Origin: Onchidella celtica
Taxonomy: Eukaryota > Mollusca > Gastropoda > Systellommatophora > Onchidiidae
NCBI GenBank assembly: GCA_963931925.1
Contig: OZ007569.1
Location: forward strand, 43,928,521 to 43,992,520
Direction: 5' to 3'
DNA: 64,000 nt
Shown: positions 1-64,000 of the stretch, piece after piece
Position numbering within the stretch: position 1 is the first letter of the stretch
Layout of the letters: every line of letters starts with the position of its first letter
Translations under genes and position numbers: made by a program
Notes under the pieces: generated by a model
Told to the model about the DNA's origin: nothing
Database searches by the model: none
Seen by the model: only the letters and a program-made list of their open reading frames with translations

Positions 1-193
1 AAGTCAAAGGTGCCTAAGTGTTTTTGTTTTTCTTTCTTTTTTTTTTTTTTTAAATACTGTTGAAAACCACACTTTCAACTCATGTTGTATAGCTAGACGG
101 AACACATTGACATGTCCAGGACATGATTGCACAATACAGCCCCAGTGAAAGAACATTCATCAAGATAACATCCACTTTAGCCAACGGAAATGT

Positions 194-1079
194 AATGGTC
201 ACGACTCCCAGCTCGTTCCGCCTGAGACAAATAGAGAGACAGGAAGAGCAGAATTTTATGTGAGGCAGTCGTAAAGCTAGATGTAGTTGTTTCAAGAAAA
301 TAGAAAACATGAAAATAAACAACAACAGCGCAACAACAGTCAAGGATAGGAAAGGCGCCATCTGTCACGTGCCTTCTGTGTGAATAGGAATGTTTATTCT
401 TGGATCCGCTAATGGTGTGGGCATGTTTGTCAAAGCAGCTACAGGACTGCAAGAACACCGCTCGAAACAATGCATTCTAGGCCTAGGGCCATCCATGAAG
501 TATGTACGGGTGTGTGGAAGAAGGGGGGGGGGGGGAGGGGAAGAGAGTAGGCACGCCTTTCAAGTATCGTAATGACCTAAATTAAACAATTGAAATGTTA
601 AAATGGCGCGTAACCTTTTAGAGTATCCTGGCCTTGTCATGGACCTACAACATTTTAATGAGCCCTGTATGCTCGTACAAAGAGGGGGGCGGGAGAGATT
701 TGAAGTCAAATGTATGAAAAGCTGACTCATGGGGGGGGGGGGGGGGGGAGAGGAGTAGGGGCAGAAATCACAATTGAGAGTATGTACTTTGTGGATGGCA
801 CCTTTACATGCTCAGTATCTGAATGAATGTGCAAATTTCAAGGTCACAGCTCCCAGGGCGTGATGCCTGGGACTAACGGACTTGACATGCAGAAGACGAT
901 ACTTATGTGAGGCGGTCCTAAGGTTGTTGTTTTTGAGGGAATAGGAAACAAAAAATAAACAACATGAACATCAACAAACAATTAGAGGATAGGAAAGAAG
1001 CCATCCGAAACAGTGCCTTCTCTGTGAATAGGAAGTTATGTTTCCCCCCCCCCCCCCCCCCCCCCCTTGGATCACTGAC
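194..1079. repeat. Local direct duplication, two diverged copies about 645 bp apart
   Basis: Copy 1 (about 194-410) and copy 2 (about 839-1079) share an ordered series of blocks. These are a TCACRRCTCCCAG block, a TTATGTGAGGCRGTC block, an AATAAACAACA block, a GAGGATAGGAAAG-type block, GCCTTCTSTGTGAATAGGAA, and a CTTGGATC block after a homopolymer. Copy 2 carries an extra C-tract at about 1042-1066. Neither copy has a convincing reading frame. The stretch between them holds G-tracts only (523-540, 731-748). Confidence 0.75.
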
Positions 1080-1164
1080 CGTAAAGAGGCGTCATTATAG
1101 AAACGTGTACTACAGTCTAGTGTCTGAAGCCCATCTGGTCATAACCGAGCAAAATTATGTCTTA

Positions 1165-1209
<45 letters not shown>

Positions 1210-2839
1210 ATACGAATGGCGGTTTCCCTGGACACGTTATTATGGGTGTCTCATTCTTTCCTTTCTTCGTTTCTCATCATTTCTTCCTGTTTCTCTCTCT
1301 GTCTCTCCCTTTCCCACCTGCCCCTTTTTTCTTCCCGTGTCATAACGTACGTGGCGTATCGGTTAATCTTTAATCTATAAGCAACTGGGTGCATTCTGTT
1401 TGCAGGACAAGCACGCCCTCTGACACTGTTAGTAACGAGAACGAAATTCATTTTCAACGACAAAACTTTTACCTATAAGAATTAATTTGAGGAAAAGTAA
1501 CGTGAAGCCTTTCTGTGTCTCTCTCAGACCTAAAATATAACATTCGGGGTTAAAGTATAGTTCATATTTTGAAACTTACTTGCATTTTTGTTGAAGTTTA
1601 ACCCTGCAGTGCCCAGACGCAGATACCCCAAGCCAACATAACAATTCTAAATCTCTCAAAACAGATTTTAAATGGTTAAATGAATGCAGAAATATAAGGA
1701 TGTATCTTGAAAATTATTAAAACTATGGCAATTGTGCTGATAAATCAGATAGTATTTCAAATATATAACACTGCCAATTAGGCGACTTGTTTGAGATATG
1801 GACTATTGGGCATTTAAGGGTTAAATGTACGATTGAAGCAACTTTCTGCTAGTGCTACACACTTTCATTTCAATTTCATGACAAAAGATTGTGTACCTTA
1901 CAGCAATTTCAAACACCAAAGCAAAGCAGGACAGACATTCAGCTTACATTATTTTGCATTTGCACGATTACATGTTTGCCGAAAAAAACAACAACAACAA
2001 CAACCCACACACACAGAGAAATGAACAAAACTTTCACCCCTTTCTTCATTACTTTACAAAATCTGTGTTATAACTTCATTTTGAAATCTGTGCACCCGCA
2101 CCAAGTGAAACTGTAGACAACATTCATCTTTCTCCTTTATAAAAATAATTATATTACATGTATTTTTATATGAGATATGCCTAATGTAATTACATGCATG
2201 TTGAAATGGCGAGAAAAGAAGTGTACGATGCCAAGTAACCTCATTTTGAACGCCTTTCCCACCCTGAAATGAAAGAACACTCAGTATGATATTGTGAAAA
2301 CACCGCCACATTTCCTGCATCTTGAGAAATGCACAGATTTCATGGGGAGCCAAGCAAACTGTGCACCGGTTATAACATTTACCTGAATATTTCAGGTTTA
2401 TACCGCACAGACCTTGTACACACATACCTCCACAGCATAGGTGTGTGTGGCTCATATGATTAACATTCCTCTGCTAACAATTGGAATAGTTATATCGTGT
2501 CAGTGCGCCAATTCACTTTTTACAATCGTGGTTTTTGACGATGTGCCATGAAATAATGAATTATGGGACCTGAGTAAGACAGGTTAAGGACTCATTAGAT
2601 TGTAAAAAGAAAATTATTATATCACGGATCCCAAGTTGGCAGCAGAAATTTGGACTTCAGAAACAAACGATTTTGAGCTGGTCTGGATTCGGATGTTCAT
2701 TTCAGCTGTCCTAGATGTTAATATACAGACACTGAAAATTCATAGTTCTGCTCGTGCTCTTGATTCAGACTTTATAAAAAAAAAAATCTATTCATTATTT
2801 AGAAATAATTCAACTTTCTTTCATGAATAAAAAACTGCT
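1080..2839. other. Non-coding stretch with one GA microsatellite
   Basis: A (GA)n tract runs at 1169-1207 and is followed by pyrimidine-rich DNA. The rest is AT-rich with only short chance frames. I see no gene, promoter or repeat with definable ends. Confidence 0.5.
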
Positions 2840-2905
2840 GGAAATTTCGCACTTATTCGATATGGACAGTTTGGAAATGTCGCACTTATTCGATATGGAC
2901 AGTTT
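2840..2905. repeat. 33-bp tandem duplication
   Basis: The unit at 2840-2872 is repeated at 2873-2905 with a single mismatch (GGAAATTTCGC against GGAAATGTCGC). This points to a recent slippage or duplication event. Confidence 0.9.
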
Positions 2906-3545
2906 CATAACTACCCCTGCAAAATGGAAGCTACTGCAGAGGTGCGAGATGGAGTAGGTCCACTAGAATGCTGTGGATGTATGAAATTATCAGAAGAAAA
3001 ATAATAAAGAAACGAGACGAAGATAAAGCATCTGGTTCAGACAAAATATGAGTGGATCTGGGGAAATCCAGCTTAATTTGAAATGTTTATATTATACCTC
3101 TTTCCAAAATGAAAATAAAGTATTTCTAAGAAGAGGATTTTAAATGAGTGCAGACAAAAAGCTAATCATTCATTAATATAAGCAAACTCAGATTCTGTAC
3201 AACAATTTTCTCCAGTCGGAGGAGTTTTCTCAGGAATTTGATCTTTCGCCAGATCTGTGCACAAATATTAAAAATGTTAACTTTTCCAGTGACACGATGA
3301 AAGTAAAATCTGTAGGCGTCTGGTAAAGACCACGAAAGGCCAAGAAAGGCAATGTACTGTAAACTAATTAAATCGGTTGGCCTATCATGAAGCCGCTGAA
3401 AGGCGGAGGACCCAAGGAGGAGAAAACTAAACAAATAACATATAAAAATGGATGGTATTTGAAATGGCTTCCTTATTCTAAACATATTTTTCGTTTAATA
3501 AAAAACAAGAATATTCACCCTCCCCCACACACCTTTTATTTAATC

Positions 3546-3595
<50 letters not shown>

Positions 3596-4600
3596 AAACA
3601 TGAAATTCCCCGAAGGAATTCATGGAATGTTTGGTGGAAGAGAGTCATTACCCGCAGTTGTGCGAATACACTTGTGGTTCTCGCAAGAAGGCCAGCGATA
3701 ATATTATGCAACATCTTATGTAGTAATGATACTCTGAAAGCGATAAAACCTTTTATTTGTGGTTTTCGCAACATCATCGATGCAGCGATAAGACCTTTTT
3801 TTACTGTGTCAAAAGCAAATATAACCCGTACGATAACTACAGACACGGCAACTTAAGATAGGATAGGTAGAGTACAAAACGTCATGAAATTCAGAATTTC
3901 AGAAATTGAAAGCATGCACAGCCACTGAGGATCGATTGACGCTGTGGTCGGGATAGCGCTGATCTTTCTGTAACACACTAAGAGAAACGCAAAGATGAAA
4001 GAGTGTTCGAAAATGCTATGCGCTTATCAGGCACCTGTTACTGCAGCTTTCAGCTTTATTTGTTTATTTATTTACTTATCTATCTAGTCATTTAATTATG
4101 TATTTATGTATTTATTTATTTAATCGAGGGTCTGGTTCAGTTGATATTCTGTCTGTCTGTGTGTATGTCTGTGTCTGTCTGTCCGTCTCTCTCTCTCTCT
4201 CTCTCTCTCTCGCATAGGAAAGGGGTCTTTCTTCTCCGTTTTCTTATATCCGGGAGTTAGTAAAGTAAACGAAATTTGGCGATGTTCACCCGCAATGTGA
4301 CGTTACGGTCCTACCGAACCTAAACGTAGAACGTGTGGGTGGGGCTGGAAAGAGTCTAAGAATAATGCCAGTTCAGCAAGCGGTTTACTCCATCTCAGAT
4401 CTCAGTTGGCAAGCTATTGCTTGCATAGTTTTTTTGTGCAATCTCCCTACCTTTGTCTTTTGCAGCAGATAGAATTAGGCTGACCAGTGACCTTTCATTG
4501 ACGCGCATTAATTTGTATCACGTAACGATATATCCAAAGGATAATGGTGATACATGATGCGTATTAAACGCGCAGAGACTTATGAACACGGTAAAACCAT
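2906..4600. other. Non-coding stretch with simple repeats
   Basis: It holds an (ACA)n tract (3545-3596), a degenerate TTTA/TATT-rich stretch (about 4052-4122) and a TGTC/CT-rich stretch (about 4148-4212). No gene is recognisable. The glutamine, asparagine or cysteine runs read from the ACA tract are repeat translations. Confidence 0.5.
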
Positions 4601-7600
4601 CCATTATATAAGCGGTGTCTTTTCTCGTGAATGCCGGTGCTAACCAAAGATGGTTTCATCTTATATGGCCTTTAGCGTCTTTACAGACGGTCTTAGCAGC
4701 TAGAATATTCACTTTCACTTTGACTGACAGCTTCTCTCGTGGCTTATTCTACCAATGTTTGACCCGAGAGTGCGATGGCAGTGATTGCAGGTCAGTCTTT
4801 TGGGTTCACTTTGGCGAGTGTTTTCATTCCGCCTCTGTCGTTTTGTCAGGTATGTTTCTTTTGCCTTGAAGTCTATTGCGAGCGTGCCACTGCGCAATTT
4901 TTGTCTCCATCTGCTTCGATCATTTGCAAGGTTCTCCCATTCATTGGGGTCGATGTTGAATGCTTTCATCGTGACCTTGCAAGTGTCTTTGAATCGCAGA
5001 TGTGGCCTGCCTCTGGGTCGGTTGCCAGTAGCAAGTTCCCCGTAGAGAATTTGTCTGGGGATGCGATCATTTTCCATACGGTGGAGATGTCCAAGCCACC
5101 GCAGTCTTTTTTTGCCTAGGAGAGCCTGAGTTGATGGAATGTTGGCTCGGCTCAGAACTTCGATATTTGAGATCCTGTCTTGCCACTTGATCTTGAGAAT
5201 TTTGCGTAGGCAGCGCAGGTGGAAGGAGTTGAGGGATCTTTCATGTTTGGAGTAGGTGGTCCATGTCTCTGAGCCATACAGCAGGGTGCTTAGGACGCAA
5301 GTTTGGTACACGAGTACCTTTGTTTTGATGGTCAGCTTGCTATTGTTCCACACCCTTTTTGAGAGTTTGCCAAAAGCTGTGGCCGCCTTTCCTATTCTGG
5401 CATTTATTTCAGTTGTTATGTCTGTGCTACCACTGATGGTTGAGCCTAGGTAGCAGAATTTTCCCACTTGCTCCAGAGAAGAGCCATTCAGCATGATTGG
5501 GTTGGGGTTTCTCAAGCCTTGTGTCAAAACTACAGTTTTTGAGACACTGATCCTTAGCATGAATTTGTCACAGGCTTTGGCAAGGCTATTGATGAGAGCC
5601 TGGAGCGTGGTTTCATCGTGGGCCACGATTGCAGCATCAACTGCGAAGAGGAGCTCTTGTAACATAATATGCTCTGTACGAGATTTTGCTTTTAGTCTGG
5701 CAACATTAAAAATGGAGCCGTCCACTCTGGTGTTAATAAGTACTCCACCTGAACATTGACCAAAGGCATTCTTGAGTAGGGCTGCAAAATATATACCAAA
5801 TAAGGTAGGAGCAAGAACACATCCCTGCTTCACACCGCTGTTTACAGCAAATGAATTGGATGTGCAGCCTTCAAAGTTGACACATGCCCTCATGTCAGTG
5901 TGGAAGGATGCAATAAGTTTTAGCAATGTTGGTGGACAGCCTATGGATTTAAGGACTGCATACAGGCCAGATCGGCTTACGGTGTCGAAAGCCTTTGTTA
6001 GGTCCACAAAGCATGTTATAAGCGGCCTGTTTTGTTCTTTACATTTTTCTTGGATTTGCCGAAGTGCAAATATCATGTCAATAGTTGATCGTTTGCTTCG
6101 AAAGCCACATTGTGTTTCTGGTAAGACTTTTTCCGCCAGTTGATGAAGGCGGCAGAGGATGACGCGAGCAAAAGCCTTTCCAGTAATGCTGAGGAGGGAT
6201 ATGCCTCGATAGTTGTTGCAGTCGCCTTTGTCTCCTTTGTTCTTGTAAAGTGTGACAATTTTGGCGTCTCTCATATCATGTGGTATCACGCCTTCTTTCC
6301 AACACTGCAGTAACAGATTATACAGGTGTGGTAATAGTGGGCCTTTTAGGTCTTTTAATACCTCTGCAGGAATGTTGTCACTTCCTGTGGCTTTTCCAGC
6401 AGACAGGTGGTCGATTGCATTGGAAGGCTCGACTAAGGAAGGTTCAGCGTCAAGTTCGGCCATTATTGGCAGTTTTTGGAGGTGTTCCTCAAAATCTGGT
6501 GGAATATTTTTCTCAGTTGAATACAACAGAGAGTAATGCTCTACCCACCTATTCAGTTGTTCATTTTTATCTGTGATGGGTTCACCATTTACAGACTTAA
6601 GTGGGGCGCTTTTGGTGATGATTGGCCCAAGAGCTACTTTCATCTGACTAAAGGCGGTTTTCATATCTCCCTTTTCATTTGCCTCTTGTATGCTGTTACA
6701 CAAGTCTGTCCAGTATTTGTTGGCGCAACGTCTTACCTCCAGCTGAAGTTTAGCTTTTGCATTTTTCAAACAAGTTTTTGTACTCTGATTGCAATTTTTG
6801 TTATACTCATTGAAAGCAGATTTCTTTTGCTCAATGAGAGGTAGGAGAATTTCGCTGTTCTGGGCTACCCAGTCGTTGTTTGAAACTTTATGCTGTCCAA
6901 AAGACTTGATGGCACAGTCATGAATTTTTGAACTGAGAGTGTTCCATGTTTCATCTACCGAGTCACATTGGGTGACATTATCCATGCTTTCAGCAAATAA
7001 CTTTTCAAATGACTTTCTATTTGATTCATCTCTGATTGCTGTTACATTGATCTTAGGGATTGAAGGGGCTTTTGATCTGTATATTTTCTTGGCCGAAATT
7101 TTGATTTTGCTGACTACCAGTGCATGGTCGGTGTCACAGTCAGCACTGTGGAGGGAACGAGTTATTTTTATACAGCCCAAACTCTTCCTCCTTGAGAGAA
7201 TAAGATCTAATTGATGCCAATGGCCAGACCTGGGATGGCGCCATGATGTTCTTTGGCATCTCTTAAGGTCAAAGTACGTGTTTGTAACACATAATGAGTT
7301 TACGGAGCATAGCTCCAGAAGGCGCTGCCCGTTTTCGTTGATGTTGCCAATGCCGAAGTGCCCAATGCACTTTGGCCATGCGGAGTGATCTGCTCCCACT
7401 CGAGCGTTAAAGTCACCCAGAATTAGCAGGCCTTCGGTGAGAGGGATGTTGTGGAGAGTCCTCTGCAATGCCTCGTAGAAAATGTCTTTGGTTTCGTCAG
7501 AGGAGGTAAGTGTTGGGGCATAGACACAGATAATGTTGGTAAAACCAGACCGGGTGTTCAGTCTGAGTGTCATGATGCGTTCTGACATTCCAATTGGAGT

Positions 7601-8520
7601 TGCGATCGAATTGATAAGGGAGTTTTTTACGGCGAAGCCCACGCCGTGGATTCTCGGCTGTTCGCTGCTAAGGCCCTGCCAGAAGAAGGTGTAGTTTTCT
7701 TCTTTGACTGACCCGGAGTCGGGAAGTCGAGTTTCTTGAAGGGCAGCGATGTCGATGTTTAGTAGCTGAAGTTCTCGATCAATAATTTGGGATTTCCTGA
7801 TGGAGTCAATATCAGTGAGATCTTGCTGTTGCAAGCCTGGGCGCATTGTTCTGACGTTCCAGGTACCAAGTTTTAGTATTTTTCTGTTTTTGCCAGGTGC
7901 ACACTTTACGTCAGCTTTTTGACTTTTGGTCTAGCTCCAACCACCTTATGAAGCAGGCTGACGTGGCGGAACAACACCCAACTGCCTGGGGGCTGCCCAG
8001 GTTACGGCGGGCGGTAGTTGATCAATGCAGCTGAAAAGCCGCTCCCACCGACAGAGGGGACCCCTGGCGCTCATCCGTACGCCAAATGGATTGAGCTTAT
8101 CACCGGTAACTGCCACCTCCCGTGTTGTGCCCATCCGTAACGGATGGCTGGAGTGTCCTCTCCAAATCGGAAATGGGTGGGCTTATAGAGGAGAGACAGA
8201 CGCTTGCCAAGCCCGAGCAAACGCCTCCTCGTTTTGCTGCCTTGCCTGGGCTATTTTTAAGAGATGGTGCTTTGCCCAGAGGCACCACCCCTCTCTCTGC
8301 CATTCTAGTTAAACCCAAGGGAGAGACCAGGTCAGTACATTTGGAACTAGTCCGGCTGCAGGAGATGCTGGAAGCCAGTTTGATGCAGTTCTCCCCGACA
8401 ACCACCTTCGGGTCTCCACTCCTGATTTTCTGTCTGGGTTTACTCCCATAGCCTTTGCTATCATAGCAACACACAAGGCAGTGTGGTATTTGTATTCAGG
8501 GTTACCTTCCCCTAGTCTTC
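4600..8520 (-). mobile_element. Non-LTR retrotransposon (LINE), near full length, minus strand
   Basis: The element reads right to left. An approximately 600-bp GC-richer leader (about 7931-8520) precedes one long ORF carrying an apurinic endonuclease, a reverse transcriptase and a C-terminal zinc knuckle, and then a short 3' region (about 4600-4714). Both outer limits are estimates, because I found no target duplication or clear 3' tail. Base composition is GC-richer than the flanks, as expected of a recently mobile coding element in an AT-rich genome. The single ORF with an N-terminal endonuclease excludes LTR elements. The LINE clade is not certain from reading alone. Confidence 0.9.
4715..7930 (-). 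CDS. LINE endonuclease-reverse transcriptase polyprotein with a damaged RT active site
   Basis: Target-primed retrotransposition protein. The first Met is at 7846 (1,043 codons), but the frame stays open to a TAG at 7931-7933. The upstream codons read LGTWNVRT just before that Met, the usual first strand of LINE apurinic endonucleases, so the true start lies upstream or has been lost. Residues below are numbered from the Met. The endonuclease shows LQETRL (36-41), VYAP (108-111), GDFNARVG (144-151) and TDHALV (239-244). The reverse transcriptase shows NNYRGISLL (544-552), FVDLTKAFDTV (613-623) and GVKQGCVLAP (671-680). The catalytic box reads FAVDAA (734-739) where FADD is expected: codon 736 (5639-5641) encodes Val, so one metal-binding Asp is missing. 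A Cys/His knuckle (CNHC...HERSC) lies near residues 1018-1040. There are no internal stops. Probably a young but catalytically dead copy. Confidence 0.92.
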   Translation of the reverse strand, partial: TKSQKADVKCAPGKNRKILKLGTWNVRTMRPGLQQQDLTDIDSIRKSQIIDRELQLLNIDIAALQETRLPDSGSVKEENYTFFWQGLSSEQPRIHGVGFAVKNSLINSIATPIGMSERIMTLRLNTRSGFTNIICVYAPTLTSSDETKDIFYEALQRTLHNIPLTEGLLILGDFNARVGADHSAWPKCIGHFGIGNINENGQRLLELCSVNSLCVTNTYFDLKRCQRTSWRHPRSGHWHQLDLILSRRKSLGCIKITRSLHSADCDTDHALVVSKIKISAKKIYRSKAPSIPKINVTAIRDESNRKSFEKLFAESMDNVTQCDSVDETWNTLSSKIHDCAIKSFGQHKVSNNDWVAQNSEILLPLIEQKKSAFNEYNKNCNQSTKTCLKNAKAKLQLEVRRCANKYWTDLCNSIQEANEKGDMKTAFSQMKVALGPIITKSAPLKSVNGEPITDKNEQLNRWVEHYSLLYSTEKNIPPDFEEHLQKLPIMAELDAEPSLVEPSNAIDHLSAGKATGSDNIPAEVLKDLKGPLLPHLYNLLLQCWKEGVIPHDMRDAKIVTLYKNKGDKGDCNNYRGISLLSITGKAFARVILCRLHQLAEKVLPETQCGFRSKRSTIDMIFALRQIQEKCKEQNRPLITCFVDLTKAFDTVSRSGLYAVLKSIGCPPTLLKLIASFHTDMRACVNFEGCTSNSFAVNSGVKQGCVLAPTLFGIYFAALLKNAFGQCSGGVLINTRVDGSIFNVARLKAKSRTEHIMLQELLFAVDAAIVAHDETTLQALINSLAKACDKFMLRISVSKTVVLTQGLRNPNPIMLNGSSLEQVGKFCYLGSTISGSTDITTEINARIGKAATAFGKLSKRVWNNSKLTIKTKVLVYQTCVLSTLLYGSETWTTYSKHERSLNSFHLRCLRKILKIKWQDRISNIEVLSRANIPSTQALLGKKRLRWLGHLHRMENDRIPRQILYGELATGNRPRGRPHLRFKDTCKVTMKAFNIDPNEWENLANDRSRWRQKLRSGTLAIDFKAKETYLTKRQRRNENTRQSEPKRLTCNHCHRTLGSNIGRISHERSCQSK

Positions 8521-8968
8521 CTCTCTCCCGAGATGACCCACAAGACAGTGGGGGTGACAGTAGCAGGCTGTATTGTGTACTGTCATACAATAGCAGAAAA
8601 CTCTGGCCTGACAGGTAGTTCAATTTTACACACCTCTCTGTCTCTGTCTCTCTTTCTCTCTCTCTCGCACGCACGCACACACACACACACACACACGCGC
8701 GCGCGCACTTTAAGCCCCCTCCCCTTTCTTTCGCCGCTGCGTGTTGTTGCATAATTTCCAAAGCATTGTATTGTTGCGTTCATGAGTTACTGACCTGTAA
8801 TTGTCCGCCTTCAGTGCGTATCGTACAAAAAGTATGTCTCTTTTACCTGGGAATCCCAGCGTCACAGATTGAGATCTCCAGGATGACAAAAAGACATCAA
8901 GTGATTTAATGCATGTCAGGTAAAACTCCCACACAAACATTCTTTCTGTATCTGTAACTGTCTCATCT

Positions 8969-9007
<39 letters not shown>

Positions 9008-9943
9008 TTTTGCCGCTTCCCAAGTGTAGTGAATATTGCAGCTGTGTCAAAATGCGGTCGGTCGCTAACCGCCGTGCACTCTTTTTTTCTCTCATAATTA
9101 TACGCATACCCACCCCCTCGCTTCTCTCTCTTCCCCCCCCCCCCCTCCCCTGCACCGTCTGTTAAATGAAACAAGAACTGCATTCCTAGAGCAAGTTTTC
9201 CTATTATGTACTGGATATAAATGTGCCAATAGTTCCAGGAAATTGTACCGCTCTTTGAGAATTTTTGGATTCAAATAATGCCGCTTCTGTTCAGATATCA
9301 GCCTTGTACCTCACATACTTGTAGGAATGGACAAAATCTGTGTGAAAGGTTATTACCAAGAAAACAATTCCAGACCTGAATGTGTAGTAATTTATCCTTG
9401 CCAAGACAATGGCAAGTTCGTGGTCACGCCAGCGCAGCCACAAGCTTCTTCTTGTCTCCTCACAGTCGCCCTTGTTGATAATTAATGGTTAGATAATTGT
9501 GTACTACAATGTACTAGCATTCCTCCCGAGTACCTTTGTATTTGAACATGAGACACTAAAAAAATAATACATAATATACTGGCCGTGCGTTTTCGATGAG
9601 TAAATCAGGGCCATTGTCTTTTTCAGCATGATTTTTCTTATTATTATAACATGTCTATTTTAGACGTAGAGTAAATCGGCTTTGGGAACTCGACACACCT
9701 GAGATAGTATCGTGTTTTTCTTTTCTTTCATGTAACCCTTACCCCCGAGGAGCTTCATCTTCAAATTAGTGATTGCTAAATAGTGAGGGTTAAACGGTAA
9801 TTTTTTTTTTTTTTTTTTATGGTAATCACAACGTTTGAGTCTGCCACATGATTATTCTTTACTGTAAGTTCAACATGCATGCTTATTTGATGACCAAAGT
9901 TTTTGTTGCAGTTGGTTACATTTCACAGAAAGCAATTTGAAGC
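8521..9943. other. Non-coding stretch with CT and AC microsatellites
   Basis: It contains CT and AC tracts (about 8638-8706), a second CT tract (about 8974-9004), a C-tract (about 9134-9145) and a T-tract (about 9800-9818). The open frames here are translations of these tracts. No gene or bounded repeat is visible. Confidence 0.5.
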
Positions 9944-10229
9944 CCTGCAACCCGGTGTAGGATCCGGTTTCGTCCCCCCTTGGAGATGGTCCCCCGGGGG
10001 ACCTTGTCAGAGCAGAAAAGGTCTCCCGGGGGACCTTTTCAGACTAGAAACTGCTCTGAAAAGGGCTCCCTTCAGCGATCCAGCCTCGCAATCGAAAACG
10101 AGGCTGGATCGCTGAAGGGGGCCCTTAGTCTGAAAAGGTCCTCCGGGGGACCTTTTCTGCTCTGACAAGGTCCCCCGGGGGACCATCTCAAAGGGGGGAA
10201 GAAACCGGATCCTACACCGGCACTACAGG
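9944..10229. repeat. Long GC-rich foldback (hairpin) with palindromic sub-modules
   Basis: The arms at 9952-10088 and 10099-10220 are near-perfect reverse complements around a 10-nt loop (10089-10098). The left arm carries one extra segment of about 16 nt (near 10047-10062). Weaker pairing extends out to about 9944 and 10229. Within the arms a 16-bp self-palindrome, GGTCCCCCGGGGGACC, occurs perfectly at 9988-10003 and 10169-10184, with one-base variants at 10020-10035 and 10138-10153. The block is far GC-richer than its surroundings. It has no ORF of note. It could be a foldback element, a non-autonomous transposon or a structured-RNA locus. No target duplication is evident. Confidence 0.95.
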
Positions 10230-10645
10230 ATTAATGTCTCGTCTTTGAGAAAAATCAATGATATCGTGTCTAAAAGACTTGGCCATAAGGCTCGACCCCA
10301 ATGGCTGACCCTAATTATAGGCAGTTTACGACCCTTCGATAGCGCTGACAACATTGATTTGTTTTGATGGGAAAGCACCGTATTGAATCGATGGTGCGTA
10401 ATTTGTGGTTAAGGGTGGTGGCGCACTGATTCAAATCAGTCTTGACACGGGTTTTAGTGTGAACTGAACTATGGAGTTGAAAGGTCCTTCGTGCACTGGC
10501 GAAATGGAAACACGTCTGTCTCACCAGTTATGGTGCGCCCACACTGTCTTGAGTCACCTGGCAGGAAGAAAGACCTGTGGGTCTCATGCCGAGCCAAAAC
10601 AGGTGTAAAACAAATCTGAATTTGGTCTGGCACCAGTCCAACGTC

Positions 10646-10726
<81 letters not shown>

Positions 10727-12716
10727 CCCGCCCCGTGAAATGTTGTTGAAACCCGTAATTGTTATATAATTATATCAACATAAAAACTTCCAAGTTTGTT
10801 TATCCTAGCTTTCCCGTGAAGTACCGTGCTGTGCGTGACATGGCCGTAATAGAGGAGGCTGGGGTTGGGTGTGTGAATGCATTATGTGGGTAAGACGATT
10901 ATCATTTCAATACATTGTGCACTTGATCCGTCTGTGTCCTGCCCGGACCACGCCTACGTTAAAGTCATAACACCTGCAGGAGAGAACAAAGCATATCATA
11001 AGATTAGGCCCAAAACCCCAGCAATCATCGAAAGCTGGATGAAAATATTGATGTTTACCTGAAGGTTTACCAGTTTTTTTCACATTACATCGTTGCGGTT
11101 GCGACTGTCAGGGCGGTCAATTCTAGCTTGAAAACAGAATAGGAAAAATGTGAAACGATCAAAGGTTTCCAAACTTCCAATTTTAAAAAAATTTTTTTTT
11201 TATAAAACTCTGATACAGTCTTTAGAAACAAGGGTAATCCGGACAAAAGTGAGGTAATCTCTTTTAGGCAGCGATTAAGTTTGGCATGCAATTAAAGGAG
11301 ATGTAAAACATTGTTAGTGGCAACGAGTGATAGTAATCTGACGTTTTATTTCGTGTCAGAACCTGAAGAACAACCAGCCCGCAAGAGACGAGGAAAGAAA
11401 CAAAAAAGCGACACAAAAGTGGAGATTTTAAAACGTTACTTTGAAGCATTTTGTTTGCGTGCAGCCAGGGATTGGCCTAATAATGTCCATTAGTCTGACC
11501 TGTCAGTGGAACCAACGGAAAATGCCTGGCTAAAGCCACAATGTAGGAATATGCCAGCTTGGCTGATATTGTGCATTATGATTCGATCTTCAGTCGGTGA
11601 TTGTTATGAGGTCTATCCTTTGTATTATTTCTAAAGGCACTGTTGTTTGAGCTACTTGTGTCACATCAATTTACGGATTAGTCAGAGCAGCTTATAACAG
11701 GTTCAGGATTAGTGGGACTTGTGAATCTGCCTTTCTGGTTGTTTCAGAGGCATGGAGCATTTAGCTTCAAATTTTTTATCGGCAACAATGATTATTAATT
11801 GGTTACCCTTCAAGTACTCAAACGTAATGTGACTCACCAAAATTTTCTGAAGGAAAAATGTAAAAAGTGACTTGAAATAGTGAAATAAATACCAAAATAT
11901 GAATATCCACCACCAAAAATTATGTGTTGGAAATTTGAAAGTGTAGAAAAATAGAGCTGAAATGTTTTCAAAAACGTGGAACACTGAGAGCTCGAGGATT
12001 AAACAACTTGTTGGTGTACTGTGTGCAGAAACGCTCCTTTCAGTCCAGTTGTGATGTATACAAATGTTAAAGTTCTGTCAAGTACAGTGTACTGCATTCA
12101 ACCACAAAAGACTTCTAACTCAAGTTTATCAGTTATCAGGACCGTGGTAAAAAAAATGAAACAAACAACGTTTGAAAGAATGCGTAAAGTGGAACTGCAA
12201 GCACGAAAGCATTATTTTTCAGTGCATTTATTTCAATATTATCGAAATGGCACCGTACTGCCAAGTGCAAACATCGCCCCACAGTGTCAGCTTCTTTGTA
12301 CTGCAATCAACTACACATGATCTAACACTAATTTAGTTTTTAGAGGAACATGTTAAAACTAATGCAAACAATTTTGCAAAGAATACGGTGAGTATGAGCT
12401 TGCAAGCAAAGAACACATGTTTAAGAAATGTATTCAAAAGCGTACTATTGCCGAAATGGCATCGCACTTCTAGCACTGTAGCAGAATACTTTCTAAATTG
12501 CCGACATTTAATATACAATGTAATAGCTTTTAAATTGTCTCTCTCTCTCTCTCTCTCCCCCACCCCCCACCCCCCACATACAGGCATACACACATTTTTA
12601 TTTTAGATAGCCAGTATCTCGTAGCCGTAATGAGGCAATTCATTGTTCCTTTAATATGACCCTTGAATTCTGTCCCACGCTTTCGGTGTTTAAATCTGCG
12701 GGCATGAAAGTCAAAA
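10230..12716. other. Non-coding stretch with a long CT tract
   Basis: A (CT)n tract of about 75 bp runs at 10649-10724, and a shorter CT/C-rich tract sits at about 12539-12578. A short basic frame (11361-11420, reading EPEEQPARKRRGKKQKS) follows a plausible splice acceptor at 11359-11360 but has no good donor, so I do not call an exon. Otherwise AT-rich with nothing recognisable. Confidence 0.5.
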
Positions 12717-14143
12717 GATAATAATAATAATAATAATATATTGCATTTATATAGCGCCCAACCCCGGCGATGACAAGCTCTGGGCGCTTTAACAAACTCT
12801 TACACACACACACACACACACGCATACACAAAAGAAATTCAAAAATATTTACTATTGTTGCTGCCGAAAAACACCTAGCCTAGTTTGTCTGAAAGAAATG
12901 GGTCTTCAGATGGCGTTTGAAAGAACCAATGTCATTAATTTCCCTGGTTGTCTTTGGAAGAGTGTTCCAGATGGTAGGGCCAAGAAATGAAAAGGACTTT
13001 TCTCCTACAGTGGACAGATTCATTTTAGGTACTTTCAATTTTGTAGTGTCAGATGATGATCTTAGTTGACGAGATGGAACACAGTAATCAGTTAAATCAA
13101 CTAGGTACGATGGAGCAGTATTATTGACACATTTGTGACAAATGGATGACAATTTGTACATTATTCTTTTCTCGACTGGCAGCCAGTGCAAACTCTGCAG
13201 AAGTGGCAGTGCTGAATCTCTTTTCTTTTTCTTCAAAACAAGTCTCGCTGCATTGTTTTGAGCAATTTGGAGTTTTCTAATATTTTTTTGTGAAATTCCA
13301 GCCAAAAGGGAGTTGCAATAGTCAAGCTTTGAAAGTACAAAAGAATTTACTAAAACAGCCGCAGTTTCAGTTGAAATAAGATGTCTGATTTTACCAATTT
13401 TCCAGATTTCCATGTACAGAATACGAATGAGGTGACTAACCTGAGATGACGTAGAAAGATTTGAATCAATGTAAACCCCTAGGTTTTTTACTTTTTTTGA
13501 AATTTCTATTGAATTAGTGCCAATTATCATCTCAGTTCTGTCCACTTCTTGCAGAACCCGCTCACGGCCTAATAAAATAACCTCAGTTTTATCCTCATTT
13601 AGTGCCAGTTTGTTTTGGTTCATCCAGCTTTTAATTTCTGTTATACAGTTTCCAGCCTGCTGCAGAAGGCTGTCAACATCGCATGGCAAGGCAGAACTGT
13701 AGAGCTGGGTATCATCAGCATAGAAATGATATTGTAAATTAAATTTCTTTATTTCATGTACAAGTGGAATAGTATAGATAGTAAACAAAATAGGACCAAG
13801 CACTGAGCCTTGTGGTACGCCATACTGAAGCGCATAAGAAAAAGATCTTATTTTGTTGGTTACAACAAATTGGTGGCGATTTGACAGGTAAGATTCGACC
13901 CATTTAAGGGCGACCCCTCTGATTCCAAACGAGCAGGATTTCGTGATCGATGGTGTCGAACGCTGCTGATAGATCCAACAAATTTAGCAGAGTAATATTT
14001 CCAGAATCTGCCTTTACTAATATGTCATTCATGATTCTTAATAGTGCAGTTTCAGTACTGTGGTTACTTCTGTAAGCAGATTGAAATGGTTCCAACAGGT
14101 CATTATTTCTCAAATGACACAGATCCGTGGGCTGCAGGATTTA
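12717..14143 (-). mobile_element. CR1-like LINE, 5'-truncated, minus strand, with intact 3' tail
   Basis: On the minus strand the element begins inside the reverse transcriptase at about 14143 and ends in a 3' untranslated region. That region carries a stem (GCGCCCA at 12754-12760 pairing with TGGGCGC at 12781-12787), then a TATATAAATGC segment and an (ATT)n tail (about 12718-12737 on the plus strand as ATA repeats). A 3' stem followed by a short microsatellite tail is characteristic of CR1/L2-type elements. A related stem and tail without coding sequence recurs at 56261-56330. An AC tract (about 12800-12822) interrupts the 3' region. Confidence 0.88.
12880..14140 (-). pseudogene. CR1-like reverse transcriptase, frameshifted and 5'-truncated
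   Basis: Two overlapping frames together make the RT domain. The upstream frame (about 14140-13904) reads QSAYRSNHSTETALL and then LLDLSAAFDTIDHEILL, which is motif A. The downstream frame (to the stop at 12880) continues with FGIRGVALKW, GVPQGSVLGPILF (motif B) and YADDTQLY (motif C, both Asp intact). It then has the usual CR1-type C-terminal region with LDYCNSLLAG and RLVLK. Compared with the family, the step from motif A to FGIRG lacks several residues and changes frame near 13918-13935, so a small deletion broke the ORF. The endonuclease and N-terminus are missing. It cannot make functional protein. Confidence 0.9.
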
Positions 14144-14306
14144 ATACAACCAGTATCTCGCCTAATGCTAATCTGATAGTGAGCCTAACGCGGATTTGCA
14201 AAGATCCTCATTTCATATTATTATCGTTATACAATGTTCATCTCAACAGCGCAACTCTTGTAATTGAATTCCAGGGTATCAAAACGCTACGAATGAAGTT
14301 TTTCAG

Positions 14307-14338
<32 letters not shown>

Positions 14339-15056
14339 CCATCCATTCAGTCCTATCAGAAAATTAATATTACGTTAGGGTGACAAATAATTTATAATTT
14401 ACCAGGCTGGCCGCTTTAAATTAGTAGACACAATAATAGAATTGTGAGAATGAGTTGTAAATTTAATGTGCTGCACTGGCATGGATTTGGGGCAAGATTG
14501 TCTGTCAGCGTCTTGAATGTGAGACAAGCAATCTTTGATGATTCTAGCCAAAATGGCAGTAAAATACTGGCAAGTTCAAATAGACATAGAATCTTTTACC
14601 CCCACATATTTTGTGAAGAACATTCGCGTAAAATGCACGTCTCTAGCCATCATGGCTCTCAAGCAGCGGCATTCAATTTTGAGGAATAAAATCAAGATCA
14701 GAGGACATTGGGAGCCAAAAGGCACCAAGTATACTAAATTCGTAAAAGATACTTTAAAAGACAAGCACCTTCAGGAAAGGGATTCATCTCGAAGTAGCTT
14801 CGAAAGTGCCAACAATTGTGACTGAAAAGTACAAATTTTAAAACGCTCCATTGCGTGGCGCTACGCCAAGGGCAATACGCCCTGATGTGCAAATCTTTAT
14901 GTAGCCATAGTGGTATGTTTGTCTTATTGTCCACCCCATCTTGTTTCTCTCTTGCGCTGACCTAATTATATTGGCAACGTGGTTATATGTAAATTACATC
15001 TAAATTTCTTTGTCTACACCTGGGCTTTGTACTATCCCTTTGTTAGTCCCAAACAG
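14144..15056. other. Non-coding stretch with an AAC tract
   Basis: An (AAC)n tract lies at about 14307-14340. A 96-codon frame at 14535-14825 has no recognisable domain or splice context, and I treat it as chance. No bounded repeat seen. Confidence 0.45.
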
Positions 15057-15226
15057 AGACGCTGCACGTGGACTATGCCCACGCTGGCATCGGTACCTTC
15101 TTTGTCTGGGCGATGCATTCCCTCCGCGGGTCAGCTGACCACTGGCGCGAATATAAGTTTGTCCAGTCTGACCACTTAGTCATATTCCTATCTGACGGCG
15201 AGGGGCACAGACATATTGAAAGCTAG
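15057..15226 (+). CDS. Possible terminal exon of an unrecognised gene
   Basis: I do not recognise the product. After a pyrimidine-containing acceptor (AG at 15055-15056, or 15057-15058), 55 codons run to a TAG at 15224-15226. They read TLHVDYAHAGIGTFFVWAMH and end SDHLVIFLSDGEGHRHIES. The coding signs are indirect: the segment is clearly GC-richer than the flanks, its third positions favour C and G, and the peptide has a balanced, globular-looking composition. The frame is closed by stops upstream of the acceptor, so it would need an upstream exon, which I could not find. It may instead be a remnant of a mobile-element protein. Treat as a candidate only. Confidence 0.3.
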
Positions 15227-15782
15227 TAGTAGTTAAAGTTCCATTTCACATATTGGGTAAGTTGGCATAAGGATTCTATAGGTAGTACATGTACTTAGTA
15301 ATTTTATGTGCTTTTCATTGTTGTAGTTTAAGTTGAGATATTGTTTTAATGTCTCATGTGTAGATGCTGTACTAAATTATTTTGTGACCTTGTGCACTGA
15401 TCACAGAGTGGAAGTATCGAGTAATTCCGGTAAAGGCCTATTGTGTGTCCGCGTATATTTACCATTAATAATGCGTTTCAATTTAGTATTCTGAGCCAGG
15501 CCTAGCTTTATTTTAGTGCCATGCATTCCTCCCAGTCCAGTTAAGCTATAATGCTGTTCTGTGCAGGTTTTATCATCTGTATCTGTTTGCGTGCACGTGG
15601 CGTGCCACGCGTTCTTTTATAAAATGCATTTCAAACTAGCGTCATACCAAAGTGATTGTCCAGTTGCCTGGTACATAGTAATTGCCTAATTTAGCCAGCT
15701 TTAAGCCTAGGTCCATACTGTTTACTACTATTGGATTGGAGTCCCCATAAATAAGCTTTCATTACTGTATGATGCGTTCCCA

Positions 15783-16186
15783 TCTATTATATATTTCAGT
15801 AACTTGCAACCTTTGGCACGACTAACTGACCAAACTATACACTCTTCAGGCCTTAAATTTAGCAGGAAGTTGACAATTGAGATAAGGAAGATGATGGCTG
15901 TAATTAAAAGTTGTTTACTTCAAGCATGTATTTTTTTAAAATAACAATGTTTATTGCTATGTAACATCTGTATTTTTGCACGTTTGTTTCGCAATATATT
16001 ATAGTACAGTGCATGCCATAAAAAGTAACCGTATCAAGCGTTCAGTTTGGTGCGTAGTGTTCTGGTGCACATGAGTTCTGAAGCAAGACTGTAGTTTATT
16101 ACTTTTATTATATTAGAGAGAGAAATAGGGGGGGGGGGGGAGCACATCATTGTTTATTCCGGGCAATGCCCAGTAGGTTAATCTAG
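15783..16186 (+). mobile_element. Non-autonomous Helitron, copy 1
   Basis: A 404-bp element that starts TCTATTATATA and ends CTAG, inserted between A (15782) and T (16187) as Helitrons are. A short hairpin (CCGGGC AAT GCCCAG, 16159-16173, one mispair) sits about ten bases before the terminal CTAG. It has no Rep/helicase coding. Near the 3' end it carries a short GA tract and a G tract (about 16114-16140). The whole length matches 55674-56076. Confidence 0.88.
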
Positions 16187-16317
16187 TTTAATATATTCTG
16201 GACGTTGTTCATACCCTTGGACCCGCCTTGATCTAGTCACTAAATCCACGTGACTACCCCTTTGTTTAGGTTAAGCTGCAGCTATGGTCTGCTTGGCATC
16301 ATCATTGGGTTTGGCCA

Positions 16318-16619
16318 TATAGACCCTTTTCGTTTACCGTCCTCCATATCACGTGATTTGCAAACAAAATGGCGGCGTACCCCACTTGTAGGGCGGAAGC
16401 GGTGGACAACAGTCGAACGATGCCATCCTCTTGTTGGGCACCCAACTGTACAGACCCGTTACGTGCTGGTTCTGGCATAAAAATGCATCTTTGCTTAGAC
16501 TGTGCACATATTCAGACGCCATCACTAAGGCAAGTTGAGGTTTTTGCCCTACACGGTGCTTTTCGATGCCATGCGGCTCCCCGCAAACAACCGTAACGCG
16601 GAAGTGAAAAGGGTCTATA
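16318..16619. mobile_element. Short TIR element with a THAP-like coding remnant
   Basis: Perfect 14-bp inverted termini read TATAGACCCTTTTC (16318-16331) and its complement (16606-16619). If the two outer bases are taken as a TA target duplication, the element proper is 16320-16617. On the plus strand an ATG at 16420 opens MPSSCWAPNC, which resembles the first C-x(4)-C half of a THAP zinc finger. The rest of the finger and any transposase are absent. P-element-type and other THAP-bearing transposons are the obvious possible parents, but the family is inferred from ten residues only. Confidence 0.7.
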
Positions 16620-17640
16620 CTAGCTACCTAGATTCTACGTAACCTCTAGGGGGGGGGGGATGGTTGTCCACCCTGTTTAGTACCTGTAAGGCCCGTGCTT
16701 CGATTATTATTTATCGATTGCTGTAGGCTATCAAGCGGACTTAGCCACCTTATTTGCTTCGTATGGTTTGGTTCTGCGCTCTAGGGCTGTATGTACATAT
16801 ATATATCAATTTACAGTTATTTATGCACATGTGTTTGTAGGTTTTTATGTATGCTTTTACAGTAATTATGATCAAGCTGTTGGATTTAGCTATATCGACC
16901 ACGTGGCAATGGCATTGTTGCCATGGTGTTGGGGTATCCAGCTTATAATACATACATTAGTTATGTTGGAGTTCGGATCCAATGCCTCTGGCTTGAGATC
17001 TTTGGGCCTCCACATGATCATAGATACTTCGGTGTATTTTTTACAATCTGAGTAAATTCTTGCATTTATTGATTATATTGTAGTTCTGGAACCTTGTATT
17101 GATTTTGATGATTAACGATGGGCTTATAGATTCTTATATGGTCACCAGCCTAGCAGTTTATATGATTAAGAAGGATTCAGACGACACTTCTAGGGGGACT
17201 TATGAATTATCATATGGTGGTCATCCTTGTGTGGTCCACGTAAAATAGTAATGCTTGTAAATAATATTGGCTACACAATCCATAGCCTGGGCCGTGCTTA
17301 ATTGCCATGAGGCCTGTTAAGTATTACTTTCGAACAGTCCCTGTGTTTTGGTTGATAATCTAAGCAGTAATATATATATGCTTTTAGGGGCAGTTCCCTG
17401 TGCATATTGTGTCGGGGTAGCACTTGTTGGAAACTGTCATCGGGCCGTAAGGGGCACCCTGATACTTGTTTCGGATGCTGAGGAAACTACTGCTGGGTTA
17501 CGTTCCCTTGCTATTTGTCATTTTTATTCTTATTAAGCCTTGGATGTTCATTATTTTCTGTATGCAATGTGTTCATGCTGTATATATATAATATTATGAC
17601 GTGTGCTTATGATGCTTTATTCTTTTGTCCCTACAGCCTG
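16620..17640. other. Non-coding stretch
   Basis: AT-rich sequence with a G tract (16650-16659) and short AT dinucleotide runs. I see no gene, TIR element or tandem array between the THAP-like element and the minisatellite. Confidence 0.45.
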
Positions 17641-17945
17641 AGCCGCTGTGTTGGTTCGCTTGGGTTGTGTTGGTTCGCTAGGGTTTTGTTGGTTCGCTTG
17701 GGTTGTGTTGGTTCGCTTGGGTTTTGTTAGTTCGCTTGGGTTTTGTTGGTTTGCTTGGGTTGTGTTGGTTCGCTTGGGTTGTGTTGGTTTGCTTGGGTTT
17801 GCTTGGTTTGCTTGGGTTTGCTTGGTTTGCTTGGGTTTGCTTGGTTTGCTTGGTTTGCTTGGGTTTGCTTGGTTTGCTTGGGTTTGCTTGGTTTGCTTGG
17901 GTTTGCTTGGTTTGCTTGGGTTTGCTTGGTTTCTTGGTTTTCTGT
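17641..17945. repeat. GTTYGCTTGG minisatellite, core period 19 bp
   Basis: A tandem array of TTGG-TTYGC modules. In the right half (about 17790-17935) the unit settles to 19 bp, TTGGGTTTGCTTGGTTTGC. The left half has a longer, more variable period and mostly TTCGC instead of TTTGC. All open frames across it (for example the QTKQTQANQ-type peptide on the minus strand) are translations of the repeat, not genes. Confidence 0.95.
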
Positions 17946-18278
17946 TGGTTTCTGTCCCCCCTTTTTTTTTGTGCTCTGAAATAAACGATAATACGTCTAC
18001 AACCCCACTATATATAGCAGAGTTAGTTATTTTGTTTTTGTCCTGACGACCGACCCATAACCCATCATTGTCGTCTGCTAACATTTAGGACAGTGCAAGT
18101 GTGTTCACGATGGCTGATAGCCCCTGATAGCCAACACAATATGCACATTCTGTAAAGTGAAAGTTACGAGCTATCTGGCGATAGATGTCGTGTTTTCGTA
18201 CAAGATAACGAACAACGAGTCATTGTAGCTAAGGCAAACTGTTAAAACGGAAAGTCGTACTAGAAATGATGAATTGGA

Positions 18279-18335
<57 letters not shown>

Positions 18336-19252
18336 GTTGAACGAAGAGCCCGACGAAGAAATGACAGTAAGAAAGATAAGAAAGAAAGGAAAAAAACATA
18401 TGACCAAAGTAAGACGGGGAGTCAGAGAGAGAGAGAGAGAAAGAGGAGATTGAATATAAACCCAGTGGGAGTCACAGTAAGAAAGATGGAAAAGAAAATA
18501 AGGAGCGAGTTAAACAAGGGCTTAAGGTGGTAGACCTGGGAGAGAGAAAGAAAGAAACTGAATTAAAAACCCGAACAAAACCACAACAAGAAAAGAACAA
18601 CAAAGAGATGGCATTAAAGCCAAAGAAAGACCTGAGAAACAAAAGAAAGAAACTGAATGAAACCCGAACGAAATCACAGCAAGACAAAGTAACGTAAAAA
18701 GGGAGAAATGACAATGGAAGAGGCGGATGAGAGAAAGAAGAGTTCAAATGGAAACCCAATAGCAACCGCAGCAAATAAGAAAGGGGGAGGAAGGGAGGAC
18801 AAACAAGGACCAAAATGAAGATATGGACCCAACAATTAGTCCTGCACCAGATTGAAAATCAATGACAGGCTTAATGAGCAGTGGTTCACGCCCCACGGCG
18901 AATCTGGCACTCAACAGGTAGAGCCGCTTCATAATATACACTTAATTAATATCATTAATATGGACAGCGAGCATGTTAGTACTCACATTCACAAGGGGGC
19001 AAAAATGCCACTTCCGTATTTTCGCAGTTCGAAGAGTCCAAATGATTTTGAATGTTCAGAAGTGTTGAATTAAAAGGGAAGCTGGAGGCATATTTTCCCC
19101 CCTCTCCCTTCATGTAAACTCAAGTGACATTTAAACGAATCTGGATTTTGATCAAATTGTGTTCAGGAAGAGTTTTAAGAATCCCCCCTCTCTGTGTCTG
19201 TCTGGAAGGAAGGTTCTCTGATATTTCACAGACATAGCCATCCTGAGGGTCC
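17946..19252. other. Purine-rich non-coding stretch
   Basis: After a (GA)n tract (18283-18334) the plus strand stays strongly purine-biased to about 18830 (GAAAG, GAGAG and AAGAA words with scattered AACCC). No gene is seen. The minus-strand serine/leucine-rich frames are translations of this bias. Confidence 0.55.
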
Positions 19253-20549
19253 GTGTGTTTCAGAGTTGGAAAAAAATCTGATTTTTTTCCAAAAAATAAA
19301 AAACAAATTATTTAAATCAGATTTTTTTTATTTAAATCAGATTTTTTTGATTTTAAAAAAAATACATAATACATTCAATATTTTGTCGACAAAATATTTT
19401 CTATAATTTCATAACATAAGCATAAGGGTACTAAAAGGATATAGTTAAATGACTCCTAATAATCATTACAGTCATGTACATTTGTATTTGTATTTGTATT
19501 TGTATTTGTATAACTCTTTAATCCCATTTGGGAAATTTTGCCTTTGTGCCATTGCAGCCCAGTTATAACTGGAGCAGGCACGTCGTCGCCACAGTGCAGC
19601 GCCGGTCGGCGTTTTTTTTTTTTTTTTTTGGGGGGGGGGAGATGAGGGGGGAGGGGGGGGACTGGTAGAGATGAATTTAATTTAATTTTGCCCGGGCAGC
19701 GGCCTGTTCGGCCTGCTCTTTACGATTTCCAACTGCCAAGGTATCTTTAACGTGCGCAACGTGCACACGGGCCCTCCGAATTTTTTCGTCCTTATCCGAG
19801 AAGACTAGGTACTCGATCCTACCCCTCAATAGAATTAGGGACACGAAAATATGAGAAAAATCCCAAACTTCCAACATGCCTGCACGGCCCGGGTTTCGAA
19901 CCCGGGACCCTTGGCACGAGAGGCGAGCACCTTGCCTCTAGACCACCTTGTTAAGTCTCTTCTGTCTCTTCACCTTTTTTACACATACTTTTGATGTGGA
20001 TGTTGAATTTAATAGGGGAAATAAATGAGTAGAAAGTTTTCCTTTCTTATATATTATCAGAATTTTCTGGATCTGATCTGTATGCCTGGATTTCACTAAC
20101 TGTTTTATAAAAATAAAGATGTTTATTTCAAATAAAATATAGGCCTTTTTCACTTACTTGACTGTCTTAATGTCTTACACAGGTACACAAAATTCAAATT
20201 CAGACTTATATTTTTGTTCAAGGTGTTATATTTGAATTGTGTCCTGCGACACATTCAAGTCTCCAACTGTTGTATGAATCAGCCAAAATCAGAAATTATT
20301 GAATGATGCATAATAATAATAATAATAGAGAAGCACTCCTACTTATCAGTGCCTTTAAGTCTAGTGCTTTTGAACAATAAAAACATCAAAAACAAGCAGT
20401 TTGAAAAAAAAAAAAATCCTTAAAAAGTAAAAAAATCAAAAAGTGATTTAAATCACTGATTTTAATTTAAAAAATCAAAGTGATTTAAATCAAAAAAATC
20501 ATTTGATTTAAATGAGCTTGATTTAAATCATGCCAACCCTGGTGTGTTT
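19253..20549. mobile_element. Non-autonomous hAT element with perfect 8-bp target duplication
   Basis: The element spans 19261-20541. It begins CAGAGTTGG and ends CCAACCCTG, imperfect inverted termini of hAT type. Both sides are flanked by the same 8 bp, GTGTGTTT (19253-19260 and 20542-20549), the target duplication length of hAT transposons. Subterminal regions are full of the self-palindrome TGATTTAAATCA and its fragments (19272-19350 left, 20430-20530 right). There is no transposase frame. A complete SINE lies inside (19479-19952), so the hAT insertion is older than that SINE. Confidence 0.92.
19479..19952 (-). mobile_element. tRNA-derived SINE, near-complete copy, minus strand
   Basis: On the minus strand it runs from a tRNA-like head (about 19952-19881) through a conserved body to a tail of ATACAA repeats (about 19512-19479). 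The head shows an A-box-like GTGGTCTAGAGGC and a B box with a full T-stem (CCCGGGTTTCGAACCCGGG on the plus strand, 19888-19906), as in Pol III-transcribed SINEs. The body includes a GTGCACACGGGCC-type segment and a CGGCCTGTTCGGCCTGC-type segment (on the plus strand), both shared with 20652-20887 and 57938-58030. A T/G tract expanded at 19611-19660 interrupts the body. The 66-codon minus frame here is a SINE translation. Confidence 0.88.
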
Positions 20550-20651
20550 AGGTCTTTATTTGAGGAGGTTTCGCTGACCTTGGCATTTACCCCTCACCTT
20601 TCTTGCTTTATTTTTCTTCTTGTGGTAGGGATTCGTTTGTTTTTTTTTAGA

Positions 20652-20887
20652 ATTTTGCCTGGGCTGCAGCTTTGTATGGCCTACTCTTCACGATTTCCAA
20701 ATCATTAGCGTGCGCAACGTGCACACGGGCCTTCCGAATTTTTCGTCCTTGTCCCAGAACACTAGGTGCTCGATCCTACCTATCTTAGGATGAGGGGCAT
20801 GAAAATATGAGCAAAATCCCAAAATTCCAACATGCCTGCACCGACCGGGATTTGAACCCGGTACCTTGCCTCTAGACCATCGTGTCC
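20652..20887 (-). mobile_element. tRNA-derived SINE, second copy, shortened
   Basis: Same family and orientation as 19479-19952: the conserved core (20660-20760), a middle block and a tRNA-like head with T-arm (CCGGGATTTGAACCCGG, 20845-20861). The head lacks the anticodon-arm part present in the first copy, so its Pol III promoter is broken. The 3' tail side is missing or lost before 20652. Confidence 0.82.
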
Positions 20888-22043
20888 CCCTAGGCGCCTT
20901 TCACACACTCATCCTGAGGGTCCACACCCACTCGAGTCTTATGGACTGGGGCGTTGTCGTAAGAAATCAAAGCCTTGGACAAGACGGTCTGGGCACTAGT
21001 TTCAACCTCAGGGTCCGCTGAAGGGAAAAGTGCCGGTACACGAGAGGAACACAATATGGGGAGTAAATAATAATCATAATTATGTTGAGCTTTACTTTCA
21101 GCAGTGAACCGTCGTTTTTCCCCAGTATTTGATCTGGCTGTAACAGTGTACGGTAAACTACTCAAGGTTTTGCAGTGTACCGGTGAACTTGGTGATGCAT
21201 AGAATGTGATTATGTAGGTTGTTTTCACATTGCATCAGAAAACCCTGTTGAAGAGAGTCATTCAGAAATTTGGCGTTTTACGATATACTTTTTATTATTA
21301 TTATTATTATTTTTTATGACAAAGCGTTTTAACTCTACAGAAAGTAATGAAGGAAATTCCTCTGTTACATTAATTTTACAAAATAGTGACATGAAGTACT
21401 TAGATTCAGTGTTGAAATGTGAAGTGTGACAGAACGAAGGAAAAATATTATATTATAATATATAAATAATAGATCACTATTATAAATAAGTATTGCCAGG
21501 TGCTCACTGCCCCTCACTGAGAACAATGACTATTTTAAAACATGCAATAAACAATGAACTCTCTTATAAAAGGAAAATAGAAGCTAAAGGTAAACGGAAG
21601 ACCACCAAGCTGCGGGTGACAAAGAACCGTTTCCCGGCTGATTATAGACCAGTTATTTAAAAAATAAAAAAGGAAATATTGAAAACGAATATCAGAAGGC
21701 TACATAATCAGCCTTCCGTTGGTGTGCTCTGCGATGCATAAATAGCTTTACTGCTCCAGTATGTTGGTTAATGGCGTGACCGGAAAGATAGTTTAGTTTG
21801 CACTGGTCTCGTGAAACATTGCCCCAGATTCACCAATTAGCGAGTAGTTTTGACGCTGGGCTGTGCGATATCAGCTGATTTATTGGTTGTTTGGGAACTC
21901 ACGAGGCCTTACTGACCTACTTTCTGGGGGGTTTTCGTTGGTAGTTAAATATAGCATGGACACTGGTTTTCTGAATCTGCAGGTGATGGGTGGATTAATA
22001 TGCGTGTTGAGTTCCAAATTTCGAAAACACTGCAAAGAAAGAT
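20888..22043. other. Non-coding stretch
   Basis: AT-rich with a short ATT run (21291-21316). The bases CATCCTGAGGGTCC at about 20909 also occur at about 19240, just outside the hAT element. No gene or bounded repeat is visible. Confidence 0.45.
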
Positions 22044-22051
22044 TTCTAGAT

Positions 22052-22365
22052 GAGTGTTTCTCAACCATTTTTTTTTTGTTTTTGTCCCACGCCCTACTTT
22101 AATACCAAAAGACGTACCTGTACGCTCAGCACCATGATCGGACAAAGTTAGTATACAGTATACCGTACACAGAAAGATTCATTAAATGTCTATATAATTA
22201 TTCAGTATTATAATTCAAAAGAAGTTTAAATTAAAACGACATAAACAAACAACAGTTCATCTATACAGTTCAGTTAAAATACTCTGTGGAATTTAGATTT
22301 CTGGGAAAAATCTCTACGCCCCATTCTGAAGTCCCACCCCATACCGGTGGGCTTGAGAAACACTG
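22052..22365. mobile_element. Short non-autonomous hAT element, copy A
   Basis: A 314-bp element with termini AGTGTTTCTCAA at the left (from 22053) and TTGAGAAACACTG at the right (to 22365), the hAT CAGTGTTTCTCAA type. Flanks read TTCTAGAT (22044-22051) and TTCAGAT (22367-22373), consistent with a decayed 8-bp target duplication. Its reverse complement aligns along its length with 49915-50277. No transposase coding. Confidence 0.83.
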
Positions 22366-22373
22366 GTTCAGAT

Positions 22374-22588
22374 GGCAGTGAGATTGTATGGGGGGCTGTG
22401 ATGATTTTGGCGAATCTTCCATTTGGACTTTGTGCGGTTTACCCACCCTGTATGTGGATGCAGGGGATCGACCATATATCAGCCAATCCGGTAGTGTACT
22501 TCTTCTCTACGCGCCTTTCACTCACTCATATCACAGCATTCTGTAAGGAAATGTGAGGAGGGATAAACGTGTAATTACACTCGGTTAC

Positions 22589-22633
<45 letters not shown>

Positions 22634-25600
22634 AGAGAGAGAGAGAGATAGAGATTTATAGATGATAGATTGATGAATGGACGGATAGATGGAATGAGAA
22701 ATACAGTAGAAACTGGCTCCTTTCTGCGAGAATACGCAATGTATAGAGGAAATGTGAGGGGGCGGGGGAGGGAGGTGGGAGAAAGAAAAGGATTAAAAAG
22801 AACAGGGAGAAAGGGGCGAAGGAATGAGAGTTGAGAATAGGGAGAAGAAAGGAGGAGACCTGAGAAGGAAAGAGAGAAAGAGGAAGGCAAATGAGGGGGA
22901 GGAAAAAGAATGAATAGGCAGGAAAAGGAGAGAGAAGGACACGTAAGATGTGAAGAAAGAACTCGGTTCGCTAATGATAGAAGTATGAGAAATAATTATT
23001 AATAATTCCTTACTCAGCACAACGCGAGTCATGGCTCGAGTTACAGTCGTTCTTGACTGACAACACAGGATGGGAGGCTGAACTAGTGCTGAACATGTTA
23101 CGCACCAACTTCCTGGAACTCCGTACGCCTCCCGCTATCACAATGATGGTATTGTAATGTGAGTGTTGGTTTTCGACATGTCCACAATTATGCTGCCTTC
23201 GTTACCATGGAAATCAACAGCAGCATCTGATTACACTGAAACTTGAAGCCTCACCGCCGGTTCGCCTATATGTGATTATGCTCAAATTTCCTATCAATTT
23301 TGTTGGTTTTGCTTTCTCAACATGAAGGCAGTCGGCGTTGGTTTGGAACCCTAAGGAAGGTGACTGATAAAATACTATGTAACAGAACAGAAATTCTGAG
23401 GGTTGTAGCAAGGCTTGAAACAAGGTCAAAATGTGCGAAAGAGATAACGTTGCATGTTGCAAAGCTTCGCGTACTGCGTTTGATCCTATCGTTTCTGTAT
23501 TAATTATTATTTCTTACCGAAGAAAAGTGTATCATAAGATTAAAATTTTAAAGATGGCATGATTTCTTTCGTGATATGAAATTTTTAGGTACCGTCAGTT
23601 TTAACTTTTAGGCACTTAATTACTGTAACGGTCAGGAAAAAAACAATTAAATCACCTCTGATAAGACTGAATGACAGCGAAATTGAGGACGGACACGAAC
23701 TGTGCTGACGACCCTGAATGCCAGGGCATTTATCTGCAAGAGCTGCTTTTCCTGCAAATGAGGGATTTTGCTCCAATCGATCGATCATACTGTGTCAGAA
23801 ATGCGCAGAATATTATACATGTAATAACATAACCTCAGAAAAGACAGTAAAAAAGTAGACTCGTAACCTGAACCTTGTCATTTCCTTTTGCTGTCTAGGA
23901 TAACGTTGAAATGTGTCCAAATACAAAATAATAATAAAAAAAGTTTGCAAAGCCATGCGTTAGCAATAAATGGTAAGAATAATTATTCTTAACACATTAA
24001 CAACAACTACAACAACAACAGCAGCAACAACAACAACAACAACAACACAACCCAATTGCAAATTAACATAAAATCATAATAACATTCTAACATCGTGCCA
24101 TGCTCTTTAGCGACCCCACAGCTTTTCTGTCATAATAATAATGGCATGCACAATGCACTCTTAACTAAGGTGGCGTATGCTAGTGATTATGATATATCCA
24201 TCAGAAGGTTGTGATTATACAAGTCGACATGATTATTTGCAACCTGGGGCCAAATTAGATTGTATTTGTGTAGACCTAAGTTTCAGGGTTAGTTATTTGG
24301 CCACAGCAACATTTTCATTGACGACATGGCCTCTAGAACAGCCATAAATTGGCAACAAAACCCACATTGAGAGGATTTGGGCTAAATAAAGTAGTGTGGA
24401 CAGTAAGTAGTGTTATCCACTGTTTACCTTCGGTAAATTGCATTGTCGAGTTCGTGCACAGCGAATGCACAAAGAAATGTACAGTTTTTGCATCCCATGC
24501 CAAATCTGCATTTCGTACCATCCACCACCTGTGATCTTCAACTACTTTTCCTGCTCAGTTTTTGAAAGAAATTGGTGCCAAGGAATTTGAGTATGAACGG
24601 TCAACGTTTTGCAGTCGGTAAATTGCAGATTCTACAGACAGATCTTATGACCAAGCATGAAAATGCGACAATTTAATGGTGTGAATACAAATTCGGTTAA
24701 CTGAACAATTTTGAATGCCACAGGATACACTATCTCAGGAAGGCATGAAATTCCGGGGGTTGCTGTTGTTGTAAGTTTTAATTCAATTAAAGTTAAAAAA
24801 AAAAAAAAACCACCACCACAGACTTTAAATGATGCTATTTGGAGACACGTTCAAAGTGATTTAAAATACATTTTAAAAAATGAAGTTGTATATTCTCTAC
24901 AGTTATCATGCTTACCTCACACGGGTAACCTCTCTTCTGTTGGTGGCGAGACCAGGAATCATCCAAGAATGTACAAACAACACGTTAACTCATGCATAAC
25001 TTATCAAACATCTTGCAATTATTTTAAGCCATCTCCCGCGGCATATACCACATTCAAGCTCACCAACTGAACTAGTTCTGGTACATGTTCCTCCCGGGTC
25101 CACAAGGAGTTAACTCATTCCTGAGGAAATAACCCAAACAAAGCGCCTTATCTCATCACTTGCTCGCAACTTCCCCCCACCAAACGGCCTTCTCCTTCCA
25201 CCAAAAGAATAATATTAGCCTACAAAACCCGGTTACCAGCACAAGCCAGCCGGCTGAAACTGTATAAGCCTGGTAAATATACCTTGTTTTATTTTCTTAT
25301 CACGAGCGCACGCACGCATCAACGAACCAACTGTTTTGCTTTGGGTGGCACTGCACGCACGCCTTCTTCTTCTTCATCCCGCGGCAGTGTTTCAAAATTT
25401 CGTAAGCTGGCAAGCCTCCTCTCTCACCCTCGCGTGATGCTAGAGCTCGTGAAGTTGATGGGCGGCTTATTTAAAGCGGTCTTGTGCAAGGGGCTTCGTT
25501 TTGTAGCAATCAATAAGTATATTAACAGGAGTAAATACAGTAAAATGTGTTTATAAATAAAGTTAGTTTATATGTTGAAAGAGAAGTTTGAACAAAAAAT

Positions 25601-26000
25601 AAAAAAATGACCACGATCAGATTAGATAATTGCACGAACCATATGTATACATGACCAATATGTAATAGCCTATATCCCCGAGCATTATTATTTATCGATC
25701 TTCGGTGACTGTGTCATCATTTCCTTTGCTGTCATAACGTAGAGTTGACTTGTTTTGTTTTCTGTATTTGTAACGGGTTCCTCAGCGTTAGTGTTTTTGG
25801 TGATGTCGTCCGAAGGAACAGTCATGATTACAATAGACAAGATCGAAGACTTCGGAAAAAAAAAAAGAAGATATTTCAGCTTAAATCGTTCCCAGTGATA
25901 TAAGAGTGATGTATCGATTCATTACTTCACCCACATAGGTTTTTTTTTTAAAAACACACGCACACACACACACACACATACACACGCATGCATACTCACC

Positions 26001-26040
<40 letters not shown>

Positions 26041-29000
26041 GTGTGTGTGTGTGTGTGTGTGTGTGTGAGCGAGCGAGCGAGCAAGCAGAGGTTGGTTTAA
26101 GGGGCTAAAGCGTGGGAAAACAACGCGACAGCAGCAGAAGCAAAATCCCACATAAATACAAACAGCAAGAAAGGTACCAACAGATCTATTATGAATTCTA
26201 AAATAATGCACCCAGAGTGCAATGACCCTCAAAAGTTCAATATCTGGTTCACGTTCAGTTATTTGATTTTTGGAAGTCTTCAGAATCAGAGAAATTGTTT
26301 CATTGTTCTACATCAACTCTCGTTTTAGCCTTCTGAAAGTTCACAATGACCGAAAGCGCGTTTAAATTCTTTCATTTTCAATACTTCAGAATAATTATGT
26401 TGTAAAAGTTCCTTGCTGTTTATGGGGCTTTGCAGAATACTTTCTTCGCCTTCTCTGTTTTTGTTCCTCTACCTTTTCTTCCTTTTTTTCTTCTTCTTTT
26501 AAGGTAAACACCCCCCCCCCCCCCAAAGAGCAAAACTCACCCATTCATTGTAAACAGTAAAAACAGAGTGCCCACTGTTTGGCACAGATGGTCTTGGTCT
26601 TAAGAACGAAAGTATCAAAGCTTTATTTTTTTTTTGGAGTCGCCCTATCTACATCCGGCATGCAGAATTATCGAACTTGGAAATATGAGTTTATCGCCAA
26701 GCCGAACACATAAATATATGCATTGATGTATTTCAACTTATCGAAGCGAGAGAGAGAGAGAGAGCGCTTGTAGATAGATTATTAAATATTTTGAATATAT
26801 AAAATTCATGTTTTTTTTTGGTTGCTTTTCTTCCCAGCACCGGTGTGATTCAGATGTGTCCTGATTTTGGATTCCTTTTTATAACATTTTTATTACGTTC
26901 TTGTATCTTTACTCAACGTGTTTTGCCTGTGTGCAGTGTATCAGTGAATGGGAGAGACTGAATGAAAAAATAATGATCGGGTGAAAGGTAAATAGACAGA
27001 GAAAAATATAAAAAGACCTTTAATGAAGGAAATGAATTGTGCATAAAAGTGTGGAGCAATTACTTCCTGCTTTCATCGGGATGATTGTAAATTACGGGTT
27101 TCTATTTGACATCCATTTCCTGTTGCAGCAACATTTATAGTGCAAATTCATTACATATTTTATGGCATCATTTAGGGCAATATGGGGGGGGGGGGGAGGG
27201 GGGGGGAGGAGAGGATGAACTTATGATAGATAGAAGAGATAGATAGATCTGTCTATCTATCTAATGTAATCCCCTCTGAGAGGCAACAATATTTAAAAGG
27301 ATGCATTTAAACAACGTGAGTGCTTTATAAACAGAAAGGGAAACAACCGACTAAAAACGTTTCTTTAGAGCCAGGTTGCCTAAAGATGTTTATTGCCACA
27401 TCATGCACTTTGTACATTCTTCTTCTTCTTTTAATAAAAAATGCTTGTCTTTTCGGTTTACTGTTCTCCGGGTTTCCATTAAGCTAAAACGGCAATTTTA
27501 TAAACGGCAGGTTGCAAGATTTCGTTTAATAAAGCTACGCATGGAATAGGGTACGGATAATGATGTGTAGACAGACGTTTCAGTTGTGTAATAGTAATAC
27601 ATGTACTGCACAATGGATGGACCGATTGATGGCTCAAAATATCGTTATCGCATTATCAATGACAAACAAAGTGATCGATCGTTTCTATTAAGGTACCTAG
27701 TTTATTTAACAATAACTTATTCGAGCCGGAGTGTGTGTGTGAGAGAGAGAGAGAGAGGCAGGGGTTGGGATGGCTAGTAGATAGATAAAAGAAGCATCAA
27801 ACACTTATATTTGTTTCTTGTCACCCCTCAAGAGGCAGCATCTCCTTTCGTGAAAGGCCAAAACAACAACAAAAAAAATAATCGGAAAAAGGTGTAGGGT
27901 TACTCCGGTTTTACTTCTTGGGCATAGTGGTCAGTGATAGGAATAAATCTTATGCTTAGGACAGAAGATTAAAAAAAAAAAGCTTGTGACAGTTACCCAT
28001 CCAGCACCGACCTTGATTTCTCAAGGATTACCCAAGAGGCGTGTTTCCTATATATCGAACCAACGTCGGCTCAATTTGGTAGGCTGCGGATATACATAGG
28101 AACGATGTCATATATGTGAAGACCAGACATCAGTATCACGGGTCGGATTATCGCAGGGTTTGCTGGCTGGGAATAGAACAAATACAAGCGATATTTGGAG
28201 TTGCGCGTTCCCGTGTGTGTGACCGGGAAAAACGGGTGATCATTGTGAATGGCTATTTCACAGAATCACATTGGTGAATAATTACTGTTTTGATGAGAAT
28301 GTTTCTTTTTCAAACAATTACCAATACCAGCATGGTGCGCTTGTTGTCAATGGTGGAGTTATCATTGGTAATCAGAATATTAGATATTTTCCCTTGATTT
28401 TGCGCTTATTGGCGTCCCCAGACTTATTTTTTGTACGTTTGCATTTTCTTGAAATGCATTGTGATTTTATCGGCAAAGACAACTCCTGTTCTCTGTGGCT
28501 ACTTTCAAAAAGCATTGTGCACCTGGTCTGTGTGAAGTTCATTTCCATTTTCAACATGTTAATATTTAATATGTTGTTTGGATAACATTGATTTGATGTA
28601 AAGTTTGGAGTGCAATATGAGATCCCATTAAAAACCAAGTGCAATGACATGAAAACAATTTTTCTCCTTTTCCAAGTGTGTCTGTGGTTGTCTTGTGTTG
28701 AATCGAAACTGAATTTTTTAAATCTATGTCCGTACTGAGAAAAATCTGTTCCCTTCAATTTATACCAAACACTACCAAAGACCGTCACATCTGCGCAGCT
28801 TTTCAATTGTTAGGTCCCATTTAGAAAAGGTAGTCGTGTTCAACAGAGTGTTAACATGTATTTGGTCAAAATCTCAGATACTCCCACCATTCATAATGGC
28901 TGCACAGTCTCTCATACCGCAAAATAAAACAAAACGGCTAAATTTTCCAGAAATTAATTCAGTTCAAAGACGTACCCACAATGTTCAGGCTTTCTCAAAG

Positions 29001-29139
29001 GCTCTTGAAATATATATCATGTAAGTTGGGCAGGTCAACCCCCATTGACCAACCCCTTGCAGAGTGTCATATCAGTGCAGAAAACATCTGAAAACTTAAT
29101 TGCCACTCATAAAGGGCAACAATAATAAATTTGTTTAAT
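22374..29139. other. Long gene-poor stretch with simple repeats
   Basis: Holds a GA tract and purine-rich DNA (22591-22960), a CAA tract (about 23998-24050), facing CA and GT tracts (25953-26068), a C tract (about 26509-26524) and a G-rich block (27184-27211). An 11-bp inverted repeat of GATA units lies at 27237-27262. The longest frames (up to about 144 codons) have no recognisable motif or splice context. I find no gene. Confidence 0.45.
25953..26068. repeat. Facing CA and GT microsatellites
   Basis: A CA-rich tract (about 25953-25990) is followed after a short spacer by GT tracts (26003-26067). The two are complementary and could pair as an imperfect hairpin. Confidence 0.85.
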
Positions 29140-30377
29140 AATAATGTCATGATTCGGATGTTGTTAGATCTCACGCAGAGCGTGAGTGGTTTTTTTACCA
29201 GGGCCATGAGAAATTGGCTGGTGGCCTTGAACGGTCCTCGCGAATTATAGTTGGTGAGTAAATAAATGTAAAGTTAAACTGTTAGAGTCACGCTTGTCGG
29301 TTTTAATGTTCGTGATTAATAAGTAATGGAGTAGGGGTGAAACAAGGTGGGGATAGTTGACATTGTTAAGTATGACTAGACAAGTTTTTGCACGTTAACT
29401 GGCTGGTAGAATAGCGCAGATGTATTACTACAATTAAAATGGTGGGAGGTTTCGGCCAATGAGATTGCTGAACTAATTGGGCCAGCGGACTAGCACTGCT
29501 GGGTAGTTGGATAGTATAAAACATCGTGTAACGTTCAGATTCATTGAATACAGACGAGCAGAAGCACCGTGTCGTGAAGTATCTCCGGTTGGCCAGTAGC
29601 TGAACTGTGTGATTTGAAGACGAAGTCCTTGCTAATCGGACTGACTGAGCTCTAGAAAGAAAGGTCTGAGTGGGCTGACCTTTAAAAGCCCACGCTGCGC
29701 TCTGATGTTCGCGATAGGCGTGACCAATGGTAACATATCTTATTTGTCTAAGCATAATAGAAGTTCAGAGATAGAGAGAGAACCACAGCCTCATAGGAAG
29801 TCCAAGGAAACCCCAGCTGGCACTCGACGAACGAGTGGCATAATTATAGATCTATCTCCATAGTATGATTGAAGTAATATAGCACATTGTTGATGAATTG
29901 AATAGTGATTGTGCATATATATATATATAGTCTTTTGCAACTGCTTAATTACCTACAAGCCGAAGTGTGCTTCTGTAGGCTTTGAACGTACTGGGCTCTC
30001 CTAACATTCAAGCCCATATGATTTAGGGAGAGTTTGCCTGGCGACTGGCCAGTGGCGACTCAACTGTCACTTTAGATTGATATCTAGTTTCGTATAATAT
30101 ACCCATTTGCTATTGATTGCAGTACATCCAATAAGGAACCATAGTTACATGAATATCATAGATTAAGTTAGTAATTAGAATTTATTGCTTTGAATATACC
30201 TCTATTGTCTTTTGTTTTGTTTATTAATATTTAAATAATATGGCCTGGCCGGCCTGACATATATAGATCCTCTAGTTATTTAATACTTTTCTTGTGTGGT
30301 TGTGTCCGAGTGTGAGTTAGCTGCCTCTCGTGCAGTCATAACATCCCCAAGACCCTAACTCTGCTCGTGACAAATAA
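29140..30377. mobile_element. Solo LTR (Ty3/Gypsy-like), 1,228 bp
   Basis: The LTR runs 29145-30372, starting TGTCATGA and ending TCGTGACA (TG...CA ends within a short inverted repeat). It is flanked by a perfect 5-bp direct repeat, AATAA, at 29140-29144 and 30373-30377. A TATAAA box lies at 29515-29520, with an AATAAA-type signal at about 29263. A 7-bp stem with 3-nt loop (CTCACGC AGA GCGTGAG) sits at 29170-29186. There is no internal coding region or second LTR, so it reads as the product of LTR-LTR recombination. Assignment to Ty3/Gypsy rests on the 5-bp duplication and is tentative, since several LTR groups share it. The AT-rich target makes the duplication somewhat less decisive. Confidence 0.75.
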
Positions 30378-30786
30378 TAATATATTAACAATTACAATTT
30401 TGTTAAACAATATCAAAGAATACATATTTGTGGATTAACAATGGTTCCATTAGTCTGCTGTACTCATCAGTAACTTCAACTGCCATACTAAATATTTCAA
30501 CAAAGAAAAACAAACATTCATATCTACAGCATGGCTGTAATTATGATTTGACATTAGCCACATTGAACACAGAATTTTGAAGGCTCAGAAGATGTATTTT
30601 TTTGCGAACTGTCTCTGACCAACTGATTTCTAGTTTGAGGCATCAGCACAGCAAAGCCCAAACTGGGTGGAGTAAGGGACTAGGGTGGCAAATCCCAGAC
30701 CTAAGCTGCACACTTCGTGATACTTACCTGTATGTATTTGGACCAAGCTGCCTGCACAACGTTTCGCAAACTTGATCACCGAGTCC

Positions 30787-30993
30787 TATTAATAAAACAA
30801 CTGGGTTGGGGCTTTATTAACGGAACAACTGACTCCGGGGATTTAATAATAAAACAATTGGGTTTGAGACTTTAATAATGAAACAACTGGGTTTTGGGCT
30901 TTAATAATGAAACAACTGGGTTTGGGCTTTAATAATGAAACAACTGGGTTTTGGGCTTTAATAATGAAACCATTGGGTTTGGGGCTTTAAATT
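30787..30993. repeat. Minisatellite, unit about 28-30 bp
   Basis: About seven units of the form GGGCTTTAATAATGAAACAA followed by CTGGGTTT. The central units are almost identical and the outer ones diverged. Confidence 0.92.
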
Positions 30994-33900
30994 ATGGAAC
31001 AAGCAATAAATAATTAGGCAGCGAGTTTCTGATAACATGAAATTTATCTTATGAAGTCTTCAAATTTAATATTAATAATAAGGGGAATGTGAGTGATTCG
31101 CTTTTAGTTTGGGCTTCACTGTGCATCACCTTAATTTTAGCAATACTACACCATATTCTTTTTGCCATAAAATTATTTGAAAGTCTACAGTTTACAAATG
31201 AAATTTCAATATTCTGTTCACTATCCAATGCTCTACACACTGGTGCTCGTATTATTCTTGGGTTTTATACTGATAGACAATTATTGGGTTTTATACTGAT
31301 AGACAATTCATGAGCAGATTCTGAAAATCTAACATACGGCAATGGAAAACTACTCAGAAATCGGAATTTACATTATGAAAGGACAACGTGCAAACCTTAT
31401 TTATATTAAGTTGCAGTATATTCTCAAAATTTGTCAACTTTTTGTAAATTTAACATTCAACTCTGACTCTGTATGCAATAATGCACAATGCACAAATAAA
31501 AATGAAGTCAAGGAATATTAAACTTTGACCATCTCTCTGTATATATTATATAACCCCAACTTTGATTATGTAGCAGAGCCCAAATGTAAGGACCAAGGAT
31601 TTTTTTTAAATTTCACATGTCACACTGATCATTCAATTCAACATTAGGGAAGGACTAAACAAACAAATCTTAATTAAGTCGGAGACCTTAGTTTGCACAT
31701 CTTGCACACTATACTTATCTGTTCCAGACCCCAGTTGCCTGCACAACTTCTCTCAAACTTTGGTCACTGTTTTCAATGGCTCAAAGTTAGGATGAGTATA
31801 TATTGTGCACAAAGTGGCAAGTGCTTTGACTCAATGTCACAGGCACGTGTATACATACAAGTGTATACATATAGGGCTTTGATAAGGAAAACAATTTGGT
31901 GTGCAGGTCCGACAATAAAACAACTGAGTTGGGATTTCTAATCTAACAATATGAATTAATTGGGTAAAAGGTACAGATTAACATGAAATAGGGGATAAAT
32001 AAATGAAGCTGTGTATACTTAAATTTTAATAGGCATAGATAATCTACATTTTAAGCTGAGAAATTTCAATTGTCAGAATCGGGGAAAATATTTGAAAAAT
32101 TACGTGAATTTAGTTTCAATTTGGGCTTTGCTAGACTCTCCTGTCATCCTGACAACAATACTGATGGTAAAATATTTGTGTTTCGTACTGACAATACTGA
32201 CTTGGAGATTTCATGGACAAAGTGTCAATTTCTAACACAAAGTTCTAATCATAATTATCAAGTTATGAAACTACACCCAGAAAATCCTATATGCAACCAC
32301 AGATTCCCTTCCCCTAAACTGTTAATGTAAAAAAAAACATTACTGACTAAGTGTGGGCAACTGTTATACACAGAGCAGCATAAGCCATTGGATACACAGT
32401 ATACAATTGTTTCTCGAGTCCAGAAAATTTCTGTCGCAAACAAAATTTAATTTCTTCAAGTTATCCCCACCCCCATGAATACTGCCAAAACATGATTTTG
32501 TTTAGTTTCCAACTAATCACTGACCAATTTTAAACATAAATCATCAATCACAGTTATCAGTCACATACAATTTATCAATCACATACAATACATCAATCAT
32601 ATTATAAACCTCAATGCTCCATGCTCACGGCATAAGTCACTTTTGTCACTTTTGAGATACATGTGTTGAGAGAAAATTGTTACTTTTCCTTTTGGTGACT
32701 TATGCCATTATGATTCTATTGGATTATGACATTTTCCCATTGATGCATTTCCTTTTCTGTAATATCTGATGAAACCTCAGGCTCAGGAGTGCAATAAACC
32801 GTCAGTTGTCTTTTTGGCATAAGTCTGACATATGCCATTAGCATAGAGCAGTGACAATATATCAATCATAAATAATATAAAATTATCAGTCACATATAAA
32901 AATCCATACACAAACCACTGTATTTTAGAATAAATACATAATTACTACTAGACTTGGTTGTGAAAGTAATTTTCCAGAAGTTTACTTAGGCATCCCATTT
33001 GCGTCTACAATGTGAAACAGAAATTTCTATGAATTTATATGAGTTCAAGTGGTGGTTCAGATGCTTGGCCCCTCACCCCTTCTCTTTTGAATCTATCAAA
33101 CCCCATTAAGAAAAAAAAAGTTCTGTCGATAAACCCACCATTTTGTTCAGTACATTATTTTTTCATTGTGTATTATTTACATTAATATCTACAAAGAATT
33201 TTAATACATAATGTCCTGCATGTGTCAACATTTAAGCGCTGATGCTGGGTTGAGATTCTAATTCTACAAATTATCACCTGCATCATAAATCAACATTATC
33301 ATGCTATAGTCACTGCACAACATAATTTACTGCCATCATAGTAGTCAGTATTCTCTGCTTTGAACATTTAAATGTCACACCAGGAAAGAATATTCTGCCT
33401 TTTTTAAATCCAGTTTCATCTCCAGCATGAATGCGAATTAGGTGGAACTGAAAACAAAAATGATTTAAAGATAAATCATCTCAACCCAAAATTCCTATGA
33501 AAATAAATAATGTCACGCTATCTATGCCAGCTCTAAGACTTGTCAGGAAAAAAGTTTACCCCGTGATTTTCAGGTTTCAATTTCCCCTTAGAAATGAATA
33601 TATTGCCCTCATAAGATTAGATCTATTATATTTAAACAAAAAAAAAAATGCATCTGTCAGATGTGTTGTATGAGTTCTGCAATGTCTGGGCTCTTTTCTT
33701 TTTTTTGTTTTGGATTTGAAAGCCCTATTCATCTCTTTAAACTACTCACGTCTATCATTGGCACCCGATTTTGCAGCCTTAATAATTTCCATGGCAGAAT
33801 AAACACTGGATATTCTATACTTGTACGTCATTTGTGGCACAATTTTTATTGTATAATAATTTACAGTGTGCACTCCATTGTTCAGGTGAAAGAAAATCTG

Positions 33901-35550
33901 CCCTTTCTGACAACAACGCTGAAATCACTTAACAGCATCTGAATCAGTGAACATCCGGACAGAAAAATCTGCCTGTCAAACTCCAACAGAAATAAATTCC
34001 AACTTGTCAGACTCAGTAATCTATATGAAGAAAATCAATGAAACTGGTATGCCGAGAACCAACATCAATACCGTCATAACTTTTGCATCAAACTTCTTTA
34101 AACAACACACTCAACCCCTGTCCACAGAAATATACCCCATACAAGAAGAACCATTGAACAATACTAAAAGCGAATCAGCCTCTTTAAAAGCAAGGCTCTG
34201 ATCATCAACTACTCCCTAAGAACTTAAAATGCAAAGTGCCGATTATCCTCTATTCCTAAAAACTTTAAAAGCAAAACCAGCCAACATTAAAACGAACCAT
34301 AAAATGCTCAGCTTATGACACATAAAACCTGGGCACAATGATCAAACCTAAATGAAAGTTAAAAAGACAGGAAATCTTAAGACAATCGGACATAGAAGAT
34401 CTCTATGACTGGTCTAAATCAACAACTCTGTATCATTTATAACAACATCTGTATAACCAGTCGTAACCTGTGACGATTCACATTTGAACCAACGGTAATG
34501 CACACTGCAAAAAGCGTAAACAACTTTGTGCCTCTGACATCCAGTGTTACCCTCCGTCCCCCACCCTGGAAATGAGATTCAATGAACACCCTTTGCGCAT
34601 GTTTCAAGAGCCCCACCTTCCTCCCAAAGTTTGCTTTCACATTACTCAATCAGCTAATCTACTGGTAATCATGTCTCCTGTTAATTACACTGTAGAAATC
34701 AAAATGCAAATATTCAATAATCTAAACATGTACAAGTAATAATTATATCTTTACATGTCAGAAATAATGACTTATGAGGACAATTTACTTTTTACCCACT
34801 TCCAATTTGGCCCAAATATTTAAGCAATTCCACCATTGGTCTATATAAAGATGTGAATCAGTTTTTTCCTGACAGATAAACAATCCAGATGATAGCATTG
34901 TGAATCATGAATCACTTGTCTTAAATTTTTATCATAGAGGGTTTAGCACATGCAGGACACTTGGTATTTCTGTTCCCACTACCATTATGAAAGCTAAATA
35001 GTGCCATACTTATATGGAAAAAGCATGAATGAACAAACTTCATGAAATCAATAGAGATGCATACTGAATTTCTCAAACTGTATCATGTGTGAGACGCTCT
35101 GGGGAAATGGTCCCATCCAGATGTCGCACTCTGCACTTTCTAGATAGAGTCGAAAATAGGTGGATAGACTTCCTGCTCGTATACCAGTTTTTAACATAAA
35201 CAGATTTCTCAGTTATTTCTTTATATAATGCATTTTAATAAATTCCACCTATAATTATGTTTTTCCCCCCATTTCTTCAGATCCAATCAAATGGTCTTTT
35301 TAAATTTACGTAAAGTTTAAACACGTTTTTCTCAAAAGTGACTTTCTGTCTTGCCGCCTTGAAATAGCCATCTGTACTTTCACAGTATATTCTGTAACTC
35401 AATTTTGAAACAAATTTCCCTAGAGCGTCTCATATACATAAACCTGCAAATACGTAATATATGTCAATAGGCATTCCCGAAAAAGACCAGAAATTGCAAT
35501 GAAAATGAAAAATAAAGTTAATTATAAAATTACAATATTTTCTACACATA
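30994..35550. other. AT-rich non-coding stretch
   Basis: Contains a 26-28-bp tandem duplication (about 31257-31308), a cluster of ATCAATCACATACAAT-type units (about 32545-32610) and an inverted repeat with 12-bp perfect arms (GGCATAAGTCAC 32629-32640 and its complement 32695-32706). No coding region is convincing. Confidence 0.5.
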
Positions 35551-37170
35551 ATTTCATTCACTCAACATGACAACAAAAATACACAAAGAGGAGGATAAGG
35601 ACAAGATAGAGAGAGTATGAAAGAAGGAGACCCTACCAGCAGCACCCGCCAACCTCCCACGTGATACTGGTCACATACAAAACACATACATTTCATATCA
35701 AGTAACTGCATAAAAAGTGGGATAACTGCTGCCTGGCCTAGTGAGATGTTTCCTCGTTTAATGAACCAGTGGACACAGACAGATTCTCTCTCTCTCTCTC
35801 TCTCTCTCCTCTCCCCCCCCCCCCCCCCATTCTGCAAATAACTTCGATTAAAAAAATACAGACACCCCCCTCCCCTAAACCTAACAAATTACTATAATTA
35901 AAGAACACTATAAATAATTTAGTTTCCAAAATACAGCGAATTCACACACACCCACTTAACCCAAATTACCCCAAAAAGTACAGCAGCAGAGCACACACAC
36001 ACAATCTCTCCCCGCAACAAATTACAATAAATAAACAACACTGCAAATAAATTCAGTTATAAAAATGCAGCAAAATCATCACCACCCCTTCGGTATACCT
36101 TTACAAAAGATTCAAGAATTCAGCACATTTTGTCTTTCAGTCACAATGGCATTGTGCTCTACTTTCTTATTGTCCACAACTGAACTGATAACTATCCCAC
36201 TCAATGAAAATAAAATTAATGGAAAAAGTATGGCAGAACATGTTCTATAGGCTACAGAATATTTTTTTTTCATTCACACAACATTACAACAAAAATACGT
36301 TAAAAGGTGGAAAAGGACAAGAAGGAGAGACAAGGTGAGAAAGAGGGCACAGGAAAGAAGTAGAACCCTACCAGTAGCACCCGCCAACCTCCCACCTGCT
36401 ACTGGTGACATACAAAACAAATATTTCACATCAATTGCATAATTATACAGTGACATAACTGCTTGGATGGAAGAGATGTTAGCTCATCTATGGCAATTCT
36501 AATAAAACATAGGTTGGATACATTATACAGGCATTTATGGACACATAGTATCATACGGCTCTTAATTTGAAACTTGTAATGAAATTTTTTTTCATATATA
36601 TATAATTATGATGTACACTCGAGCCAAAAAGTTAAGCAACCTTCACTAACAAGATTTGTGAACTCTTGCCATTCAATTATTGACTTTTTTGTTTTTGTAT
36701 AAAAGAAAATTTTGTTTAAGTCATTAAGCCCCATTTTTGGGGTGGGTAAAATGAAATTGAATGTGATTTCAGACTTACATAATAAATTGATTCCAATGAA
36801 CGTGTTTGAATTAATTGAAAAATAAAGTTGTCAGTTCTGAGCATAACCCAGGGTTGCTTAACTTTTTGGCTCGAGTGTATATCTTATAAAGACATTTCAT
36901 ACATAATGCTGCGCTCTTCAAACCACACCCCTCAAGAGTTAAAAGAAATTCCCATAATTAGACAATATTGCAAATAATTTAGATGAAAAAATATAAAGTA
37001 AAATCCCCCCCCCCCCCCCCCATTAAACTTTTTTATATACGCAAGATTTATTAAAGGAAATTAACAATTAAACAAGACAGCAAATAATTTAGATTAAAAA
37101 AAAAAAACAAAGACCTAACACCAGCCCCCAAGATAGAAATTAACATAATGCTGCAAATAATTCAGTATAA
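35551..37170. repeat. Degenerate dispersed array with a duplicated block
   Basis: A block of about 200 bp at about 35551-35748 recurs at about 36268-36470, including ACCCGCCAACCTCCCAC. In the second copy this is framed by CCAGTAGCA and TGCTACTGG and so can form a 9-10-bp stem. A second motif, TGCAAATAATTYAG followed by an A-rich run, recurs around 35835, 35915, 36040, 36970, 37080 and 37150. A further match links 36030-36140 with 37145-37230. The array carries a CT tract with a C tract (35785-35828) and two other C or A tracts. Confidence 0.7.
36616..36877. mobile_element. Tc1/mariner-like MITE, 262 bp
   Basis: Perfect 26-bp terminal inverted repeats (36616-36641 and 36852-36877, starting CACTCGAGCC) are flanked on both sides by TA (36614-36615 and 36878-36879), the target duplication of Tc1/mariner transposons. 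There is no coding sequence. The perfect termini suggest fairly recent mobilisation by a transposase encoded elsewhere. The termini differ from those of the Tc1 copy at 61646-63115. Confidence 0.95.
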
Positions 37171-37352
37171 AACCATCTCCCCATCTGTATACACATACAG
37201 ATTCAAATCATCAACACATTTTGTCTTTCCCCTCCTATTTTCAATTCTGATTCACTGTAATGTTTCTTTACTGTGTCCTATGTAAGCGCCGCCGCGATTT
37301 TTTTTCTTTCAATTCTGATTGACTGTAATATTTCTTTTTCTACACAGCCATA

Positions 37353-37780
37353 CCTGTAACACTACTTGGTATCCTCCTCTAACTGGCTTCAAGTAGTTAC
37401 GTTTTTGCTTTCTCATTACTATTGCCAGTTAATCCATATCCGTTATAATACTCCTTGGTATCCTCCTCTAACCTAGTCATTCTGTATACACGTATTATGT
37501 TGTTGACTCCAAGTTATATAGTTACATGTTTTGCTTTCTCATTAACATTGCAATTTAATCTATACCTGGTAACAGTACTTCGAATCCTCATGTACCCTAA
37601 TCACTCTGTATATTAAGTTGTTGGCTTCAAATAGTTACATTTTTACTTCTCATTAATATTCCGAGTTAATCAACACCTGTAACACTGTGTCCTTTCCTTC
37701 TCTAATCTAGTCACTCTGTGTATCAAGTTGTTGGCTTCAAATTGTAGACGTTTTTCATCTCTCGTTAATTACACTAGTTA
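37353..37780. repeat. Diverged tandem array, about four units of 90-125 bp
   Basis: Units start near 37353, 37440, 37564 and 37675. Each has the order CCTGTAACACT-type start, TCCTC/CTAA, AGTCACTCTGTATA, GTTGTTGGCTTCAA, AGTTAC, TTTTTGCTT and TCTCATTA. Not coding. Confidence 0.85.
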
Positions 37781-38223
37781 ACATTATTGCACAAAATCTC
37801 TCCCCTGTAAATTTATTTTCACATTTTTGAATCAGTCACTTTGTTTCCTCTTGTCTCTTACATTTGGTCGAAGTTGGCTAAAAAATATGGAGCTAAAGCT
37901 CCACTGTCTTCAACAGGAATGTAAAGGAAAAAACAACTTTGTAATTAATGGGTCAAATTTGCTAAATTTCTATCCGCAAATTATACTTTGCAACAAATGG
38001 TTTGAATTTACTAAATCTCAGTTGGCAATGATGATGCTCTATCTTGACAAGTGCGAGGCACAAGTTCTATATATTTCCAAAAGCTCATGTTGATAACTTA
38101 ATGTTTGTGCACTTCATACGAGGTCACTCCTGTACACAGTTTTACACTTTTGACTCAGTCATTCTTTTGTTTTCTCTTCTGCCTCTTAAATTTGGTCAGA
38201 GTTGGCTATAGATATGACTTGAT
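37781..38223. repeat. Start of a diverged duplication set
   Basis: The segment around 37825-37880 matches 38145-38205 (TCAGTCA, TTTCTCTTSTSYCTCT, TTTGGTC, GTTGGCTA). The segment around 38018-38060 matches 38577-38612 and 38699-38730 (TTGGCAAWGATG...TCTTGACA). The repeats are old and non-coding. Confidence 0.65.
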
Positions 38224-38381
38224 CAAAGTCAAAATTGGGCAAAAAGAAAAGGTATGTTGCAAAACCCCGCGTGAGAAATAAAACCCAAACAATACAAATC
38301 AAACTAAAGAGAAGACAAAAAAAAAAAAATTAATACACGGTTTTGCAACATACCTTTCCTTTTTGCCCAATTTTGACTTTG
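38224..38381. repeat. Hairpin with 43-nt arms, 42 of 43 paired
   Basis: The arms at 38224-38266 and 38339-38381 are reverse complements with one mismatch, separated by a 72-nt A-rich spacer. The sequence AGATATGACTTGA lies just left of the hairpin (about 38211-38223) and again about 45 bp to its right (about 38427-38439). No ORF. It may be a short foldback element or a hairpin-RNA locus. Confidence 0.95.
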
Positions 38382-40311
38382 CTTATAGCCCTGCTGCGAC
38401 CCCACAGTTTTTCTGTGGTTTTTAAGATATGACTTGACTGTGGCACAACTAATCACGAAGTCCTTGTCCTCCAGTTGACTGTCTGCTTAAGCTCTATTGA
38501 CTTTGACAATAATTAAACTTAAAAATAAAAGAAGAAAAAAAAATCTGCAACGAATGGAACAAATTGACTAAATTTCAGTTGGCAAAGATGGCATTCTGTC
38601 TTGACAGGTCCAAGTGTATTGGTTTTATATGATGGTAACTAAACACTGCCAGTGAACTGATACCTTTTGCAAAAAATGGATCAAGTTTACTAAATTACAT
38701 TTGGCAAAGATGGCATCCTGTCTTGACATACACAAGTACACTGGTTATAAATATTTCCAAATGTTCACATTGATAAATTATTTCCACAGAGACAACAACT
38801 GGTATGCTAACTATGACTCCTGATTGATCGTTTAAGGAAAGAAATATATCTGGCTGTGTACCATTAAGAGTAATCTGCTCAATACATTTAGTTTCAACTC
38901 CACCCCGCCCTCCTGTCTTCTGCATGAAACAATATTGAAGTAACAATTGGGTAAACCTTACATTTGTAGAAAGACAAAATTGAAAATTATTTTGTCAAGC
39001 TTTAACTTTTTGAAAAACCTTTAAGAGTATTTCTCATCTCAGCCTTTTAATTTTCTGAATTATTTGCAAAATCTTGAAAGACAATATCTCATTCATATTA
39101 GTTGAATTTACCATGTTCCAGTATGAGTATTACACCAGTCACAAAATTTGAAGTTTCTTGACATGCAGACTGCGAATTTGATCAAGGAAATGTGAGTAAC
39201 ATGCTTGGGGCTACATACAGGTTAGTACAGTTGGTAAAGAGCTTGGATCATTCCTGTTTCAATAATGAAGTTTGCCTTTTTACTGAAACCAAGACAATTT
39301 CTACAGCTGATTAATGCACAATAAAGCTATCCAAGCCCTTTCTAGAACATTATGGAATATTCAATCTTGTGACTGGGCAATACTGACTTCCTGTGTGCCA
39401 ATAGCACAGACATTGCTGTTTATAGTGGCAAAATTTCAGAAAATTGAGATGAGATATAGTACACCGAGAACCTGAATTAAATTTAGTCCAACCTCAATGT
39501 TATTGTGAATAAAAAAAAAATACTTGATTTTACTTTGTTTTTAAGGTACTATTATAATATATGCTTAGGTCCAACTGTAATTTTTTAAAACTAATAACAG
39601 CTATGACGTGCTCTACACAGTTCACTGACAATCACTATGAAATAAAAAGAATTTGCTTCACAATTAAAATATCAAATGCACTTCCTATCATTTAAACTGG
39701 AGGCAATTTTTGAACCCAAAATGAATGCTATCTTCACACAATATTATACTGCTGGTTCCATGAACTGACAAAGATCAAAATACCTACAATTTATTGTGAT
39801 TGCCCTACAAATTTATCAGCATCGCATCTGTGTCGTGATGCTGTAAATAGGCATATGAGAAAATTTGGAACACGTGTTTTATAAACTCATTTGGCCAAAA
39901 TATTTACCATTACTAAAAAATTACCAATGCCTATGACTATTCATTATCAGTTCTACTTCCCCATTATATTTACAAGTATCCTTCACTCATGTCCTTTCTG
40001 GCACATTTCTACAGCTATACTAGTATTTTGTTGCCACTGATAGCCCTATTTCTTTGCTGTGTGGAAAGCTCATTTCCAGCAAAACAAATCATTTCTCCAT
40101 CTTTTTTGTCAAATTAAACTGACAAACACCTTTTGTATGTCCATTTTCATCCTCACCCCAGCCAGGGCAAAAGTTTTATATCTCCTTTTGTTCCTTTTTC
40201 TATTGCCCAGTAATGAAAGAGCAAATCTTTCTCATTTCCGTTTTTCACCAATGACCATTAATTTCCTCATTTTCATTTTTTAGAAACTCCCACCCCAGAG
40301 CTCCTGAACAA
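38382..40311. other. AT-rich non-coding stretch
   Basis: Apart from the diverged repeat segments near 38577 and 38699 noted for the preceding set, I see no gene or bounded element. Confidence 0.45.
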
Positions 40312-40900
40312 TCTGTTCTTCACTCACTTGGGGGAGTGGATGCTTTTTACCTTGAGCGGTCCCTCCCTTTCAAAATTACTCCCGTGGAGGAGAGTACCAC
40401 ACTTATTTTTTTTTTCTCATGACTTTCCCTCCAAGGGAGTATTTCTGTTTCTTATATATAAATATTTTTCCACTCTACTTCCCAGGAATGAGGCAAGTTG
40501 TTTTTTGAACATGCCATGTCTCTTGTCAATGTTCCTGGCCACTGGCATTTGTCATCAATTTTCTTTTCCCAATGATCTGTTCTTCACTCACTTGGGGGAG
40601 GGGGGGTTTATTTTACCTCTATACACCCCCCCCCCTCCACGATTTAAAAAAAAAATGATTGCCTATCTTTTTTTCCCCTTCAAAATTATTGGCCTAGAGG
40701 GGAGTACTAACTACCCTTATTTTTTTTTCTTTTCCCCTCCTAGGGAGTATTTGTTTCTCATAAATGTATCATTTTCCCCCACTCTTCTTCCAAAGAATGA
40801 GGCCCTTCCTTTTTGAACACACCAAGAGCATGCCATGTCTCTGGTCCATGTTCCCGGCAATCAGCATTTGTCATCATTGATTTTCTTTTCCCAAACTCTA
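40312..40900. repeat. Diverged tandem duplication, two units of about 265-325 bp
   Basis: Unit 1 (40312-40576) and unit 2 (40577-40900) share in order TGTTCTTCACTCACTTGGGG, TTCAAAATTA, GAGAGTAC-type, AGGGAGTATT, TTCC..GAATGAGGC, TTTTTGAACA, GCCATGTCTC and GGCATTTGTCATCA. Unit 2 is longer through C, A and T tract expansion. Confidence 0.9.
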
Positions 40901-41685
40901 ACCTCTCCATCAAGTCTTGTATTTGAGGATTTCTCGCCTCCCTCCATCTCCCCCTGCCTTTAAAAAAAAATAAATATGCAAAAACAAACAAGAACGAAAA
41001 AAAAAACAAGGTTATCTTTTCATCCCCTTTTCAGCCTATTGAAAATATTTGTTGTCTAATGTCACCATTGGATAATGTCCTCCCATCTGTATGAGCAAAG
41101 AGCTTCGGGCGCCAAGGAAACCCTTTGACCTGCAGGTGGCAGAAGATTCCAGATCTATTATCTTTGAAGGTCCGGGTCTGGGTCCCACCGATAGACAAGA
41201 AATCAGGGAACCGCTGCCGACAACCTTTCCTTCCTTAATAGCTTCCCATTCTTATGCCAGACGGGGTCTCTTACAGGCACGTAATTAATTTTCTGACAAT
41301 GAATGAATCCGGCAACTCTCATAGTGTGGACTAGGTCAGATTAGTCTTAATAGATTTCCAGAGAAAGAAAGAGACAGAATGAAAGATATATGTACATGTA
41401 GATAGAGTGAAAAATGTATGTACATGTAGATATATGTAGACAAGAGTGATAGATATATATACATGCAGTTAGAGTGAAAGATATATACATGTATATTATA
41501 TACATGGAGGAAAGAATGACAGTGAAAGATATATATATATACATAGATAGAAAGCAAAAGAAAGAAAGAGTAAATGAATGTTAATCTGCCAGTATGGGTG
41601 CTTACTGTAGTACCTTTACTCCAACTTCATTCAATTCAGAAAAATCACTCGATCCCGAACAGCTAAAGAACCAAGATTGTCAGAA

Positions 41686-41755
41686 AATTGTTTACGTCCC
41701 TGTATCCTGTGCTACATGCAAATTGTTTACGTCCCTGTATCCTGTGCTACATGCA
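41686..41755. repeat. Perfect 35-bp tandem duplication
   Basis: 41686-41720 and 41721-41755 are identical, so the duplication is recent. Confidence 0.97.
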
Positions 41756-42819
41756 AGGGACAGGGTAACATAGAAACAACAGAGTCACGCACAAGAGCAC
41801 ACTTGACCACAACCACAAACAAGGGGACCACGCTGGACAATGGGTCACTACAGATAATCGACCACTTTGGTGAGAATATCAAAATTCTGAAAAAAAAATT
41901 TAAAAAAATACAACCCAGACCAAATCGAGAACAAACTTTACATTGCCAAATAAAGGCCCAAATAAAGAAATATGATCTTTCAAATCCCAGTTTACCAGAT
42001 TGAATCTTTCCCATGAGTAAAGGAAGGCCCTGCTCCTGTTAAATTTCAATTTTCTTGCATCCCTTTTCCTCCACAGAAAATATTTTTTTATCTGTCCTTT
42101 TCAATCTTTTGCTCACCCACAGCAGAGATTGCATCTTTCCTTTGTCTGTCCTACTTCAATCTTTCGCTCACCCACAGCAGAGATTGTGTCTTTCCTATAT
42201 CAACAGTCCCACAGACGCTGAGATTCTCAGTTCTGATATAACATTTTATAGTTTAGCCAAATCATTAACCTGAGGATCTGCCATCTTCATTCCTGCCTTT
42301 CAACTAATGCCCAAACTCAAAGCACCAGCCACTGTCTTGGCTATTTGTCAATTTCTGTTCATTTCACTTACATCCAGAGCTCCCTGTCCTTCCCCTCCCC
42401 GCTGTTTTTTTGCCTCTGGCTGGCAAACAGATACACTTAAAAGGCTAAATGTCTCACTCGTTAATAAGGCTCTCATAATTATTGAAGTTTTTAAACCTAT
42501 GTTCTAATCCTCCAGATTTCTATTCAAAGTTTCATGGATACCAATTTGTTCTTCAAACTCTGACCAAATTTAGGAGTATCTTGTATACATGACATTCTGA
42601 TGCCAAAGTGTTTAATCTGTTATGTCCACAGCCTTTACTCGTATTTCTTTTGATATAAAGTTCTATAAAAACTGATTTCTTTTTCAATACTCCGACCAAA
42701 TGTAAGTGATACCCTCCAGGGTATTTCTAACCTTGAACTGAGAATTTTTTCTGAAAACTAGTTTACAATCCAGAAAAAACAACAAACTTTAGAATTCCTA
42801 CCCTGGAGGTGCTGGGTGT

Positions 42820-42918
42820 AGGATCCTGTGAAAATTAGTTATTTTCTGTTCCAATTAGATTTGATAAAATTGTCATTATGACTGAAACACCTATCTGACT
42901 CAATTTTCACAGGATCCT
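42820..42918. repeat. Inverted repeat with 17-bp perfect arms
   Basis: AGGATCCTGTGAAAATT (42820-42836) pairs with its exact complement at 42902-42918 across a 65-nt spacer. Just to the left, CCTCCAGGGTA (about 42714) pairs with TACCCTGGAGG (about 42799), so two stems lie side by side. Confidence 0.93.
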
Positions 42919-44579
42919 TTGATGGTGACTGCCAGCTCAGTCAACAGATACAGAATAGTACCATTTTACTGTCGTAATGGTGGCAATGAAGACCTCAGAC
43001 TTGTCAAATTAGCTCAGTTCAATTTGGAAAAAGGTTTCAAACTTAGGAAAATTTCATCAAGATCTGGGAACCATCTATAGATGAGATGAACCATAATTCA
43101 CTTTACAAAAATTCTGCATTTTTGTCTTGGACATTTCAAATTTGAACATGGTTTGCCACAGCTACATAAAGCCAATATGAGCGCAATGATCTTTTTGAAT
43201 TGAAAGACCAGAAATATAATTGTCCTGAATAAGTTTGTAATGGTTTAAAGTTACTAATATGGTTGAAATTTTGCTGAGTCCTGGATATGAAAACAATTGG
43301 AACATACCATTTGATAATAAAAGGGGTTGGCAAATCTGAGGCCTTCACTGACCTGACACAAAAAACTATCCCTATTTAACTTTGATGTTGCAGTTTTACT
43401 TACGACCAAATGTATGAAACCTGTCCTTTCATTCTGCCCAATCTACACTACTAGTACACCAACATGAATCCCCCAGTTTGATGTGATCACAACTGACAAT
43501 CTCAAACAAACAAAATCACCAGCTTTAGTTCAAAGATCAAGTTTCAAGGGATGTGAATTGCCTGGCCTTTGTTGGGAGAAATCACTTGCCTTGCCTTCTT
43601 TTTTAAGTTTATTCATTTATTCCTTTGAAAATAATGGCATGTTGACCAGGCCAGCTCAATCACGTGTCAGGATAAAGCTTACCCCAAGATCCACAGGTTC
43701 TAGTTTTCCTTCACAAATGACAAACTTCCATATCTCTATTGCACTGACTAACACCTATGAATCCAATGCCATAAAGTTAGAAAGCTACTTATTAAAACTT
43801 CCACCCCAATATCACCACTATCAGCCTATTCACTGTATTGTGTCTATAGCTTTAAAAAAATTATTATTTCCTTCTGTTCTATAAGTCAGCGATAAAGTTA
43901 TCAGTCTGAAGTTAGATAATGTCTCGCTTACATTTTGATTATTCAAATACTGTATAATACCACAACCTCTATCTTGAGCTCATTCTAATACATTTATTTA
44001 AATACATGAGTCATTCTGTCCTCAAATATTTTCACCTGCACTGACTGCATTATCCCCAGCTGCAGAATATGCATATGATATCTGTTTCAAATTTTTCTAG
44101 AACCCGATGACGAATTCATGAACTTAAACTGCGTTTTCCCCATCAGTAAGGTTTTAGGATGACAATTCAACTGTTAGTGTTACCCTGCTCTTTCCGATTC
44201 CATTAAATACCCTAAATGCTAAAAAAACAAAAACAAAAAGTGTGCTGATGACCGAATCTGATGAACCGCTATGGTAGTCATTTTCAACTTCTGGCTTAAG
44301 AACCACCACAAATCAAGAGTATTACAGTATCCCCAACCTGTTTAGCCTGTCAAAATTCCTGTGGTAGCCATACTTTACAATTACCTCACAGTCATGGAAA
44401 TAAACGGTATGTCCATTTTGGATCATGGGTACAAGTTGCCAATATTACATTCTCTTGTGAATAGTCTATGATAGAATAAATTTACAAATTAAAATGCAAA
44501 ACGAAAAAATAAAACGCTACTATAATTAATGCGCTGTCCAAGTCTTGAATGCTGAGAAAGTTGTCCTGCTCTCCTAAAA

Positions 44580-47510
44580 AATCCAGATCAAGTGATGCTC
44601 ACAGCGGGTTTATCACAATGTGTTTGTACTGAGTTGTGATAAATTACTGCTAAAGAAATCCAGATCAAGTGATGTTCTCAGCTGTTTTGCCACTGAGTTG
44701 TGATAATTTTAGGTTGAAAGAGTATTGTACTCACTGTTTCCAATTTTCAGGTATCGAGGCCCAATATTACATACAATCAGGCTGAACAAACTGTCATGTT
44801 GACAATGTTACACAGGTTTGAAAGGATATCTTCTGGTGACTTCTTCTGATGCCAAGAGTTCACACCTAAGTGGTGGGTGTGGTTCAGTCGTCTGACAATT
44901 GCCTGTGCAACAAAACAAAGCAAGAAAAGTTAGTATGATGTATGAAGATTTTAAATGATTTAAAAAGTTTTATATAATCTTTTTTTTTCAACTAAAATGG
45001 AATAGGATTATCAAAGACAGGCCATCTACCAAATGAAATGGAAAGCTCTAGACTAAATCTGATGCTACATCATTAGGAAAACTTTGGAATGACTTGTGGA
45101 AATTCGAAAGAATTAGACTGAGTTGTAATAATCTGAAGCTGAAAGGGTACTGTACTCACTATTGCCATTTTTCAGGTACCAAGGACCAATATTGCACATA
45201 ATCAGGTTGACCAAACTGTCATGTTGACTGGAGTTGACAATGTCATACAGGTTTGAAAAGATTTCTGGTGAATTCTTCTGATGCCAAGAGTTCAGCCTCA
45301 TACTCATAGCAAATTGGTGTGTGTGGCTGGTTATCTGACAATTGCCTGTTCAACAAAACCAAGTAATGAAAATTTGTACAAAATGTTTTGCGACTGTAAA
45401 TAGTAATGAATTAAAAACTTTACTTGTATATATATATTTCAGTTTTTTCTTTCAACAAAAAAAAAAAAGAAAAAAAAAAACATCAAACGCAGGTCATATA
45501 CCTTATGAAATGGAAAGCTCTAGACATGTGCCACATTATTAGGAAAACTTTGAAAGAATAACCTGTTGGAAATTCCAAATAATTAGACTGAGTTGTGATA
45601 ATCTTAGGCTTAGGTTGAAAGAGTACTTACTCACTGTTGCCATTATTTGGGTATCAAGGAGCAATATTTCACACAATCAGGCTGCAGAATCTGTCACGTC
45701 AACTGGGGTTGACAATGTCACCCATGCAAGTTTGAAATGATAGCTTCTGTGGAATTCTGATGCTATGAGTTCATACTTCATAGCAAAGTGGTGTGTGTGG
45801 CTCAGTCACCTGGCAAGTGCCTGTGGAACAAAAAGCTGGGAAAATGAAAATCTGTATGTTTTGCGATTATAAATGGTAATGAATGAAAAAGTTCAGTTTT
45901 AACTTTTATTCTTTTTTTTTTTAACAAAAGAAATAAGATTATTGAAATACAGTCCGTGTATCTAATGAAATGGAAAGACTACCTCTAGACTAAATCTAAT
46001 GCCATATCTGATATCATAGAAAACTTTGAAACAAAATTGGTGCAAATTCTGAAGTATTAGATTTGATCTAGATCTATCATTGTCTAAGAACAGGAATTTC
46101 ATTCTGAATGGCACTTGCCAAAAGTTTTTCTGGATAAATTTCAGTTTGAAGGAACTAGATCTAGATTAGACTGAGAATGAGATCTATTAAGCCTAGTTTC
46201 ATAACTTTAAAAGAACTAAACGTCTTGTTCGAAATTTCTGCGGATTTTAAGTTTTTATAGCCTACCCATGGCATGTTATCACCATAGTTTTCATTAACTT
46301 TCTGCTGTGTTTACGGGTTGCCAAATGGAAATCATAAGTTTAAGCCAAGCCAAACAATACTAGCTAAATACTAAGAATATCATACGAAAGGCTCCAGAAC
46401 CAGGTCACTATCATCCTCAGCATTAAACCCTGTAAGAATGACAAAGTTCTATTTCCACTTCTTGGCTTTTAACGAGTTACACACTTCACACTATGTCTAT
46501 GTGCCTTCTCCATTGTGTGTCAAAGTATCAAGCGGATCCGGTGTGTAATTTATAAGTATTACTAAAAAATAAAGCTACCGATACTCAAACGTCAAAGACC
46601 TATGACTATAGGCACAATTTCTCAAAGTCAACGTTGATGGGAGGGAGTTGGAATCTTGTCATTCTAAGGCAACGACTAGAGTGAAATGAACTGCTACAGA
46701 AGAAATTCAGATCAAGTGATGTTCTCAGCTGTTTTGCCGCAACACCTTTGATTGAATTGAATTGTGATAATTTTAGGCTGAAAGAGTGCTTTACTCACTG
46801 TTGACATTTTTCAGGTAGTCTATCAAGGATCAATATCTCACACAATCACTGAACCAGGCTGTAAAATCTGTCAGGTCGACTGAGGTTGACAATGTCACCT
46901 GTGCAGGTTTGAAATGATAGCTTGTGGTGAATTCTTCTGATGCCAAGAGTTCAAATCTCATATTATGTCATAACAAAGTGGTGTGCATGGCTCAGTCGTC
47001 TGGCAACTGCCTGTGCAGCAAAACAAAGCAAAGAACATTTGTATTATGTTTTGCGATTATAATGGTAATGAATTAGGGCCTTAAGTTTTATCCAACCTTT
47101 TTTTTTTCATCAAAAAAAAAAAAAGGAATAGGCTTAACGAATGCAGGCCATGTAGGGCTTACCTAATGAAATGGAACAACGAGACCAACTCTAAATCTAA
47201 TGCCATATCATTGGGAAAAACTCCGACACAACAACGTGTGGAAATAATCCGAAGAATTCGGAATTTCATTCAGTGTCACTTGCCAAAAGTTTTTCTGGGT
47301 AAATTTTAGTTTCAGAGGAAGTAGAGTTAGACTAGATCCTGAGATCTGTCAGGCCCAGTTAAAAAACTAACTAGAAAAAGAAAACTAAACGTCTTGCTGA
47401 AAATTAGGTTTCTACATTCCCATCGCGTGAATAACTTGAACTCTGCCGCCCTGTTAAAACCACATAGTTTTCATTAACTTTCTGCTGTGTTTCCGGCAGC
47501 TCCCCTCCTT
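44580..47510. repeat. Nested tandem duplication of a non-coding unit (four copies)
   Basis: Four copies begin near 44690, 45120, 45595 and 46750. Each runs TTAGGCTGAAAGAGTAC, TTACTCACTG, TTTTTCAGGTA, a CAATATTRCACA block, ACTGTCATGTTGAC, TTGACAATG, CAGGTTTGAAA, TTCTTCTGATGCCAAGAG, GTGTGTGGCTCAGTC, then a T/A tract and AATGAAATGGAAAG. Copies 3 and 4 share an extra 3' part (about 46090-46320 and 47260-47500, with TTTCATTAACTTTCTGCTGT), so a larger unit of about 1.1 kb was itself duplicated. Short partial copies precede copy 1 (44580-44680). No reading frame is conserved between the copies. Confidence 0.9.
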
Positions 47511-49175
47511 TTTTCTGACATCATTTAACCAAAGATACGGTACGAGAAACAATGAGACAGCTGGCGCTTTTTGCATGCACACATTTCGCACCACCACCTA
47601 GCAAGGATTGCGGGGAAGTAATGAACAATGCAGTATTTTACAATGCCAGATAGGGAAAATATTGAATTTTGTTCACCGTTCAGCTATCGCTGTAGACCTT
47701 GATTGACTCATTTTGTCATTTTCACTTCAATCGCCGTGGGAAAACTGGCACTTTTTTTCTTTCGTTTCAGTCTCAGTGGCAATGTAACAAATCAGCATCA
47801 TTAATTTATCATTATATCAAGTATTCTTTTCATGCTGTGCGCTATGCCCCCCCCCCCCCCCAATCAGTGCGCAAAATGTGTGCACGATTTTTTTAGAGGC
47901 GCGAAGAAGGGGGTGTCTCATCCTATCGTCTCTAGTATCTTTGATTTAACCTACAAGACTTTCTGATCGAAAACACAAGACTTCCTAGTGCAAATTTCTG
48001 AGGGCATCAAGCAGCGCCACTCTTTAGTCTAGGGGAACATTAATTTGCCTTGTGATTCATGATCCAGCCTATTCGCCAACGATTATAAACTGGTGCAATC
48101 TCTAGTGCTCCAACTAAGAAGGCGAACCTGGCTTATATTATTGGTAGGCCTACTTGAAATTTATGCAAATTTAGAACTACTTCGATAAAACGCTGGCTAA
48201 ACTGTTAACAGCCTTTTGAGATGCAAATGAATATAATGCGTTTTCATCATCCGTTGTAGGCTACTTTTCTTCAAAACAAGCAACGGTTTTCAAGATGTAT
48301 AAGGCAGCAGACCTTGCTGTTTGTGGTATTTCATCATTTGATCACGAGAAAGTATATCACCAAATTGGAAATTTATGAAATTAAATCAGACTTACCTTAA
48401 AAGGCGGCCTTAGTGTTGATTCTGTTGTTGCTTTTTTCACTTTGAGCAGACCAGGTGTGTTTCTTATAGTATTATGACACTGTCTGTTCTGCTTGGCCGC
48501 TTGTTGCAAATTCGTAACGTAAATTTTGCAAATGAGTAAATTATGCACTCCCATCTATAACTTGGTTCTAATCACAGAGCTTTGTAAATAGCTTTTGTGT
48601 AGACCTGCGGTTCTAATTCACTGTTTGTTTCCAATCTTCACATTCGTCTGACAAATGTCAAAATGCATGAAATAGGACTTCACAATGGCGCACGCCGATT
48701 TAATACCCGGCTGTGTCGTCAAGGTGAACAGTCCTTCTAAACACGGGTATTTCGGCCATTGTAAAGACACAACTCACAGAAAAACACGGGATATCTGTTT
48801 GAGCTCAATATTCCCCGATTTCCTTGGTCTCACGAGAATGGTTTTCACATTTTGGTATGGTCAACTTGAGTCCTTTTGTTTACCCGTGTCAGTTGTCATC
48901 TTCGAGCTCAGTTAACCTTTTGGTTACTAAAACCGTGAAAGCTGGATTTCTGAAATATTGTCGACATTTGCAAAATCGTTTTTCACTTACATCCATTTAC
49001 GAGAGCCGATGTGAATCTAAATTGTGATATTCAATTGCAATTCAAAGTTATTAATTGAGAGCTAAATAGGCCTACGTGGAACGTATGGAGTGGTAAAGGA
49101 TTCTCAGCAATGCTGGGCCGATATTGATAACGTTAGAGAAGACGTATGACGGCCTCCGTGACGTGCTGATATTAT
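47511..49175. other. Non-coding stretch
   Basis: Mostly AT-rich with a C tract (47848-47861). A 76-codon frame at 48685-48915 opens in a good start context (CACAATGGCG) but shows no domain, so I do not call it. No repeat with definable ends. Confidence 0.4.
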
Positions 49176-49390
49176 CTAGTATCCGAGACATAGGATACCG
49201 AGACAGTTCAATTCGCCCAATTCCGTCTGTCGACTTGCGCGCGTATCATCCATGTCGACAGTGTAAGAATTCGAGCCATACCCCTTCTTAATTGAGTAGT
49301 ACCCATCGTGTTAAGACGCGCACAATTGTGAACATAAATATAGTGAAAGAAGGAATGGTCCGTCTCGGTTTCCTGTGTCTCGGCTATTAT
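49176..49390. mobile_element. MITE with 7-bp target duplication, copy 1
   Basis: A 201-bp element (49183-49383) with inverted termini of about 24 bp of the form CCGAGACAYAGGAWACCGAG. Flanks are CTAGTAT (49176-49182) and CTATTAT (49384-49390), a 6/7 match. The reverse complement of the whole element aligns with 53694-53898. No coding. The superfamily is not recognised. Confidence 0.85.
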
Positions 49391-49653
49391 TATGTTATAA
49401 ATATATAGACTACTGGGTGTTCTACCCCACTTTAAATCGTATCATAACCCTTTTCTTATTTTGTACTGGCATCATAGTGGCATAAAGAGGAGGGCGATAC
49501 TGGCATGAAGAAGGGGTGCGAGGGAGGGGGTTAGGAGCACCATGCATTGGCCAGCCAACCAATCAGTCAGACAGACAATCCATCCGTCAATCTGACTGGT
49601 TGTGACAGATTTAAGGAAAGATATGGCTGTTTTATTTTTTTTTAATGAGAGAG

Positions 49654-49685
<32 letters not shown>

Positions 49686-49690
49686 GGAGG

Positions 49691-49759
<69 letters not shown>

Positions 49760-49906
49760 AAGACTGACGAATACAAAGAGATTTACTCTGAGAGACTCCG
49801 GATACTTTTTTTACAGTCAATAATACTGAGGTTAGAAAAGAAGTACTGTGTTGTGGTCAAAATATACTAGTTAATTACTGGAGTGAAACCCATTTATGTG
49901 TACAGA
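49391..49906. other. Non-coding stretch with a long GA tract
   Basis: A (GA)n tract with minor G interruptions runs at about 49647-49756. The rest is featureless. Confidence 0.5.
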
Positions 49907-50285
49907 GGTTACATCATGTTTCTCAATGAGGGGTCGCGTGTGTCAATATGTTGGTGGGGCGTGGGACTTTCAGAATAGGGCGTAGGGATGTTTCATGAAA
50001 TCAGTGATTCAATTTCATTGTGTATTCTAACTTAATAGTATAGCCATTGTTGTTTGTTTAACTCGGATTAAAACATCGAACTGAACAGAATCATAACTTT
50101 AATTTTAATTTTAATAGTTATGCGCAACCAAGCCGGTTACAATCCTTACTGTATGATTATAATAAATAATATACTGTCTACTAAGTTGTCGGATTATGGT
50201 GGGGCGCATGTTTTTGGGTTATTTTTTTTTTTTGTAATTGAAGTTGGATGTGGGACAAAAACGGATGAGACACATTGGGTTAAAT
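49907..50285. mobile_element. Short non-autonomous hAT element, copy B
   Basis: The element spans 49915-50277, with termini ATGTTTCTCAAT and GATGAGACACATTG (decayed hAT ends). Target duplication is GGTTACAT (49907-49914) against GGTTAAAT (50278-50285), 7 of 8. It matches 22052-22365 in inverse orientation, with shared blocks such as GGGACTT.CAGAATRGGGCG, TTGTTGTTTGTTTA and GTGGGACAAAAAC. Confidence 0.83.
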
Positions 50286-51600
50286 GGTTTAGTTATATGA
50301 GAAATGAGGTTTACGAAGCAGAGCAGAATGCAAAGTTGGTTGGGGGGGGGGGGGGGTCATTGTACAGAATGTAGCAAGATCAAGACTTAGTGCGGTTGGG
50401 AGAATTTTGTTCACTGAAATCACAGGTCGTGGTGTCGCGTAGAAAAAACAACAACAGCAAAACACGTCATCTCAAGTTCTCAACCCTCTCCCAAGCTAAG
50501 AGTTCAATTGTTTGTGAACTAAATCTCTCCTCCACCCCCCCCTCCCCCAAAGACTGTCTGCCTTTCGCTTCCCCTTCCCCCCTCGTTCAAGCAAATAGAC
50601 ATACGCGCATGCACACACACTGGCACCACCCCCCCCCCCCACACACACAGAGGCCCTCCTTACAAATTTTGAAAACTTAAAGTGATACTTTTTGCAAAAG
50701 ATGCCATCCATATTGTATATATGCTCGATTTTAGAGATTTTTTTAGAGTGAGAGAGAGACAGACAGACAGGAAAAAAAAGAGAGATAGAGAGAGAGAAAC
50801 ACAGAGATAGAGGGAGAGAAATAGAGAGAAAGACAGATAGATAGAGGAATATGGGGATTGGGCAGTTGAGACTGTTCGTGATCATCACATCAGCCCGTGT
50901 CAGCATTCTTTCTCTTCTTCAGGGGCAGATGCAACGTTTCGACAATGGGCTTTAAATTTAAAGCATTGAAGATTGACCACAAATCTCGTGTATTCCTTTG
51001 CCGAGCGCATTTTTAACTGTTCTTGGTCAAAACCATTTTGGAGTTTGGCTTGTCGGCTTCCGTATGTCTTGCCTACAATTTCCATGTATGACTTTGTCTT
51101 CAACCGCGTATATTGGCATGTGATGTCTGCAGTCGAAAAACTTTTGCTTTTGTTGTGCGTTCAACGGTTTCCAGTATTCTCGAGGTTTCAATTAATTTAT
51201 CTGTTTTTCTCTGTTATTAGCAGCCAGAGCGGCGAATGAAATTATTATATCTCCCTGCCATGGATCCTGATATCGTACAGATCAAATCGAGAAGTAATTT
51301 TGAAAGACACATTTGGTATTCGAGCAGAAGATGAGACTTCCAGTGGAAATACAACAGTGTAAAAAAGAGGCTGGACTCAGCCATGCCCCTGTAGGATATT
51401 ATACTGGAATCAAAGAAATACTTGGCAGTGTAAATCAGACACTGATCGGATCAGTGAGATCACTCACAAAATCTGAGTTTTTATACCCGCAAACAGGACG
51501 AATCCACTTCAGTTTTAACACATTTGACGAAGGGTTGCGACTTTATGTTTTGCTAATAAATCGCTGTGTGCAAACACACCACCCCTAGACGACGGTATTT
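50286..51600. other. Non-coding stretch
   Basis: G tract (50341-50356), C tracts (50534-50543, 50628-50640) and purine-rich DNA (50746-50850). The frames here have no recognisable domains. Confidence 0.4.
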
Positions 51601-51739
51601 TGTCCAGCTTCCCAATTTTGACACGTGTCAGCTGAGCGGTTGAAACGTATGGTAATTTGTTTTTGTATGAGGTTCGTGAAATCAAGGTCTTTAAACATCG
51701 TTAATTCTTTTTATTGTGAATTATTGATTAAAACTACAT

Positions 51740-51822
<83 letters not shown>

Positions 51823-52373
51823 CTATCTAGCTGTTGTAGAAGTAGTTTTACTTGTGGCCGTTGTTGTTGTTGTTATCGTTGTTTTGTCATTGCTGGAAAT
51901 AACTTGCATCTTTTAACGTGTCCTCAGAGATCAATCCCCCCCCCCCCCCACACACACACACACAAACAAGCACTCCACAATCCTGACTAATACAACATTG
52001 AAAGGAAGCTGCAGTAGAAATAACTCGGCTGATTTTTTTTTCCTGCAAAAAATGCCGTCTGTTGGGTTTTGGATGAAAATGTGCGGGTGGGGTAAGGGCA
52101 GCAACCAATTAATTTCTCAGTTTTTATATTGTAGCATGACTACCGAACCTCCACAACGGTGATAACGTATAATAATAATGATAATAAAAAATTGTTTTTC
52201 TGTTCGGAAACGACGAAATTAGCAACATCAACACTGTCGAGACTGGCAGTCCTATTAACTGAAACGTATGGCATTTTGTTTTAGTATGAAGTTTGTGAAA
52301 TCAAGGTCATTAATCATCGTTATTTCTTTTTATTGTGAATTATTGACTGAAACAGTAAATTTTATACATGTAA

Positions 52374-52419
<46 letters not shown>

Positions 52420-53475
52420 AAACTGTTGTAGAAGTAGTTTTACTTGTGGTTGTTGTTGTGGTTATCGTTGTTTTGTCATTGCTGTCAGATGAGAGAAGGT
52501 TTGTAAGAAACTAAAATGTCAAAGAATGGTCACATGTTCGGTGGTTAAGTTCTGTTTTATTAAAAAATTTTTGTTCTTCAGTTCGGAAACGACGAAATCA
52601 GCAACAGCATCAACACTGTCGAGACTGGCAGTTCTATTAACTGACAAGCATTAAAGGATCGAACCTAACTGCATGCAGTGGTAGTAGTTAATTTACAGAT
52701 TTTAAAGGACTAGTATTCACTGGGCCAAAATTGCTTTCCTACAGTAATTGTTACAAATTGTCGAAAGTCTTCATTTTTTTGGTGAAATAAAAGAGGGACC
52801 TTTTAATATGAAGTATTTGTTTTATGGGTCCATGTACAATAGAATACTTGTTATGATGGGAACCACTACTTCATAGCATTTGTTCCGGGGGAATCATCTA
52901 CAATATAGTACTTGTTCCGGGGGGGGGGGGCATCCATAATGGGGGAACAAATACTTCACAGCTGCCACAAAGCGTGAGCCATGAAGTACTTGTTCCGGGG
53001 GAACGTCTACTATGGGTGGGCCAAATTAATACTTCGTTACACTGGCACACTCAGAAAACGCGCAAACAAATTATAAAAGGCAAAAGATTTGAATTGGAGC
53101 TGAAGTCACGTTCTCGTAGGAAATAACTTTCATCTTTTAACGTGTCCTCAGAGGTCAATATCCCCCCCCCCCCCCCACACACACACAACAACAACAACAC
53201 ACACAAGTGCTCCATAATCCTGCCCCATTCAACATTGAAAGGGGTGGAGTTTTTTTCGTTGTTTTTTTTTCATCAGTTGCAGTGGAAATAACTTAGGGGT
53301 TTTTTTTGTTTTGCCTGCGAAAAATGCCGTCTGTTGATTTTTCGATGAAAATGTGTGGATGGGGTAAGGGCAGCAACAAAATAATTTCTCTGTTTTTATA
53401 TTGTATAAATATGGATTGTTTCCCTTGAAACATGACTGCCAAGCCTCCAAAATGGTGACAAAGTATAATAACATG
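51600..53475. repeat. Shuffled segmental duplication (modules A, B, C, D)
   Basis: Module A (AAATCAAGGTCWTTAA..TTTTTATTGTGAATTATTGA) occurs at 51665-51734 and about 52286-52352, each followed by a GA tract (51746-51820, 52379-52414). Module B (CTGTTGTAGAAGTAGTTTTA) follows at 51831-51895 and 52423-52485. Module C (CTTTTAACGTGTCCTCAGAG, C/CA tract, AATGCCGTCTGTTG, GGGGTAAGGGCAGCAAC) is at 51896-52165 and 53119-53475. Module D (TCGGAAACGACGAAATYAGC) is at 52204-52262 and 52581-52644. The order A-B-C, D-A-B, D, C indicates repeated partial duplications. Between D and C lie several GTACTTGTTCCGGGGG-type units (52810-53030). No protein is encoded. Confidence 0.9.
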
Positions 53476-53686
53476 TATAATTCCATGTATGATGTATTTA
53501 ACTTTGCACAACGGAGTTTTACAATTTGTAATTGTAAATATTTTTTTTTTACAGTTCACTGTATTGTGTTTGCATGTACTAATAATATTTGAGAGTGAAG
53601 CTTTTGTCAGAAATACCGTAACCTTCCCCTCCTCCTACATGTTGATGAATTGTTGTATTCTGCACTTATCAAATAGATTTTAGCAA

Positions 53687-53905
53687 GTACAACCAGAGAC
53701 ACAGAATACCGAAACGAACCATTCCTTCTCCCACTATATGTCCACAAATTGCGTGTATAGATATGGTGAGTACTACTTTTTCGTTCAATTATGAAGTGGG
53801 GTGACTCAAATTGTTGCATTGTTGACATCAATGATTATGCGTGCAAGTCCATGGACGGAATATGACAAATTGATTTGTCTCAGTTTCCTGTGTCTCGGGT
53901 ACAAC
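53687..53905. mobile_element. MITE with 7-bp target duplication, copy 2
   Basis: A 205-bp element (53694-53898), left end CAGAGACACAGAATACCGAA, right end TCAGTTTCCTGTGTCTCGG. It is flanked by a perfect 7-bp duplication GTACAAC (53687-53693 and 53899-53905). Inverse orientation relative to 49183-49383, and alignable along its whole length (CCATTCCTTCT, GGTRAGTACTACT-type, GCGTGCAAGTC blocks). Confidence 0.88.
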
Positions 53906-53953
53906 TAAGTGCTAAACATTTTGGTCAATACTTTTTAGTTACAAATTATATGT

Positions 53954-53954
<1 letters not shown>

Positions 53955-54038
<84 letters not shown>
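53955..54038. repeat. Compound GT/GA microsatellite
   Basis: (GT)n to about 54007 followed directly by (GA)n to 54038. It lies 27 bp beyond the stop of the minus-strand ORF that starts its coordinates at 54065. Confidence 0.95.
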
Positions 54039-54039
<1 letters not shown>

Positions 54040-54064
54040 CTATTACAAATGTCAAATAAAAATT

Positions 54065-54750
54065 TCAAGAGTCAATGAGGGTGTCTATGTCACTGCCTAT
54101 TATCACAGCTGGGTTCTGCTTCCTCTTCTTGGGTGGGATGCCCCCAGCCTCTGCAGGCGAGGGGTCTGATGATGATGTGGGTACCGAAATGGGTAAGTTC
54201 CCACACAGGTCACAGTGATATCTTAAGTCGGCTGTGTCATTGTCACTGACACGAAACTCCTCGACATGTGGGAGTACACACACGTCCCCGGCGTAGAGCC
54301 CGTCAGTGTTGGGAATATTGTTCCATCTCTGCAGCGTCTGATCGGATGTTGCACCCCAAAAGACGCGTCCTGGTTTCTTTAGGAATGCCAGGGTGTTGTA
54401 GAGATCACCCACGAAACAGGACAGAACATGTCCTCCCATTGATCTTACTGCTCGTTTCATCCTGCGGAAAATTGGTAAGGACGGTAAGTCTGAGTCTGAT
54501 ATCCTGTTCACGGTATTAATGGCGAGAGTGGTCGAGGTATGAGGGTCGGCGATGCAGGTGCCGTCGGTGTCATGTTTCATTGTGTTCAATATTATATGAA
54601 GGTGATTTCCCTCAGACACCTGACTGGCGTCTTTACTGGGGTGTACTGCCACCTGCAAAAGGTCAGCTTGTGACGACAGGAAAGTTTTGAGTGTGTTGAG
54701 CGCTGTCCTGGACATTTCATACAGCTTTGAAAGCAACTTCTGCTTGGTAG
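54065..54750 (-). CDS. Unidentified ORF with an HUH-like motif and basic tail, possibly a replication-protein remnant
   Basis: I do not recognise this protein with certainty. The 223-codon frame counted from a TTG codon has an in-frame ATG 21 bases later, and stays open upstream to a TAA at about 54750. It is GC-richer than its flanks, which makes it look genuinely coding in origin. Visible features are GNHLHIIL (43-50, an HUH-type H-x-H), a central segment with GRVFWGATSDQTLQRW, a CDLC pair (175-178) and a basic nuclear-localisation-like PPKKRKQ (about 201-207). HUH endonucleases occur in parvoviral NS1 proteins and other rolling-circle or rolling-hairpin replication proteins, and endogenous parvoviral pieces are known in invertebrate genomes. 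The helicase domain expected of NS1 is absent. This link is a hypothesis from one short motif. Alternatives are an exon of a host gene or another mobile-element protein. Confidence 0.45.
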
Positions 54751-54875
54751 CCCATTAGGTAATTCATAATCAGTTCCTTTGCATTAAAATATATTTACGA
54801 CCTATGCCGTTAAGTCAGTCAGTTAATCCTTTGCATTTCATAATTTTTATAAAGTTCTTATTTTGTGTCTGTTTT

Positions 54876-54960
54876 TATTTGTATTTGTATTTGTATTTGT
54901 ATAACTCTTTAATCACATTTGGGAAATTTGCCATTGTACCATTGCAACCTAGTTATAACT
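54876..54960 (-). mobile_element. SINE 3'-end fragment
   Basis: The ATTTGT-repeat (tail) and the next 60 bp (TAACTCTTTAATCACATTTGGGAAATTTG region to AGTTATAACT) match the tail end of the SINE at 19479-19952. The remaining body and tRNA head are missing. The match stops exactly where a palindrome begins (54958). Confidence 0.87.
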
Positions 54961-54996
54961 ATATAGCAAGGACTACAGTAGTCCTTGCTATATAGT
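54958..54996. repeat. Perfect 39-bp palindrome
   Basis: The arms 54958-54976 and 54978-54996 are exact reverse complements (ACTATATAGCAAGGACTAC) around one A. It abuts the truncated SINE fragment. Confidence 0.97.
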
Positions 54997-55506
54997 AACA
55001 TCACATTTACCAAGCAAAGTAAGGTATGTACCTTATGGCCATTGTCTTTTTTTTCTTCTGAAAGTTATTCTTGTACCACTCCTTAATTGTCCAATGTTGT
55101 CTTTTCTAGTTTATTTCTTCCTTTTTAAAGTCTCTTTATCCCTATTAATTTAACCAAATTCTGCTCAGGAGAGGCCAATTTTTAAGCTGTAAATGTGTGA
55201 AAATCAATTTCGGCTGAGGGGCGTTGCCTCCCCTGGACCCCCTACAAGGGACCTACGTGGCCCCTGGTGTTTCATTTTCAGAGAATTTTTTCAAATGTCA
55301 TTTACACCCCTGCGAAAGTTATTTCATCATAATTTTTATATTGGAATACTTTTGCGAAATTTGCGTTCAAAATCTTTGGAAGTAGCCGAATTCTTTGATT
55401 AAAGGTTTGGAATGCTACTTGTTTTTGTTTTTTCAATAAAAAAAAAAAAATCGTTTAGAGATCATCACAATTGAAATTAAAATTAATAGACTAAAATTTA
55501 TCCCTA

Positions 55507-55598
<92 letters not shown>

Positions 55599-55673
55599 CC
55601 CCCCCCCCCATATCACCAACGAAAATTTAGAATTCATTATGAAATAAATATTATATAATATATATTCAAATAA
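54997..55673. other. Non-coding stretch with a long AC tract
   Basis: A GC-rich segment (55205-55265, with GGGGCGTTGCC and CCCTACAAGG) looks like part of an unidentified repeat. An (AC)n tract with C run fills 55508-55609. Confidence 0.5.
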
Positions 55674-56076
55674 TCTATTATATATTTCAGTAACTTGCAA
55701 CCTTTGGCATGACTAACTGACCAAACTATACACTCTTCAGGCCTTAAATTTGGCAGGAAGGTGGCAATTGAGATAAGGAAGATGATGGCTATAATTAAAT
55801 AGTTGTTTACTTCAAGCATGTATTTTAAAAAAATAACAATGTTTATTGCTATGTATTTTTGCATGTTTGTTTCGTAATATATTATAGTACCGGCTATGTC
55901 ATAAAAAGTAACCGTTATTCAAGAGTTCAGTTTGGTGCATAATGTTGTGGTGTGCATGAGTTCTGAAGCAAGACTGTAGTTTATTACTTTTATTATATGA
56001 GAGAGAGAGAGAGAGAAAGAGGGAGGGGGGGGGGGTATGATTGTTTATTCCGGGCAATGCCCGGTAGGACATCTAG
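55674..56076 (+). mobile_element. Non-autonomous Helitron, copy 2
   Basis: A 403-bp element starting TCTATTATATA and ending CTAG, between A (55673) and T (56077). A perfect 3' hairpin (CCGGGC AAT GCCCGG, 56050-56064) lies nine bases before CTAG. It matches 15783-16186 throughout in the same orientation, and its GA/G tract (about 55999-56035) is longer than in copy 1. No coding. Confidence 0.92.
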
Positions 56077-57937
56077 TATTATAATATTTTAGAATGCAAG
56101 TTGTGAGTTGTGAACTGTTGTGGGTTGTGAACTGCGCCTAACAGGCTGCGTTACAATTTGCTCTGAGATAGAGAGAGATAGAGGGAGTGAGAGAAGAGGG
56201 TGAGAGAAAGAAAGAGAGAGTGAGAGAGATGCAAATCGAGAGAACAAGACTTTCTGCAAAGCGCCTAGAGCAAACTCGTTTGGATTAGGCGCTATATAAA
56301 GGATCTTCATTATCATCATTATCATTATCTGAATTTTTTAATAATTATTATTTTTTTTAATTTTTCAAGAATTTCTGGTCATACTTCGTCTACATACGCT
56401 TTAGAACAAAACAAAAAATCGTACAGATGTGTGTCTTAAAATCAATTTCCCATGTTCAAAAACAAACTACGGTAGATCTGTCAAAATTAACATACATGTA
56501 GTTGCAATATGCCAAGTTACGAAACCTGTAAAATTGCAAAATAAAAAAAAATGAGCACATGCTTAAAAAAGTTCTTTTTTTTTTTTGTATATTTATTTAA
56601 GCTTTATGCCTAAGATACAGTATTGTAAGATCATTGGAGCCTGTTGCTCTCGAAATTTGTCAGTTTTTAAACAACAGCAACAAGTACAATAAAACCCACA
56701 AGACAATAAATCTTTGTTCATTTATGACACGGAATGGAGTTTGTTTAGGGCAATGGTTGTTTAAATAACGGGAATGAAAAGATAGTTGGTTCACTCAGTC
56801 ATGATGACGAGAATGTGGCAGGCACCATTGTTCTACATTCCGATAGTACCAGTTCTGGCGTTCTAATTTACTTTTGTATCTCTCACCTTTAATCAGAATC
56901 TTTGATTACGTTTTTGTATACACAGTACAACAATTTATTCAGCCTTGTTAGTCGTTGTTCACATTGTCCTGTGCATTCTTCATTACCCCATTGTGTCTCA
57001 CACGTCTTTTTCAACTGACTGTTGTGAAAGACTGTTGCTAAAATCAACTGGCAATGCTGATAAAATAAAAATGTGAACAAGGTATCTTTTGTTGTCAAGT
57101 AACGTTTAACAAAGATTACTTTCGTTCATTGTGGCATTGTTTAATATCGCTACACAGCACTATTGAAGTCGGGGTGGACGGTTGAAAATTTGTTGGTACT
57201 AGCATAGCCAAGTTAATGATTTGAAATGAAGACTTTGAATAAAAAGGTAACTCATAAATGATGGATAATAATTCCATTATAAAATAAGTGGAGAGGCTAA
57301 GACGGTGACAATAAAAACAGCATATTCTGTTTAAATCAATGGGCCTCAACCTTTTCCAGGCAATCGACTCCAAGACCCCACATTTTCCTACATCTCTCTC
57401 GCTCTCTCTCTCCCCCTCCTCCACCCTCTCTCTCTCTCTTTCTTCTTTACTCCGGGGTAAACTACTAAGAGAAGTACACAGATTACACACAAATTATGGT
57501 GGTTATTCATTGTAACCCAAAACAGAAAACATTCGTCACCCAAAGCACTGAAAGTTGGTCCGTGCACACTTGTACGAGTCAGTGCATTCCCTGTGGTTGG
57601 TGTGCCATGATCAGTTTGGTAACGTCAGATTCAGTACTTGTGAGAAGATCATCCCGATCACATACCTGAGCATGTTCTCTGTTCCGAAGTCTCGGCTGGA
57701 GACCACAATTAATGGTGAAACAGACCACGACCTAGCGGGATGCAGCGGGCAGTGCTGTTGTGCTAGGGTGAAGTAAAATGTATGGGCGGCGAGGCACCGG
57801 TCTGGCGCCAACACCAACCAATGGTCTGTTTCATCCCTTAAACCTTTCCCACAAGATGGCAAGCTGGGAAGGCCACTACTCGGAGTTTCGTTTCCTTCAG
57901 GGCCGGGGTTTGGGGGGGGGGGATGAGGGGGAGGGGA
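56077..57937. other. Non-coding stretch with a CR1/L2-like 3' stem
   Basis: At 56261-56330 a GCGCCTA...TAGGCGC stem, TATATAAAGGATC and a TTATCA tail resemble the 3' end of the CR1-like LINE at 12717-14143. No coding is attached, so it may be a SINE or dead LINE end. Two GAAACAGACCA-type words lie inverted at about 57716 and 57823. The rest is AT-rich with a CT-rich stretch (57395-57440). Confidence 0.5.
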
Positions 57938-58030
57938 AGCCCGGGCAGCGGCCTGTTCGGCCTGCTCTTTTCGATTTCCAAGTGCCAAGGCATCTTTAAC
58001 GTGCACAACGTGCACACGAGCCCTCCGAGG
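57938..58030 (-). mobile_element. SINE core fragment, third copy
   Basis: The conserved core shared with 19679-19780 and 20656-20745 is present (GGCAGCGGCCTGTTCGGCCT through GTGCACACG), but the tRNA head is gone. The match ends at about 58030, 35 bp before an exon. The minus-strand frame reading through it is a SINE translation. Confidence 0.85.
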
Positions 58031-58065
58031 GTAGAAAAGAACAGATTTCCTCACGTTCTATCTAG

Positions 58066-58277
58066 GCATGCACGAAATACCCTGGCCGCAGTTCAGTGAT
58101 GGAGAGGGAGCAGCTCTTTTTGCAAATGCCCCGGAAGAATTCATCATGATCACAAGGATTTATCATCCTTTTAGGGACACATCCAGTGTAGATCTCATAT
58201 ATCCTTGGAATTACGTGAACCCAAAATTTCATGCGTCTGGATATCGCTTACGTAGAGAGCCACATGAAACCTTGCCT
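58066..58277 (+). CDS. Internal exon of an unrecognised host gene
   Basis: I do not recognise the product. A pyrimidine-rich acceptor ends in AG at 58064-58065. From 58066 two bases complete a split codon, then 70 codons stay open to 58277, followed by a near-consensus donor GTGAGT (58278-58283). Length 212 bp, entering after the first base of a codon and leaving at a codon boundary. The peptide begins MHEIPWPQFSDGEGAALFAN and continues with ITRIYHPF, LIYPWNYVNPKF and RREPHETLP: aromatic- and proline-rich, soluble-looking, no transmembrane segment. The in-frame ATG at 58068 could also be a start codon. Partner exons were not found, and a link to the lectin-like gene 3 kb to the right is possible but unsupported. 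Confidence 0.55.
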
Positions 58278-61167
58278 GTGAGTACTTGGAATTTTCGTGA
58301 GTTCTTTTAGTTTTAACGCCTGAAACATTATCACAGAGCCATCATGGACATGACCATTAGTTTAATTGGACGATCATGGAGTCCTCCTTTTTTTTTTCTT
58401 TGATACTAGGTACACGACCTTGTAGGCCTGTTTACGTTAGCTCACATCAGAAGTATAAATAAAGACTGACCAAACGACAGCAAACACCCGTTCTACTCAT
58501 TGTAGAACCTGTGGCGTGGAGAAGGTTGGTGCTGGCCAGCGCCAACTCGTTCATTGTATATCTCAAGTCTCAAGTATATGGCTTAGTACTGAGAAATGTA
58601 GGCCTATATTATCTTAATCAGGATTACACACAGTATTTACATGTATGTAACACTAACAGGTTCTCTAACCCAATTAATTACATAGTTTTACTTTTTGTTT
58701 TTAACATGCGACCTACATACTTTTTGTTTTTAACATGCGACCATCCACGCTCACAACTTGACAAGCTGAAGGGCCCACTCTACGAACGGTACTAAAGGCG
58801 TATTTTGACATAAACTGGGCAGGTCTAGATGAGGCCTTGCCAAGGAATAAACCTGAATCCGCCCTCCTTACCTCACCCCCCCCCCTACCAATTTCTCCTA
58901 TCCATCCCATGTATTTCTCTCTCCCACCCCCATTACTCTGTCCCCCAATATATGTATCTCCCTTGTCTCCCTCCAATCTCCATCCCCCTTTTGTCCTCCA
59001 CAGCAACCCCTCTTGTCCATCTCTCCTCCCCCCTCTCTCTGACATATGCTTTAATGCCAGATATGCTCATAGTTTTCCCAAGCTTAGGCGGCTTGACAAA
59101 GCTGTTAGAGTTTTCTAAAGGCACTGCAACAATAACTTCCTGAAACAACCTGAACACATTTTTTATACTTGGTTCAAAAATCATTTTTCGAGCGCTACAT
59201 AACACACACTGACACAGGCTGCTTGAGCCCAACTCTAGATCTTGATCTAGGTCACCTTAATAACGGAACTTAGATGCAATGCAAATAAACTTATTTTCTC
59301 ACTGCGGATCTTTACAAAATACATGGATGAGATGTTTAAAGTTTATTTTCGACCAACAGTGTGTGAAGAAAGTTTTAAGAAAGGCGAAGAACGAAGACGG
59401 GGCGAAGTAGTCACCGACTGAAAGTTTTGATCACGCTTTTTGTTTCTGAGGCACCCGGCATTATCCGGGTAAACTGTGAACCCACCGTTCTATTTCTCTC
59501 TCTCTTCGGTCTAGAAAACTTCCCATATGGTAGAGCCTTACTACAGATTTCATGGGCACCAGCACACAACGCACTCGTTTCTGGTTGAGATTTGCACTTT
59601 CGCTGTCTTTCAGTTTCAATTTCATAACAAACATAATGCGCATGCGCAGTTTCAATGAAACCTTAAAATGGCAAACCATGACTCGAAATAGATCTAAAAT
59701 TGGGGAAACAAATAAATTTCCAACAAAAAAAACAACAACAAAAAAAAACTACACCGATTTGAGACTTCTATTAAAAACTGTTCACCATTACATCCATTCT
59801 GATGCACCATATAAAATTTGAAGTCTGAGTGTTGTGTGGTTCAGAAGCCTTTTGCAATGAAAAATCTCAAGTCCACAGATATATATAGTATAGATTTAAG
59901 TGGGGAAAAAAATAATAAGGGAGGGAGAATGGAAGAAAAAGAGCACGTGTAAAGACTGTCAGATATTATAATAGTTCACGTCACTATTTGTCAGGGGAAA
60001 CAACAACAGCAACAAAAATCTGGGTTGTTTTATGTCCGCAAAACGTCCGCTGGGCGAAGTGTCCATTTGGTAATTTGTCGTGTAAATGTCCATTTAGCCA
60101 TTTGTCACGTTGTCAATCAAGTACCCATTCAGCCATACTTAACAGTTGGAATTGGGGGGGGGGGGGGGGGAGCACACACACATTCCACAATAACCCCCCC
60201 CCCCCCCCCACTCAATAGCCATAGTGTACCTTCCAGAAAGAGCTGAGATAATTTAATCAGTTTTCATTTCCCTGTTGAGGAGGGCAAAACAAGAACAGAT
60301 AAAAAGGAAACTGTTAGTCTGTCTCTATCTCTGTCTCTGTCTATGTTCTCCCCCCCCCCTCTCGTCTCGACCCCACGCCCATGTAGATATTTGAAACAAC
60401 AACAACAATAAAGATTTGAAAAATTGTATGACAAAACTGGAACCAGGGTGGTAAAATATCACTTGAAACAGCGATAACTTTCGCAACTATCTTATGAAAT
60501 GTTTCTCTCCTCCATCAGCCTCTAACCTACAAAACCAAAGTTTGAAAAAAAAAAAAGCGCTACAATCACAAATTATTGGAAGTCACCCATGTTTTTGTAA
60601 GAAAGCAGTAGTGAACTCTCAAACATTCAGTATCGATTTTTTCACATTTTAGTGACTGGTTATTTTGTTCTCCACCGTCTTTAGCTATTCCCCATGCTTT
60701 TCACAGATCTTTTCTAATTCAGCATACATTATTAAAGCAGTTCTTTCCCTTCATGCATGATAAATCTCCTCGAGCGATTGGACCTATTTCATTAGAAACG
60801 CTGCAGACTGTAGAACTAGGCTACATGAATTCTGTGGTTGACAGCAGTTTTCTAGTTGCTTTCAATGTTGTCGTGCACAAAGTGTCACGAGAAATACTCA
60901 TTTATTTATGTTTCGTATACACTGGTACTTGTACTGAAAGTTTAATGAAAGAAATAAAGTGCTCCGTATTTTGGTAATGCCCATCATTCTTTGAAGAAGC
61001 TACATTCGTAGGGACAGGGAGAATTAAGGAAGCTCTCCAAAAACAAATAATATACAGCGTATACTCATCGATATAAATAGTAACATAATTATACCATTCT
61101 GGGAAACGTCTGGGAAATCCATTGGCAGACCGGTTAAAATCATATTAAAACAGTTCTTCGCTGAGAC
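58278..61167. other. Non-coding stretch, possibly intronic
   Basis: Holds a 29-bp near-tandem repeat (58690-58742), a pyrimidine-rich block (58860-59040), facing G and C tracts (60154-60170 and 60186-60209) that could pair, and two 27-bp degenerate units (about 60056-60110). No exon was recognised. Confidence 0.4.
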
Positions 61168-61417
61168 ATGTCTTATAAGAGGAATTCAGTTCCTGGGATT
61201 CTATGCTATCTTCTACTTACCAAGTGCGACATTTTCTGTGCACTTCCTTCTTGTGACATGTACAATTTCAAAGCAGCACCAGCACAGTTTGGATTAGAGT
61301 TAATCGGCTCAGCTGTTAACGTCGCGTCGGGTGCCGAATGCCTGAACGTGTGTATTACTCAATACAGATCCTGTTTTAGTGTCATTTTCAACTCTATCAC
61401 TGGTTTGTGCACACCGG
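61168..61417 (+). CDS. PAN/Apple-like exon of a secreted lectin-type gene
   Basis: The frame from the ATG at 61168 gives a possible signal segment (GILCYLLL) and then a PAN/Apple-like stretch reading FGLELIGSAVNVASGAECLN, with CITQYRSCFSVIFN and LC. The ECxxxC...C...C pattern is typical of PAN modules, which bind protein or carbohydrate in secreted and surface proteins. The exon ends at 61417 with donor GTATGT (61418-61423), leaving one base of a codon. That phase joins in frame to the lectin-like exon at 63817. The 5' limit is uncertain: acceptor-like AGs at 61223-61224 and 61272-61273 would make this an internal exon without the signal segment. The module is short for a full PAN domain, so part may be in another exon. 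Confidence 0.6.
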
Positions 61418-61645
61418 GTATGTACTTCGTCTCTATATTTTAACCAAGTTTTCAAACATTCTTTTAACTTTGTCTACACTCATACAAATTGATCTGCTCA
61501 GTCATCGACATCTTTTCATTTTCACCATCCTCTGAACCGTTAAGTCACCGGTCCTCTCACCCATTCTTTCATCAAGACAGCTGTGCAAACATCCATTCGT
61601 CAATTCATGCACCCAACTACACCACCACCCTCCTATGCATCTATA

Positions 61646-63115
61646 GACAGCATTAAAAACGTACCAGTGACTTTAAACAACAATTCAGACATGTGGTTGC
61701 AGAAACTTGACAAACTTTGACTAAGATTGTGTTGTCTAACCATTTATTGGTGTGATTTGAGTAAAAATTTTGGTAAATGAATACTCAAACACAAATGAAC
61801 CAGAAAGATCGGTGTTAGGGTGTAGTGCAAAAAATGACACTTACAATCGTAGTCATCTTCAGTAGCGGGTGTGATATCCACGAGCATCGACACATGCCTG
61901 GCAGCGACTCCGCATGCTGTTGCAAAGTCTGTCGAAAAAAAACTTGAGGTATTGCATCCCATTCAGCAAGAATAACTCGCTCCAAATCTAAGACAGTGTT
62001 AATGTGATGTTGTCGAATTCTTCTGCCTAATTCATCCCACGCGTGCTCTATTGGATTCATGTCCGGTGAGTTAGCTGGCCAATCCATAACAACAAACGGC
62101 TGCTGTCTGAGAAAGTTTGTCGTGAGATTCGCCGTATGGGGCCTGGCATTATCTTGTTGAAAAGTCGTCAGATGCTGGTGTTGTTGAAAAAATGGCACAG
62201 CGATTGGTCCTAGCACGTTATTGACGTAAACTGCAGCAGTTACATTGTTTCTGAAGACGTGTAACTGGGTGCGGTGACCATAAGAAAAACCACCCCAGAT
62301 ATGTACACTACCACCTCCGTAGCGGTTGTGTTGCGTAATACAGGCAGGTGTGTATCGCTCCCCAGTTCGTCGCCAGATGCGTATTCTCCTGTCCGCGAAT
62401 GAAAGATTGAAACGACTTTCATCAGTAAATAGGGTCGATCTCCACTCATTTCTTGGTCGACGGACATTGCGTTGGGCCCAGGCCAATCTGATTTCTGCGT
62501 GTCGTCTGGTTATGATATGGCCGATTAGTGGAAAAATTAACACTGGCATGTTTCACAGAAGGTCTTTAAATGCAAATGAAAGAAGTTTTATAAATTTCGA
62601 GCATTTATTAAGGGCAGAACTTGAAGGTGTTAGATTGTTCACGTGCGGCACGTGGAAAGTCGGACAAACGTTAAATCAACAAAATGACGATGGGACACCA
62701 AACAACGCATACAGACATTTATCATTAGCACAAAAACACAGCTACTGTGGCCATTCAGGGTCTAACACCGCCAATTCTTTGATTACACGCTTTGAGCAAG
62801 AAAAGCTGCATGGTGGAATCACTATAAATTCAACATTGAATCATAATCTGACACTGGCGTTTTGTTCCCAAGTTACTTGCGGTTGCTTGTGGTTCATTTT
62901 CAGCGACCTTTTTAAATTCATAGCGATACAATCGACTGAAATGTTATTTTTCACGTGACCCACGTGCAGTGCAAAGTTGCTGTAAAGTCAACAAAACAAC
63001 ACTGGCATACAAAGCTCAACATCCTCGGATCAACATAAATGATCAAAAAACATATGTAAAGACAACATGCAAACTTTTAAGACAAGTTTTATTGTGGTAC
63101 GTTTTTAATGCTGTC
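61646..63115 (-). mobile_element. Tc1-family DNA transposon with both ends, inside an intron
   Basis: Inverted termini of 20-21 bp (GACAGCATTAAAAACGTACC, 61646-61665, and its complement, 63096-63115) are flanked by TA on each side (61644-61645, 63116-63117). The 1,470-bp length fits Tc1 elements. It contains a minus-strand transposase catalytic domain (61815-62549). It lies between the two exons of the PAN/lectin-like gene, in antisense orientation, inserted in ATCC-rich simple sequence. Confidence 0.95.
61815..62549 (-). pseudogene. Tc1-type DD34E transposase, N-terminus not in frame
   Basis: Cut-and-paste transposase catalytic domain, 244 codons. The triad is Asp43 (FTDESRF), Asp133 (QQDNARPHTA) and Glu168 (MNPIEHAWDELGRR), with 34 residues between the last two, the DD34E spacing of Tc1. 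WGGFSYGHRTQLHVF and DWPANSPDMNP are also family hallmarks. Tc1 transposases are usually about 340 residues with an N-terminal bipartite helix-turn-helix. Here the frame opens only at the linker (RRHAEIRLAWAQ), and I cannot read the DNA-binding half in the 566 bp between 62549 and the right terminus. The catalytic core is intact but the protein is probably not functional. The plus-strand 210-codon frame over the same DNA is an antisense shadow. Confidence 0.9.
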
Positions 63116-63119
63116 TAGT

Positions 63120-63545
63120 ATACATACGTGTATATCCATCCATCCACTCATCCACTCGGGTATCAACCTACCTTTCCACTCAAGTAACCAACCGTCCATC
63201 CATTCTGGCATCGGTTATCCACCCATTCATTCATCTATTGATCCACCCACTTTGACCCACCCACTCACTCATCGATCCAACCACTCAGCCACCTATCCAT
63301 CCATTAAAGGCCCATTTATCTTCCGTCCATTCATTGATTTACTCAGTCATTCTGTCCGCTCAGCAAGCAGTCAAACCATCTATCCATTCACTTGCCCACC
63401 TGTATTTCAATACATCCACTCACTCAACCATTCGTTCATCAGCCCAACCACCCATTCACCCACTCTTTCACCCATCTATTTATCCACTCACCCATCGACC
63501 ATGCCATCCATGCACTCGTCTGTCCATCCATTCGCCCACTGAATT
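63120..63545. repeat. Degenerate ATCC/ATTC tetranucleotide tract
   Basis: Long stretch of CATCCATCCAYTCA-type sequence on the plus strand. Related sequence lies left of the Tc1 element (about 61550-61640), so the transposon split an existing tract. The His/Pro/Ser-rich frames are repeat translations. Confidence 0.9.
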
Positions 63546-63816
63546 AATCTGGTTTATATAATAAGAATAGTATTGCTTCATGATTAGTATGATGAGCTGA
63601 AGTCAATATGGTAGACAAATAACTACACGCAGTATCTTTCAAAACTAATTCTCTTGACCTCGACAGGTCAACTTTCGGATTAAAACATTAGAAGTAAGAA
63701 AAACCAAATGTGAATATAATTATATGAGTGAAAGATGAACTAGAGCACTTTTACTTTAATTTACGACATTCTAGGTATGTTCTTGATTTTCACGCAGTAA
63801 TATAATTATTCTACAG

Positions 63817-64000
63817 GTTCCTTTCTAACGACAAGTGGGCTGAAGCCAATACAGGCTGGCGATACCTTGTTGTCTTTGGGACCCATCTGTGACGTGTCAC
63901 GTGGTTTCAGAGTGCATACCTTTGGCGACGTGGCCACATGTTTCTACTTATCCTCTAGGACTTATAATTATCAAGATTCAAGAAATCTCTGTCGGAGTAA
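63817..64000 (+). CDS. C-type-lectin-like exon, partial at the window end
   Basis: After acceptor TTATTCTACAG (AG at 63815-63816) the frame entered in phase 1 from the exon ending at 61417 stays open to the edge. It reads SFLTTSGLKPIQAGDTLLSL, then GPICDVSRG, then CFYLSSRTYNYQDSRNLCRS. The last segment (Cys-Phe-Tyr, then a helix ending in Cys) is the usual opening of a C-type lectin-like domain, a carbohydrate- or protein-binding fold of secreted proteins. The Ca2+-binding EPN/QPD and WND-type motifs would lie downstream, outside the window, so sugar binding cannot be judged. PAN plus C-type lectin arrangements are known in molluscan secreted proteins. Confidence 0.62.

Follow-up and report, generated by a model that had tools for sequence, protein, structure and literature searches.

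Introduction

Ginger1 DNA transposons are described by Bao, Kapitonov and Jurka (2010, PMC2836005) as having terminal repeats of 40-270 bp, TGTNR ends and 4-bp target duplications specific for CCGG or CCGT/ACGG. Their transposase is given there as Gypsy-like and encoded by an intron-bearing gene, with YPYY, H2C2, DDE, GPY/F and a C-terminal OTU or Ulp1. The same paper reports non-autonomous Ginger1 copies with the same ends in Branchiostoma, and Ginger2-1N1_NV, a 252-bp non-autonomous Ginger2 family with a 52-bp terminal repeat and the AT-rich target RTATAY. A review also gives 4 bp as the Ginger1 duplication length (PMC10045372), and an oyster satellite is labelled DNA/Ginger1 in another study (PMC8268682).

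We analysed a 64,000-nt stretch of the Onchidella celtica genome, called the window below, in which a first-pass annotation had picked out a large hairpin. Two broader classes of mobile element bear on such a structure: foldback elements, which have long inverted repeats with a variable number of internal tandem units, and MITEs, which are short and non-coding, have terminal inverted repeats and target duplications, and occur in many copies with defined ends. The window hairpin is almost certainly a non-coding miniature of a Ginger1 DNA transposon family, an assignment made by features as described in PMC2836005. The hairpin, puzzling by its size, would then be a mobile element whose parent, target rule and history of origin can be traced.

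Structure of the window element

The first-pass annotation had described a large, near-perfect foldback with a 10-nt loop at 9944-10229. We confirmed that the foldback is present in the sequence, far beyond chance. The RNA fold of this span had an energy of -266.4 kcal/mol, compared with -113.8 +/- 5.9 for 200 dinucleotide shuffles (z = -26), and folding the hairpin with DNA parameters gave z = -27. Inverted-repeat arms of 95 nt, at 9952-10046 and 10126-10220, were 96% complementary, and an inner 28-nt pair enclosed the 10-nt loop. The hairpin was therefore real, but its borders had been placed too far out: the element is 261 bp long, at 9956-10216, its ends read TGTAGGATCC...GGATCCTACA with one CCGG at each side, and the outermost bases of 9944-10229 are flanking DNA that pairs by coincidence. 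The left arm measures 133 nt and the right arm 118 nt, so that they differ by 15 nt and not by the 16 nt first reported. The genome had been called AT-rich; the surroundings of the element are only moderately so, with 43-46% GC in 2-kb bins. As annotated, each arm carries two 16-bp palindromes centred on CCCGGG, starting at 9988, 10020, 10137 and 10169; two are perfect and two have one mismatch, and the chance expectation was 0.03 (at up to 3 mismatches). The features of the element are as follows.

9952 to 9955, no strand: left target-site duplication CCGG, from the sequence, the CCGG flanks found family-wide and the empty L035 site
9956 to 10216, plus strand: non-autonomous Ginger1-type element (MITE), 261 bp, TGTAG...CTACA, most probably; from the repeat and end searches
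9956 to 10088, plus strand: left arm, terminal inverted repeat, which holds 15 nt absent from the right arm
9988 to 10003, no strand: 16-bp palindrome GGTCCCCCGGGGGACC, left-arm unit 1
10020 to 10035, no strand: 16-bp palindrome, left-arm unit 2, 1 mismatch
10089 to 10098, no strand: 10-nt loop; the inner stem has a symmetrised form that L022 and L038 share
10099 to 10216, minus strand: right arm, terminal inverted repeat with the 15-nt deletion, most likely inherited
10137 to 10152, no strand: 16-bp palindrome, right-arm unit 2, 1 mismatch
10169 to 10184, no strand: 16-bp palindrome, right-arm unit 1
10217 to 10220, no strand: right target-site duplication CCGG

Some 430 bp farther downstream lies a long CT microsatellite, at about 10650-10724.

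A dispersed family of short copies

We searched the 1.14-Gb assembly (43 contigs). Contig 43, of 13,988 bases, is mitochondrial; genetic code 5 reads its COX1, and both strands bear long frames resembling mitochondrial genes. The element as query gave 104 matching pieces and 57 first-look candidates, 40 of which were scored. A 21-nt end pattern with up to 3 mismatches gave 51 + 45 = 96 genome matches, compared with 5 + 4 = 9 for the reversed control. The 57 loci that we inspected comprised 50 short regions and 7 long elements; both ends were present in 36 short copies of 146-293 bp and in all 7 long elements, which span 1.6-11.6 kb. Fourteen short regions were set aside because one end was missing when up to 3 mismatches were allowed in the 17-nt end. 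Of the fourteen, L040, L041, L043 and L045 are ends of long elements and were examined apart, and in two others (L034 and L039) a 20-nt pattern allowing up to 4 mismatches showed both ends. L012 and L013 were the only pair found to share both flanks, so we counted them as one insertion and left L013 out of the substitution analysis (35 copies) and the flank counts (42 independent insertions). When the 100-bp flanks of the window copy were searched against the genome with very common words skipped, they matched just those two flanks themselves.

The 36 short, two-ended copies place the family among MITEs. Their outer arms carried 46 substitutions in 3360 positions (35 copies), or 1.4%, and this low sequence divergence points to a young family. 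Arms that are 96% complementary could also come from an error of assembly or from a recent inverted duplication at the site. Such an origin is scarcely credible for this hairpin: dozens of dispersed loci with the same structure and ends lie between different flanks and refute it.

CCGG at the insertion sites

The annotation had also proposed a genome check for other copies and for duplications in their flanks. The dispersed copies bore this out, with CCGG flanking both ends in 34 of the 42 independent insertions and missing on one or both sides in 8. CCGG is its own reverse complement and so could belong to the terminal repeat, as we suspected from flanks of the form TA...TA and C...G. L035 sits in a repeat, and an empty version of that repeat lies inside the window.

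59391 to 59520, minus strand: unoccupied paralogue of the L035 insertion site, with the L035 flanks continuous, one CCGG at the junction and the element absent

This paralogue ruled out a CCGG inside the terminal repeat. L028 lies in a tandem repeat whose next unit reads CATTCCCGGGTCA and also has a single CCGG. Comparison of these occupied and empty sequences, each of the latter with one CCGG, shows that CCGG is a 4-bp target-site duplication. A MITE from another superfamily, with CCGG in its terminal repeat, would fit the self-complementarity of CCGG and the TA on both sides of it in several copies; we consider it extremely improbable, given the single CCGG at both the empty L035 site and the L028 tandem unit and the H2C2/rve/OTU transposase sequence in long elements with the same ends.

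The target context around CCGG is non-random. Compared with 65 other CCGG sites in the window, base -1 was T in 0/42 insertions (background 25/65), base -2 was A or T in 37/42 (33/65), base +2 was A or T in 39/42 (37/65), and base +3 was a pyrimidine in 37/42 (24/65). Differences were not significant for base +1 not A (39/42 vs 57/65, p = 0.52) or base -3 purine (33/42 vs 40/65, p = 0.09).

CAGG replaces the left CCGG in L018, L019, L030 and L038, and CCTG replaces the right one in L038 and L056. TA precedes the left CAGG in all four insertions. Simple CpG decay does not explain these borders. The left border of L027 reads ATGG instead of CCGG. Both flanks of L027, and the right flank alone of L051, match a tRNA-Glu-like repeat that occurs near 19.9 and 20.8 kb in the window. 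The tRNA-Glu-like sequence itself lies within this repeat at 19881-19951 (minus strand), with a related copy near 20.8 kb, and the repeat resembles a tRNA-derived SINE.

Long relatives and their transposase

Parts of an H2C2/DDE integrase-like transposase, an OTU domain or both were found in 5 of the 7 long elements. The most complete is L051, in which an H2C2 exon at 521-829 is followed by a 581-aa frame at 1557-3299 containing the remainder of H2C2, rve and OTU; the exon borders carry GT and AG. Its rve domain scored 34.2 bits (cut-off 32.6), with Integrase_H2C2 split over the two exons, and OTU (PF02338) scored 36-38 bits in L051, L011 and L009 (cut-off 23.3). Against the Protein Data Bank, the L051 protein matched Ty3 integrase (E 1.4e-19, 334 residues) and PFV integrase (3.8e-15, 207 residues), and its C-terminus matched OTU-domain proteins. 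By eye, we picked out a GPY/F motif (RFVGPYKIV, aligned with YVGPFRVV of Ty3 integrase), counted DD35E spacing, and found YP...Y...LY in the first exon, upstream of the zinc finger, at the place expected for YPYY.

The other elements are less complete. L009 and L011 carry the OTU part, L047 rve and OTU, and L048 H2C2 and rve. The H2C2 exon was matched at 76-100% identity inside or adjoining the end-bearing elements L010/L011, L051, L047 and L048, and also beside an end on C18 at 11593527; further matches on C6 (97%) and C9 (86%) had no listed end close upstream or around. Terminal inverted repeats measured 232-236 bp at 97% in L009, 199 bp at 99.5% in L010 + L011, about 190-210 bp at 78% in L051, 60 bp in L049 and 40 bp in L050, and were in several pieces in L047 and L048. 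Frames for reverse transcriptase in L009, L010 and L049 belong to nested retrotransposons. L049 and L050 were absent from the H2C2-exon and transposase match lists (75 of 13,235 candidates scored in the transposase search). Because short-copy end markers surround a 1299-aa retrotransposon frame in L049, a retrotransposon has probably interrupted a short copy at this locus. As a separate observation, a second integrase-OTU family (L087 on C8, L088 on C3 and L089 on C2) shares about 39-40% identity with the L051 transposase, and the matches listed for it include several frames of 650 aa that run without interruption.

The window family thus shares with Ginger1, as described in PMC2836005, the CCGG duplication, the TGTNR ends (the window copy has TGTAG, as has the majority row for the 36 short copies), the length of the terminal repeats, and an intron-bearing transposase gene with an H2C2 and DDE core, GPY/F and OTU. 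It differs in that its terminal repeats are built of 32-bp units in tandem, each holding a CCCGGG palindrome of 16 bp, such palindromes being absent from the passages of PMC2836005 consulted, and in that its short copies consist almost wholly of inverted repeat. Ginger2-1N1_NV is similar in length and is likewise short, non-coding and derived from an integrase-type DNA transposon, but it targets RTATAY and has a 52-bp terminal repeat, unlike the CCGG-targeting window element. Foldback elements share the long inverted repeats and internal tandem units, whereas the ends, target duplication and coding relatives put the window element in Ginger1. The suggestion of a foldback transposon was therefore right as to a mobile element and wrong as to class, the hairpin being almost surely a short Ginger1 derivative. 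Such a derivative is not new in kind, because the Branchiostoma copies and the 252-bp Ginger2 family are known. As far as titles and abstract openings go, a partial coverage of the Ginger1 literature, this family is not described there, and we regard it as a known kind of element and a new family.

These features suggest how a short copy may arise and move. Loss of its interior would leave a long parent element with its terminal repeats, 118-133 bp in length, nearly adjoining, and for that reason the remnant would fold on itself. Transposase from the long genomic copies could then bind the ends of the short copies and excise them, a mobilisation in trans, and the excised element would be inserted at CCGG with duplication of those 4 bp.

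Unequal arms and palindromes

One full arm and one arm with a 15-nt deletion were found in 29 of the 36 short copies. L023, L053, L054, L056 and L057 had the full marker and lacked the deletion marker, and no full marker was found in L046 or L058. The deletion also occurs at one end of coding elements (the right end of L051 and the left end of L047) and likewise at one end of L049. The arm asymmetry was most likely inherited from a parent of the L051/L047 type, judging from these shared sequences. The first-pass annotation had read the extra nucleotides as evidence for conserved pairing; a deletion common to 29 of 36 copies and to the ends of coding elements provides no such argument. Nor was there an excess of mutations shared between outer arms. 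When the outer 48 bp were examined for homogenisation of the arms (35 copies), one of the 46 substitutions, in L012, was present in both arms of an element, against a permuted mean of 0.14, and this value was reached in 666 of 5000 permutations.

The CCCGGG palindromes are part of 32-bp tandem units in the terminal repeats of the parent, with two units per end in L009 and L010/L011. Short copies have mostly one to three palindrome units per arm, often unequal between arms. Among 70 arms (35 copies), the first palindrome was perfect in 54, had one difference in 10, two in 5 and seven in 1. We saw no extra conservation of the palindrome in the 35 copies: its non-CpG substitution rate, 17/980 (0.0173), exceeded, if anything, those of the adjoining regions, 6/910 (0.0066) at the terminus and 11/1050 (0.0105) at positions 18-32. 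Palindromes no better conserved than their neighbours fit a role in the source element, for example in transposase binding, and not selection on each copy. Tandem palindromes may bind the transposase.

A host structure kept for the pairing of its stem, such as an origin, an insulator or a small-RNA precursor, would account for the very stable fold (z = -26). We consider it very unlikely, because the hairpin is a dispersed repeat with target duplications, its first palindrome exceeds both neighbouring regions in substitution rate, and the single shared outer-arm substitution is no excess over permutation. Rfam gave zero matches at the gathering threshold in 9000-21500. The origin- or insulator-like role raised in the first-pass annotation found no support here.

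Loop variants

We scored loop orientation relative to the deletion-bearing arm in the 36 short copies. The loop was one way round in 12 copies and reversed in 8 (7 insertions). Six copies had a symmetrised loop, in one form in the window copy, L022 and L038 and in another in L018, L020 and L036. Five copies (L023, L053, L054, L056 and L057) form a second junction lineage, and in five (L026, L042, L046, L052 and L058) the loop was shortened or unscorable. Both main loop forms contain the junction CACTCGCTG, so that one birth followed by an inversion is the simpler account; two separate births at similar breakpoints would be the less simple alternative.

Template switching between inverted repeats yields arm homogenisation and spacer inversion, according to Abraham and Hazkani-Covo (2021, PMC8604942). 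The loop orientations and symmetrised forms are what template switching would give, with the loop inverted in one lineage and the inner arms made identical in two others. We tentatively propose, as a possibility with the balance against it, that the palindromes are a binding array for the Ginger1 transposase and that the stem has been repeatedly rewritten by hairpin template switching during replication or transposition. If so, the copies would document in nature both template switching in a hairpin and the reading of ends by an integrase-type transposase. Because the family appears young (about 1.4% outer-arm substitutions), traces of its internal deletion, of the inherited loss of 15 nt, of loop inversion and of symmetrisation would still be readable, and it may be useful as a natural set for hairpin template switching and for end recognition by Ginger1 transposases.

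Other mobile sequences in the window

The window holds other sequences of mobile-element type. At 4715-7930 (minus strand), about 2 kb from the hairpin, a frame of 1071 aa runs without interruption and contains endonuclease and reverse transcriptase domains; it is apparently an intact non-LTR retrotransposon protein. A partial reverse transcriptase frame of 367 aa was found at 12880-13983 (minus strand). At 61815-62552 (minus strand), a 245-aa frame carries a DDE_3 transposase domain and is presumably Tc1/mariner-like.
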